Below are positions 1 through 64,000 of a stretch of 64,000 nucleotides of DNA, piece after piece. Both the position numbers and the translations under genes were made by a program. Below the pieces are notes generated by a model. The model was not told the origin of the DNA and searched no databases. It saw only the letters and a program-made list of their open reading frames with translations. Origin of the DNA: Tetragonia tetragonoides (taxonomy: Eukaryota; Streptophyta; Magnoliopsida; Caryophyllales; Aizoaceae); contig CM076153.1 of the NCBI GenBank assembly GCA_038025085.1, positions 17,707,001-17,771,000 on the forward strand, written 5' to 3'. Within the stretch, counting starts at the first letter, position 1; the number at the start of each line of letters is the position of its first letter.

Positions 1-308
1 TACGAGCGGCCTGATTCCCCTAAAAGGATACGTAGGACAACCCAATTACAATTGGGCCCGGCCCCTTCATCAAATTCGCATTTAAAATTTGTTAAAAATT
101 GAGCACATAATAAACACAAGGTTGCAATATTAAAATAAGCATGTCTCCATAAATAATAATAAAGTCCATTACAAGACTTGGCAATTCCTAAATAATAAAA
201 ACAAATTAACTAAATCTAAAAAAGGGGGCACATCACCCTTATTGAATTTAAAGCAAATAAAAGGCAATCCTAAGCTAGACATGCTCTAAAAGAGTATTTC
301 CTAATAGA

Positions 309-1242
309 CTACTCCGTGGCTTCGGTAGTAGGGACGACATCCTCCATGGGTTCATCAACCTTTGGGACTTCCACTTCACGTTCCTTGGGAGCCCATCTCT
401 CTCGAACCACGGGCTCTTCTTCTTTTTCAACCTCCATTAGAGGAACACTTGAAGAGGCTTCATGGTCATTGGCCCGAATGTGGGGCTTCTCTTCCGGCTT
501 AGTAGTAATCTTGGCTAAAGCTTTCTTGGCCTTCGGGTTGAGAACACTTTTCACATGCTTGACTCCCTTTTGCTTACCCTTCCATTCGGGATCATTGGGG
601 TTAGAAAGCCTTAAGCTAGCCTTGACTGATTGGGCCTTAAGATCGTCTTGTTCGGATTTCCTGCATGCACGACGACCTTCCGTAGTCTTACAATTCATCC
701 AAGCTTCATTAGCTGAAGATATGGTCGTTGGGGCCTTAATGTGAGGAATGCTCCACTTTGGGCGACGGTCCCATGCACACTCCCAAGATCTCACCATACT
801 AATAGTCAAAACCGGGGTAGCAGGCACAACACTATCCTTCGGTGGGATAATCTGGCATTTCCCATATTGCCGCATGATACGGCTAGGAAATATGTAAGTC
901 AAATTTTGAAGACCAAGGATTTGATAATATCCTGTCTCCTTGCTACATCCGATTGCGGACTTTAAGCCCCACCACTTGACAGACCATCTTAGCAAAGGGC
1001 TAGCTTTAAGGTATCCACGCCATTCATTAATGGTGGATTCATAATAAAGCCTTTGGCGGGCAGGAAACTGCTTTGGTTGGTATTTGAGCGCATTAGTCGG
1101 CCTCTCAATGAAGCACATATGCTCCAAAAGCCATATCTACAAAAACTTGAGAGCATTTCAAGTGAAAAGGCATAAGTCTCATCCTGTCTTCAGGGATCAT
1201 AGATTGCAACCACTTATCAAACTTAACCTCAAAACTTGTCAT
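309..1242 (-). pseudogene. DUF7745-type (PMD-like) gene of element E, internally deleted
   Basis: Antisense passenger gene of element E. The start codon is at 1242-1240 and the stop at 311-309. The first 30 or so residues match the A copy (SFE.KFDKWLQSM). Then a deletion of roughly 500 bp removes the rest of exon 1 and most of the intron, joining the codons for PFHL directly to the old 3' splice region near 1140. The second exon (1127-309) is open and better kept than in A. It encodes a basic, Lys-rich linker and an acidic Glu/Pro tail (EVEKEEEPVVRERW.., ending TTEATE). Function is unknown. DUF7745 proteins are known mainly from plant transposon-linked genes. I infer this copy cannot make the normal protein. 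Confidence 0.75.
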
Positions 1243-1341
1243 GGCTGAAATCTAAATTAATTGCGAGTTTCTCTCTCTAAAAAGCTCTCTATTGCTATGG
1301 AATTATGAAGGTGATGTCCCAAAATCGGACTAACCCAAGGC

Positions 1342-1625
1342 ATATATAGGGCTCGCACGGAAAAAAGACGAAAATATGGCAACCCGTCGAAAAAAAAGGC
1401 TTCAGCGGCCCATAGGACAGCCGCCGAAGGCTCGGCGGCCACGATATGGCAGCCAAGGCCCGGCGGCCCAGCCGCTAAGCTTCAGAGGCCAACCGCTGAA
1501 ACTCAACGGCCAGCCGCCCAGCCTCTGCGGCCCAGCCGCTAAGCTTCAGAGGCCAACCGCTGAAACTCAGCGGCCAGCCGCCCAGCCTCTGCGGCCCAGC
1601 CGCTGAGTCTGGCGGCCCCTCTTTT
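1342..1625 (-). promoter_or_regulatory. Promoter of the E DUF7745-type gene: TATA box plus GCGGC-box array
   Basis: On the - strand a CTATATAT box lies at 1349-1342, about 100 bases before the start codon at 1242. Immediately upstream, 1400-1620 is packed with GCCGCT/AGCGGC-like words. The A copy has the same arrangement (24145-24382). Within it a 63-bp unit starting gccgctaagc is repeated in tandem at 1471 and 1534. Confidence 0.6.
1471..1596. repeat. 63-bp tandem duplication of GC-box sequence
   Basis: Two nearly identical 63-bp units begin at 1471 and 1534 (gccgctaagcttcagaggcc). Each contains several CCGC/GCGG boxes. The duplication adds boxes to the promoter-like array of the DUF7745-type gene. 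Confidence 0.8.
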
Positions 1626-2084
1626 GACCCCCGCTCCTTCGCATCAACCGCTGAGCGCCTTCCTTCGGCCGCCGAGCCCCTTTTTCGAGACAGCCCTCTT
1701 CTACCCGGTTTTGGACACTTTCCTTAACCTTTTTGGACTCCAATTTGGTTCAGTTTCCTATTTCTTCTATTATTACTATTTTTCTCTTATTTCCTTAATT
1801 ATTTATGGGAACCCCACAATTTCCTTATTTCTTTTCGGATGATTATCATCTTTTATTTTTTATTATTACTCCCTTTTTCTACTTATTTATTTCATGTCTT
1901 TTTTGCACCCCTTTCTTTTTTTCATTTTTTTTAGGGGGGATAGGGTACACCCAATTTTAACTTTTTGGTTGTACCATTTTTTTCATTTGTTGCTACATGG
2001 CTATTACTTGTGCTTTTTGCTTGACTACCTGTGCATTTGCATTAGCCTAATTACATGCAGGGACTAATAAAACGGCAATATATT

Positions 2085-4484
2085 TCAAAGGAAAGTCCGA
2101 ATACAGGCTCTCTCTCTCTCTCTCCTAGGACTCTTCCTCCGAGGGCTTCTTTCACGAGAAGGGCTGCGCTCAGGAGAGCTCACGACCTCATCATCAGACA
2201 TAACCACCTGTCGTGACCGACGAGGAAGAGGCCGACGGTACTCAACCTGCAACCCACCAAACATATAAGATACATTTCTCAAAGTACACAACTTTGAAGA
2301 TGCAAGGTCAAGCTTACCTTATCCAAGTCAGCTCTCGAGCAACTGCCTTTCGAAAGAGCTCGGGATATCCAGGACTTCATAGCATGCATCATCTTGAATA
2401 CCTTCCCGGTCTTCTCAAGGTCAAGCTGCGCAAAGAAAAGTCAATACAAGCATGAAAGCGGTAAAAATCACATGCAGCAGGTAAAATGACAAGTTTACCC
2501 ATGGATGGCCAACTGGAAGAGGAAGGCCCTGGATGTCCTCATCAAGGTCCTCCGTCATCGGGACCTCTCCCCAACATTCCTTCCCGCCATAATCCCGACC
2601 TCAGACCCGCATATCCGGGACATCCACGTCGATGGCATCAACCCGAGGCTCCTATGAAGCAAAGTAGGTTAGCAACCAAGAAAAACAAGAAAGGCGTAGA
2701 ATATCCAATGCAAAGCTTTTACCTTCAAGCCCACAAATGAAGGCATGAGGCAATCACGACGGAACTGCTTGTAGTGCCCCGCAAGGTCCTCCGCAGGCTC
2801 CCTCAAATATCGCATAGCATCCGAGCCCACCATGGCCTCCACAACCATCTCGTGAGACAAGCACCTCACCAAACACATGGTCGAGGGAGGATCCAAAGGA
2901 ATCCTCGGTCCCACCACATCAGGATAAACCTGACGGAAGATCCGCTCTCCCAAATACCGCTCGAAAGAGAACAGACCCGCAATCAGGATCCACTGGTGGT
3001 CTATCGCCCTAGATGCAAGGACGACATCCGAATCCAACCCATGGTACTTTGCCCAAGGGAAGTAGTCAATCTACACAAACATGCAACATAAGATATTTCC
3101 ACACCAAGAAATACAATCCATGCAATAAAAAGCAAAATTGCGTTACCTTGTGCCAGTCTAGGCGCAAGAGGGCCTCCCTGTACTGCTGTAGAGTCTGGAA
3201 GGGCGCAGGACCCCTGTGACGTGATGCCCTGCAAACCGGGAAATCCGACTCCCAGCCCGTAGGCGCCATGTCCGGGAAATGCTCAAAAAACCAAGGCTAC
3301 ATCAAAACATGAAATTAAGCACCATACACTTAAATCATGCAAATCATCAAATAGATACACAAAAACAAAACGCACCTGCAAGGCCTTCCAAAAACCGCAC
3401 AAGCTCACGGGAGGAAGAGTCGACTGCTTGTATCCCTCATCATTCACGCGGCAAGCAAACCGCATGCACCTCAAGAGGTTGGCGTAGCCCGGCAACCCCC
3501 AGTTGTACTCTCTCACCCTCTCCCAATCCAACAAGCTAGGGAGGTAAATAGCATGAATACGCTCCCCCGCCAAGGAGGTAGGCGATGAACATCCTCGCCT
3601 TCTGCTCTACCGAGGTATTTCTCTTGTACCTCGCGTCAGTCAAAGCAGCGTAGAGCTCGCTATAGGGACGATAATGGTGACCCCAGGTGTTTTCCCAAGG
3701 GCCAAACAACTCCACCATCTCAGTCTTACGTTTCCAAATGGAAACTCATACACAATGGGCGTACCCACGCAAGGTACCCTAGTTAGCATAGCAAACTCCG
3801 AAGGAGTGATCATCATCTCCCCATTAGGGAAGTGGAACGTGTTGGTAGTATCCCAAAAATGCTCCAAAGACAAGCGGACAATACATCTCTTGACTCGCTC
3901 AACCGAGTCCGTCGCTTTCAAAAGGGGCCCAAACCCCGCACCCAAAACTGCACTTTGCACCTCTTTGGGTAAGATCTTAAAAAGCTTCACCGAAGAACCA
4001 TAATTACCATGGGGCTTCAAATTCCCATCGGGTTCCTATGATCAATTTACAACCTCTTAGGTTCACATTTCAATCAAATGTTCAATCCTAAGCATGTTTT
4101 TAAGTTCGTTCAAGCCGCGCAAGCTCACATGCGCTACAAACTTGACAATTGCATACAATCTCTACACAAATTCTACTCAAGGCAAAGCATATAAACTAAA
4201 ATTCAATGCATAAAACTATGAATTCAAAGTTTGAGGCTTACCACAAACTTTGAAGCATGGAAACTCAAGTGAGTCTCCGGTCGAAAGAGCAACTCCGACC
4301 TATCCCAAACGACGTCGGGCATCCTATCCGTCCGTGTGTACCTATCTTGAGGAAAAGCCACATTGGGTTTCCTCTTAGAAGGTTTGACATGGGAAGGAAA
4401 AGCTTTGGTGAAGATGTCAATTTCTTCAACCTCTTCCCGAACCTCGGCCCTTCTACTCCTCTTCTTCACCAATTTAGGAGCCAT
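2085..4484 (-). pseudogene. Plant mobile domain (PMD) gene of element E
   Basis: Antisense multi-exon gene. Exon 1 runs from the start at 4484 (MAPKLVKKRSRR) and ends after ASKFV at a GT donor. The main PMD exon is 4020-3283. It contains the motif DTTNTFHFPNGEMMITPSEF, typical of the aminotransferase-like plant mobile domain (PF10536 family), but is split by a frameshift near 3700-3540. Later exons lie at about 3269-3145, 3065-2669, 2660-2510 and 2430-2325. The last exon (from about 2250) encodes an SR-like stretch (SPSRERSPRRKSPRR). The Pro/Tyr-rich tail present in A is missing because the sequence jumps to the 3' flank near 2100. Unlike A, exon 1 has no internal stop. Host PMD proteins (MAIN, MAIL1) act in transposon silencing and genome stability. 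A role for this copy is unknown. Confidence 0.75.
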
Positions 4485-4814
4485 GAAGAATTATGAGCAA
4501 AGCAAGTGAAAGCAAACAAGCAAAGATGGAGAATTGGGATTTTCTCTCTCCAAGGGTTTCAAAAACCCACTCTCAAATTCACCCCAAATTTGTGAGAAAT
4601 CACAAATAAACTTCAAATTATTGAAAGATTATGCAAACCCAAGCAAATGCAAGCAAAAAGAAGCAAATTTGAGCAAATTTGAGCAAGAGATGAAGATTGG
4701 GCAACAATGGTGGTAGAGAGAGAGAGTCTCGAAAATATTTTTTTTTTGAAACCCAAGCTTGGGGAAGAATGACCCAAAAATTCGGCTCCTCAAAAGAAAA
4801 ACCCCGTTTTCGCC

Positions 4815-4965
4815 TCTGAACCGGCCCAGCGGCTGAGCTACAAGGCCGGGCGGCCCTTCTAGTAGCCTCCGCACGGCAGTCGACGCCGCTGAGCGGGCCC
4901 GTAAAGGCCGCCCAGCGCTCGGCGGCCCTGCGCATGGCCGCCGAACCGTTTTTTTCATTCGCCCC
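4815..4965 (-). promoter_or_regulatory. GCGGC-box array upstream of the E PMD gene
   Basis: About 150 bp of dense CGGCCCAGCGGCTGAG-like words, 330-480 bp upstream of the PMD start at 4484. It corresponds to 20400-20580 in element A. I see no convincing TATA box between the array and the start; a GA/CT-rich run (4720-4740) lies there instead. Confidence 0.5.
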
Positions 4966-5204
4966 TCTCGGGGCGGGCCCACGAGTTCAAATTCCGCGCG
5001 GGATTGCATTTCTCAACCGTTGGAAGCCCGGGAGATTTGAACATATCACCCAAAATGACTCTTTTGCCCCCACGGCTTGGTTTCCTATGCCAGGGACCCG
5101 GTATTATCTATTTTTGCAGGCGCAAGCCTTATATCTAATCTGTTACAGGCACAGGCACTTTATTTTATTTTGCAGGCACAATTTTCCTAAACATAGACAT
5201 CACT

Positions 5205-5470
5205 AAAGCAGAGCAACACAATGCTCTTTGACGATGAGGCTAGCGTCACGTCGACAACAACTTAAGCAGAGCAACACAACGCTCTTTGACATTGAGGCTA
5301 TTACAATTAGCGTCACGTTGGCACCCTTGAAGAAGAGCAACACAACGCTCTTTGACGTTGAGGCTATCAAAATTAGCGTCACGCTGGCACCCGCAAAGCA
5401 GAGCAACGCAACGCTCTTCGACGATGAAGCTATTAAAATTCGCATCGCGTCAGCTCCCGCAAAGCAGGTA
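5205..5470. repeat. Tandem repeat (58/66 bp units) between PMD gene and 3' LTR of E
   Basis: Units starting gagcaacaca begin at 5211, 5269, 5335 and 5401, so the spacings are 58, 66 and 66 bp. Each carries an inverted pair of gagcg/cgctc words and a gcgtca word. The counterpart in A (20090-20295) is more degenerate. Tandem repeats in the hypervariable 3' region of Tat-lineage elements are a known source of satellites. Confidence 0.8.
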
Positions 5471-5587
5471 ACCCTGACCACAGGCGGTCAGGAGTTTATC
5501 TTTCCTTCTTTCTAACATAAAGCATTTAAAAAAAAAAAACACTGCAGCATTTTTAGCAAATACTTTGACCTTCGCTTTTACAAGCTC

Positions 5588-5605
5588 GGCCAAAGTGGAG
5601 GCTTT
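5588..5605 (+). other. Polypurine tract of element E
   Basis: The purine-rich ggccaaagtggaggctttt stretch lies directly before the 3' LTR start (TGTAGACACC). Its place and its similarity to the tracts of A and B give the element's orientation (+). Confidence 0.65.
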
Positions 5606-7114
5606 TGTAGACACCCTAATCGGTTCTCATCCCCTGACACCGCAACACCCGATGATGATGGTAATGGATTAGCATGGACGTAAGTAGAAAATGACATTGC
5701 TCGGAAATCTAGACCAAATTCCTTGAAACCTCAGTCTTTGGATAGCTCTTATTATAAGGATTCTAACGCCTTTAACCTTGCCTCAATCAGGTTCCCGGAT
5801 CAAGAGATATCGCGTCTCGAAGATTTGGATCAAAATCGCTCAATCCCCGCCCCAGGGTCAGCCCAAGGGCAATTTCGTAATTTACAGAGCACAAAAAGTC
5901 AAAAAACCCTAGTCACGCGCGCGCCGTCAGGCCTCGCGGCCTTCGCAAGCTGCTCGGCGGCCAACGCGTGACAGCGGGGGCCATTAGGCCAGCCGCTGGC
6001 CCCAGATGCCCTCCGTGTGGCCGCTGAACTCGTTTTTTGGCTGGGCCGAGTTTTGGCGCCGGGCTTCCTGCCCTAAGCCCCTAAATTCGTCCCCTAACTC
6101 TATAAGTACTCATTTTCACCCTCTTTTGCAGGAGGTCAGTCAGTCCGCAATTTTGAGAGCATTGAGAGCACATATTCCTCCAAATCAAAGAGAATTCGGA
6201 ACTCTGAAGTTCCAAGCAAGCATTACACCTAGCCTAGCACCCAAGATCGAAGAGCAATCCCAATTCTACTTGTCTCGTTCGAATAGAACGTCCAGGTTAA
6301 CCATCCTGAGGGCCTAACTCTTTATTAAATCTCTTGTTTTACTGTTTATTAATCATGTTTTATTTAGCTTTTGATTATGGTTGAATAAATTTGCATGCTT
6401 AAGGTTTTGTACATAAATATGCATGTTTAGTTAATATAAAGTTAGCATCTTTTTATTATTTATGCGAGTTTGCATCTTTTTGTAGTTTTTGCATGTATAT
6501 AGTAGCCCCTTAGGTTTATTTTAGCATAAAATTATCGTCTTTACATCATTAATATCCTTTTGAAGATACTAACGTTTTTATTGATGTGCATATACAATAC
6601 TTGGCGCGTTTAGCAAAGTTGGTAGGTTGGAGCGTTAATTTAATGCTTTACATCTTGTTTATGCTTGTTAATAGTATGCATGTAAATTGGATATAAATTG
6701 TGCAAAGTGATAACATAGGTAATTTGGTTGTTCTTAACCCGCCTAGTTAATTTAGGATCTTGGACGACCAGATTTCTATGGAACCATATAGCATAAATAA
6801 ATATTTGACATGGATAAGCTTAGTAGAGGCCATTTATACGGGCGATTTAAATGAGATTCGTTTTATTTATTTCGTACCTACATCCCCGAACTCAATATTT
6901 AGTCCCCACGGGCATGAGTCAATTCCCAATAGGAATTGGGTGCACCTTTTGATGGTTTCCAATTGTTTCCTTAAAAATTGGTGGCGGCTTCTTATTTGCA
7001 AATTATTGTTCCTTATAATTAATTTGAATCGCATGCGACATATTATTTAAGAACCATTAGTTCCAACTAAAATCGATTCGCGGAGCGGGCGCCGGAAAGG
7101 CGAGGGTTCTTACA
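5606..7114 (+). repeat. 3' LTR of element E
   Basis: A 1509-bp LTR from TGTAGACACC to GGGTTCTTACA, homologous to the A LTRs in reverse complement. A GC-box array lies at about 5915-6010 and a CTATAAGTA TATA-like box at 6099-6108. After these comes a transcribed part with an open frame of about 96 codons (6760-7050) that is also kept in the A LTRs. A conserved CCAAT...ATTGG block lies at about 6875-6944. Confidence 0.9.
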
Positions 7115-7958
7115 CTTCTCTAATTGATGTAGTCTAGGGATGCGTGATTCCCAAGTTACTTTTATGGACACCTCGTAGTGTGTTCAGGACGGATCATTCC
7201 CCATTGTTTAATTCTCTACATATCGATTATTATGTTAGAGGTAGTGTGAGTATACACTAGAGTAAGTCCATGGCATGTCTGTATCTATCTATGAATAGTA
7301 TGGGTAATGGTTGTTCTATTCGCTCTCTTATTTTTCTAATCAAGATGGTTTATCTATTTGTGTTCGAATGATCACTAAAGCAAGAATTGCATGTAATTGA
7401 ATATTGAGTATGCGTGTGCTTGATTGTATGACTATTTGTGCATGCAAATGAATTTCAATGATTCTTCTAAAACCCAGGTAAGGTTTGCGAATGTGTTTTT
7501 ACTGGGTATGGACGACGTTTATTCAGTTTATCTGATTTTTGTTTTCTTTTGTTTCTTCTCTTTTCTTCTGTACCTTGTTTCCGTCACGGAAACCAAAGTG
7601 CAGGTGTAGCCGAGTGAGGACGGATTGATTGAAGGTTGAATGTGGGCTGTTTGTTTAGAACTATAGAATTATTGGTTGCTTTGGATTGTTGGGATTTTTT
7701 GGTTTGTGCCCTTGAAGACAAAGTTGTAATAAAACTATAATGGACTTAAGACCGCTGGATAGACAACTCTGATATTTATGTTTAATTTGTTTAGATGCTT
7801 CCTTTGATACCTAGTTTTCGTTTCTGCTCAGCATTTATTCCTTAGTGATAAATGTTGCAGTAACTAACCCTTGGGTTTGTGACGGTTCAGTGGTGTCGAG
7901 TCGTGGATAATGACGTCGATAGTTCCCTGGAAATCGTTGCGAATTCAGAGGTGTTACA
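7115..7958. mobile_element. Element F: LTR fragment of a second Gypsy-like element
   Basis: The stretch ends at 7958 with GAGGTGTTACA; on the other strand this reads TGTAACACCTCTGAATTC, the usual LTR start of Tekay-type chromoviruses. The next five bases, cgttc (7959-7963), would be its TSD. Its left part is cut by element E at 7114/7115. A taataaaact word near 7726 could belong to a polyadenylation region. No coding sequence was recognised. F interrupts the env-like gene of copia element C. Confidence 0.6.
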
Positions 7959-7963
7959 CGTTC

Positions 7964-8599
7964 AGCCACAGACTTCCTCTTCTTTGGGTGAGGAGATGGA
8001 GTAACAGTGGTTGAGACAGGGTCCTGGGAGGATGGACCCTTTTTCTTTGAAGACCCAGCAGTGGTCTTCTTTGGTTTCTTGGAACCGGCTCTGGGAAAAG
8101 GTGGTTTTTCAGCTAACCCCTGTTCCCTCTGGGCAGTGGAGCTCTCTATTTCAGGCTTCTCTCCTCCCTCGCTCTCCTTTTTCTCTCATTCCAGCTCTCC
8201 TTTGGACTTCCCAGCGCCCTCTCTCTTGTTCTTCCCTTTCTCAAGGATGTACTTGGTCCCTATGCCAGCTCCTTCATCCAGAAGAGCATCTATTTCAGCA
8301 GCGATTTCAAACGCGCTGACTCCTTTGGTAGCGCTCTTCTTGGTTTTCTTCTTGGCAAAAGAAGCTAAAGCCCCTGATTTAGCAGCACCATCCCTTCCCA
8401 GAGTTTCTGTGTTAGAAGGTGGATGATATGATGGTGGTGATGAAGATGGAATCTCAGCAGGAGCCTTGTTCTTGCATGCTGACCTTTTGACAGGCATAAT
8501 GGGAGTGGTGACAAGGGTGGAAAAAGTAATGGGAGTGGTAGAAGGTGATTTCTCAGCTGGAGATTTCTTTGAGGCAGTGGATCGAGTTACAGACACCAT
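7964..8599 (-). pseudogene. Env-like / extra 3' ORF of copia element C, N-terminal part
   Basis: The ORF starts at 8599 and runs 137 codons before a stop at about 8186. After a frame change the same character continues to 7964, where element F cuts in. The product is rich in Lys, Ser and Pro, with nuclear-localisation-like clusters (KKKTKKS, PKKRKS). It has no signal peptide or membrane segment in the visible part. Its place, in sense downstream of RNase H, is that of the 'envelope-like' ORF of SIRE-type copia elements; the family's true function is not established. A GA-rich leader lies just upstream (8640-8820). Confidence 0.55.
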
Positions 8600-9312
8600 G
8601 GTTATTTATAGCCTGTTTTAGGGTTTGAGGAGAGAGAGAAAGAACGAGAATTAAGGAGCGAGTTTCTTGAATTAACGGGAAGAAATTGAAAGAAAACTGG
8701 TGAAGAAGATGAAAAGATGTGAGATTTGAAGTGATAATGGGAGGATTTTGAGAGAGAGAGAGAGAATGAATGGGAAGAATTTTGAGAGAGAGAGAACTTA
8801 GGGAGCTAATTTGGAGTTGTAATGATGAAGAACAACAACTAGCCCCTATTTATTAGGAAATAAATCTAACCGCCTCTAATAATTAGGAAATCAGACACAA
8901 TTAAATGCGTCTGAATTTGCCAGTTTGGAAAAGTGTTGCATGAGGCAGAGTGAATGAGGGAACAGGGTCCATGTATTGGTCTCTAAGATTTATACAACAA
9001 CAGTTTTAAGGACAATAAGGGACATATCAATAGACCAAAGTGAGTCCTTTAGTTCAGGTCATACCGTTATGCATTTTATTGCACGCGAGTTGGTATAGAC
9101 ATATGAAAGCTTTAACAAACCACACAAATCACAAATATATACACATATAACATGTAGACACATTCTAGCCAATCATCAAGGGAACAGGGTGCACATACAA
9201 CTAAGTAATCTTGATCATGCCTATTTCTAATCTAAGTTTCTCTTACCTTTCTCTGCTCAATGGTTTAGTAAAGAGATCTGCCAATTGATCCTCTCTCTTG
9301 CAAAAATTCAAT
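8600..9312 (-). other. Spacer of element C between RNase H and the env-like ORF
   Basis: No ORF of note. It holds GAGA runs (8750-8800) and an AATAAATA word (about 8850-8857) that could serve a subgenomic promoter for the env-like ORF. Two copies of the recurrent word ggaacagggt occur at 8959 and 9181. Confidence 0.5.
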
Positions 9313-9978
9313 TTAATGAATCCTTTCTCTGCATTCTCTCAAAAAGTGATGTCTAATATCAATGTGCTTTGTTCTTGAGTGTTGCACTGGATTTTTGGAA
9401 ATATTCATAGCACTTGTGTTGTCACACAAGATTGGCATACAACCTGCATCAATTCCAAAATCCTTTAATTGTTGTCTTACCCACAACAATTGTGCACAAC
9501 ATGAAGCTGCTGCCACATACTCAGCCTCAGCAGTAGACATGGCCATAGAATTTTGCTTTTTGGAGGCCCAAGAGATCAAGAAAGGCCCTAGGAAGGTTGC
9601 CATGCCTGATGTACTCTTCCTGTCTACAAGGTATACTACATAATCAACGTCAGCATAGCCAATTAAATCAATAGCAACACCTCTAGGGTACCAAAGACGT
9701 AAGTCCTCAGTTCCCTTGAGGTACCTCAGGATATGTTTGACTTGTGTAAGATGTGACTCTTTGGGGTTTGCTTGAAACCTTGCACACAAGCCAACACTAT
9801 ACATGATATCAGGTCTACTAGAAGTTAGGTACAATAATTAACCAATCATACCTCTATACACTGTTTGATCACCACTCTTACATGCTTCACCAAGTCAAGC
9901 TTGACATTGGTGGCAACACGTGTGTCATAGACCTTGGCATCTCTCATGCCATATTTCTTGATCAACTCTCTAGCATAC
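9313..9978 (-). pseudogene. Copia element C: RT C-terminus and RNase H
   Basis: This is the left continuation of the RT domain broken at 46380 by element B. The open part 9834-9313 carries YLTSSRPDIMYSV, the RNase H region with DRKSTSG, and STAEAEYVAA, followed by CDNTSA and HIDIRHHFLRE, all standard for the copia RNase H. The stretch 9978-9835 has at least one stop. The first catalytic Asp region (YADVDY) is altered from the usual YSDADW. Confidence 0.85.
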
Positions 9979-11523
9979 TGTAGGCTGCCGTATTTTCCAC
10001 CCGTCTTTTCCGCGTGCCTTACCCTCGGCCCTCCTTTCAGGGGTCGGGTTTTCCGGATAGCCTGGGAGAGCGCGTTGGGTGATCGAGTTTCATGAATCTT
10101 TTAGTGTATATGCACATAGAGATTTTTGTACCAAGGACATGATTAAGATTGTCGGAAGTCGCCATGAAATTTTGAGGTAATTTGGAAACCTTGGAGATCA
10201 AGTCGATAGTCTAGAAAGACGTCAACTCAACTCCTGTGCACCCCAATCCCTATTGGGGAAATTGACTTCATTAATGAGTTCGGGGGCGTAGGTACGAGCT
10301 GGGAAGGTGTTAGGCACCCAACTCGCTCGTTAACAACAATGGCCTTTACTAATCGATTCAATATAATTATTAATGCTACTGTTCCAAACAAGGTTCAATT
10401 TGTCCAAAATCCTAGTTTTAACTAATGGGTTTGAACAAGCATTATTATTGTGACCACTTTTAACAATTTATCAAGTTACATGCTTTTATTGCTAAAACGA
10501 TAAATATGCTAAAACCTGCAATTTAAAGGACAAATGCATAATTTATCCGGCAATCCACAACAATAAGCATAATTCATTCATAATAAAGCAATAAATAACA
10601 ACATTAAAAATCATCATTCACCCATAAACTTAGGCGTAATTCAAGCCGTTTTGCTCAAAACGCGCCATGCATGTACATATCACATAAACCAAAAACGTTA
10701 GTAATAACAAGCAAAAAAAATTATTGAAAATCCTCAGATTGGATTACCTGGATGCTCACAATGCACTTATTGGGTTGTATTGCTTGAATTCATGCTCTTG
10801 ATGAAGTATGAAGGTTTATATTGTGGTGCTAGGGCTAATCCTAAAGAAGGAGTAGAATCAGAATTTAGGGTTTATAATATGAGAGAGAATGTTCAACCTT
10901 GAGAGAGAAACTGCCAACCAACTCTCAAATTTCCAACCTCTTCAACTGAACCCTAAGGTTTGTTTATATAGAAGAGGGGGAGCTGCCAGGGTTTTGCACG
11001 GAAATCGAATGGGCCTCGAATTTTGCCGCCGCAAGAAAGGGTCCAGGCGGCCAAACCGGCAGGCCAAGCGGTCACGCCGCTTGGCAAGCGGTTGTGCCGC
11101 TTGGCCGAGCGGTTGTGCCGCTAGTCCTAGCAGCCACCGCTTGAGCCCATCGTGGCCGCTTGGACCTGGAGCGGTATGCCTGCATATGCGCCTGGCATGA
11201 TTTTCGTGCAGGGGAGGCTTTTCCGAGCGTGTCCACGCGGGATTGACTGGGCTCCCTTGTTTGACTAAGGGTTGACTCCTGGGTTTGGGTTCCCTTTCAG
11301 GCCCTTAGGTTCAAAGAGGCCTATCTCTCAGTTTTAGACTCCAATTGAGTTGAGTCCAACTGGTTTGGATCACCTGTACAAAAGGATTCCACTGGTTAAT
11401 TCAAATGAACTAGGCTAATCATCAGAACAATTATTCTCGCAACCCAAGTTCGAGCAAAATCCAATCCTTTCATCATCGGGTTTTTACGGGGACTTATTAT
11501 AGACACATTTTTTGGTGTCTACA
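9979..11523 (-). repeat. 3' LTR of element B
   Basis: A 1545-bp repeat from TGTAGGCTGCC to GGTGTCTACA, matching 44860-46379. In element orientation it has a GC-box array at about 11190-11030 and a TATATAAA box at 10970-10963. The CCAAT...ATTGG block shared with the A-family LTRs lies at about 10238-10318. Confidence 0.92.
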
Positions 11524-11541
11524 GAAGCCCCTACTTTGACC
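11524..11541 (-). other. Polypurine tract of element B
   Basis: Reading leftward, TCAAAGTAGGGGCTTC abuts the 3' LTR. It closely resembles the tracts of A (19949-19966) and E (5588-5605). Confidence 0.7.
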
Positions 11542-11639
11542 GAGCTCGAATAGAGTGAAGGTCAAAGTATTCCTGTGCTAATACCTGCAATAAAACAGGA
11601 AAACTGAGTGACGTGACAATCTATTAAAGGTAAACAATC

Positions 11640-12380
11640 CTTTTTAGAGCAACAAATTTTCCGGTTTATTTGACCGAGAGTTTGGCCCTATGCTGTAGGT
11701 CAGACAATAAATGTCCTCCGATTTTCAGTCGAAGGAGACCCTATGCTGTAGGTTACACAATAAACGTCCTCTGATTTTCAGTCGAAGGGGACCCTATGCT
11801 GTAGGTTACACAATAAACGTCCTCCGATTTTCAGTTGAAGGGGACCTTATGCTGTAGGTTACACAATAAAAATATTTTGTTAGAAATAAGATAAGAGATA
11901 AAAATCTTACGATCTTAGGTCGAAAGGTGACCCTATGCTGTAGGTCAAACAATAAACGTCCTTCGATTTTCAGTCGAAGGGGAACCCTATGATGTAGGTT
12001 ACACAATAAACCTCCTTCGATTTTCAGTCGAACGGGAACCCTATGCTGTAGGTTACACAATAAAAATATTTCGTTAGAAATAATATAAGCGATAAAAAAA
12101 TCTTTCGATTTTCAGCCGAAGGGTGACCCTATGCTGTAGGTCAAACAATAAACGTCCTTCGATTTTCAGTCGAAGGGGAACCCTATGCTGTAGGTTACAC
12201 AATAAAAATATTTCGTTAGAAATAATATAAGCGATAAAAAAATCTTTCGATTTTCAGTCGAAGGGTGACCCTATGCTGTAGGTCAAACAATAAACGTCCT
12301 TCGATTTTCAGTCGCAGGGGAACCCTATGCTGTAGGTTACACAATAAAAATATTTCGTTAGCAATAATATAAGTAATAAA
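11640..12380. repeat. 53-bp tandem repeat with 141-bp higher-order unit, 3' region of B
   Basis: A monomer of about 53 bp containing ccctatgctgtaggt, acaataaacgtcct and cgattttcagtcgaa is repeated about ten times. From 11867 a longer unit begins with taaaaatattt; further copies start at 12061, 12203 and 12344, giving steps of 194 (141+53), 142 and 141 bp. The array lies between the 3' LTR and the PMD gene. Nothing else is seen here. Confidence 0.88.
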
Positions 12381-12569
12381 GGGTAATAAAATGTTGCTCA
12401 GACCTTAGGTCGGGTTTGAGCCCATGCTACTTGGCCAAGTATAAATGTCCAAACTTGTGGGTTTAAAGTAGTCCTGTTTTCATAAACGGACTTTGGCGCG
12501 CAAATAACTGCCATGGACCTCGTATGGGGCCCACTGATTTTGAACCAATGGCCCAAAGAAACGTCAGGG

Positions 12570-12760
12570 GTGAGAAATTGGGCCAGGCGGTCAAACCGCC
12601 ACGTCAAGCGGTTGAACCGCTTCGTGGAGCGGTCTGACCGCTGGCTGGAGCGGCTATGCCGCTTGGCTTGCGGTCTGACCGCCAGCTGGGCGGTCTGACC
12701 GTACACGTGGCGGTTTGACCGGCCACTAGGTCATTTGTGCGGTTTTGCCATAAAAGGAGA
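12570..12760 (+). promoter_or_regulatory. Promoter of the B PMD gene: AGCGGT/ACCGCT array and TATA box
   Basis: From 12585 to 12720 the sequence is an almost unbroken run of gcggt/accgc words spaced about 10-12 bp, many in inverted pairs. A CATAAAAG box follows at 12749-12756, about 220 bp before the PMD start at 12975. A CT-rich stretch (12770-12785) fits a plant transcription start. Confidence 0.65.
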
Positions 12761-12974
12761 AAGAGCTCTCTGTTTCTCTCTCCTCCATTTTCGCTCAAGC
12801 TTTTCAACCTCAATCAAAGCCCCTAACTCCAAATCTTGAGGTTTATTGCTTAAGTTATTAGTAGAACTTGATTTGGCTAGTTTTTCTTGTGTTTTTGAAT
12901 GTCAAAACTCAAAATTGTGTGAATTTGTGAGTTTTACTCAAATTTCAAAAACTTCATCTTTTGTTCTTCCATCC

Positions 12975-15900
12975 ATGGCTCCCAAACTTAGAGGAGGTAG
13001 GAAAAGGAAAGGGCAGGAGATTGTGGTTCATGAGACCCCGAATGTTTTCACTCGGGTTTTCATTTCCGGTATACCCCATCACCGGGTGGATGAGAGCCGG
13101 TTAGTCCAGGATGAGTTCACTCGTAGTGATTTTTATCCTACCGATCGTTGGGAGCCCAGCGATCTCGTTTTCAAGAAGAAGGAGCATTTGGTTACCGTTG
13201 GTACCAAATGTCGGGTATGTCATTTTTTTTTCATTCTTGCTCTTTTACACCTAGAAAATCATGTGTAGGCGAACATAGAATTCCTAGGTTGAGAACTGTA
13301 GTGTAGTCAAATGTGGAAAAACCAATTTGCGTGAAATTGTTTTTCTGGTTAATCTGCGAATTCCGGTAGGATTCTTGTATTATATATGCATGTGAAGAAT
13401 GAATTTGTGTGAAATTCATCTTTAATTTGTGGAAAATAAATTTGTATGAAATTTATTCTCGTTGCAATTATATATTTCTTGTGAAAAATAAACTTGAATG
13501 AAGTTTACTTTTGCTGTGATGGTAAATGGTTTTTCGAGTATATTTGTGGAGAATAAAATTGTGTGAAATTTACTCTCTTTACTCTCGTCATGTTGGTTTA
13601 GCTAAAATGCTAAATTTTACGATTTGTAAAAATTTAGCACTAAACCGGAGACTGGTAGTTGTTACTAGGATCACCTAGCTAATTTTCTTTGCACTTGTTT
13701 TTTGTTCTGTTTTAGGATGTCGACACGGCCATGCGGGGTTACGGTAGCCTCTCGGGCATCGAGAAAGCCCGTAGGTACGTGACTCCTTCGGTGGACGCTA
13801 TTGTGGCGCGTTGTGGCTTCGGTCACTTTTTAGCGCCTATGGCTTCTGCCGAGCGCTCCGATCGCCTATTGGTTAGAGGCCTTGCGGAGCGGTACTGCGA
13901 TACTACCAGTACCTTTCATTTTCCTATGGGTGAGATCATGATCACCCCTTTCGAGTTCGGTCTCATTTTCGGGCTCCGTTACACCGGTACACCTGTTACT
14001 TATGGAGATGTGAGCCGGAAGGTTATGTTGGCGATGTTTGGTCTTTTTGGGACCAACTGGGATGGCAGGGAGTATGGTCGGACCGACGTCATGGTCCAGT
14101 TTTTGACCAGCCCGAGGAAGTTAAAGAAGATCACAGCGTAGCAGCACGCCCGCCTTTTCTTGGCCCTTGTTCTAGCTTGTTCCGTCTTTTCGGACAAGGC
14201 AAGTAGGCACCATGTTCGCTATTTTCCCGTGCTGGCGGGATTTGGACAGAGTTGCGGAGTACAACTGGGGTCTTCCCGCATACTCTTGTCTTCTACGGTG
14301 TTTGAGGCAGTCCAGTCGCCTTAGTTAGAGAGGAAGGCGCATCTTGCGTCTCCTTAGTCGGTTATTGGAAGGTTATGGAGGTAATTTCCTTTTACCCTTC
14401 TTATACTTTGTGTTTCGGCTCTTTATTAATAACTTGTGCCTAATCCATGTACTTTGCATGTCTTAGATTTGTTTTTATGAGCATTTCTCCGACCTTGCCC
14501 CTCTTCTTGAGATAGGGGATTTGTCCTTTCCAGCGATGCAGACCTGGAGGGGACGGGCTTCTTGCCCATTTACCACTCTGCACGCCCTTAGGGAGGCGAT
14601 ATATCCCTTGACCGCTCAGGATGTAAGCAACTCTCCTTTGTGCTTCTTTGGTTCTTTTATCCTTTTGTATGCTTATTCTTGCTTTTGCAGGTCGACTAGT
14701 TCCCCTGGACGGATTATCTACCGGGCCTCTTGGATAGATTCTTGGGTGCTCGGGTGTACGACCAGAGGAGGATCCTCATTGAGGGCCCTTTCGGTTTTGA
14801 GTGGTTCTTGGGGGAGAGACTGATTAGGCAGACTTTCCCCGATCTTCTTGCTCCGAGGGTTCCTTTGGATCCTCCGGGTTTTATTTTTTATGTTCGTCAC
14901 CTTACCGTGGAGCAGGTGAGGGCGGCCACCATTGGGGAGAATTCCCTTGAGTATTTGCTTCCAGTTGATCCTAAGGTGGATCTCATGGTGGCTTATACTA
15001 ATTTCGTTGAGGCGCGGTTATGCCCCAACTTCTCTACTGATCCGGTAAGTAGTGTACTTTTGTTTCTTAATTTCGTTTGGAAATTTAGAAATGTGTCTGA
15101 CATTCTTAAATCTTTGCAGAGTGCTTCGAGCTCTTCGGCTGTTTCTGCTCCGCGTCCTACTCCTCCTACTTTGTCGGTGCGTTATACCGGAGCGGACGGG
15201 TCTCCTCAGGTTATACAGGTTCTTGAGTTTCGTGGCCCTGATGAGGAGGTTGAGGGATTGCCTCTACCTGCTGGCTGTAGGGGGGTAAGTGAGAATTCAT
15301 TGTTATTTGCAATGTTTCCTTTGTATTTATGCTGATTCTTTTCCTTATGTGCACAGTTGGATGTTGCTGAGGCACGAAAGGTCTTTAGGGGTATGCATGC
15401 CCTTAAGACTTGGATACCAGATTCGTGTCTCGGAGTGTATGCACGAGTCGTCGGTCCGACGTTCGAGAGGTATGTTCATTTCAAGTAATAATGCTTGATT
15501 TGAATTTTGGTGATTTTCTGACCTTGAGCTTATTTTCGCAGCCTGTTCCCGTGGTGAGGTCTCCTAGGCCTTCAGTTGTTCGTACTCCGGAGTCGGTGTC
15601 TGCACCACATCGTCCTCCTCCTAGACAAGAGAGTGTAGAGGTGTGGTGAGGTCTCCTAGGCCTTCAGTTGTTCGTACTCCGGAGTCGGTGTCTACACCAC
15701 ATCGTCCTCCTCCTAGACAAGAGAGTGTAGAGGTGCGTCAGGGGACGCCTCGGGCTAGAGTGGATACCGGGAGCTCGCCCCAAGTGCCTTCTCTTTCGGA
15801 GTGGCCTGCACCGCCTCCCTATATGGGGTATCCGGGCTATCATATGCCCATGTATCCTCCAATCCCTCCAAGGGGTTCTTGGAGTCAAGAGAGTACGGGG

Positions 15901-16092
15901 TATGGCGGCTATCGTGGCATGTCGGAGCCACCTCGTCATTCATTGGATCCCGCTTACTTGACAGGTTCATTATTTGCTTTCGACCCTAGAGCTTGGGCGA
16001 TGTCTCAGCCCGGTCCTTCAGGTGCTCCACCATTGAGTGGACCTGGAGAGTTGTCTCAAGCGGGTCCGAGTACTGGCGAAGATGGCCAGTGA
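12975..16092 (+). pseudogene. Plant mobile domain (PMD) gene of element B, seven exons, broken
   Basis: Antisense to B gag-pol. Exons inferred from GT-AG sites and similarity to the A copy: 12975-13214, 13716-14380, 14467-14622, 14691-15044, 15120-15284, 15357-15469, 15542-16092. Exon 1 starts MAPKLRGGRKRK. Exon 2 has the PMD core (ERYCDTTSTFHFPMGEIMIT), and a TAG at 14139-14141 breaks it. A TAG at the start of exon 4 and a 92-bp duplication in exon 7 break it further. The tail is Pro/Tyr/Gly-rich (PPYMGYPGYHMPMYPP) with weak Ser/Pro/Arg repeats and no strong RS run. Family knowledge: host PMD proteins MAIN and MAIL1 affect transposon silencing. Function in the element is not known. Confidence 0.75.
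15551..15734. repeat. 92-bp tandem duplication inside PMD exon 7 of B
   Basis: The unit starting gtggtgaggtctcctagg begins at 15551 and again at 15643, with one or two differences. Ninety-two is not a multiple of three, so the second copy shifts the frame and makes a stop right after the first unit. Confidence 0.88.
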
Positions 16093-16600
16093 TATTTGTT
16101 GTAGTGCATTTCGAACTTTCGGGCTTGTATTAAACCTGCTACAAATTATTGTATTTTATTCACGCACAAACATATCACACAAATGCCCATATGTGAACAT
16201 CAATCAACTAATTTCCGAATGGGAAATCACAAATCACGACATTCCCGAATTTAGGATTTCCGAGAATTTAGCACAGTTGGAGTACCCCTTCCCCTAAAAT
16301 AAAAATAAAGTAAAGAAAAGTAAATATAGAAAAAGATAATTAAAGGGGAAAATACTAATAAAGGAAACCAGAAAATAAAAGGAACAAAGGTGGAACTTTG
16401 ATAATCAAAATAAAAAGAAGGAAAGAAAATAAAGAGGGAATAAATAGAAAAGTGGCAAGAGCCAAAAAAATAAGGTAAGGAAAATATAAGGGGAGTCTGC
16501 CAAAATTTGACCAAGTGGGAAATAGGAAGGTGGAGCTCTGTCCCGCGTGGGGTCGGTTGAACCGAGATCTCTCACGACAAGAGTACACCAGGCGCCTATA
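16093..16600. other. Spacer between PMD and DUF7745-type genes of B
   Basis: AT-rich sequence following the PMD stop, with an A/G-rich run at 16300-16480. I see no gene or repeat in it. It should hold the PMD terminator and distal promoter of the next gene. Confidence 0.5.
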
Positions 16601-16840
16601 CAGGGTGACCGCTAGAACTCCAGCAAGCGGCTGCCACGTGGACAAGCGGCTATGCCCCTTGGGCTTGCGGTTTGGCCGCTTGTCCTAGCGGTCAAGCCGC
16701 TTGCTGGAGCGGTTTGGCCGCTTGTCCCAGCGGCTTAGCCGTCCAGGCTAGCTTCAAGGCCGCCTGACCTTTTTTCGTCGTTTGTCTTAATTTCCTTAAA
16801 TTTTAGACGAGAATCAAACCGTAGCCCCTATATAGTTGGG
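16600..16840 (+). promoter_or_regulatory. Promoter of the B DUF7745-type gene: GC-box array and TATA box
   Basis: From 16605 to 16760 there are about a dozen agcggt/ccgctt words. A CTATATAG box follows at 16828-16835, 86 bp before the start codon at 16921. This matches the layout upstream of the PMD gene and inside the B LTR. Confidence 0.68.
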
Positions 16841-16920
16841 TTTCTTTCTCTTCTCTTCTCACCACTTGCTTTAAGCCCTTAGAGAGAGAATTCCTTGAGA
16901 TAAAATCCTTAATCTTAACA

Positions 16921-18438
16921 ATGGTGAATTTTGATGATGCTTTTGATGCCTGGTTGACTTCCATGACTGTAGAGGAGAGGTTAGAACTCACCCCTTTTCA
17001 CCTCAATGCCTTCTTTCACCTTAAACAAGTCAAGATTCTGTGGGATTTTCTTCATGCTTCAGTCGAGTTTTGGGACCCAAAATTCCATGTCTTCCGCTTC
17101 GGTGCTCAGGAGATGTGCCCCTTGGTGGAGGAATTCTCTGACATAATCGGCTTTCCAACCGAAAGTCCTCCTGCCGTTCCCTACTTGGGGAATGCTTTCA
17201 TGGGTGATTTCCAAAGGTACCTTGGGTTGTCTCCCGGTCAAGCGGGTCAAGTGCTTCATGGTGAAGACGTCGAACTTGCCAAGTTTTTGACTTTCTTCAC
17301 TTCCAAAGCCCAAGGTGCGATGGACATGAGGTACAAGAAGCGTGCGTTTTTATTTTACCTCCTCCATCGTTATTTGTTTATTGGTGGTAATGAAGATGCT
17401 CTTATTCCCTCCGAAAAGAAGCTTACCATCAATAGGGGCAAAATTTGCCTTCTTAGAGTGACCGAGCAAATACAATGGGATAGCTCTCCTATGCACTTGG
17501 TTGTGGGAGAGACAATCCTTGCTTTAGATAAGCTCAAGAGCAATCCTCAAGAGTCCTTCACCGGGAGCCCTTTACTCCTTCAAGTAAGTATCGTGATAAA
17601 GTCTTAATCTTTATGGACTTAACTTTATTGGGTGAAATTCTTATCTTTTATTGACTTGAATTTATTTTTTTTGTTATTTTTGTGTAGATATGGCTCGAAG
17701 AGAGGCTCAACATCCTTGAGATGCCTACCATACATACCAAAAAGTATTTACCCAAGCAACTCCCGTCGAGACGTCGGCAGTTTTTTTTATCTTCACGCGA
17801 GGAGTGGTTGGAATTCTTTTATACTAAGACCCAAATGGGTTGATTCGTCCCGTGGTGGCATACCACCAAGATTGTAGGGGTAGTGAGAACGTTCCCTTTA
17901 CGAGGATTATTGGCTTACGTACCCTAACTTCCTTTTTGTCAAACCGCCTTTTGAGACAATATGGTTTACGGCAAAGAATTCCAAATGTAAGCTGCGTGTG
18001 CCCTCATCAACGACCATTGAATCCTTCCTTAGTGCTCCGTTAGGAGCGATAATGGGGTTGTCGTCCAACATGGGTTAAACCAGTAATTCCTCATTCTCAT
18101 GAGCTGACGATCTTCTACGAGCAATGGATTTGGAGCGATGATCGTCGAGTCAACCCGAAACTTCTAGAGGAAGAGAGAGCGTTGTTCAAGGCCTGCAAAT
18201 ATGATGAGCCTAGCGGTGTGAAGATAACTCCAATCGATGGGCCCATTAAACCTTCCAAGCCCCAAACTAAGGGCAAGGGAAAAGGCAAGGCAAAGGCCCA
18301 ATCTAAGGAAAGGAAGAATCTGGCCCATTCGGCCAAGCAAGTAACTCCACGTAGGCCCAATGATCACGAGGCCTCTTCTAGCTATGGTAGGGAAAGATGG
18401 GCTCCAAAAGAACGAATGGAACTTGATGAGCCTAGCGA
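16921..18438 (+). pseudogene. DUF7745-type gene of element B, part before the A insertion
   Basis: Exon 1 (16921-17583, 221 codons, open) starts MVNFDDAFDAWL and has the family core FWDPKFHVFRFGAQEMCPL followed by EEFSDIIGFP. An intron with GTAAGT donor and AG acceptor spans 17584-17687. Exon 2 begins IWLEERLNIL and then contains several stops and frame changes (for example near 17840). It is cut at 18438 by element A; the last few codons are at 36274-36313. The end before the cut has the same RERWAPKE signature as the A and E copies. The pattern [FW]D...F.F...E..P...EF...IG.P resembles the PMD core, so I infer common descent. Function unknown. Confidence 0.78.
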
Positions 18439-19948
18439 TGTAAGAACCCTCGCCTTTCGGCGGTCTGATTGAAATATTCAGTTGGAATTAATGGTTCTTA
18501 AATGTGTGTCACATGCAATTTAAATTAACTATAAAGAACAATAATTTGCAAATAAGAAGCCGCCACCAATTTTTAAGGAAACAATTGGAAACCATCAAAA
18601 GTGCATCCCAATTCCTATTGGGAATCGACTCATGCCCATGGGGACTAAATATTGAGTTCGGGGATGTAGGTACGAAATAAACAAAACGAATCTCATCTAA
18701 ACCGCCCGTATTAACGGTCTCTACTAAGCTTATCCATGTCAAGTATTTATTTATGCTATATGATTCCATGCAAATCCGGTCGTCCAATGATCCTAAATTA
18801 ACTAGGCGGGTAAAGATCAACCAAATTACCTACGTTATCGCTTTGCACAATTTATATCCAATTTACATGCATACTATTAACAAGCATTAACATGATATAG
18901 AACATTAAATAATGCTCCAACCTACCAACTTTGCTAAACGCGCCATGTATCGCATATGCACATTAATAAAACTGTTAGTATCTTCAAAAGAATAATAGTA
19001 ATATTATAAAGGTGCTAACTTTATGCTAAAATGAACCTAGGAGGCTACTATATGCATGCAAAAACTATAAAAAGATGCAAACTTGTATAAACTAATAAAA
19101 AGACATAAACTTTATATTAACACTCCATGCATAATTATATACAAAATCAAAAGCATGCAAATTTATTCAACCATAATCAAAAGCTAAATAAAACATGATT
19201 AATAAACAATAAAACAAGAGATTTAATGAAGAGTTAGGCCCTCAGGATGGTTAACCTGGACGTTCTATTCGAACGGGACTAGTAGAATTGGGATTGCTCT
19301 TCGATCTTGGGTGCTAGGCTAGGTGTATTGCTTGCTTGAATCTTCAGATTTCTTGAATTTGGGGAATTATGTGCTCTCAATGCTCTCAAAATTGTGAACT
19401 GACTGACCTCCTGCAAAAGAGGGTGAAAGGGAGTATTTAAAGAGTTGGGGGACGGATTTAGGGGCCAAGGGCTAGGCTCCAAAACTTGGCCCAGTCAAAA
19501 ATTGGGTTCATCGGCCACGCGGAGGGCAGTTGGGGCCCGCGGCTGGCCGCTGAAACTCAACGGCTGGCCCAATGGCCCCCGCTGTCACGTGTTGGCCGCC
19601 GAACGGGTCGAGTCAGCCGCTGGACCTGACGGCGCGCGCGTGACTATGGTTTTGACTTTTTGGTGCTCTGTAATTACGAAATTGACCTTGGGCTGGCCCA
19701 GGGGGCCGGGAATGAGAGTTTTAGCCCAAATCTTCGAGACGCGATATCTTTTGATCCGGGAACCTGATTGAGGCAAGGTCAAAGGCGTTGGAATACTTAT
19801 AACAAGGGCTATCCAAAGACTGAGGTTTCAAGGAATTTGGTCTAGATTTCCGAGCAATGTCCTTTTCTACTTACGTCCATGTTAATCCATTACCATAATC
19901 ATCGGGCGTTGCGGTGCCATGGGATGAAAACCGATTAGGGTGTCTACA
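18439..19948 (-). repeat. 3' LTR of element A
   Basis: A 1510-bp LTR, TGTAAGAACCC to GGTGTCTACA, very similar to 34731-36268 and, in reverse, to 5606-7114. GC-box array at about 19500-19650. The TATA-like word (TTTAAATACT read on the - strand) near 19441-19432 is changed from the TATAAATA of the 5' LTR. An open frame of about 100 codons lies at 18820-18509. Confidence 0.93.
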
Positions 19949-19966
19949 GAAGCCCCCACTTTGGCC
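19949..19966 (-). other. Polypurine tract of element A
   Basis: Reading leftward, GGCCAAAGTGGGGGCTTC abuts the LTR start TGTAGACACC. This is the plus-strand primer tract and confirms that the left LTR is the 3' LTR. Confidence 0.72.
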
Positions 19967-20084
19967 GAGCTTGTAAAAGCGAAGGTCAAAGTATTTGCTA
20001 AAAAATTCCTGCAATGTGTTTTTTTTTTTGAAAATGCTTTATGTTAGAAAGAAAAAAGATAGACTCCTGACCGCCTGTGGTCAG

Positions 20085-20300
20085 GGTTACCTGCTTTGTT
20101 TAAAGAGCGGTGTTTTGCTTTGCTTTGCTTTGCTTTAAAGAGCGGTATGTTGCTCTGCTTTGTGGATACTGACGTGGCGCTAATTTTGATAGCTTCGCCG
20201 TCAAAAGGGCGTTGTGTTGCCCTGCTCTGTTTAAAAGAGCGGTATGTTGCTCTGCTTTGATTGTTGTCTACGTGACGCTATTTTGATAGCCTCCAAGGGT
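20085..20300. repeat. Degenerate tandem repeats, 3' region of A
   Basis: Repeated gagcggtatgttgctctgcttt words (20098, about 20138, about 20236) and a ctttg micro-repeat (20117-20135). These correspond to the cleaner 66-bp repeat of element E at 5205-5470. Confidence 0.65.
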
Positions 20301-20399
20301 TGTCATTTTGGGTGACATATTCAAATTTCCCGGGCTTCCAACGATCGAGAAACGCAATTCCGCGCGAAATTCGAACTCGTGGGCCCGCTCCGAGGGGGC

Positions 20400-20580
20400 A
20401 AACGCAAAAACGGGTTGGGCGACCATGCGCAGGGCCGCCGAACGCTGGGCGGCCTTTACTGGCCCACTCAGCGGCTCAAATTGGCATGCGGGGGCGATGA
20501 GGGGGCCCGCCCGATCTGGCGGCTCAGCCGCCTGGGCGGCCCTGAACCTGGCCGCGGGGTCGATTCAGTTGCCAAAACCG
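20400..20580 (+). promoter_or_regulatory. GCGGC-box array upstream of the A PMD gene
   Basis: Dense gggccgccgaacgctgggcgg-like words about 290-470 bp before the PMD start at 20869. A CT-repeat (20638-20650) and AT-rich stretch follow. A TATA box is not clear (tgcataat words near 20718-20735). Confidence 0.52.
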
Positions 20581-20868
20581 GGTATTTCTTTTGAGGAGCC
20601 GAATTTTTGGGTCATTTTGCCCCAAATTTTCGAGACTCTCTCTCTCTACCTCCATTGTTGCCCAATCTTCATTTCTTGCTCAAATTTGCTTCTTTTTGCT
20701 TTCATTTGCTTGATTTTGCATAATCTTTGCATAATTTTAAGTTTATTTGTGATTTCTCACAAATTTGGGGTGAATTTGTGAGTGCGTTTTTGAAACCCTT
20801 GGAGAGAGAAAATCCCAAATTTCTCCATTTTTGCTTGTTGATCTTTGCTAGCTTGTTCATCTTTCTTC

Positions 20869-23653
20869 ATGGCTCCCAAATTGGCGAAGATGAGGAGTAG
20901 AAGGGCCAAGGTTTAGGAAGAAGTTGAAGAAATTAACATCTTCACGAAGGCTTTTCTCTCTCATGTGAAGCCTTCAAAGAGGAAGCCTAATGTGGCTTTC
21001 CCTCAAGATAGGTACACCCGATCGGATAGGATGCCCGACATTGTTTGGGATCGATCGGAGTTGCTCTTCCGACCGGCGACTCACTTGAGTTCCCGTGCTT
21101 CCAAGTTTGTGGTAAGCCTTAAACTTTGAATTCATAGTTTTATGCATTGAATTTTAGTTCATGTGCTTTGCCTTGAGTAGAATTGTGTAGGAATTGTATG
21201 CAATTGTCAAGCTTGTAGCGCATGTGATCTTGTGCGACTTGAACGAACTTAGAAATATGCTTAGGACTTGAACATTTGGTTGAAATGTGAACCTAATAGG
21301 TTGCGAATTTGATCATAGGAACCCGATGGGAATTTGAAGCCCCATGGCAATTATGGTTCATCGGTGAGGCTTTTTAAGACTTTGCCCAAAGAGGTGCAAA
21401 GCGCGGTTTTGGGTGCGGGGTTCGGACCCCTTTTGAAAGCGGCGGACTCGGTTGAGCGAGTCAAAAGGTGCATTGTCCGCTTGTCTTTGGAACGTTTTTG
21501 GGATACTACCAACACATTCCACTTCCCTAATGGGGAGATGATGATCACTCCTTCGGAGTTTGCTATGTTGACTGGGGTGCCTTGCGTGGGTACGCCCATT
21601 GTGTATGACGTTTCCATCTGGAAACGTAAGACTGAGATGGTGGAGTTGTTTGGCCCTTGGGGTAATACCTGGGGTCACCATTATCGTCCCTATAGCGAGC
21701 TCTATGCCGCTTTGACTGATGCGAGGTACAAGAGGTCTACCTCAGTTGAGCAGAAAGCGAGGGAGTTTATCGCCTATCTCCTTGCCACCACCATATTTGG
21801 TGACAAGGGAGAGCGTATTCATGCTATTTACCTCCCTAGCTTGCTGGATTGGGAGAGGGTGAGTGAGTACAACAGGGGGTTGCCGGGCTACGCCAACCTC
21901 TTGAGGTGCATGCGGTTTGCTTGCTGCGTGAATGATGAGGGATACAAGCAGACGACTCTTCCTCCTGTGAGCTTGTGCGGTTTCTGGAAGGCCTTGCAGG
22001 TGCGTTTTTACTTTGTATTTATTTAATGCTTTGCATGACTTAAGTGTATGGTGCTTAATTTCATGTTTCGATGTAGCCTTGGTTTTTTGAGCATTTCCCG
22101 GACATGGCGCCTACGGGCTGGGAGTTGGATTTCCCGGTTTGCAGGGCGTGACGTCATAGAGGTCCTGCGCCCTTTTCGACCCTCCAGCAGCATAGGGAGG
22201 CTCTCTTGCGCCTAGATTGGCACAAGGTAACGCAATTTTGCTTTTTGCTACATGGATTGTATTTCTTGGTGTGGGGAATAACTTATATTGCATGTTTGTG
22301 TAGATTGACTACTTCCCTTGGACGAAGTACCATGGGTCGGCTCCGGATGCTGTCCTTGCGTCCAGGGCGATAGACCGCCAGAGGATCTTCCGTCAGGATC
22401 TTCCAGGGCGATAGACCGCCAGAGGATCTTCCAGACGAAGTACCATGGATCCTGATTGCGGGTCCATTCTCTTTCGAGTGGTACTTGGGAGAGCGATCTT
22501 CCGTCAGGTTTATCCTGACGTGGCTGGCCCGAGGATTCCCTTGGATCCTCCCTCGACCATGTTCTTGGTGAGGTGCTTGTCTCGCGAGCAGGTTGCGGAT
22601 GCCATGGGCGGCTCAGATGCTATGCGGTATTTGAAGGAGCCTACGGAGGACCTTGCGGGGCACTACGAGCAGTTCCGTCGTGATTGCCTTATGCCTTCAT
22701 TTGTGGGTCTGAAGGTAAGAATTTTATATGTATTTTCTATGCCTTTCTTGCTTTGTTGATTTGCTGACCTACATTGCTTTGTAGGAGCCTTGGGTTGATG
22801 ACGTCGGCGTGGATGTCCCGGATATGCGGGTCCGAGGTCGGGATTATGGCAGGAAGGAGTGCAGGGGAGAGGTCCGATGACAGAGGACCTTGATGAGGAC
22901 ATCCAGGGCCTTCCTCTTCCAGTTAGGCATCCAGGGGTAAATTCGTAATTTTACCTGTTGCATGTGATTTTTACCATTTTCATGCTTGTATTGACTTTTC
23001 TTTGCGCAGCTTGACCGTGAGCAGACCGGGATGGTCTTCAAGATGATGCATGCTATGAAGTCCTGGATCACTCGAGCTCTCTCGAAGGGCACCTGCTCGA
23101 GGGCTGACTTGGATAAGGTGAGCTAGACTTTGCATCTTCAAAGTTGTATGGTTTGAGAAATGTATCTTATATGCTCGGTGGGTTGCAGGTGGAGTATCGT
23201 CGACCCCTTCCTCGTCGGTCACGACAGGTGGTATTGTCGGATGATGAGGTTGTGAGCTCGCCTAAGCGTAGTCCTTCCCGCGAGAGGAGTCCTCGGAGGG
23301 AGAGTCCTCGGAGAGAGAGGGAGCCAGTGCATCGGACGGACCGTCCTGGTGGGAGTAGGATGGCTCCGTTTGTGGAGCCTACTCCTATGCCTATACCGAT
23401 GTATCCTTCTTATCCCGGGTATGCGGGGTATGCTCCATATGGTGGTCTTTATTACCATCCCCCTGTCCCTGCTCCTATGATGCCTACCATGCCTCCTCGT
23501 TCTTCGTGGGGGTATGATTCGAGTTATGCTGGAGAGGGGTGCTCGTATCGGGAGCCTGCCCGTCATTCCTCCTTTGACCCGGGCCAGCTGGCGGCGTCTA
23601 TCTTTGGTGATGAGCCCCGGAGGTCGGAGGATCATTTTGAGGTGCTGCGTTAA
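20869..23653 (+). pseudogene. Plant mobile domain (PMD) gene of element A, seven exons
   Basis: Antisense to A gag-pol. Exons by GT-AG sites: 20869-21111, 21319-21999, 22077-22226, 22304-22714, 22785-22936, 23010-23117, 23189-23653. Exon 2 (227 codons, open) holds the PMD core: FWDTTNTFHFPNGEMMITP, EFAMLTGVPCVGTP, then a helical part ending VSLCGFWKALQ. Exon 7 encodes an SR-like run (RSPSRERSPRRESPRRERE) and then a Pro/Tyr/Met-rich tail (YPGYAGYAPYGG). Lesions: TAG at 20914-20916 in exon 1, TGA at 22149-22151 in exon 3, a small repeat insertion near 22381-22445 that breaks exon 4, and a stop in exon 5. An SR-like region would suggest nuclear or RNA-linked action, but this is inference. Confidence 0.78.
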
Positions 23654-24140
23654 GATGCTGACGCGGGTGATGATTTTTATGACAATGCATTTGTAGGAAA
23701 TACATTTATTGAACATTTGTGTTGAACAAACATTCGGATTTTGCTTTGTAATATATTGCTGCTCTTATTGGTCCCTGCATAAAATTAGGCTAATGCAAAT
23801 GCACAGGTAGTCAAGCAAAAGCGCAAGTAATAGCCATGTAGCAAAAAGTGGTACAGCCAATAGTTAAAATTTGGTGTACCCTATCCCCCCTAAAAAATAT
23901 GAAAACAGAAAGGGGTGCTAAAATGAAATAAAATTAATAAGTGTAAAAGGGATGAATAAAATAAAAAGATGATGATCATCCACAAAAGAAATAAGGAAAT
24001 TGTGGGATTCCCATAAATAATTAAGGAAATAATAGCAAGTAGCAATAATAGAAAAAATAGGAAACTGAGCCAAATCGGAGTCCAAAACGGTTAAGGAAAG
24101 TGTCCAAAATCGGGTAGAAGAGTGCTGTCTCGAAAAAAAA
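23654..24140. other. Spacer between PMD and DUF7745-type genes of A
   Basis: AT-rich 3' flank of the PMD gene. Nothing coding was recognised. It aligns in reverse with about 1680-2080 of element E, including the shared word gtaccctatcccccctaaaaaa. Confidence 0.5.
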
Positions 24141-24144
24141 GCTC

Positions 24145-24385
24145 CGCGGCCAAAGGGGTGTGCTCAGCGGCTGACGCGAAGGAGCGGAGGTCAAAACAGG
24201 GGCTGCCAGACTCAGCGGCTGGGCCGCGGAGGCTGGGCGGCTGGCCACTGAGGCTCAACGGCAGGCCGCTGGGCCTTGGCTGCCATAACGGGGCCGCCGA
24301 GCCTTCAGCGGCTGCCCTATGGGTTACCTTATTTCGACGGGTTACCTTATTTTCGTCTTTTCTTGTGCGAGCCCTATATAAGCCT
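24145..24385 (+). promoter_or_regulatory. Promoter of the A DUF7745-type gene: GC-box array and TATA box
   Basis: Array of cagcggctg/ggccgcc words at 24145-24325, then CTATATAAG at 24374-24382, about 96 bp before the start codon at 24478. The same spacing is seen in E (TATA 1349-1342, start 1242) and B (TATA 16828, start 16921). Confidence 0.7.
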
Positions 24386-24477
24386 TGGGTTAGTCCGATT
24401 TTGGGACATCACCCTCATAATTCTGTAGCAATAGAGAGCTTTTTAGAGAGAGAAACCTCCAATTTTAGAATTCAGCC

Positions 24478-26023
24478 ATGGCAAGTTTTGAAGCTAAGTT
24501 CGATAAGTGGTTGCAATCTATGACCCCTGAAGAGAGGATGAGACTTGTGCCATTTCACTTGAATGCTTTCTTCCATCTGAAGCAAGTTCAAGTTGTCTGG
24601 AACCTTCTTGAGGCTGCGGTTGATTTTTGGGATGACAAGCTTCATGTTTTTAGGTTCGGGTATAACGAATTGTGCCCTCTCCCTGAAGAATTTGCTGCCA
24701 TAATTGGGTTTCCTCATGATCAAGCACCTGCAACTCCATGGCTCGGGGCCAACCTTGAAGGTCATTATAAAAGGTATCTTGGTTTATCTGCAACACAAGC
24801 CTCTTCTATGGCTAGAACCGGTGAGTTAGACCTCAATGGTGTCATTGACATCTTTTTCCCCAAGGTAAGGGATGATCATAATGAGACATATTATAGGCGT
24901 GCTTTTATCTTATGTCTCTTGCATAGGTACCTCTTTGTTGGTGGAGGTACTAATGGTAAAACTTGTATGCTTAGAATTGTTGAACAAATTCAAAACGATT
25001 TTACCCCTATGTCTCTTGTTCTTGGTGAAACCTTTATGTGCTTGGATCGCAAGAAACAAGAACCAACTCATGGCGGATGGACGGGAAGCCCTCTTCTCCT
25101 TCAAGTGAGTGCTTGAATAATTGCTTTGTATATAAAGTTTGAATCTTTAATGGATACCTCACTTTATTATTTGTTTTGCTTTTGTGCTTTTTGTAGATTT
25201 GGCTTTTGGAGCATATGTGCTTCATTGAGAGGCCGACTAATGCGCTCAAGTACCAGCCAAAGCAGTTTCCTGCCCGCCGAAGGCTTTATTATGAATCCAC
25301 CATTGCTGAATGGCGTGGATACCTTAAAGCTTGCCCTTTGCTAATATGGACTGTCAAGTGGTGGGGCTTGAAATCCGCAATCGGATGTAGCAAGGAGATA
25401 GGATATTATCAAGTCCTTGGTCTTCAAAATTTGACTTACATATTTCCTAGCCGTATCATGCGACAATATGGGAAACGCCAGATCATCCCACAGAAGGATA
25501 GTGTTGCGCCTGCCACCCGGGTTTTGACTATTAGCATGGTGAGATCATGGGAGTGTGCATGGGATCGTCGCCCTAAGTGGACTATTCCTCATATCAAGGC
25601 CCCAACGGCAATATCTTCAGCTTATGAAGCTTGGATGGATTGTAAGACTGCGGAGGGTCGTCGTGCATGCAGGAAATCTGAACAAGATGATCTCAAGGCC
25701 CAATCGGTCAAGGCTAGCTTAATACTCTCCAACCCTAATGATCCTAAAGGGAAAGGTAAACAAAAGGGATTCAAGCATGTGAAAAGTGTCCTTAACCCAA
25801 AGGCCAAGAAAGCTTTAGCCAAGATTACTACTAAGCTAGAGGAGGAGCCCCAAATTCGGGCCATGATCATGAAGCCTCTACAAGTGATCCTCTAATGGAG
25901 GTTGAAAAGGAAGAAGAGCCCGTGGTCCGAGAAAGATGGGCTCCCAAGGAGCGCGAAGTGGAAGGCCCAAAGGTTGACGAACCTATGGAGGATATTGTCC
26001 CTACTACCGAAGCCACGGAGTAG
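24478..26023 (+). pseudogene. DUF7745-type (PMD-like) gene of element A, two exons
   Basis: Exon 1 is 24478-25104 (209 codons, open), starting MASFEAKFDKWLQSM and carrying FWDDKLHVFRFGYNELCPL and EEFAAIIGFP. Intron 25105-25196 (GTGAGT...TTTGTAG). Exon 2 starts IWLLEHMCFIERP and runs through a conserved WWGLKSAIGCSKE region, SWECAWDRRPKW, and a Lys-rich linker. A one-base loss near 25860, compared with E, shifts the frame to an early stop at 25893-25895; the old stop is 26021-26023. This is the least damaged of the three copies. It converges with pol, whose stop is at 26378. Function unknown; not an enzyme by any motif I can see. Confidence 0.8.
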
Positions 26024-26377
26024 TTTATTTAGGAAATACTCTTTTTTTTTTTTTGGAGCATGTCTAGCTTAGGATTGCCGAGTCTTATAATGGACTTTAT
26101 TATTATTTATTTATGGAGACATGCTCATTTTAATTTTGCAACCTTGTGTTTATTATGTGCACAAATTTTAACAACTTTTGAATGCGAATTTGATGAAGGG
26201 GCCGGGCCAAATTGCAATTGGGTTGTCCTACGTATCCTTTTAGGGGAATCAGGTCGCTCGTAGTTCTTATCCGTTTTTTTTTAACATTCAATCCCGTTTT
26301 TTTTTGTTTTTGTTTTTTTTTACGGGATTAGTTAGCCTTGTGTAGGCCTCTCGAAAGTGTTATATTGGGTGTCTTGC
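26024..26377. other. Spacer between the antisense gene and pol of A
   Basis: Contains 3' ends of two converging genes. It holds T-rich runs (26041-26055, 26274-26319) and the words cctacgtatcc and aattgggttg, which recur at 36580-36604 in B and, in reverse, at 1-60 in E. No gene is seen. Confidence 0.5.
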
Positions 26378-28647
26378 CTAAGCATAGAACCTCTTTAATT
26401 GATCCATGTTTATCCATTGATTAAATTCGATCCCGTCTAAATTTGCCAATCTTGCAGCGCCACCTGTTAAGTTCTTTGTGATGATAAACGGGCCTGACCA
26501 GTTGGGTCGAAATTTGCCTCTTGGGTCAGTGACATTGGCCCTTACTTCTTTAAGTACTAAGTCTCCAACTTTAAGGTCCCTCATTTTGAGCCTTTGGTTA
26601 AAGTTCCTAGTTAGTCTGTTCTGATAGACTCTAACATTGTGCAAAGCTTGCAACCTTTTCTCATCTAGCAGGACTAATTGTTCATAGCGGGCTTGAACCC
26701 AATCCACTTCTGGGATTTGACTTTCCAAAACGATCCTTAGAGAAGGGATCTCTAGTACAATTGGTAATACGGCTTCCATTCCGTAAACCAGGGAGTATGG
26801 TGTTGCTCCCGTTGATGCGCGAACCGATGTCCTATAACCCCAAAGTGCGAATGGCAGCTTGTCTGGCCAGTCATGATAATTTTCGGATATTCTTTCAATG
26901 ATTTTCTTGATGTTCTTGTTAGCTGCCTCTACTGCACCGATTGTTTGCGGTCTGTAGGGGGATGACTTTCGATGCTGGATTTTAAATTGGTCCAACAGCT
27001 CGATCACTTCTTTCATGAAGTGTGACCCATCATCACTGATGATTTCTTGGGGAACTCCATATCTAGCTATTATGTTATTCTTAATGAACTTTACCAAGTG
27101 TTTTGCTTTGAGCTTCGCGTATGATTGCGCCTCGACCCATTAAAGTAATCGATTGCGACTAGGATATATTCGTGTCCCCCTTTTGCTGTTGGGGTTATTT
27201 TACCGATGATATCTATCCCCCAAGCTGAGAAGGGCCAAGGTGAGGTAAAGGTATATAACGGGCTTGGTGGTAGATGTTGTAAATTTGCATGAGTCTGGCA
27301 TTGTACGCATCTTTTGACAAACTAGCCCTTCTCAGCTCGATCACTTCTTTCATGAAGTGTGACCCACTATCACTGATGATTTCTTGGGGAACTCCATATC
27401 TAGCTATTATGTTATTCTTAATGAACTTTACCAAGTGTTTTGCTTTGAGCTTCGCGTATGATTGCGCCTCGACCTATTTGGTAAAGTAATCGATTGCGAC
27501 TAGGATATATTCGTGTCCCCCTTTTCCTGTTGGGGTTATTTTACCGATGATATTGATCCCCCAAGCTGAGAAGGGCCAAGGTGAGGTAAAGGTATATAAC
27601 GGGCTTGGTGGTAGATGTTGTATATTTGCATGAGTCTGGCATTGTACACATCTTTTGACAAACTAGCCCTTCTCAGCTCGATCACTTCTTTCATGAAGTG
27701 TGACCCATTATCACTGATGATTTCTTGGGGAACTCCATATCTAGCTATTATGTTATTCTTAATGAACTTTACCAAGTGTTTTGCTTTGAGCTTCGCGTAT
27801 GATTGCGCCTCGACCTATTTGGTAAAGTAATCGATTGCGACTAGGATATATTCGTGTCCCCCTTTTCTTGTTGGGGTTATTTTACCGATGATATCGATCC
27901 CCCAAGCTGAGAAGGGCCAAGGTGAGGTAAAGGTATATAACGGGTTTGGTGGTAGACGTTGTAAATTTGCATGAATCTGGCATTGTACGCATCTTTTGAC
28001 AAACTCACAACAGTCTTTCTCCATCGTTGTGCAATAATATCCAAGCCTTATTATCTTCCTGGATGGCATCATACCGTTCATGTGCAGTCCACATACTCCT
28101 GCATGTACTTCTCTTAAGACCTTATGGGCCGTTTCGGTACCTAGGCAGCGGAGGTTGACTCCGTTTGGGCTTTTCTTGTATATTTCTCCCTGTACTTCCA
28201 AGAATTGGGCCACAAGCCTTCTGAGTACTTTTTGGGCTCTAGGACTAGAATCAGGAGGGTAGAGCTGGTAACAAGTAGATTTTTTATGTCGGTATACCAC
28301 TTATCTTCTTCATCGTGGAACACTTCCAGGGTGTCACAATATGAAGGCTCGGATCTTCTTTGTACACAGATGGGCATCATCCGAATAGTTTCTGGTATGT
28401 TAATCATGCTTGCTAACTTAGCCAAGGCGTCTGCAGATTGATTATCTTCTCGTGGAAGGTATGTAAAGTGTATTTGATTGAAATACACTATGATTTTGTC
28501 TAAGTATTCCTGGTAGAGTGTCAGGGATTCACTTTTAACCTTCCATACTTTGGAAATTTGGTTAATTATGAGTGACGAGTCCCCATAGACTCGGAGTGTC
28601 TTAATACCAAGGCTTATGGCGGATTGCAGTCCTATTATGCAAGCTTC
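26378..28647 (-). pseudogene. Element A: second RNase H (C-terminal part) and integrase, disrupted
   Basis: From 28647 leftward: end of the archaeal-type RNase H (YLPREDNQSADALAKLAS), then the integrase HHCC zinc finger (VHAGVCGLH, RCVQCQ) and the start of the catalytic core (WGIDIIGK). The core is then interrupted by a 3-fold tandem repeat (27001-27998). The rest resumes at 27097 with SDDGSHF, PYRPQTIGAVEAANK (catalytic Asp and Glu), SLVYGMEAVLP, and a C-terminal GPF-like module (KFRPNWSGPFIITK), ending at 26378. A normal element would have one uninterrupted integrase of about 450 residues. Confidence 0.88.
27001..27998. repeat. Threefold tandem repeat (337-341 bp) inside integrase of A
   Basis: The unit starting cgatcacttctttcatgaag begins at 27001, 27338 and 27679. 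Spacings are 337 and 341 bp; the first unit lacks 4 bp in the catttggt region. Units are nearly identical, so the duplication is recent. At both inner junctions a 13-bp stretch, gcccttctcagct, is inserted; it is the reverse complement of agctgagaagggc found inside each unit (for example 27218-27230). Confidence 0.9.
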
Positions 28648-28650
28648 ATA

Positions 28651-30087
28651 TTAGGCGTCATTATTTGTAACCTCATGGTCTAGTTTGACTGAAATAGGTG
28701 TATGTGCACCTTCGGGGGATACTATCAGTATTCCTACTCCAAAACCCTTTTGGTTGGATGCTCCGGCGAAGTATAGCTGCCAAGTCTCGGTGTCTAAGGT
28801 CATGACCCCTTCGTCTGGGAAGTGATATTCATCCTTGTGGTCTGGTTCATTTATGGCTTGGTCAGCCAAGTATTCCGAAATAGCATGCCCTTTTATGGCC
28901 TTTTGATGTTCAAACTTGAGGTCGAACTCTGAGAGGAGAACGGTCCACCTTGCTATTCTACCATTTAGTATGGGCTTTTCGAATATGTATTTCAAAGGAT
29001 TTTCTCTTGATCTTATGTGGATCGTGTGTTGGAGCATGTAATGTCGTAACTTTTTGGTAGTTGCTACCAAACCTAAACATGTTTTTTCCAGGGATGAATA
29101 GCGGGTTTCATATTCCAGAAACTTCTTGCTTACATAGTATATTGCTTTCTCTTCCTTATCTACTTCTTGGGCTAGCATGGCCCCCATTGATGTTTCTGTG
29201 ACCGTGAGGTAGAGAATTAGAGGCATGCCTGGAATGGGCGGTACTAGAACGGGTGGTTCGGATAAGTAGGCCTTAATTTTGTCAAAGGCCTTTTGGCATT
29301 GCTCGTCCCATTCCGTTTTTACCTCTTTTTTGAGTTTCTTGAATATGGGCTCACAAGTGATAGTTAATTTAGAGATGAACCTGCTTATGTATTGGATTCT
29401 TCCCAGGAAGCCTTTTATTTCTTTTTCCATTTTCGGTGGTGGCATGTCTATTATGGCTTTGATCTTGGATGGATCGATTTCTATCCCCCTGGTGCTTATG
29501 ACAAATCCTAGAAGTTTGCCGGATGTGACTCCGAATGCACATTTCTTGGGATTAAGCCTCATATTGTACTTCCTAAGCCTGTCGAAGAACTTTTGAAGTG
29601 AGGGTACATGCCCTTCTCTGTCCTTGAATTTTATGATCATGTCATCTACGTACACTTCGGCCTCTTTATGCATCATATCGTGGAGTAAGGTCGTAGCGGT
29701 TCTTTGGTATGTGGCTCCCGCATTCTTAAGCCCGAACGGCATTACCGTATAGCAATAAGTGCCCCACTGTGTGATGAAAGTGGTTTTCTCTTCGTCCTCT
29801 TTGGCCATCAAGACTTGGTTATATCCTGCGTATCCGTCCACGAATGACAGAAGGGCATGTCCGGCGGTGTTATCTACCAAGACGTCTATGTGAGGTAAGG
29901 GAAAGTCGTCTCTTGGACTTGCTTTGTTCAGGTCCCTGAAATCTACACACATTTGGACCCGTCCGTCCTTTTTTAGGACTGGGACAATGTTGGCTACCCA
30001 ATCGGGGTACTTGGCCACTCTTATGAAGCCTGCCTCTAGTTGTTTTTGGACTTCCTCCTTGATCTTAAGGGCCCACTCTGGCTTCAT
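28651..30087 (-). pseudogene. Element A: reverse transcriptase and RNase H
   Basis: 478 open codons. RT motifs in order: MCVDFRDLNKASP, the QVLMAKEDEEKTTF region, MPFGLKNAGATYQR, and the catalytic YVDDMI. Then a Gypsy RNase H/connection (YLTVTETSMGAML, YYVSKKFLEYETRYSSLEK) and the start of a second RNase H (WQLYFAGASNQKG). The usual first catalytic Asp (FDGAS) is Ala here; B keeps Asp. The frame ends at 28648 at a stop inside TNNDA.YEA, where Glu is expected. A second, archaeal-type RNase H marks the Tat lineage. Confidence 0.92.
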
Positions 30088-30099
30088 TCTTCTTAGCTT

Positions 30100-31437
30100 T
30101 TATTTGACTTGTTTGCAGTCGGGGTTTAGTGGAATGGTATGCCGAGCAATTTTGCGGTCTATGCCTGGCATGTCCTTGTAGGACCAGGCGAAAACATCCG
30201 TATAATCCTTTAGGAGTGTTACGAATTGTTCGCGTTCATTAGATCTTAAAGACAAGCCTATTTGCACGTGGTGAGGCTCATCATTGGTTGCAATGTTTAT
30301 TGTCTCCGTTTCTTCGACTATCGAAGTCTTTTGCTCATGTTCGATTAGTGCTTTAATAACTTCTTTTGGCAATTCTGTTATATTTTCCGAATTATTAGCG
30401 GTGAGGCAATCCGAGTAAGCAAAATCGACGTTCATAATATTAATAGAAGCGGACAATACATCAATGAGGTCATCACTAAGGACCTTAGGAATAGACTGGG
30501 GTGGACTACGCGACACTTCTAGGATAACAGACTCAGAATCAGACTCGGACCCAGAATCAGACTCGGAATCGGAATTGGGCCCTCCTGTGGGACCGTTGCG
30601 GATGGTGAACTTGTACTTGGCTCTCTTGACCGGAGCCCAACTCGTCTCGTGCCTCCAGGTGGTGCGGTCAGGCCCGATTGGGGCGATCAGCTTGGTCGGG
30701 TCAAAACCTTCATTGAAAAGCACAGTAAGGGTAAGTTTGGTAGTGGTCTCGTCGTACTGACGACGCTCTTCGCCAAATAAAAGCCCAAAGTCATTGGGTG
30801 CCATGTCATTAGCCCAATCTTTAGTGGATTGGTCCTCATTGGGAGGTATGGGTGTGTCTTCACTCATGAGGAAACAGTCTTGAAATGCTTCGAAGCCTGG
30901 CATCAGGATCCCGTTGATTGTGTATGGTTCAGGGAATCCATAGTAGGGATATGGGTCGCCTTCCTGAAGGAATTGCCCATTGAGGGTGAGGGGATAAGGA
31001 TCCATGTTATGTGTAATGGGTTTGTTAGCCACAAGGGCTCTTTTCTTAGCCATCACTTTGGATATGTAGGCCCTAACTTCTTGCCTTGTGGGCCTGTAGC
31101 CCAGCCCGAATAAGTCATTTTTGATCTTGGTGTTCCAAGAGGTTTGAGCTACCTTGGGACGAGGGCCCAAAGTGGTGACTGGGAAGTAGCCTTGCTTTCT
31201 CAGTAAGGCGTTCACATTGAGCGTGGGCTCTATTGTTTCTATGAAGGCTATTTTCTCAAAACCCCATAACTCCTCGTCTTGCTCATTATGCTCTATCTTT
31301 AGGACTGGAGCTTTCTCAATCTGGGCTATCATAGTATCAGCGCAGACCTCCAAGGTGGATCCCGCCAAGGATAGCTTCACCTTTTGATGCAGAGTTGAGG
31401 CTACAGCATTTAACCCGTGTAACCAGGGCCTTCCCAA
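30100..31437 (-). pseudogene. Element A: protease C-terminus and protease-RT linker
   Basis: 445 open codons starting at the end of the retropepsin fold (GRPWLHGLNAVAST). The long linker has an acidic Ser/Asp/Glu repeat (SDSESDSGSESDSES) and ends at FAWSYKDMPGI and HTIPLNP, the lead-in to RT. It stops at 30097-30099 (TAA), where B has Gln. It is split from gag-protease by a one-base frame change near 31445. Confidence 0.85.
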
Positions 31438-31444
31438 GAGTAGG

Positions 31445-33637
31445 TTGAAAGGCTGGAATGTCGATCACATGGAATTGGACCATTTTCTCGATGGGCCCAA
31501 TATTGATATTCATGGAGAAGGCACCCAATACGTTTCTTTTGGAATTATCGTAGGCCCTTAACCCTTGTGCGGAATGCGCGAGGTTATTGCAGTCTATTTT
31601 GAGGTGTTCAGCAGTCCTCAAAGGGCATACATTTACAGCCGAGCCATTGTCGACTAAAGTCATAGGGACTTGCCTTTGTTGACAGGTTACAGTAAGATAA
31701 AGGGCTTTGTTGTGGTGAATACCTTCGGGTGGAAGGTCTTTATCAGAAAAGGTGATGGGCGTGGATGACTTTCCTTGGATTAGGAGGTTGACTACCTCTT
31801 CAGGAGTGGCATTTGGAGAAATGGTGGTTGCATTCAAGGCCTCTAGCACGGCCCTTCTTTGAGTGATAGAAGTGGTCAACAGTTGCCAAATAGATATATC
31901 GGCTTTTGTTCTTTGCAGTTGCTTGAGGATATTGGTCCCATCATCTTCTTTTGCCATTTCCCTTTGGGCCGAATCCCTATTGGGGATGGCTACAGGCTCT
32001 ACAGGTTTGATTTGAGATGGATCCATATAAATGTTTTCGGGGCTAAACTGGCGTCCCGATCTTGTGAGATAGTTTAGAGCTTTGTCATCTTCCTTCTTCT
32101 CATCATCGGAGATATCATACCAGGCTTTGCCGTTAGCTATCTCATGGACTTGATGAGTCAACACATCTTCTGGATCAGTATGTGACACATTATCCTTTTT
32201 ATCACTATCCCAAAGGCCGCAGACGTCTAGCGTGGATCTTGGGCTTGGGTATGGTGGTATGGCCTGTCCAATAGGCGTGATCAAATAGGAGGGATCAAAC
32301 CCTTCTTCTATGTCAATAGCGAAAGAGTTCCCAAGGGGATTGTTGTTGTTGCTGGGTGGTGGTGCATCCTTAGGCAATGGTATTGTGCCATTGTCAAACA
32401 AGTCTTGGATTTTATCCTTAAGGGTGTAACACTTTTCAGTATCGTGTCCACGCCCCCTATGGTATTTGCAGAATGCAGATTCATTCCAATATGGTGACCT
32501 TTTCTCTACAGGTGGATCAGGAGTAGGCCCAATCGGATGTAGATAGTCTCCCTTGATCAACTTATCCAGAGCCTTGACATAAGTCATCCCGAGGGGAGTA
32601 TACCTTCTTGGGCGCCTATCAGCTATGGCGTTCACTTCATTTCCTCTACTTGTGGAGGCATGGTTGGTATTAGTGTATTTCTTGTCCTTATATCCACTTG
32701 TGTTGTTATTGTAGGTGACCTTGTTCTTCCATCTTTGGAGTTGGTCATCTTCAATGGCCATGCCCACTTCAGTTAATTGAGCATAGGTGGTTATGGGTTG
32801 AAACTTCATGTGTTCGCGGTAAACAGATGCCAAATTTTGGACTAGCATATGGATTTGATCCCTTTCAGATGGGCGATCAATCATCTCAGCGACCTTAGTC
32901 CTCCATCTTCTCACGAAGCTAGTGAATCCTTCTTTGTCTCCTTGCTTGGTAATGTCCATCTCTCTTAATGTCATGGGTGGCAAGACATTGTCAGCGTATC
33001 TCTGGAGGAACAGTGTGGATAGATCTTCCCATTTTTCCAGCTTTTGAGTGGGCAACTTGAAGAACCAGGCCCTGACAGCAGGATCCAAGGTTTGGGGAAA
33101 GAGGTGAACATACAGCTCTTGTTCAATGCCTCTAAGGCCCAATGCAGTAGTAAAAGCTCTAATGTGATCTTGTGGATCATCGGTTCCTTTAAATGTGGGA
33201 ACTTCAAGCATGGAGAACTTGGTGGGCAATTTTCCCTTGACGTGGGGAGCATAGCCTTCAGAATTGGTGATCATGACTTTGAAGGCCCGACTCTTACCTA
33301 GGACAGATTTAAGCCTGTTCAGCTTGGCTTGAAGTTCTTGCACCTCTTTAGTGGAGGGTTCGGCCCTTTCCTCATCGGGCTTGGGCTCATCATCATTTCT
33401 ACTAGGGGGATCCAACTTGGCGACACGGGCTTCCATATCAGTGAATCTAGCATTCATAGCGACCATTTGGGCTAAAAGGTCATCCATCTTTTGGTCAGCG
33501 GTTCTCTCGGCGTCTCCAGACATAGCGGACTTAGGCGAATTGGATGGCGAGGTTTGAGGTGACAGTGGCGGTGTGCGAAGGTAATCGATCCAAACAGGGC
33601 CCACGAACTGTGCTTGTGGTGAAGGTTCGAACGACAA
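31445..33637 (-). pseudogene. Element A: gag and aspartic protease N-terminus
   Basis: Start at 33637. A coiled-coil-like N-terminus (about residues 50-110) precedes a retrotransposon gag domain (KFSMLEVPTFKGTDDPQDHI, AVRAWFFKLP, LFLQRYADN). A zinc knuckle of the Tat type follows, CKYHRGRGHDTEKC (C-x2-H rather than CCHC). The protease active site is LVDNGSAVNV, with Asn in place of the usual Thr/Ser of DTG/DSG, as also in B. The frame breaks at about 31445; the old frame ends in random sequence at 31337. Confidence 0.9.
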
Positions 33638-34712
33638 CTTGCGGACTAACCTCTTGCTGGACTCGTCTCTCTCCTACTCCCTAGGACCAGGATCTCTACT
33701 TCTACCAATTCTGGACATGAAAAGGCCCGTTTAAGAAAATAGAAAATAAATGGGAATCTCCACATAATAATAAAAGTTTTATTTTAAAACAAATGTGGGA
33801 AGAGAATCTAGCACTAATCCTCAACATGGTGATCTTTTGGGTAAGACGCGATTTTATGTGAATAACATATTCTAATCAATGATCTTTCGACTCTATTAGA
33901 ATTATAAATACTCTTGACTCGCATATGGGATAAAACTCCTTAATTTTAGGAAAAGAGAAATACTGTTGACTTGCATATGAAATCAAATTGGACTCTTTTT
34001 TTTTATTTGGTGAAAGATCATTGACGGGAATATGTTATTTGCATGCAATCTAATTCTTACGGAAAGGAACGTCTTCCTAACATGGTCACTAGCATCGTCG
34101 GAATGATACAAGGATTCTACTTCCTAAAAAGATAAGATCCTAGACTCTATTTGTAAACTTAAACAAGCAAACAAAAGGAAAACCTTGCCTAACCAGGACT
34201 CAATAAAAGAATCCTAAAAGGGGGGATCTAATCCTAGTATTCTTATGGAAGTTAATCACATAGCAAGAAAACAATTAATAATATAGCAAATAAAGCAAGT
34301 AGCACTTTGATATGGACTATGAGACTTAGTGCAATAGTTTGACACAATCTATGGTTGGATAAGGTAACCCATGACCGAATGCGCTTTGTCATCTATGGGA
34401 TGCATAGTAAGACTAAACGTACCGTTTTACACATCACGAATGGAAACATGTAAATGCCATGGGGAACATGACTATGTGCAAAGGTAATTCGGACCGAGTG
34501 GGTCACTGGCCTAAGTCATAGACAATGCTCCAAGGGTAGATCCTATAATGGTGTGGTGATGTCTTTCGACATCTTGCAAAGATAATGCATGCAATATGAA
34601 TGATATGGATGCAAAGAGGCAAAGAAAATAAACACGTACGGTAATTGAATCAAATAGCTATAATAAATTATTGACATGGATAAGTGTTCGAATTACATCC
34701 TCTTATTAAGAT
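33638..34712 (-). other. 5' leader of element A
   Basis: Untranslated leader between primer site and gag. Around 33900-34020 there are two or three diverged copies of a word with actcttgactcgcatatgggata, matching the expanded 69-bp minisatellite in the B leader. No other feature is seen. Confidence 0.55.
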
Positions 34713-34730
34713 CCCCAGTGAAGTCGACAC
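34713..34730 (-). other. Primer-binding site of element A
   Basis: Next to the 5' LTR, reading leftward: GTGTCGACTTCACTGGGG. Element B has GTGGCGACTTCACTGGGG. The TGGCGACT..CTGGGGA type is used by Tat-lineage elements, usually assigned to tRNA-Arg. A has a G-to-T change at the third base of that site. Confidence 0.65.
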
Positions 34731-36268
34731 TGTAAGAACCCTCGTCTTTCGGCGGTCTGAGTAAAATATTCAGTTGGAATTAATGGTTCCTAAATGTGTG
34801 TCACATGCAATTTAAATTAATTATAAAGAACAATAATTTGCAAATAAGAAGCCACCACCAATTTTTAAGGAAATAATTGGAAACCATCAAAACTGCATCC
34901 CAATTCCTATTGGGAATCGACTCATGCCTATGGAGACTAAATATTGAGTTCGGGGATGTAGGTACGAAATAAACAAAATGAATCTCATCTAAATCGCCCG
35001 TATTAACGGCCTCTACTAAGCTTATCCATGTCAAGTATTTATTTATGCTATATGATTCCATGCAAATCTGGTCGTCCAATGATCCTAAATTAACTAGGCG
35101 GGTTAAGATCAACCAAATTACCTACGTTATCGCTTTGCACAATTTATATCCAATTTAGATGCATACTATTAACAAGCATAAACATGATATAGAACATTAA
35201 ATAAGGCTCCAACCTACCAACTTTGCTAAACGCGCCATGTATCGCATATGCACATTAATAAAACTGTTAGTATTTTCAAAAGAATAATAGTAATATTATA
35301 AAGGTGCTAACTTTATGCTAAAATGAACCTAGGAGGCTACTATATGCATGCAAAAACTATAAAAAGATGCAAACTTGCATAAACTAATAAAAAGACATAA
35401 ACTTTATATTAACAATCCATGCATAATTATATACAAAATCAAAAGCATGCAAATTTATTCAACCATAATCAAAAGTTAAATAAAACATGATTAATAAACA
35501 ATAAAACAAGAGATTTAATGAAGAGTTAGGCCCTCAGGATGGTTAACCTGGACGTTCTATTCAAACGGGACTAGTAGAATTGGGATTGCTCTTCGATCTT
35601 GGGTGCTAGGCTAGGTATATTGCTTGCTTGAATCTTCAGATTTCTGAATTTGGGGAATTATGTGCTCTCAATGCTCTCAAAATTGTGAACTGACTGACCT
35701 CCTCCAAAAGAGGGTGAAAGGGAGTATTTATAGAGTTGGGGGACGAATTTAGGGGCCTAAGGCGAGAAGTCCGGCTCCAAAACTCGGCCCAGTCGAAAAT
35801 TGGGCTCAACGGCCACGCGGAGGGCAGCTGGGGCCCGCGGTGGCCGCTGGGGTTCAGCGGTTGGGCCGCTGAGGCTCAGCGGCTGGCCCAATGGGCCCCG
35901 CTGTCACGCGTTGGCCGCCGAACGGGTCGAGTCAGCCGCTGGACCTGACGGCGCGCGCGTGACTAAGATTTTGAATTTTTGGTGCTCTGTAATTTAAGAA
36001 ATTGCCCTTGGGCTGGCCCGGGGGCCGGGAATGAGCGGTTTTTGCCCAAATCTTCGAGACGCGATATCTTTTGATCCGGAAACCTGATTGAGGCAAGGTC
36101 AAAGGCGTTGGAATCCTTATAACAAGGGCTATCCAAAGACTGAAGTTTCAAGGAATTTGGTCTAGATTTCCGAGCAATGTCCTTTTCTACTTACGTCCAT
36201 GTTAATCCATTACCATCATCATCGGACGTTGCGATTCCAGGGGATGAGAACCGATTAGGGTGTCTACA
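34731..36268 (-). repeat. 5' LTR of element A
   Basis: A 1538-bp repeat, TGTAAGAACCC to GGTGTCTACA. Reading leftward: U3 with GC-box array (about 35960-35800), TATAAATA at 35732-35725, then the transcribed part with CCAAT...ATTGG block (about 34968-34900) and an open frame of 103 codons (35112-34801). TSD AGCGA follows at 36269-36273. Confidence 0.94.
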
Positions 36269-36313
36269 AGCGAACCCGTCCAAGAGCCCGAAGTCAAAGA
36301 CAAGGAGGAGTAG
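36269..36313 (+). pseudogene. Last codons of the B DUF7745-type gene, after the A insertion
   Basis: After the duplicated AGCGA the Glu/Pro-rich C-terminal frame of the B gene resumes (PVQEPEVKDKEE) and stops at 36311-36313. The tail resembles the acidic end of the A and E copies. The insertion therefore split the last exon about 13 codons before its stop. Confidence 0.8.
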
Positions 36314-36744
36314 TCCACCTCTAATTGTCTAGCAAGTCTTGTCATTTTTGCTTAGTAGTATAATTCAAATAACGAGTTTGCATGCCCGAGTAGATGTGGC
36401 TTAGAATTGCCCTTTTATTTACTTATTATTATTTTTTTTCTTTTTTGCACTTTATTATTTTTATATATAGAGCATGTAATGGACTTTAGCCATATTAATG
36501 AAAGACTTGCTTATTTTTGCATTAATTGAATGGATCAAAACTCCCTTTAGAGACTTATTTTGTTAAAGTGGCAGGGCCCAAGTGATATGGGTTACCTACA
36601 TATCCATGCAGAACTAGGCCAATGTAGTTCGTAAAACCAAATCTCGTTTTTTTTTTTTTTCTCGGTCGTGGGTCCCACGTGGACGAGTTGACCGATTTTG
36701 ACTTGGATTTGGTGCCTTAGTGGGCTCTCTCAAAGATTTAATAT
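36314..36744. other. Spacer between the antisense gene and pol of B
   Basis: 3' flank of both converging genes. Contains aataatattttt-like AT runs, a T-run (36647-36660) and the ggttacctacatatccatgc word shared with A and E. No gene is seen. Confidence 0.5.
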
Positions 36745-37782
36745 TTATGCATAAAACCGCTTGAGTTGGTCCATATTTGTGAGTTGGGTGAACTCGTTGC
36801 CGTCTAAGTCCATTAGCTTTACCGCTCCACCGGATAATATTGTCTTAATAAGGTATGGGCCGGCCCAATTAGGCTTGAACTTTCCCCGAGGATCGGCCAC
36901 AATTGGTCTCACCTCTTTTAAGACTAAGTCTCCTGCTTTTAGTCCTCTAGCCTTGAATCGTTGATCAAAATGCCTCGCCATCCTTGCTTGGTAGACATGA
37001 CCTTAATGTAGGGCATTTAGTCGTCTTTCATCTAGAAGAATCAATTGGTCATACCGGGCTTGGACCCACTCTACTTCGGGTAATTCACTTTCCAAAGCTA
37101 TCCTCAAAGAGGGAATTTCTACCTCGACTGGGAGTACCGCCTCCATTCCGTATACTAAAGAATAAGGCGTTGCTCCTGTTGAGGACCGAATTGTGGTTCT
37201 ATATCCCCATAAGGCGAATTGTAGCTTGTCGGGCCAATCTTCGTAGTTTTTCGTCATCTTAGCTATCATTTGTTTCACGTTTTTGTTTCCGGATTCTACG
37301 GCTCCATTTGTTTGTGGCCTGTAAGGTAAAGACTGTCGATGTTGAATTTTAAACTTAGTGAAAAGCTCGGCAACATCCTTTTTTAATTGAGACCTGTGAT
37401 CACTTATGATTTCGTGGGGTACCCCATATCTGGTAATGATGTTGTCATGTATGAACTTTGCCACGTGTTTGGATGCTATCCTTGCGTACGAACGAGCTTC
37501 AACCCATTTGGTAAAGTAGTCTATCACGACTAATATGTATTCATGGCCTCCTTTTCCTGTAGGGAGGATTTTCCCAATGATGTCAATGTCCCATGCAGAG
37601 AACGACCATGGTGAGGTGAATGTATGTAGAGGGGTAGGAGGTCTATGTTGTAAATTAGCGTGAAATTGGCAGCGTGTGCACTTTCTCACGTATTCGATGC
37701 AATCTTTTCCATTGTAGTCCAATAGTATCCTTGCCTTAGGATTTTCTTGACCAAAGTGAGTCCATTCATGTGGGGACCACAT
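36745..37782 (-). pseudogene. Element B: integrase core and C-terminus
   Basis: 37782-37003 is open (259 codons). It carries the second half of the zinc finger (RKCTRCQ), the core with WDIDIIGK, IISDHRSQ and TNGAVESGNK (D, D, E), and SLVYGMEAVLPVEVE. After a break at 37000, 36981-36745 encodes the C-terminal module (KFKPNWAGPYLIK) and ends NMDQLKRFYA, as in A. No internal duplication, unlike A. Confidence 0.88.
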
Positions 37783-38468
37783 ACGCCATTATGAATATCG
37801 CTCATGACTTTGATGACCGCACGTTCTTTTAAGCACAGAAGACTTAACCCTTGTGGTGTCTTTTTATAAAGTTTGCCTTGCACATGTATGTATTGTGCGG
37901 CTAGTCTTCTTAAAGCTCTTTGTGCCCTAGGTGTGGACTGTGGAGGATAAACGCCTTTGGCGAGTAAATTGAGAATGTCGGTAAACCATTCCTCCTCTTC
38001 TTCCTCGTTGAGGCATACTTCAAGTGCATTACAAAAGGCGGGCTCAGTGCGCCTTTGAATGTGAATGGGCATGGAGATTACATCATCTGGGATATTTATC
38101 ATAGAAGCCATCTTTGCTAAGGCATCTGCGAACTGGTTGTCATCTCTAGGAAGGTATGTGAAACGGACATAAGTGAGATATTTGGCTATCTTTTCAAGAT
38201 AATCCTGGTAAGGTGCCAGGGATTCGCTTTTCACTTTTCATTTTTCGGAAACTTGGTTTATAATGAGAGTTGAATCTCCATATACCTTCAGATCCTTAAT
38301 TTGTAGTTCTATTGCCGCTTCTAGACCGATGATGCATGCTTCATATTCGGTGTCGTTGTTGGTTACCTCATGATCTAACTTGACGGCTATGGGAGTATGT
38401 GCGCCTTCGGGGCTGACTAATTATACTCCTACGCCATAACCTTTATGGTTTGATGCTCCGTCAAAGTA
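37686..38468 (-). pseudogene. Element B: second RNase H and integrase zinc finger
   Basis: Begins just past a TGA in WQ.YFDGAS at about 38469. The archaeal-type RNase H keeps its first Asp (FDGAS) and has TNND.EYEA, VYGDSTLI and DNQFADALAKMAS. A second stop lies near 38420. The integrase N-terminus (IHNGVCGPHMNG) follows; the frame shifts near 37700. Confidence 0.85.
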
Positions 38469-40210
38469 TCATTGCCAAGTGTTCTCCTCGACACTCATTA
38501 TTCCTTCGTCAGGAAAGTCATGTGTAGCATCTTCACTAGTAACTGGGTTTTCAGCGAGATGTTCAGAAATGGCATGTCCTTTGATCGCCTTTTGGTGTTC
38601 AAAAGTTAGATCGAATTCTGAAAGCATGACGGTCCATCTTGCTATTCTTCCACTAAGAATGGGTTTTTCGAACAAGTACTTTAATGGATTCATCCTTGAC
38701 TTTATATGAACGGAATGTTGTAGCATGTAATGTCGAAGCTTCTTGGTTGCAGTGACCAATGCGAGACACGTTTTCTCTAGGGTGGAGTATAGTGTTTCGT
38801 ATTCTAGGAATTTCTTGCTAAGGTAGTATATTGCCTTTTCATCATTCTCCACCTTTTGGGCCAACATAGCACCCATGGCGGTTTCTGTGACTATTAGGTA
38901 TAGCATAAGTGGTTTTCCCGGAATAATGGGCCGAACCAATACGGGTGGATTAGCTAAGTATTCCTTAATCTTGTCGAAGGCTTGCTGGCATTGATCATCC
39001 CAGGTAGATTTAGTGTAATTTTTGAGCTTCTTGAAGATGGGCTCGCATGTAATAGTCAATTTGGATATGAACTGACTTATATATTGGAGACGTCCTAGGA
39101 ATCCTCTTATCTCCTTTTCACTTTTGGGAGATGGAATATCCCTTATAGCTTTGATTTTGGTAGGGTCGATTTTAATACCTCTTGTGCTTATGACGAATCC
39201 TAAGAGCTCGCCCAAAGTTACTCCAAACGCGCACTTTTGAGGGTTCAATCTCATGTTGTAGTTCCGAAGCCTGTCAAAGAATTTCTTTAGAGAGGGTATA
39301 TGCCCTTCTCTCTCCTTCGATTTAATGATCATATCGTCTACGTACACCTCGGCTTCCTTGTGTATCATGTCATGTAGAAGGGAAGTGGCAGTTCTTTGGT
39401 ATGTTGCTCCCGCGTTCTTCAACCCGAAAGGCATGACGGTGTAGCAGTCCCCCATTGGGTAATGAAAGTGGTTTTCTCCATATCTTCTTCGGCCATTTGT
39501 ATTTGGTTATACCCTGCATAGTCATCCATGAATGATAAGAGGGCATGTCCTGCGGTATTATCCACCAATACATCTATATGTGGCAAGGGAAAGTCGTCCT
39601 TTGGACTTGCCTTGTTCAGATCTCTAAAGTCAACACACATCCTTACTTTGCCATCCTTCTTTGAGACGGGCACTACGTTAGCAACCCATTCTGGATATTG
39701 AGTAACCCTGATAAAACCTACTGCGAGCTGTTTTTGCACCTCTTCTTTGATTTTCAGTGCCCACTCAGGCTTCATTCTCCGAAGTTTCTGCTTTACTGGC
39801 TTTGAATTGGGATTGAGCGGTATTGTATGTTGTGCTATCTCGCGACTTATTCCCGGCATATCTTTGTAGGACCAAGCGAAAACGTCTATGTATTCTTTTA
39901 AGAGATTCATAAAGCTTTCTCGCTCTTTGGGAGTTAACGATAAGCCAATGCGCACTTGGCGCGGCTCTTGATCGTTTGCAAGATTGATTAATTCTGTTTC
40001 TTCCACAATTGAAGTCTTTTGTTCATGCTCTAATAGTGCTTTAGTTACTTCTTTGGGCAATTCTTGTTCATCTTTTGAACTATTAGCTACTAAGTAATCC
40101 AAGAAGTAAGCAGAATCAGTAATTATTTCATTGATAGGGGAAACTGAAACATCAACTGAGCCATTACTATTGGCTTTAACATCTTTCGACTTGCAGACAG
40201 AATTAAACAT
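38469..40210 (-). pseudogene. Element B: RT and first RNase H
   Basis: 40210-39419 holds the linker end (FAWSYKDMPGI), KQKLRRMKPEWALK and the first RT motifs (MCVDFRDLNKASPKDDFPL). A frame change at about 39445 leads into 39455-38469: MPFGLKNAGATYQR, YVDDMI and a complete Gypsy RNase H. RT catalytic residues are intact apart from the frame change. Confidence 0.9.
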
Positions 40211-40337
40211 AGATTTGGGTGGACCACCCGACTCTACTTAACTGAAACATCAACTGAGCCATTATTATTGGCTTTAACATCTTTCGACTTGCAGACAGAA
40301 TAAAACACAGATTTGGGTGGACCACCCGACTCTACTA
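40142..40337. repeat. 98-bp tandem duplication in the pol linker of B
   Basis: The unit starting aactgaaacatcaactgagcc begins at 40142 and 40240, with few differences. Ninety-eight is not a multiple of three and so breaks the linker frame. Confidence 0.85.
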
Positions 40338-40440
40338 TATTAGACTCGTCTTCGGAATCGGACTCGGTCCGGTCGGAATCAGTGTCGGAGTCAGGCTTGG
40401 ATTCTTCGGAGATCGTGATATTGATATTCTTTCCATTGGC

Positions 40441-40914
40441 TCATGTCCAGCTTATAGTTTGTTTCTGCTTTGTGAGTTGACCCTCGTTTGGAGTGATCAA
40501 CGTAGTTGGGTCAAAGTTTGCATCCTGAATTGCATTATTGACATTGTGGAGCTCTTCATCTTTTGGATGGCGATGCTCTTGTCCAAATAATAGACACAAA
40601 GCATTGTTGGGTGTGTTCTCTACCCAATCAAAGTTCAGCCTCCTTCTTACAGGAAAAGGAGTTTCTTCCAGTACATAGCAGTCTTGAAAGACTTCGAATC
40701 CGGGAACTTGGATTCCGTAAACCGGGGGAACATAGGGTTCAGGAAAGCCATAATAAGGGAATGGATCTCCAGACTGGACGAATTGCCCGTTCGGTGTGTG
40801 CGGGTATGGTGCCATGGGGATGTCGTAGACTTTATTTTCCTTAATGGCCCTTTTCTTCGCCTTTTCTTTAGCAATGTGTTCCCGTAACTCTTGCTTGGTG
40901 GGGTTATAGCCCAA
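40441..40914 (-). pseudogene. Element B: protease-RT linker
   Basis: 157 open codons corresponding to the A linker (LGYNPTKQELREHI.., YPHTPNGQFVQSGDPFPYYG). Separated from the protease part by a frame change at about 40945 and from RT by the 98-bp duplication. Confidence 0.82.
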
Positions 40915-40976
40915 CCCAAAAAGATTGTTTCTGATTTTGGATGACCAAACTGGAAGTGGTTTGGAAACATCTTTGC

Positions 40977-43529
40977 CTAGAGATGTGCCAGGGAAGTGCC
41001 CTGGTTTCTTAAAATGGCATTAATTCCTAGGTGGGAATATGGTGCGAAATGAGCTATATCTTGCTCGAGTACGGCGACGCCTTCAGTCATAAAGATAAAG
41101 CCCCAGAATTCTTCGTCTTGCGCAGTGTGCTCGACTTTAAGAACTGGAACGTCTTCAATGCTAGCGATCATAGAATCAGCTCTAACTTCTAAAACTACCC
41201 CTCCGACCATCATTTTGACCTTTAGGTGTAATGTTGAAGCTATCGCGTTTAGTCCATGGAGCGAGGGGCGTCCTAGGAGTAAATTGAAGGAAGCTGGGAT
41301 GTCGATGACATGGAATTGTACCATTTTCTCAACGGGTCCGGTGTTAAGGTTGATTGAAAATATGCCTAGAACGTTTCGTTTAGAGTTGTCATAGGCTCTC
41401 AACCCTTGTGCGACGTGTGCGAGGTTGTTGACGTTTATGCCCAAACATTGAGCGGTCCTTAGAGGACAAACGTTGACAGCGGATCCGTTGTCTACTAAAG
41501 TCATTGGGACTTGTTTCTTCTCGCATATGGAAGTTAGGTAGAGTGCCTTATTGTGATGAGTTCCTTCGGGTGGAAGGTCTTCATTAGTGAAGGCAATTGC
41601 TTGTGAGGAATTTCCTTTTGTGAGGAGGTTGACTAGGTCATCCGGAGTAGCTTCGGGGGAAACCATAGTTTGATTAAGCGCCTTTAGTAAAGCATTCCTA
41701 TGTACTTGGGAAGTAGTCAGGAGTTGCCATATAGAGATATCAGCCTTAGTCTTTTGAAGCTGTTTAAGCAGTGCGGTGCCATCATCCTCGTTTGGAGGAT
41801 TTTGTTCCTTGTTCTGGACCAGCGGAGTATCTCTCACTTGCGGTAAGACTGAAGCTGTGTTTCGTAATGGATCCTTATTTTGGAGATGGGAAGGTATGTA
41901 GTGCCTTCCCAACCTCGTGAGGTGTTCAACTTCAAGAGATTCGTCGTCTGTAGAGTCATACCTTACTTTAGAAATCTAGAGGGCAGCATCTTCCTCGTCG
42001 CTATCGCTTTCCCAAAGTCTGGCTACCTCTAGATGGTGGGAGTCAATATTAAATGGTGGGACACGATGTTCAATTGGCACAATCAGGCGAGAGGGGTCTT
42101 CTTCCTCTTTTTCATTTGTAATGATGAAAACCACGCCTAGAGGATTGGTATTGTTATTTGGAGTGGGAACATTCTTTGGCTTGGGAATAGTCCCATTGTC
42201 AAAAAGATCCTGTATTTTATTCTTGAGTGTCGAACACTTCTCAATGTCATGTTCTTTTCCTCTATGGAATTTGCAATAAAGATTAGGGTTCCATGACGGA
42301 CTCCTCTTTTCGATGTCGGGATCTGGAGTGGGGCCCACGACATTGAGGTAGTCGTTCTTGACAAGCTTTTCCAAAGCTTTAGCATAGGTCATACCCAATG
42401 GGGTGTATTGCCTTTGCGGTTTGTCGTAGACAGCATTGACTTCATTAACCTTATTGGAAGAGTTTCCCGAATTGGGGTTCTTCTTGTAGCTTGAGTTATA
42501 AGCACCTTTGTTGAAGAAGTCCTTGTTTTTCTCCTTTTTGAGTGCTTGATCATCCTCTATGAGCAATCCCACACTATTGAGTTGTGCGTATGAAGTAATT
42601 GCTTGGTATTTGAGAGGATTCAAGTAAGGAGGTTGTAAGTTCTTGATGAGTTTTCGAATTTGCTCTTCCTCGGATGGACGGTCGAGCATTTCGGCCACTT
42701 TAGTTCTTCATTTCTTTACAAAATCAGTGAAGCTTTCACTTTCACCTTGCTTGATTGCTTCCAACTCTCTCATGGTGGTTGGTTGGATGACATTGTCGGC
42801 ATACCTAGTGAGGAATAAACTGGACACTTTGTTCCATTCCTGAACCTGATTGGGCTCGAGCTTGAAAAACCATGCCCTAACAGTGGGGTCCAAGGTTTGT
42901 GAGAAAAGATGAATATAGAGGTCAGGATCTACTCCACTTAGGCCCATTGCAGTGGTGAAATCCCTTATGTGATCTTTTGGATCATCGGTCCCTTTGAAGA
43001 TGGGGACTTCAGGCATAGAGAACTTTTGTGGGAGCTTCCCCTTGATGTGAGAGGAGTATCCTTCAGCATTGATCATGTAGTCACTTATGATCTTGTTTTG
43101 GGTTAGAGCTAACTCAAGGTTCTTAATTTGAGCACTTAGCTCTTCTACCTTGTCATCTCGAGGTGGAGGATCATCCTGGTTAAGAAGGTCAGCTTCTTTG
43201 ACCTTGCTCTCTATCCATGTCACACGGTTTCCCATAGTTTCCAACATTTTCATCATATCAGTCAACATCTCATCGGTAGTCTTAGGTGGTGGAGGGGGCA
43301 CATCATCTTCGGCCATTTCAGTCAACTTAGAACAAGATGGTCGATACGGAGGGGGAGTAACAAATACTGCGTCAGACCTAGCTTTGCTCGAGGGGGGAGA
43401 TTCCAATACGAGCTTCCTAACCAGACGTTGATTACTATGATCGCGTTCCCAACTTTTCGGACCGGCTATTTTCTTCCCAATCCTGGACAGCGGATAAGGC
43501 ATAGAAAAGAAAGGACTAACAAGTTCCAC
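40977..43529 (-). pseudogene. Element B: gag and protease
   Basis: Three open pieces in register. 43529-42708 is gag (KFSMPEVPIFKGTDDPKDHI, TVRAWFFKLE), ended by a TGA where Trp is expected. 42698-41976 has the C-x2-H zinc knuckle (CKFHRGKEHDIEKC), ended by TAG. 41912-40977 has the protease (LVDNGSAVNVCPL, then LLLGRPSLHGLNA). The N-terminal coiled-coil region (about residues 80-150) matches A. Two nonsense changes and one frame change make it inactive. Confidence 0.9.
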
Positions 43530-43622
43530 GAAAGAAAAGTTTTAAAACAAAGATAGGAAGTTTCTATCTAGAATATTCTATCAACATAGTTACCCTTGGG
43601 GACTAAGTAATGGGTTTAGGTC

Positions 43623-44115
43623 AAAAGATCTCGACGCAATATGGGATAAAGCAAAAGATATTATACTCTTGACTAAAAGGAGAGGGGAGAGATATTATCT
43701 CGACTCAATATGGGATAAAGCAAAAGATATTATACTCTTGACTAAAAGGAGAGGGAAGAGATATTATCTCGACTCAATATGGGATAGAGCAAAAGATATT
43801 ATACTCTTGACTAAAAGGAGAAGGGAGAGATATTATCTCGACTCAATATGGGATAAAGCAAAAGATATTATACTCTTGACTAAAAGGAGAGGGGAGAGAT
43901 ATTATCTCGACTCAATATGGGATAAAGCAAAAGATATTATACTCTTGACTAAAAGGAGAGGGGAAAGATATTATCTCGACTCAATATGGGATAAAGCAAA
44001 AGATATTATATTCTTGACTAAATGGAGAGGGGAGAGATATCATCTCGACTCAATATGGGATAAAGGAAAAGATATTATACTCTTGACTAAAAGGAAATGG
44101 GAGATATATTATCGA
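43623..44115. repeat. 69-bp minisatellite in the 5' leader of B
   Basis: About seven copies of a 69-bp unit; for example gactaaaagg occurs at 43671 and 43740. The unit includes gatattatctcgactcaatatgggataaagc. Because 69 is a multiple of three, one + strand frame stays open (43669-44130) as a 23-residue repeat. I regard that as a by-product, since it is antisense to the element and lies in the leader. Confidence 0.92.
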
Positions 44116-44840
44116 GATCTTTTGACCTAGACTCACTACCTAAATAAGGGGAAAGAATATAGCAACCAAATCTTTCCTAAGGTAACGAGCATCATATAGA
44201 ACATTCAGGGATATTATTTCCTAAAAATAAAGATTCTAGACTCGATCTTAAGACAAAATCTAGACTCAAAAAAGGAAAAGATCCTAATTGGGGTCTAACC
44301 TAATATTCTATGACGACCAAAAAGACTACGCAAAGATTGTGTTCACATATGGGCAAACAGCAAACAACGCAATACGACATGATTATGCAAATTTAGCGTG
44401 GACATGGGACTGAGTTTCAACCTAAAACATTGGTTCTAGTTCATGCAATGGGGTAGGCTTAAGGGTTTTGGGCTAAAGGTACTCATGATCAAGAATGTAC
44501 TACAATCCACGGGATGCACGACAATGTGAGGCATTCTAGTTATCCTACTCGTCGAGTGGACGAATGCGTAGGAAGGTACATGAGGTGGGGGGATCCATGT
44601 TGCTTGGCAAATAAGAATCGAGTGGATTCTCACCAAGGCACTTCACCACACTCCATTGGCTAAAAACTGGTTTGAACTTGTAAAAACAAGCTCGGAAGTC
44701 GCGCATGCATATGAATGCAATGAATGCAAATTAATAGATGAATGACAAGTCACAAAATAATAATAAGAACACTCAAGGCAGTGAACCAAGCAAATATAAT
44801 TGTAATGAATCTATTTTCAAGTTACACCCTCTTAATCATG
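44116..44840 (-). other. 5' leader of element B, unique part
   Basis: Leader sequence between the minisatellite and primer site. I see no ORF or repeat of note. Confidence 0.5.
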
Positions 44841-44859
44841 TCCCCAGTGAAGTCGCCAC
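44841..44859 (-). other. Primer-binding site of element B
   Basis: GTGGCGACTTCACTGGGGA read leftward, starting at the LTR edge. Same class as in A, likely for tRNA-Arg by analogy with other Tat elements. Confidence 0.7.
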
Positions 44860-46379
44860 TGTAGGATGCCATATTTTTCTCCCCTCTTTTCCGCGTGCTT
44901 TACCCTCGGCCCTCCTTTCGGGGGTCGGGGTTTCCGGACAGCCTGGGAGAGTGCGTTGGGTGATCGAGTTTCGTGAATCTTTTAGTGTATATGCACATAG
45001 AGATTTTTGTACTAAGGACATGATTAAGATTGTCGGAAGTCGCCACCAAATTTTGAGGTAATTTGGAAACCTTGGAGATCAAGTCGATAGTCTAGAAAGA
45101 CGTCAACTCAACTCCTGTGCACCCCAATCCCTATTGGGGAAATTGACTTCATTAATGAGTTCGGGGGTGTAGGTACGAGCTAGGAAGGTGTTAGGCACCC
45201 AACTCGCCCGTTAACAACAACGACCTTTACTAATCGATTCAATATAATTATTAATGCTACGGTTCCATGCTTTAACTAATGGGTTTGAACAAGCATTATT
45301 ATTGTGATCACTTTTAACAATTTATCAAGTTACATGCTTTTATTGCTAAAACGATAAATATGCTAAAACTTGCAATTTAAAGGACAAATGCATAACTCAT
45401 CCACTAATCCACAACAATAAGCATAATTCATTCATAACAAAGCAATAAATAACAACATTAAAAATCATCATTCACCCAGAAACTTAGGCTTAATACAAAC
45501 CCTTTTGCTCAAAACGCGCCATGCTTGTACATATCATATAAACCAAAAACGTTAGTAATAACAAGCAAATAAAAATTATTGAAACCCTCAGGTTGGATTA
45601 CCTGGATGCTCACAATGAACTTATTGGGTTGTATTGCTTGAATTCATGCTCTTGATGAAGTATGAAGGTTTATTTTGTGGTGCTAGGGCTAATCCTAAAG
45701 AAGGAGTAGAATCAGAATTTATGGTTTATATATGAGAGAAAATGTTCAACCTTGAGATAGAAACTTCCAACCAACTCTCAAATTCCCAACCTCTTCAACT
45801 GAACCCTAAGGTTTGTTCATATAGAAGAGGGGGAGCTGCCAGGGTTTGGCACGGAAATCGAATGGGCCTCGAATTTTGCCGTTCGCGAGAAAGGGTCCAG
45901 GCGGCCAAACCTCTAGGACAAGCGGCCAAACCGGCAGGCCAAGCGGTCAAACCGCTTCACCTAGCGGCACAGCCGCTTGTCCTAGCGGCCACCGCTTGAG
46001 CCCAAGCGTGGCCGCTTGGACCTGGAGCGGTGTGCCTGCATAGGCGCCTAACATGATTTTCGTGCGGGGGAGGCTTTTCCGAGGGGGTCCACGTGGGATT
46101 GACTGAGCTTCCTTGTTTGACCAAGGGTTGACTCATGGGTTTGGGTTCCCTTTCGGGCCCTTAGGTTCAAAGAGGCCTATCTCTCAGTTTTAGACTCCAA
46201 TTGAGTTGAGTCCAACTGGTTTGGATCACCTGTACAAAAGGCTTCCACTGGTTAATTCAAATGAACTGGGCTAATCATCAGAGCAATTATTCTCACAACC
46301 CAAGTTCGAGCAAAATTCAATCCTTTCATCATCGGGTTTTTACAGGGACTTATTATAGACATAATTTTTGGTGCCTACA
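44860..46379 (-). repeat. 5' LTR of element B
   Basis: A 1520-bp repeat homologous to 9979-11523. GC-box array at about 46040-45890. The TATA region reads CTATATGA (45824-45817) versus TATATAAA in the 3' copy. CCAAT...ATTGG block at about 45115-45180. TSD CATAC follows at 46380-46384. Confidence 0.93.
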
Positions 46380-46989
46380 CATACTTTTGTTGATGAATCA
46401 TTGTTATTTCAGAAGTTTGTTTGATTTGTAAGCCTAAAAAGAAATTAAGCTCACCCATCATACTCATTTCAAATTCACTCATCATCAACTCAGAAAATTC
46501 TCTGCACAAAGATTGATTAGTTGCACCAAAAATTATATCATCAACATAGATTTGTACAACTAACAAACTTTCCCCCTTTGCCCATAGGAACAGGGTTGTG
46601 TCAACTTGTCCCCTTTGATAACCATTGTCCATTAAGAACTTTGACAGACGTTTATACCAAGCTCTAGGAGCTTGTTTCAAGCCATACAATGCTTTGTCAA
46701 GTTTATAGACATGGTCAGGGGACTCATTGCTTTCAAACCCAGCGGGTTGCTTCACATAGACTTCCTCTTTGAAGTACCCATTCAGAAAGGCACTTTTGAC
46801 ATCCATCTGTTGCAATTTGAAGTCCATATGAGCTGCAAACGCTAGCAGCATGCGTATTGCCTCAATTCTAGCAACATGGGCAAATGTCTCATCATAGTCA
46901 ATCCCCTCTTGCTGGTTGTAACCTTGAACGACCAGTCTAGCCTTGTTTCTAATCACAGTACCTGTCTCATCCAGTTTGTTCCTGGACAC
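46380..46989 (-). pseudogene. Copia element C: reverse transcriptase, N-terminal and central part
   Basis: Copia RT with ARLVVQGYNQQEGIDYDETF, QMDVKSAFLNGYF, LYGLKQAPRAWY and the catalytic YVDDIIFG. It ends at LGLQIKQ...IHQQKY, where element B (46379) cuts it; the continuation lies at 9978-9313. A TGA at about 47038 separates it from the integrase part. Confidence 0.92.
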
Positions 46990-47037
46990 CCATTTAGTTC
47001 CAATGATGGTCCTATTATCAGGTCTAGGAACAAGGTG

Positions 47038-48825
47038 TCAGACCTTGTTCCTTTCAAACTGGTTGAGTTCCTCTTGCATTGCAGCTATCCAATCAGCATC
47101 CTGCAAGGCTTCATGAATATTATGTGGTTCAACATAGGATAAGAAAGCAGAAAAAGCCATAAAGTTCTGCACAGAAGCTCTCGTTTGAATCCCTTTGTTT
47201 ATATCACTGATGATTTGATTCATGGGATGAGAGCTCTGATGTTTCCAAGACCTTGGATGGAAACCAAAACTTTCTGGATCATCTCTTTGTGGAGAGGGAA
47301 CAGGGTCCTCTCTTGTACTTTGATTTTGATCAACTCCTTCCTCTATGGGTGTTGTTCCCATATCAGGAGTATTAGTTCCCCCTAAGTCCATTGTGTGGAC
47401 TCTTGGAGGTGTAGACCCTGTTTCCTCCTTCACAACATTACCTGTTTCTTCTGAGAATTCTTCTTCTTCTTCCCTTTCTGGTGCAAGGCCAATTGGGAAG
47501 TCTTCTTTATCCTGCAGTAATGACTCAAGACCTGCATTAGATTCATCAAACACAACATGTACACTTTCCTCAACTTTTTGTGTTCTCTTGTTGAGGACCC
47601 TGTAAGCTTTGCTATGAGGAGCATAGCCTACAAAGACACCCTCATCACTCCTAGCATCAAACTTTCCCAGGTTATACTTTCCGTTGTTATGTACATAGCA
47701 CTTGCAACCGAAAGCTCTGAAGTGGGAAATATTTGGCTTTCTTCCTCTGAGTAATTCATAGGGTGTCTTTCTTTGAATGGGCCTTAGCATGGCACGATTT
47801 ATGATGCAGCAAGCTGTGATGGCAGCTTCTCCCCACATGTTCCTAGGAAGATCACTAGCTAGCAACAGGGTCCTAGCTACATCTTCCAGGGTCCTGTACT
47901 TCCTTTCAACTACCCCGTTCTGTTGGAGCGTCCTTGGGGCAGAGAAGTTGTGATCAATGTCATGTTGAGCACAGTAGTTTATGAATTTGTCATTCTCAAA
48001 CTCAGTGCCATGATCAGACCTTAGGGATAGTATATCAGCTCCAACCTGTTTCTGCATTCTGTTAGCAAAGATTTCAAACATATCAAAGGTTTCATCTTTG
48101 GAGACAAGCAACATGGTCCATGTGAATCTGGAATAGTCATCTACAATAACAAAAACATAATTTCTTCCTCCACGAGTTTTAACTCTCATAGGACCACAAA
48201 GATCCATGTGTAAGAGCTCAAGAGGTCGTGAAGTACTTACCATGTTCTTTGTCTTAAAGGAAGACTTTAACTGCTTACCTCTAGTACAAGCACCACATAA
48301 CTCATCACTTTTGAATTTTATTTTAGGTAAACCAATGACAAGGTTCTGTGATGCTAGCATGTTCAAGGTATTGAGACTTACATGTCCAAATCGTCTATGC
48401 CACAATGAGGCATCAGTTTCAATAGCACTGAGACATGTTAGAGAGTTACTGGAAAGCTTATTTACATCAACTTTGTAAACATTCTTGTGCCACTTTCCCT
48501 CTAGCACAACATTATTTGTCTTATGATTCGCAACTATGCAACTATTTGCAGTGAATAGGACATTGTTCCCTTTATCACATAGTTGTGAAACACTTAACAA
48601 ATTATGCTTCAAACCATCAACCAAGTAGACTTCATCTATGGAGTGTGTTAGTGACTTACCTACCATACCTATACCGACCACTTCCCCTGTTTGGTCGTCA
48701 CCAAAAGTCACACTTCCACCTTCATAGGCTGTGAGTGAAAGAAATACAGATTTTTCTCCTGTCATGTGCCTTGAACAGCCACTGTCCACATACCATGGCT
48801 TGCTCTCTTTCACTTTAGCCTGCAA
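47038..48825 (-). pseudogene. Copia element C: protease and integrase (595 open codons)
   Basis: Protease active site WYVDSGCSRHMTG. Then the GAG-pre-integrase motif LWHRRFGHVSLNTL with C..C (LCGACTRGKQ), and an integrase core with LHMDLCGPM, RSDHGTEFEN and NGVVERKYRT (D, D, E). Then the C-terminal FGCKCYVHNN and GVFVGYAPHSKAYRV, an acidic linker, and the RT entry (EALQDADWIAAMQEEL). A TGA, where Trp is expected, ends it just before RT. Confidence 0.93.
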
Positions 48826-48831
48826 TGAAAG

Positions 48832-50618
48832 TCACTTATTAGTTTTAGGAACCCACACTTGCTTGGGCTCCCTCTTCTCAGAATCAGTTTTAACTCTGTC
48901 TTTTCTCATCCAAACTTGCTTTACATGTTGCTTATTTTTGGCCACAGACCTAGATCTCTCCTGGCATTCATACCTATAGTGATCACCTTGTCCACAGTGC
49001 CAGCAAAGTCTGTTATACTTCAATCCAACATACTTGGTGTTGGGAGTCCAGTCATCCTTCTTAGATTTTCTTCCTAGACCATTTTTAAACCTATTGTGAT
49101 TATCATTTAGCCATTTTAAGGCTTGAGATGAGCTAGTCCATTTGTTAAGACTAACTAGTTCTTCTTGCACCTTATCCAACTTGCCTTTATAGTCCTTAGA
49201 TTTTTCAAGTTCCTTTTCCAAGTTAATCCTAAGAATTTCGCATTCAGATTTTAACTCATCTATGCCAGTTTCATCACACACATAAATAGGTTCTAATGTC
49301 TTAGTAACTTTTTTAGATAAATCAGTCTCAAGAGATAAACATTTACTTTCAAGGATAGACCTTGTTTCATCCATTTTGCATACTATTTCCTTGAGATCTT
49401 TATTTTCCTTTTTCAAGGTTTTTAACATTTTCTCGTAATTAATTTTGATCTCCAGCCGTTCACTTACATCTTCCTTTGAATCATTATAAGCATGCAAAAT
49501 GTTATCCTTTTCAATGTTTAGCCCCTCATACTGATCCATCATAGAAAGTACCATTTTAAGCAATTTATCTCTAGACCAAGCAACAATTTGACTTTTAATT
49601 TCAAGAATACCTACCTCTGCTTCTTCATCTTTAGAAGAGATTTCTGTTCTGGCCATAGTGCATAGATCCTCCACTTCATCTTCTGGATTATCATCCTCAT
49701 TGTCTGACCATCCAGCCAACATGCTCACGTACCTTGCTTCTCTTTTGGTGAACCTTTCTGTCTTTCTGGAGGAGGATGGATGCTATTCTGTCTGCATGTT
49801 CTCACTTGGCTCAGGACACTCGTTCTTGAAGTGACCAAGTCTTGAGCACTTGTGACACCTGATCTTGAATTTGTCAAAGTTCCCACCTCTTCCTGAATTT
49901 GACGAAGCTTGATTGAAGCTTCCCTTATTACCATACAAACAAACAAACTTCCTGGCAACAAGGCTTATCTCATCCTCATTTAGATCTAGGTCATCTTCAG
50001 GAAACTCGTCAACTTGGAAAGCAATCTCCTTTTCTCTCTTGATCTCATTAGATTTAACTTGTAACTCATGAGTCATTAAGTTACCAATTAATTCTTCAAC
50101 CTTCATGATGGTCAAATCCCTTGCCTCTTGAATAGTTGTTACTTTAGGTGTCCATGTGTTGTTTATTGGTAAACTTCTTAATAGTTTTCTAACAAATCTT
50201 CTTCATCAAAGGGTTTGCCAAGAGATTTAAGTTGATTTAGGATATTATTGAACCGAGCATACATGTCTTTGATAGTCTATATTGGCTCCATGCTAAACTA
50301 TTCATATTGCCTAATCAATATATCTATTTTAGATTGCTTTACCTGGGAGGTGCCTTCATACGTAGTTTCCAAGGTCTTCCAGATGCTTTGAGCAGTATCA
50401 CATCCTTGAATGCGATTTTATTCCTTAGCATCCACTCCACAGTGTAGGAGTTGGATAGCCTTAGCATTCTTCTCTATTTGCTTCATGTCAGTATTGGTCC
50501 ATTTTTCTGGAGGTTTGATGCTTTTCTTTCCTTCAGCATCCACTTGCTCTACAACCAGATCTCCATTCAGAGTTATTTGCCATAACTCATAGTCTAGAGC
50601 CTTGATGAAAATTTCCAT
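48832..50618 (-). pseudogene. Copia element C: gag (long, coiled-coil, two zinc knuckles)
   Basis: 50618-50418 has the gag N-terminal part (FIKALDYELWQITLNGD, LLHCGVDAKE). After breaks around 50400-50120, 50115-49783 continues with the first zinc knuckle CHKCSRLGHFKNEC. 49728-48832 has an acidic region, a predicted coiled coil of about 130 residues (YEKMLKTLKKENKDLKEIV..) and a second knuckle CWHCGQGDHYRYEC. A long gag with coiled coil is typical of SIRE-type elements. At least two frame breaks. Confidence 0.82.
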
Positions 50619-50753
50619 TATTCTCTTCCACCAGGAGTAAAATTCTACATTAAACAGTGGTGGATGGTTAGTGGGTTGTCATTCCCTCATCTCACTAGGT
50701 GCACTCATTTTTGCGGAAAAACTCAAGGTGTTAGCCTTTTAGTGAGCAACCTT

Positions 50754-50765
50754 GCTCTGATACCA
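50754..50765 (-). other. Primer-binding site of copia element C
   Basis: TGGTATCAGAGC on the - strand, the standard match to the 3' end of plant initiator-Met tRNA, two bases from the 5' LTR. Confidence 0.93.
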
Positions 50766-50767
50766 AC

Positions 50768-52224
50768 TGAAGAGTGCCTAAGTTACTCTAGAGGGGGGGT
50801 GAATAGAGTGACTCCAATTTCTCGCGTTTTGCAACTTGAGAACAGGGTAGGGAACAACGTTATCGACATTGTTCCTATGCAGTAGACTAAAATAGAATGT
50901 ATATAACACAAGGCTTTTTTCACGTGGAAAACCTCCTAGGCTCAGTAGGAGTAAAAACCACGAACCAGTTACTTGAGATTTTGTCACACTACTTATCTTA
51001 TAACTAGAGCCAAAATCAGGATACAGCACAGTACCCTAATACCACCAAACACCGTCACTGATGTGTTGCCTATCTCTCCAAGTCACACACTGACCTGAGA
51101 GAAACTCTACACTCGTTACTGAGCTAGAGCTCTTACAAATAACCAGATTGTTTGTCCTATTACACGCTTCAGCACTAAGCAAAATAAGACCACAAAAACC
51201 TATTATGCAATGACCAATCTAACCAACGACTCAAACTGACCAGGACAGATAACAGGGTTCAACGTTGTTCTTTGTGGGTACTGGACGTATCTGGTTTGGA
51301 CGAATGAACGCTTTGCACAACTGATTCTGAACTCAATAGTGCACTCATAGCTTAACCCTACAACTGAGCCTATCAGGCGCCTTATATAGGCAGGCCAAAC
51401 GAGCTCAGTCCAATTATGTTAAATCTCTTCAGAATATAAATGATAAGATTTACCAAAAGATAGGATAGAGTTTAAGTAAAGATCAAATACCTTTCCTTAA
51501 CTCAACCTGTGAGATAAAATCCGTCCAAATACTTTAACAGAAAATCTTGGCCAGCTAGCAAGTGATTTATCAGAATATAATCTCTAAAAGATAATTAGAA
51601 ATATTCCAATAGATAATTCACTTACTTAACAATATAAACTTGGCCATTAAGTAAAATACTTTTTCAAGATAATATCTTTTCAAAATAAAATACTTTTCTG
51701 TTTAAAATACGACTTTGCAATATTCATTTTCCCAAAATAAATTATATTTCTTCAGAAGAATATTTGTGTGAATATCTAAAAAGATAATACACAAAATATT
51801 TGTAGAATTAATAAATATGATATTATGCAAACTCGTCCAGATACACAGTTTAGAAGGAACAGGGTCTAACTAGTTGTTCCCCTTTGGTTCATTCACGCTG
51901 CAGTGCAGGTCATAGAGAACAGGGTTCACAAGAATGCTCCCATGTACTCATAGACGCACGCACTCAGTCCTACAACCTTGTTCCCTTGTCATGATCAATT
52001 TAGACTCTTGCTAACTAGTCAAGCATAGTACATAAAGACTAATGACAAATGCACTTAACTACATTACATTGTCTTCATGTCTTGTTAGGATCCAAGCATA
52101 TTCATGAGCAATCATGCTTTGAGCATTATCTCTTCTTACATCCTTAAGTCAACCTGCCATCATAGTTAGTTCACACATAGATAAGGACACTTTGTTTGTT
52201 ATCATCAAAACCAGGAACCCAACA
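50768..52224 (-). repeat. 5' LTR of copia element C
   Basis: A 1457-bp LTR. On the - strand it begins TGTTGGGTTCCTGG at 52224 and ends GGCACTCTTCA at 50768, next to the primer site. The start is like other SIRE/Maximus LTRs. The word gaacagggt recurs several times in it (about 50838, 51854, 51917). A TATATAAG word (read on the - strand) lies near 51386. The partner LTR lies outside the window. Confidence 0.85.
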
Positions 52225-52229
52225 TAACT

Positions 52230-52870
52230 GTTAAAGGGGTTTGGTTTCTCTAGTGAATTTAGGAACTGGTGATGAAGTGTCTCACTACTACCAGTTTTTC
52301 TATATCCTTAAATGGAGGTATGCATGGTTTTTCCAAGGGAGGCAAGAGTCTTTGTCAAGGGGATCATATCTCTCCCCTCATGTTTGTCCTGGTCATGGAA
52401 TATCTGACTAGAACACTCAAGCTAGTCAGTGAGCTACCTGATTTCATATTCTATCCAATGTGTAAAGATTTCAGGTTAACAAGCTTGTGTTTTGCTGATG
52501 TTTTGATGATTTTCTGTACGTGTCACATAAACTCAGTAAAGAGAATAATAGAAGTTTTTTTTATCGCTTCTCGAGTGTTTCTGGATTGTGTGCCAATCAA
52601 TTGAGATCTAGTTGTATGTGAATGATGTTGATATTTCCATAAAAGAAAAAATCAAGGAAAACACAGGGTTTTGGAAGGGGGGATTACCCATGAGATATCT
52701 TGGGATGCCATTAGCACCTACCAATTGGACTAAGGTAGAATGTCAATTCTTATTAGATAAGATCACATCTGGCGTTAGTGTTGGAGCACTAGGCACCTCT
52801 CCTACATGGGAAAATGTCTGTTGATAAACTCTGTTTTGCTTGCAACTTATGTAAATTGGACATCAATTTT
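52230..52870 (+). pseudogene. LINE (L1-type) reverse transcriptase fragment
   Basis: Degenerate + strand frame. RT motifs: TTTSFSISLNGG.HGF, LCQGDHISPLMFVLVMEYL, LTSLCFAD (the D-D motif, FADD, is now FADV), and after a stop FWKGGLPMRYLGMPLAPTNW and LINSVLLATYVNWTSIFLLP. Plant L1 elements have exactly this order. It is bordered left by the copia LTR and right by element H; it continues at 62117. Confidence 0.85.
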
Positions 52871-53624
52871 CCTGCTGTAACAGCCACCAAAATTACGACC
52901 ATTAATTAGAGATTATACTTGTGAGTTACCAAAAATCGAGATTGTCTTTGACCAAATTGATTTAAAGTTTAAGCATGTAAAGATTCCATCCCGGTTTAGA
53001 CAACAAATGTTCCTTTTCATGCATTAGAGAAACATTGATCAATCGAGCTTATGTTGAGTCCTGAGTGTAACTAAAAGAAACCCTATGAAAATCAAATGAG
53101 AGAAATCTAAACCATGGCTTATATAACCAGCCTAATTGTTCATCGCTCGTATTTTTGTTTGTGATTAATGAACGCCATATACTTAGAACCAAGCTAATAT
53201 TCAATTGTCATATGATTATCTCTCACAATTTTGGAGTACAATTCTAAGAAAACTACTAGAAGACCATTAGAAACCTTTTTGAAGGTTAGAACCTATTTGC
53301 TTATCGTTATTCCGAGTTTGATTTGAGACATGTTTCTTTATGATTAAGGCACTATCTCTCTGAGACAATGCCACCACTTCACAAAGCCATGTTTCTAATG
53401 TGGTATTAAAACCAATCTGTGCCCCGATATCAAAGGATATCATCTTAGAAGAGCCACACAATTCAAGCACATTGAAATGATATTAAGAGTATGAAGATAA
53501 TTTGAACTTTGCTACCTCAATGGTGCCTTATGGGCTAAGCAATGGATAACCTTCACTTTATTTGATCTTATCCTCATTATGTATGTTTGATCCTATCCAA
53601 TAAGGATAAGAATGAGAGCCTATT

Positions 53625-53715
53625 GCCAAGCAAGCTCCTTACTTTACACAAGCCAGTAAGCCACTTATAAGCTGATGCAGTAGTCATGCATTCGACCTCT
53701 GTTGTAGGTAAGATT
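53625..53715 (-). pseudogene. Possible copia RNase H scrap inside H
   Basis: Read on the - strand, one frame gives LPTTEVECMTTASAYKWLTGL, close to the LSTTEAEYMA... motif of copia RNase H. The match is short and has no intact surroundings, so it could be chance. Confidence 0.35.
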
Positions 53716-53954
53716 TATTGTTCTTATCCTTTAAGTTAGAGTCCAATACTTTTATCCAAGCTACCATGTCATGTGACTTAGCCTGGTGTATGAGAATAAG
53801 CCCAAGTGATGCTCCATTAGCAAAGACAACTAGCATTACACAACACCACAAACTAGTTCTAGCAACAGCAGCTCATGTACTTGTTATGATTGGAGAATCG
53901 TTTCCTATGCTCCATAACCCAGACCTGTAGATGTATTTGATCATAATGAGACAT

Positions 53955-55528
53955 TGGTAAGTGTCATTATACGTACTAAATTAAACCTTATTTCTACCAC
54001 CTAAATATAAATGACAAATAATATAGGGCAAATAAGGATCGATCCCTCTAGGAGATAGTGTAATTTCTAATTCGAAAGCCTAAACTACTATACAATATTC
54101 ACAATAATTGGGGGGTTTTTAATGAGTGATTTCTAAACTTAAGGAACTAAATTAACTAATACTAGTAGTAACCTATCAATCAAGCACCACAGTAATAAGC
54201 AAAAATACCCTCAGAATACTTTCGTTCTCAACTAATTTAATCATGGTAGCTTGGATAAAAGTATTGGACTCCTAGTAACGGAACCTCCCTATCTTTCCGT
54301 ACTTATAATCAATCTTGAACTAAGCCGAAATTGACTCTAAACTAATTTAATCATGTCAAATATATCGCAACTTACAAAGATTAAACTAGAAGCATTAATC
54401 TTTAGAAAGACATCAATTACCCTGTCAAAAGTTAGCACATAAATGCTAAAGTTCCAATAGATCAAAATACATCACTAGCCTAAATCTTACCATATCGCGG
54501 GTTCAACTTATACTAGCACCACTTATATTGCATAATTCAAACTAAGTCGAACCACACAATTAGTAAAAGCTAACAATTTATAACAAGAGAGATAACACGT
54601 CAAGTATAAACTGTAACTTGGAATTAAAATCTGATGTAATCTGAATACCACTAAAACTAGAAATTATCAAAGTAAATTCAACCCTCGTTGAATGAGTTCA
54701 AAACCAATACTGAAAATAAAAAACTCTAAGGACATAAGATAATAAGTAAAATCTGAAATTGCTAAAGGAATCAAATTGGGAAGAGAAGAACTTATGAATT
54801 ATAACTGAGAACGTTTCATTTGCTTCAGATTCGACTCCTTGGACAGGTTCTGATTCTCTATCCCTTGGTTGTATAGACTAAGCTTCACTTCAAGGCTGTC
54901 TTCAACTTCCAATTGACCCTTTCGCTCCTCTCGATCTCACAAACGCTCAAGTGTTTGTCTCGCAAATCTGAATTGTGGGTTGCTTGGATTTGGGTTGAGG
55001 GCTGAAACTAAGCCTTTATACTAGCCAAACCGTAACCGTTTAGGAATTGGGATAGAGTTTGTTCCCTTGAAATACTGAAGAAGATGGAACCGATTGGCTA
55101 TCCTCAATTCCCTGGTAGTATACGACATCTTCAATTGGAGGGGAGATGAAGTCCGAGTTGGTGTAGGACTGTTGTGCTGCTCGTTGCTCTGTGTCGTTGC
55201 ACTGAGTGTTTGGTGATGTTCTGCCTCTCTTTCTTTTCTGTTTACTTGCCAGTGTAAAGGGTATGCAATAGAGAGAACATACTTTGGCTGGAATTATTTG
55301 TAGGTCACGTGATAATGGACTTTAGCTCACATAATAAGACATCTATGATTTGATCAAACCTACATAATAAAAAGAATAAGAAAATTAAGTCATAAAACTA
55401 TTAAAATAAGAAAACGGAATCCCATAAGGCAAAATATAAAAACCATTGTAATGCTAATAAAATATGCTTAAAAACAACCTAAGTAACTAAATATAAGGGA
55501 ATAAACATATCAAATACAGCGCTTATTA
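53955..55528 (-). repeat. 3' LTR of element G
   Basis: A 1574-bp repeat. In element orientation it starts TAATAAGCGC (the expected TGATAAGTGC has a T-A change at the edge) and ends ACACTTACCA. It contains a 30-bp segment (54242-54271) absent from the other LTR and identical, inverted, to 53739-53768 in the flanking element H. Confidence 0.82.
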
Positions 55529-55545
55529 AATTCCCCCGCACTTAG
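55529..55545 (-). other. Polypurine tract of element G
   Basis: Read leftward: CTAAGTGCGGGGGAATT, directly before the 3' LTR. Typical of plant Gypsy-type elements. Confidence 0.65.
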
Positions 55546-57094
55546 GTCTTTGTCGCCCTCGACTAAAGTAAAACAAAACTAAGAACTAAACTAGACAATG
55601 CAAATGCGACCTATCCACTTGCTATCAACTCAAAACAGTGAACAGTGATAGCAAGAAAAGTGAACAGACCAAAACAATTTTTTTCTTTTTTATTTCAAAA
55701 CAGACAGAAATATAAACTACTCAATGAACCTCTAGCACAATTAACAGAACATATAGATACATACACAAAATAAACAACGACCTAGATCAAGGACTATCTT
55801 GAACATTTCTTTTGATAAGACAATCTGCAATGAAAAACTAAATAAACATAATAGGTCCCTCACAAGTCATGTGTTTATTTTCATGTGTTTAAGGGGTACC
55901 AATGTAGCACTCAATTCAACCTCTTTGAAGAAATACTACCATAAACTTGCTTGTCCATCTCATCTCTATTGCTAGATCATATGCAAAACATAAATCAAGA
56001 GTACTTTCATTAAGGTTGTAATGGGGCTAGGGTGAAAACGCGGCATATATATTGCTAATTTGTAGTCCAATATAGCATTAGGCAGGGGTCTGCTTTTGAT
56101 TATTTTTACCTGAAACTTTGGTAATATTTTGTCACTATTATGATTTTGTGAAGTTATGAGTTTATTTATCTTTCAAAAAATGTGTAGGATTAATAATGTC
56201 GATTAGTAATCGTGAATGAATGCGTTGCAAATATAACTTATTTACTGAGTACCGAAAATGAGTGAAGGAGTTTCTTGATTTTGCCCTTTCACAAGTTAGA
56301 GGACAGAAGCATCTGTCAATCCTTTCTAACCTGTAAGCGTACCTTTCTTCCCTGTGCTCCTTAAACAAGTCTTAACACTTTTTCAGACTCATGACAACCA
56401 CCATGAAGTGATATAGTCACGGCTGAAGGGTACCAACTTACCAAAAACTCAAAGGAATAAAAATCACCTTGAAACAAAAAAGTACAAAAGTTCTGACCTG
56501 ATTGTCTATATTCTGTAAATCATGCTTCTTCGTAATCATTATCAATTGAAATACCTCAACAGAGGATGATTATGTCTGTAACATCAAGTCTGTAGTAGAA
56601 CCACCTGACATACAAAATGTGCATAAATAAGATCAATACTCTAATTTCACACTGTTTTCTGACCTGTTGTTTTGTCCAAGTCTTAAACTTGTTTTTGAGG
56701 CTTACTAACTAGTTGGCTTAACTCTTAGTATGTAATGGGCGATCTAGATTTGATTTTGTTTTATAGTCATCATGGCTTACCTATGGTGCTTTACAATATA
56801 AGCCTAAACACATTATATATGTTGTTTAGGCTAAGAGTAAAAGGAATGTCAATAGTCGCTCATATCAAGATGCTAGTCATACTATTGGGACACAAAGTTT
56901 TGCTCAAGCTGCATATGAAATGGTAGGCGTCGCATAATTATATCGTATGTGTGTATTCCGTGCTAAATTAATGGTTCGATTGGAATATTTTGTGTAATCA
57001 AAATAAAAGGAAGTTAGGGACTACCTTATGGTGTCATAAGACGAACATATTCTGTTGTTAGACTAATTTGTTTTCTTTTTTTTTGTGACTGAAG
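55546..57094. other. Interior of element G, no recognised gene
   Basis: AT-rich sequence with short ORFs only (68 codons at 56368-56162, 63 codons at 56735-56926). None resembles a known family. There is no zinc knuckle, RT or integrase motif. Confidence 0.55.
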
Positions 57095-57197
57095 TTCAAG
57101 AAAGACAAAAGAGATGCTCGACATACTTCGATTTTATGAGGTGATGCACACGCAGAAGGACAACACGCCTGTGACTAAAGCAGCTCAAGAAACCATG
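57095..57197 (+). pseudogene. Exon remnant of a plant transposase (Ptta/En-Spm type) gene
   Basis: An AG acceptor before 57095 and a GT donor after 57197 frame an open stretch giving EMLDILRFYEVMHTQKDNTP and then VTKAAQETM. This resembles the '.HT.KDGT.V...A.E.' block of plant Transposase_24 / En-Spm-associated proteins. A further piece (57301-57352: SKVKELQAYIQNLKDNY, stop) may be the next exon. An acidic stretch at about 57943-58007 (MINEELTKEDEFDYE) might be a later one. A remnant only; unlikely to be functional. Confidence 0.45.
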
Positions 57198-57392
57198 GTA
57201 TGTTATCATCTTAAAAGTTTTACCTCAAGTTATTTTGATAATTAAGGTACAGGAAGGTTTAACCAGGTTTAACCAGAATTCTCTCTCTTTTTGTGTAGTC
57301 TAAAGTGAAAGAACTACAAGCATATATACAGAATCTTAAGGATAACTATTGAATGACTCTAGTACAAGATTCCATTTATGAAATATTTGAAC

Positions 57393-57552
57393 TTCTAAGG
57401 TGCAACTCTCTGGCAATTGTCACTTGATCTACTGCTATGTTGTTTGAGTTTGCGAATCTCAACTTTTTCGTGTTCTAAGGTGCAACTCTCTGGCAATTGT
57501 CAATGTGATCTTCTGCTTTGTTGTGTGAGATTGCTGAAATCTCCAACTTCTT
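57393..57552. repeat. 80-bp tandem duplication
   Basis: ttctaaggtgcaactctctgg begins at 57393 and 57473. The two units diverge toward their ends. It follows the transposase-like remnant. Confidence 0.75.
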
Positions 57553-58329
57553 TCGTGCTACAAAAAGAAATCCGAGAATATAAGTTTTGTGCTTGCATCC
57601 TCTAATTTTCTAATTCTCTGCCTTAACTATTCAGTATTCTTCCAATCAAGAGGGTTCCTGTGAATACCACACCACCTCAGAACTTTCTTCCGTAAAAGAG
57701 GTGGTCTACTGTTTTGTCTTGACCTGTGGTACACATCACACTTGCAGAGGGTATGTCATGCCCCATGAGGCACACAATCATATTATTTTGTTTGTATGAT
57801 GATGTCGTTTTATTTATACTTTTATTACTATGATTTCTGTTGGATTAAGTTTGTGTGTTCAAACGTATATAGGTTGCTTAATGAAATTTACCCATTTTTC
57901 CAAAAGAGACGAAGCTAACTTTGCTTTAATGAAATCATGCAGATGATAAATGAGGAGCTAACTAAAGAAGATGAGTTTGATTATGAGGCAGACAAGGGAG
58001 ACAAATAAATCATTATAAAGGTCACTATACTTCTCCATTCATTCCAATCATGCATTCGATGAGGAGTTGGTGGATGCTTTGGATTTATGTTTTTAAGAGG
58101 ATAACTAGTTATAACTTCAGTTGTCAATTTAGTGTTGGTGGATGTTTTGAATTCATGTCTTTGAATTTGTTTTTCTTTTTGGTTGGATTATGTATTTCCC
58201 AAGATTATGTTCTACATCATATTTCAATTGAATGAACAGTTTAGGTTCTCTTTGTGAGTTATATATTATTGCTTGTTACATTACTAATTACGATTAAGAT
58301 TATAAATACTAAAAATGTTGCTCATATTA
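57553..58329. other. Interior of element G, no recognised gene
   Basis: AT-rich stretch. The only noteworthy piece is the short acidic frame at about 57943-58007 mentioned with the transposase remnant. No repeat or known family is seen. Confidence 0.45.
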
Positions 58330-58815
58330 CACAGAAGAAAAAAAAAGGATCATTAAACTAGATGCCTCAAAAGATATATTAATAAAACCACAATTTAAAC
58401 TTAATTTTACCAATTTTTAGAGACAAGGATTAAGAGGCAATTATTTCTTTGTTGATGCTAAATATCTTTTGAGTTAGTAGATCATAATGCATCTAAAAGG
58501 CTATCTACAAAGCTAGTCTTTAGCATCAGCTAAATTTGATGAAATTGCTTCAAAAACTATTTTGGGGGAAAAATGAGTGTAGTTGCCTCTAAATAGACGG
58601 TTAGAGGCAACAATATTAGGTGCCTCCAAAGCTAGTCTTTAGCATCAGCTAAATTTGATGCCTCCAAAGGCAGCCTTTAGATGCAATCATATATTTTGCG
58701 ACACATTTTTTAGAGGCATCCAATTGAGTGCCTTAAATGACATTTAGAGGCTACATCAGGCCTATAGATGCAACAATAGGTTGCCTCAAAAATGTGTTTT
58801 TTTTTTTTTGTAGTG
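58330..58815. mobile_element. CACTA-like miniature element
   Basis: The right end is ...TTTTTTTGTAGTG (CACTACAAAAAA on the other strand), the CACTA signature. The left end is CACAGAAGAAAAAAAA. TATTA flanks both ends (58325-58329 and 58816-58820). Subterminal words TTAGAGGCA/TGCCTCTAA and relatives recur about ten times, as in En/Spm elements. A 33-bp stretch (aaagctagtctttagcatc...) occurs twice, near 58511 and 58627. The 486-bp length means it is non-autonomous. CACTA elements usually make 3-bp TSDs, so the 5-bp match is unusual. Confidence 0.6.
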
Positions 58816-58828
58816 TATTACATATGAA

Positions 58829-60204
58829 ACAAGCACCACAGTAATAAGCATAAATACCCTCAGAATACTTTCATTTTCAGCTAATCAATCTAGAACCCTT
58901 CTTTAATAATTTCATTAGGATTTATGATAGATAATCTGTAAAGCTCCTTGTAACACGACCTCCCTATCTTTCCGTACTTATAATCAATCTTGAACTAAGC
59001 CGAAATTGATTCTAAACTAAATTAATCATGGTGAATATATCGCAACTTACAAAGATTAAACTAGAAGCATAAATCTATAGAAAGACATCAATTACCCTGT
59101 CAAAATTTAGCACATATATGCTAAAGTTCCAATAAATCAAAATACATCACTAGCCTAAATCTTACCATATCGCAGGTTCAACTTATACTAGCACCACTTA
59201 TATTGCATAATTCAAACTAAGCCGAACCACACAATTAGTAAAAGCTAACAATTTATAACAAGAGAGATAACACATCAAGTATAAACTGTAACTTGGAATT
59301 AAAATTTGATCTAATCTGAATACCACTAAAACTGGAAATTATCAAAGTAAATTCAACCCTCGTTGAATGAGTTCAAAATCAATACTGAAAATAAATAATT
59401 CTAAGGACACAAGATAATAAGTAAAATTTGAAATTGTTAAAGGAATCAAATTGGGAAGAGAAGAACTTATGAATTATAACCGAGAACGTTTCACTTGCTT
59501 CGGATTCGACTCCTTGGACACGTTCTGATTCTCCACCCCTTGGTTGTATAGATTAAGCTTCACTCCAAGGTTTTCTTCAACTTCCAATTGACCCTTTCGC
59601 TCCTCTTGATCTCACAAATGCTCAAGTGTTTGTCTCGCAATTCTGAATTGTGGGTTGCAATTGGATTTGGATTGAGGGCTAAAACAAAGCTTTTATACTA
59701 GCCAAACCCTAACCGTTTAGGAATTGGGATAGAGTTTGTTCCCTTGAAATACTGAAGAAGATGGAACCAATTGGCTATCCTCAATTCCCCGATAGTATAC
59801 GACATCTTCAATTGGAGGGGAGATGAAGTCCGAGTTGGTGTAGGACTCGTGTTGCTCGTTGCTCTGTGTCATTGCACTGAGTGTTTGGTGATGTTTTGCC
59901 TCTCTTTCTTTTTTGTTTACTTGCCAGTGTAAAGGGAATGCAATAGAGAGAACATACTTTGGTTGGAATTATTTGTAGGTCACGTGATAATGGGCTTTAG
60001 CTCACATAATAAGACATCTATGATTTGATCAAACCTACATAATAAAAAGAACAAGAAAATTAAGTCATAAAACTATTAAAATAAGAAAACAGAATCCCGT
60101 AAGGCAAAATATAAAAACCACTGTAATGCTAATAAAATATGCTTAAAAACAACCTAAGTAACTAAATATAAGGGGTATAAACGTATCAAATATCGCACTT
60201 ATCA
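58829..60204 (-). repeat. 5' LTR of element G, truncated
   Basis: Homologous to 54182-55528 and ends correctly at CTTATCA (60204). The 227 bp that should precede 58829 (matching 53955-54181) and the primer site are missing. The CACTA-like element sits eight bases away, so its insertion or excision may have caused the loss. Confidence 0.8.
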
Positions 60205-60209
60205 GACAT

Positions 60210-62111
60210 CCTACCTTTAGGCTATCAAAGTATCTCACTATAGGCCTTTGCTTGTCGCCTAATACAGCTAAGAAAACTTATCCAACCGACATTAACCTGG
60301 CGAGTTTATGTCCATTTTATGACGGATTTTAGTCATCATTATCCTCTCTTGTTGCGTGTAAACTTTGCCACCTTTTAACCCTATAAACTACCCAGAAACG
60401 CAAACATTTTTCATTTAGTTCTCGCACCTCTAACCCTCTCAAAAATCTTCCCAACTGTGTAAATCAACCCGTAAGATTGATACCTGTGTACTCTAAAGTG
60501 ATTATCTCTTAAACTACTGATGATAATTACCTTATAAAACCTTTGTTAGAACCCTAACACAAAAAGCTTCAATGCCCAGCTGTTGGTTTCCATAAAAGTG
60601 ATCATATAGACCCTCAAACAATCCCTTATATTTTACCTTCAATTTTCAAGTCCATGCAGCATTACTACTTAACTTACTTTAGGAGTTCCTCATGAGCTCT
60701 AAGTCCAATTGAGTTCGTTTTGGACTATGGTGATTTTGGTAACCTTAAATACCTTTTAGGAAGTGAAAGGGGAAGCTTAGTAAGACCCAAGTTAAAAGTG
60801 CCTTGAGTAATCGTAACCTGTAGTCTGAGATAGTACAAGGTAACTTACATGTCTACTACTTTTCTAACTTTTGTTATGTTTTAACTCTAAGTGCTATGTG
60901 TTTCATGGTTGGAGTTGTGTTTATAAATGTTGGTTGAGTGCTCAAGTACTTTTTTTATGATATGTCAAAGGGGTATTACAAGTGTTATGATTTTTCGGAA
61001 ACAAAGAAGTCAGAAGTGTTGTCAAAGAGATGATAAGTGGATGGAATACTAAGATTATTGTTGTGCTACATGTATTTATGTGTTGTGTGCTTTTGTGTAA
61101 AGATATTAATCGCTTAAAGTGAAAGAATGACATGTGGGTAGAGAAGCTCATGGTAAAGTATCTCCATGAGTGATGAACGTTCTGTACCCCAGAGGATCGT
61201 TCTCGAAAGGAAATCCTCCAAGGAGAATTCTGTAATTCTGTATATCGTGTCATCCTTAAGGTCATGGTATGATCGGCCATGCATGTCCTGAAGTAAGGTG
61301 CTTTGAAGGACTTACTCTACGGTAAAGTTATCTCCGAGAGTATTTAAGGGGTATGATCATACTAGACATTATTTGTTATGCCCGATTTATGTGGGAAGAT
61401 ATATGTTCCCCGGAGGGAAGACGTTCCCTGATAGTAGTATACACATGGTAAAGCATCTCCGTTGTTGTTATACTACCTTGTTCACTTTTCCCAGTGATAA
61501 ATAAAGAAACAGATTATTGGAGTACGAAATCTGATCGAAGATTGATTCTGAGAAGTTATCTATTATCAGAGAAATCTGGTGGTTGTTTGTGAAGCTATGA
61601 TTATCTAAAAAGTTTTCATTTCCAAAAGATGGTTTTCTGTTTTCCAACGAAAAGTGTTTGTTTTCAAAATTGTTTCTAAGAAAAGAATTTTACTCTGATG
61701 TGCATAAAGTTTCCAAAGGCAGGAGTACTTAGGAATTTGTTTTACGTGGTAGGTGGTATTACTCAACGTTTGTTGATTTGTCCCCTGTTCTCTGTTGAGT
61801 TTTGCAAGAGTTGTTTTTCGGGAAATAGGGCTTAAGCGAGAGAACGCCACGTGTATCTAGTTGTCATTTATTTTAAGTAAGAAACTTTTGTAAGATTGTC
61901 TGTAAAACAATCATGATCCAGCTAATAAAGATCCATTGTTTCTTCTAAATAACTAATTAGTATCACTGTCAATTAATGGTTCTTTGATTGTTTAGCCTTG
62001 TATTTTCTCCGGGAGGAAATACAACGGTAACAAGCCCAAATTAAGGTTTGAGGTGCTTCCGCTAAGGATGGATTCCACTTTAATTAGGGTTCGAAAATTT
62101 GGGTTGCTACA
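60210..62111. repeat. Right part of element H
   Basis: Ends GGGTTGCTACA. Contains several copies of a ggtaaag.atctcc word (about 61151, 61321, 61447) and gttccccggaggg-like words. No ORF above about 110 codons with recognisable content. Probably LTR sequence. Confidence 0.5.
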
Positions 62112-62116
62112 CCTGC

Positions 62117-62600
62117 TATCTCAGAGTGTCATCAAGCAGGTGGAACACAGTATGCAGAAACTTCCTATGGGAAACTACTGATCTCCATAGAAAAATCCCA
62201 CTGTTGGAATGAGCTGCAATGGCAAAACTCATGTGGGCATTAGCGTATAAAGAAGACCACCTGTGGGTTAAATGTATTGATGAGATCTATATGAAAGGCA
62301 ACGATTTTTGGCATGGTACATCACCAGCAAATTGTGGCTGGTATATTAAAAAGATAATACAAATGAGAGAGCTTTTCCCTGAAGATTCTGTATGGAGGAG
62401 AGACTCTAAACCTTATTCTGTGGCAGAGAAGTATATTACTCTGTATGGGACAGCGACAGATTAAAGTCAGCAAAGTATGTATGGGGGAGAGCTAATATCC
62501 CAAAACACAGTTTTCATTTTCTGGCTTGTAACAAGGAGAAGACTGATGACTAAAGACAAAATGAGCAATGTATTTCACATTCCTGTAAACACTACCTGTG
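62117..62600 (+). pseudogene. LINE fragment: end of RT region and reverse-transcriptase zinc-binding region
   Basis: Continues the LINE of 52230-52870 after element H. One frame reads VIKQVEHSMQKLPMG. 62219-62464 gives KLMWALAYKEDHLWVKCIDE, with KGNDFW further on. After a stop come ANIPKHSFHFWL and RRLMTKDKM, the zf-RVT-like region of plant LINEs. It ends without a visible poly-A tail. Confidence 0.82.
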
Positions 62601-62934
62601 CGCTTCGTGAAAATGAGACGAGGAGAGACAATGAATGAGAGACTAACAAACCCACTAACTAAGACACCAATTTCTAAAAGAGAGAAATAAATGAGAATTA
62701 ATTTTTTAGTTAATTGAGAGAAATGAGAATTATTAGAACTACAAATTGAAGAACAAACAAAAAATTATTCCTTATCCCTACTTGAAAAGAAATAAAGATC
62801 ATATTTGATTTGTCTAAAAACGGATCATAAGTTTATGACATTTTTTCTCCTTCGAAATTGTTAGCACTTGCTACTAATTGGGATACTTAATATTTCGACT
62901 CTGGTATTGACATCTAAGTAATAAACTTATCTTA
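62601..62934. other. AT-rich sequence without recognised features
   Basis: Short degenerate sequence after the LINE piece. I see no gene, repeat or element end in it. Confidence 0.4.
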
Positions 62935-63672
62935 TCTATTATATATATAATTATATATATAAGTGGATGTTGCTTGATGGACAAGTGCGTCCACATAAGC
63001 GCTACATACTCACATAGCTTGATACGTCATCATAACATAAAATGCATGAATCTACATTAATGCATGTATCTACACTAATATTAAATACTTAAATTCTTAT
63101 ATGATACATGAATATAACAATAATATTATGTATATATTTTTCAATTGATGCATTTTATTTTGGCGGATTCATGCATGCTACAATAGAGCTCACTATATTC
63201 GAGTCAAAGTGTACATCGTTACTATTTGAACTTTTAATTTGTATTATTTTCTCTAACGGTATTATATATATAGTAGAAATGATATATGAATTAGCTTCCA
63301 ATGATGGGTATACATAGTTGTTAACTAATTATAAACACAATTTCATTGCATCCATTTGATACTTAGACTTTGATTCTTTTGACTAGATATTTGGAGTAAA
63401 CTGTATCAAAAGTAGTAGTGGTAGTGATTTTTTGGACTAGATATTGGATACTAGATATTAGGGTAAATTGCAACAAAAATAATAAAGATTTGGTTATACA
63501 AACCAGTTTTATTATATCATGATTAACAAGAAATGAGATATTGTATATTTTGGTATTCTACTCTACATTGATACAATAATGTTGTAGGTTTATGTATGAT
63601 ATTAATTAACGGAGAGGTTTATAGAAGAGAATTTTTGTATCAAAATGTGCTTCGCACGGGAATATAACTAGT
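62935..63672 (+). mobile_element. Small non-autonomous Helitron
   Basis: The 3' end has a short hairpin GTGC-TTC-GCAC (63647-63657), then 10 bases and CTAGT (63668-63672), followed by T; this is the Helitron CTRRT rule. The 5' end is proposed at TCTATTATATATAT (62935), preceded by A, so the insertion would be between A and T. No Rep/helicase. The 3' end is convincing; the 5' end is a best guess. Confidence 0.58.
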
Positions 63673-64000
63673 TATATAATTGATACTTGAACACAATAAC
63701 ATGTATAAGATAAATATTTATAATTTTTGATGAGACGAGGACCACATTTTAGTGAAATAAGCAATACTGTTCATAACATGTGACACTATTTTATACATGC
63801 ACTGCAATGTGAAAGGAGAAGATTATATTCATAGCCAATAAAAGTTAAAATATGATACTCCACTACAAACTTGCACTATGATTCATTTCAACATGAATAC
63901 TCAATAATTAGATAATAGTTCACCGATGAACTTTAGGTCAAGGTTGACAATTTCTCAACCCAAAAGCAACACTACTTTAAAATGAATCTACAGTAGAACC
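63673..64000. other. AT-rich sequence without recognised features
   Basis: Nothing identifiable; low-complexity intergenic sequence up to the window end. Confidence 0.4.

Follow-up and report, generated by a model that had tools for sequence, protein, structure and literature searches.

The DNA analysed here, a window of 64,000 nt, comes from Tetragonia tetragonoides (assembly GCA_038025085.1, contig CM076153.1, positions 17,707,001–17,771,000, forward strand), and contains the LTR retrotransposons A, B and E, whose borders were placed by self-comparison of the window and by inspection of LTRs and target site duplications. Element B (18439–36268, minus strand) is a Tat-clade Gypsy element with LTRs at 18439–19948 and 34731–36268 and the target site duplication AGCGA. 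It is nested in element E (9979–46379, minus strand; LTRs 9979–11523 and 44858–46379; duplication CATAC), in which the bases directly following the 5' LTR are gtggcgacttcactggggac. Only the 3' part of element A lies in the window (1–7114, plus strand), with its 3' LTR at about 5605–7114. A and B share 85–92% nucleotide identity over the stretches matched in the self-comparison and represent one family, while the pol proteins of B and E are 65% identical over 1948 codon pairs, some of them possibly counted more than once because the integrase region of B is triplicated, so that E is assigned to a separate family. The divergence between paired LTRs is K = 0.046 for B and K = 0.071 for E. Pfam searches of B recovered reverse transcriptase, RNase H, RVT_3 and pieces of integrase. 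An additional RNase H (RVT_3) between RNase H and integrase, named as a criterion of the Tat clade (Ogre/Retand) in the part of PMC6317226 available, is found in both B and E: in B, the RT-RH region occupies 28651–30099, RVT_3 28141–28650 (60.7 bits) and the integrase pieces lie below 28300, and in E, RVT_3 lies at 37686–38237. Extra ORFs between pol and the 3' LTR, likewise typical of this clade, are also present.

These extra ORFs are the same pair of genes in all of A, B and E, a PMD gene and a DUF7745-type gene, both antisense to gag-pol, with the DUF7745-type gene on the pol side; the arrangement in two families given in a preliminary description of this DNA is thus confirmed. In B, the PMD gene (20869–23653, plus strand) has exons at 20869–21111, 21319–21999, 22077–22226, 22304–22714, 22785–22936, 23010–23117 and 23189–23653, and the DUF7745-type gene (24478–26023, plus strand) has exons at 24478–25104 and 25197–26023. 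In E, the PMD gene (12975–16092, plus strand) comprises exons 12975–13214, 13716–14380, 14467–14622, 14691–15044, 15120–15284 (its end placed one base on, which preserves the frame), 15357–15469 and 15542–16092. The DUF7745-type gene of E (16921–18438, plus strand; exons 16921–17583 and 17688–18438) is interrupted in exon 2 by the insertion of B, beyond which the rest of that exon continues to 36313. All six PMD introns and the DUF7745 intron occupy homologous positions in B and E, with GT/AG borders; their phase is 0 wherever the damaged frames still allow it to be read. The description of seven PMD exons and two DUF7745 exons therefore holds for B and E, and the PMD gene of A (2112–4484, minus strand) keeps the same six introns, but exon 1 of the DUF7745-type gene of A (309–1242, minus strand) is mostly deleted, leaving exon 2 (1136–309) open to its stop. 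The interval 12975–26023 given in that description covers the genes of E and B but spans two nested elements, because it runs from the start of the PMD gene of E to the stop of the DUF7745-type gene of B, and leaves A outside. Every copy of both genes in the window is damaged. In the PMD gene of B, exons 1 and 3 contain stops, exon 4 contains a duplication along with a frame break, and the frame is broken again in exon 5; in that of E, stops interrupt exons 2 and 4 and frame breaks are present as well; and in that of A, frame breaks occur and exon 7 is truncated. Lesions of the DUF7745-type genes include a frame break near 25850 in B and, in addition to the insertion and deletion mentioned above, frame breaks in E.

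The proposed domain assignments were borne out for the PMD gene, and fell short of the family cutoff for the DUF7745-type genes of the window. The PMD profile (PF10536, cutoff 34.9 bits) matched the read-through of the B gene, with X in place of its lesions, at 72.2 bits, B exon 2 alone at 53 bits and E exon 2 at 39.7 bits. With the DUF7745 profile (PF24924, cutoff 26 bits), B exon 1 reached 21.1 bits, the joined B exons 20.2 and E exon 1 25.5, but three of the four first relatives (P0001, P0002 and P0004, with P0003 below) exceeded the cutoff, and the profile matched 56 of the 57 members of the relatives' alignment A5 at E up to 1. The two genes were previously regarded as different kinds, but the profile matches place both, as diverged members, in a single superfamily. 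The PMD profile matches the DUF7745-type gene of B at 24.1 bits (E = 2.4e-5, residues 36–334 against profile positions 10–321) and exon 1 of that of E at 18.2 bits, both below its cutoff; among the DUF7745-type relatives, P0001 (41.2 bits) and P0002 (48.5 bits) lie above it, and P0003 and P0004 below. A comparison by hhalign of two small alignments gave E = 0.0004, with a probability of only 34% over 66 columns. Further relatives were not recovered when proteins were searched with the read-through of the B PMD gene (7465 candidates, none with E of 1e-3 or less), nor in viral contigs, where 30 stretches matched the DUF7745 alignment by pattern with none confirmed and PMD exon 2 had no match, nor in a viral structure library (21 matches, none with E of 0.001 or less). 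Among PDB sequences, no relative was found for PMD exon 2 with the limit set at E = 1, nor for the A5 profile and a profile of two PMD sequences with the limit at E = 10; the sole match, to BIG with E = 5, was attributed to chance. A literature search for the name DUF7745 returned no paper in the collection searched.

The suggestion that the pair has had a selected role is supported by the comparison of A and B, in which dN/dS is 0.15 for PMD (95% bootstrap interval 0.10–0.21) and 0.18 for DUF7745 (0.12–0.29). Codon positions 1 and 2, counted without PMD exons 5 and 6, changed 0.4–0.5 times as fast as non-coding and LTR DNA would predict (the 3' LTR stretch of A used here and in the motif count below including about 270 bases of internal DNA), and position 3 1.25–1.4 times as fast. 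Because third positions exceed the non-coding rate, fast synonymous change accounts for part of the low dN/dS; when dN is instead divided by intron and spacer divergence, the ratio is about 0.4. The dN/dS of PMD exon 5 (0.87) is unreliable, its second piece (about 19 codons) being one base off, which slightly affects the PMD total. Between B and E both proteins are still similar, at 43% and 47% amino acid identity, despite saturation of synonymous sites, which is the reason why dN/dS is quoted only for A and B. Both genes have thus been under purifying selection at the protein level in the past.

The non-coding DNA of the elements contains arrays of a short motif, which in E consist of AGCGGY/RCCGCT palindromes in a 21-bp register. 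Since k-mer enrichment in this very DNA supplied the motif, and visual inspection the clusters used to test spacing, the counts are after the fact; moreover, not all array pairs are independent, since the LTRs of E copy each other and the array of A has a recent 64-bp duplication. In E, the 3' LTR array (11025–11175; 11 half-sites, 3 palindromes) lies upstream of the LTR TATA box at 10970 on the minus strand, and its counterpart in the 5' LTR (45900–46031) has 10 half-sites and 2 palindromes, with TATA not matched. The PMD-promoter array of E (12586–12714; 11 half-sites, 3 palindromes) is located upstream of the TATA-like CATAAAAG at 12749, and the DUF7745-promoter array (16608–16764; 10 half-sites, 4 palindromes with at most one mismatch) upstream of TATATA at 16829. 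Arrays also precede the DUF7745-type genes of B (24166–24312; 6 half-sites, 1 palindrome with one mismatch; TATATA at 24375) and A (1404–1673; 15 half-sites, 3 palindromes with one mismatch; TATATA at 1348, minus strand). In A and B, the arrays at the LTRs and PMD promoters are weaker or lack regularity: the half-site cluster at the PMD promoter of B (20434–20540; counterpart in A 4828–4942) has no palindrome within one mismatch and no TATA match, the 5' LTR of B (35843–35919) contains half-sites with one exact palindrome, at 35856, and the still weaker 3' LTR cluster of B (19546–19621) has none. The 3' LTR stretch of A is not enriched, its 5 half-sites being compared with a shuffle mean of 3.0 and equalled or exceeded in 50 of 300 shuffles. 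In total, a TATA-type box follows 7 of the 11 clusters.

Short motifs in tandem arrays within non-coding DNA are also what VANC21 binds, according to the available part of PMC5735166, and the arrays are accordingly candidate targets of an element protein. For a relative of the DUF7745-type protein, Foldseek and VIA-align gave one clear fold match, the DNA-bound VANC21 structure (9LNJ), with 11–13% sequence identity, TM-scores of 0.43 and 0.46 and a Foldseek E-value of 0.048; VIA-align took in only 216 chains ranked by Foldseek, and the absence of other folds proves nothing. An initial model of P0001, for which 7 sequences served as input, was of low quality (pLDDT 57) and was set aside. By sequence, the A5 profile found no match to VANC21 at E up to 10. 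As to the domain content of VANC proteins (DUF1985/DUF287, in the same portion of PMC5735166), DUF1985 matched none of the 57 A5 members at E up to 1 and DUF287 was absent from the matches listed for them; on the PMD gene DUF1985 matched weakly (B exon 2, E = 0.039, 14.4 bits against 35.1; read-through, E = 0.22). The relative P0045 is acidic throughout, a point against the anti-silencing model described below. A crystal structure of VANC21 is mentioned as unpublished in a meeting report (PMC8756742), and a literature search for a structural link between VANC and PMD found none, the accessible portions of PMC8616336 and PMC6419827 naming both as separate examples.

Interference with host silencing by the gene pair is plausible, and the fold match together with the 21-bp promoter arrays points to the VANC21 model, unlike the analogy with MAIN and MAIL1 drawn before. 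By analogy with VANDAL21 and VANC21, the pair, whose superfamily would share a VANC21-like fold, may form a self-encoded, sequence-specific anti-silencing loop acting via the 21-bp-spaced arrays, a proposal that we consider evenly balanced between right and wrong. One or both antisense genes, if expressed, would yield nuclear proteins; the PMD protein, the DUF7745-type protein or both would bind the AGCGGYNNNRCCGCT-type arrays before the LTR promoter and their own promoters; and the bound protein would keep these promoters free of silencing, active, or both. Since the genes are antisense, their introns might go unrecognized in the sense RNA that serves as template for reverse transcription, so that the genes would be copied complete with their introns.

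Alternatively, the arrays could be sites of host transcription factors, for example of the ERF type, co-expressing the LTR and both antisense genes, while the proteins act elsewhere in the life cycle. ERF-type proteins recognize GCC-box sequences, which the half-sites of A and B, often GCCGCC or AGCCGC, resemble, and the TATA-type boxes behind most clusters are as expected of ordinary promoter elements; however, the sites of E are palindromes in a 21-bp register, which is unusual for ERF-type sites, and the VANC21 fold is left unexplained, so that we think this reading rather unlikely. A host target is also conceivable at the protein level, with element PMD proteins competing with or poisoning the MAIN/MAIL1/PP7L complex and releasing silencing without binding element DNA. 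MAIN and MAIL1 are PMD proteins which interact with PP7L and silence transposable elements (PMC7156037, in part), the PMD-A1 and PMD-A2 clades are described as exclusively Gypsy-encoded in the available text of PMC5418596, and a counter-silencing strategy has been suggested for transposon-encoded PMDs (PMC8616336, excerpt); nevertheless, such competition accounts for neither the arrays nor the match to a DNA-bound protein, and appears improbable.

Finally, the genes or their antisense transcripts might act as RNA, convergent transcription giving dsRNA and siRNA that limit the element, with the proteins secondary or passive cargo. Formation of dsRNA from antisense aORF transcripts has been proposed, and 21-nt phasiRNA from tea PMD genes reported, in the portions available of PMC7264820 and PMC10673657, respectively. 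Neither purifying selection on both protein sequences nor the amino acid identity retained between families with saturated synonymous sites would be expected on such a basis, and we consider it very unlikely. The anti-silencing loop bears on the function of PMD proteins, including MAIN and MAIL1, and on the role of Tat-clade antisense genes, both of which the VANC-like fold and a concrete candidate target site make testable by a single binding assay. If true, it would extend self-encoded, sequence-specific anti-silencing from VANDAL transposons to large plant retrotransposons, and place host PMD silencing factors in the same protein superfamily. More speculatively, and with somewhat more doubt than belief on our part, PMD, DUF7745 and VANC might constitute a single ancient superfamily of anti-silencing factors that are encoded by transposons of both class I and class II and bind DNA in a sequence-specific manner. 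Tat-clade elements would then use two such proteins, one 21-bp operator array being repeated in the LTR and in the promoters of both accessory genes, and the host proteins MAIN and MAIL1 would be relatives of the element factor turned to host use.

As to known systems, PMD genes have already been reported from such elements in the available parts of PMC6317226 and PMC5418596, the former giving a PMD gene in 57% of Ogre elements. The elements described here carry the same PF10536 gene in a Tat-clade context as those Gypsy-encoded PMDs (Ogre; PMD-A1/A2), and differ in that a DUF7745-type paralogue adjoins it, both genes having conserved introns and promoters with common arrays; the two could correspond to clades A1 and A2. 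Grande, RIRE2 and Retand likewise have antisense genes (aORFs of the TRP28 type) between pol and the 3' LTR. Grande gene23 has its own promoter and a nuclear protein, and DNA binding is predicted for TRP28, as stated in the parts consulted of PMC7264820 and PMC11963269. The protein family of the genes in A, B and E is different, TRP28 (PF04195), a mark of Retand, being absent from the Pfam matches of the pieces scanned. The host MAIN and MAIL1 proteins (PMD-C) belong to the same domain family, PF10536, and are needed with PP7L for silencing of transposable elements, whereas the PMDs described here are transposon-encoded. The DOWN motif (CATGCAGTTT, MORC1 promoter), found in 25 of 26 genes commonly down-regulated in MAIN and MAIL1 mutants according to the available sections of PMC7156037 and PMC9899485, is unlike the array motif of the elements. 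In Arabidopsis, VANDAL21/VANC21 is carried by MULE-type DNA transposons, whereas A, B and E are LTR retrotransposons with an antisense pair of paralogues. The DUF1985 match of the element proteins is never above the cutoff, and the VANC21 motif is YAGTATTAY, whereas that of the elements is a CG-containing palindrome with a 21-bp period.

The window contains nested LTR retrotransposons in plant DNA: element B (18439-36268, minus strand; target-site duplication AGCGA; LTR pair K=0.046) lies inside element E (9979-46379, minus strand; target-site duplication CATAC; LTR pair K=0.071), and of element A (1-7114, plus strand), a relative of B, only the 3' part is present. Every copy carries, between pol and the 3' LTR and on the strand opposite to gag-pol, a PMD gene and a DUF7745-type gene, the latter adjoining pol. 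This arrangement had been claimed in the preliminary description and is borne out by gene models for all three copies, built from conserved frames, sequence and splice borders. B and E have six intron positions in common in the PMD gene and one in the DUF7745-type gene, all in phase 0 as far as the frames can be traced, and BLASTN between the two families found no match longer than 150 bases in the antisense-gene region at an E-value of up to 1e-10. The survival of introns through retrotransposition would be most simply explained by the antisense orientation of these genes in the RNA that is copied. In their present-day state, the genes are damaged in all three copies. The N-terminus of the PMD protein has a short cluster of basic residues that resembles a nuclear localisation signal (KKRSRR in A, 4484-4430, minus; GRKRKG in E, 12975-13020). 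The last PMD exon of B (23189-23653) encodes a low-complexity tail, rich in arginine and serine and then in proline, tyrosine and glycine; that of E (15542-16092) has a similar proline/tyrosine/glycine part, and exon 7 of E contains a 92-bp tandem duplication.

The pol genes of B and E both run from RT-RNase H through a second RNase H (RVT_3) to integrase. By the criterion of PMC6317226, this order assigns both elements to the Tat clade, as either Ogre or Retand type. The integrase region of B (26996-28005) contains a 341-bp tandem triplication with 97% matches, and its pol is therefore rearranged. Other tandem repeats are found in the stretch from the PMD gene to the 3' LTR, with units of 53-54 bp and longer ones of 142-196 bp in E (11686-12380) and of 66 bp in A (5241-5467). 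E also has seven copies of a 69-bp repeat (43628-44113) after its 5' LTR and before gag. Directly beside E, an open frame at 46375-47037 (minus) resembles, by eye, a Ty1/copia reverse transcriptase. The right part of the window is AT-rich and contains a direct repeat (54171-55526 and 58820-60202, about 1.4 kb, 92% identical) whose two copies are possibly the LTRs of another element.

The A-B comparison gives a dN/dS of 0.15 (0.10-0.21) for PMD over 588 codons and of 0.18 (0.12-0.29) for DUF7745 over 304 codons; 126 PMD codons with gaps, stops or frame breaks and 179 DUF7745 codons were left out. Single-exon values lie between 0.04 (exon 7) and 0.37 (DUF7745 exon 1, 31 codons), apart from PMD exon 5, partly read one base off, which gives 0.87. 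Changes at codon positions 1, 2 and 3 number 27, 29 and 89 in PMD, without exons 5 and 6, against 62-63 expected at each, and 18, 14 and 46 in DUF7745 against about 37, the neutral expectation being derived by sequence context from sites in non-coding DNA and LTRs. With non-coding divergence (K=0.125) as the neutral rate, dN amounts to about 0.4 of it. For the B-E pair, synonymous sites are saturated, and amino-acid identity is 43% for PMD (370 codons, exons 1-4), 47% for DUF7745 (375 codons) and 65% for pol (1948 codon pairs). Taken together, the A-B ratios, the codon-position counts and the B-E protein identity at saturated synonymous sites indicate that the antisense pair is old and was maintained as protein-coding, in keeping with the selected role proposed earlier from the sequence. 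Synonymous divergence in the A-B exons is about 0.3, more than twice the non-coding and LTR divergence (0.12-0.14) of the same two copies, an excess at third positions for which sequence context does not account.

The two genes also resemble each other. The PMD profile matched residues 36-334 of the B DUF7745 protein at E=2.4e-5, under the curated cutoff; among protein relatives of the DUF7745-type gene, P0001 and P0002 exceed the cutoffs of both profiles, and P0003 and P0004 fall under that of PMD. A wider search scored 7993 candidates, of which 96 proteins had E-values of 1e-3 or lower, including proteins of Vaccinium, Rhododendron and Quercus. In A5, an alignment of 57 sequences (54 of 97 proteins found, plus three window exons), the DUF7745 profile matches 56 and the PMD profile 28 at E up to 1. 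By these profile matches, PMD and DUF7745-type genes are placed in one superfamily.

In both families, the LTRs and the DNA upstream of the two antisense genes are enriched in AGCGGC-type six-mers, which are rare in coding DNA. The density of half-sites (RGCGGY/RCCGCY) is 2.8-19.0 per kb in eleven regulatory stretches (the LTRs of A, B and E and the DNA upstream of their antisense genes) and 0-2.2 per kb in thirteen other stretches. These counts, like the palindrome and spacing results below, are after the fact, since the pattern was picked from six-mer enrichment in the same DNA. No half-site occurs in the 17,621 bases at 46380-64000. In ten of the eleven stretches, no more than 2 of 300 dinucleotide shuffles reached the half-site count; in the A 3' LTR stretch, 50 of 300 did. 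With one mismatch allowed, the 15-bp palindrome AGCGGYNNNRCCGCT is present 17 times (11 exact; 0.09 expected): in E, three times in the 3' LTR, twice in the 5' LTR, three times in the PMD promoter and four times in the DUF7745 promoter; elsewhere, three times in the A DUF7745 promoter and once each in the B DUF7745 promoter and B 5' LTR. At that mismatch level it is absent from the B and A 3' LTRs, the A and B PMD promoters and the rest of the window. In the core of the E arrays, half-sites alternate at spacings of about 9 and 12 bp. Eleven clusters selected by eye contain 130 same-orientation pairs separated by no more than 90 bp; for 81 of these, the distance is a multiple of 21 bp to within 1 bp. 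Some pairs are non-independent because the E LTRs are mutual copies and the A array has a 64-bp duplication. With positions redrawn within each cluster, 14% of pairs on average fitted this spacing, and none of 5000 redraws was as high as observed. Spacer bases vary among the three kinds of array in E while half-sites are constant, which argues for constraint on the motif. A TATA-type box follows seven of the eleven clusters (E 3' LTR, E PMD, E DUF7745, both B LTRs, B DUF7745 and A DUF7745); none was matched at the E 5' LTR, the A LTR or the A and B PMD promoters.

An element-encoded regulator with the fold of VANC21, the VANDAL21 anti-silencing protein whose DNA-bound structure matches the predicted model of a DUF7745-type relative, would bind the element's own promoters through the operator-like array and, once bound, would shield them from silencing. 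It is possible instead that host factors bind the arrays, that PMD proteins act on a host complex through protein contact, or that effects arise at the RNA level. The VANC fold and the operator-like array, taken separately, each have support, and we consider them best joined in one self-regulating anti-silencing model, in which the connection of protein to array is hypothetical. In the literature searched, mostly outside subscription journals, no description turned up of DUF7745-type and PMD genes as kin in a single element, of the VANC21 fold match or of the 21-bp arrays. That Gypsy elements carry PMD genes is already known from PMC6317226 and PMC5418596, and PMC8616336 already suggests that these genes counter silencing.
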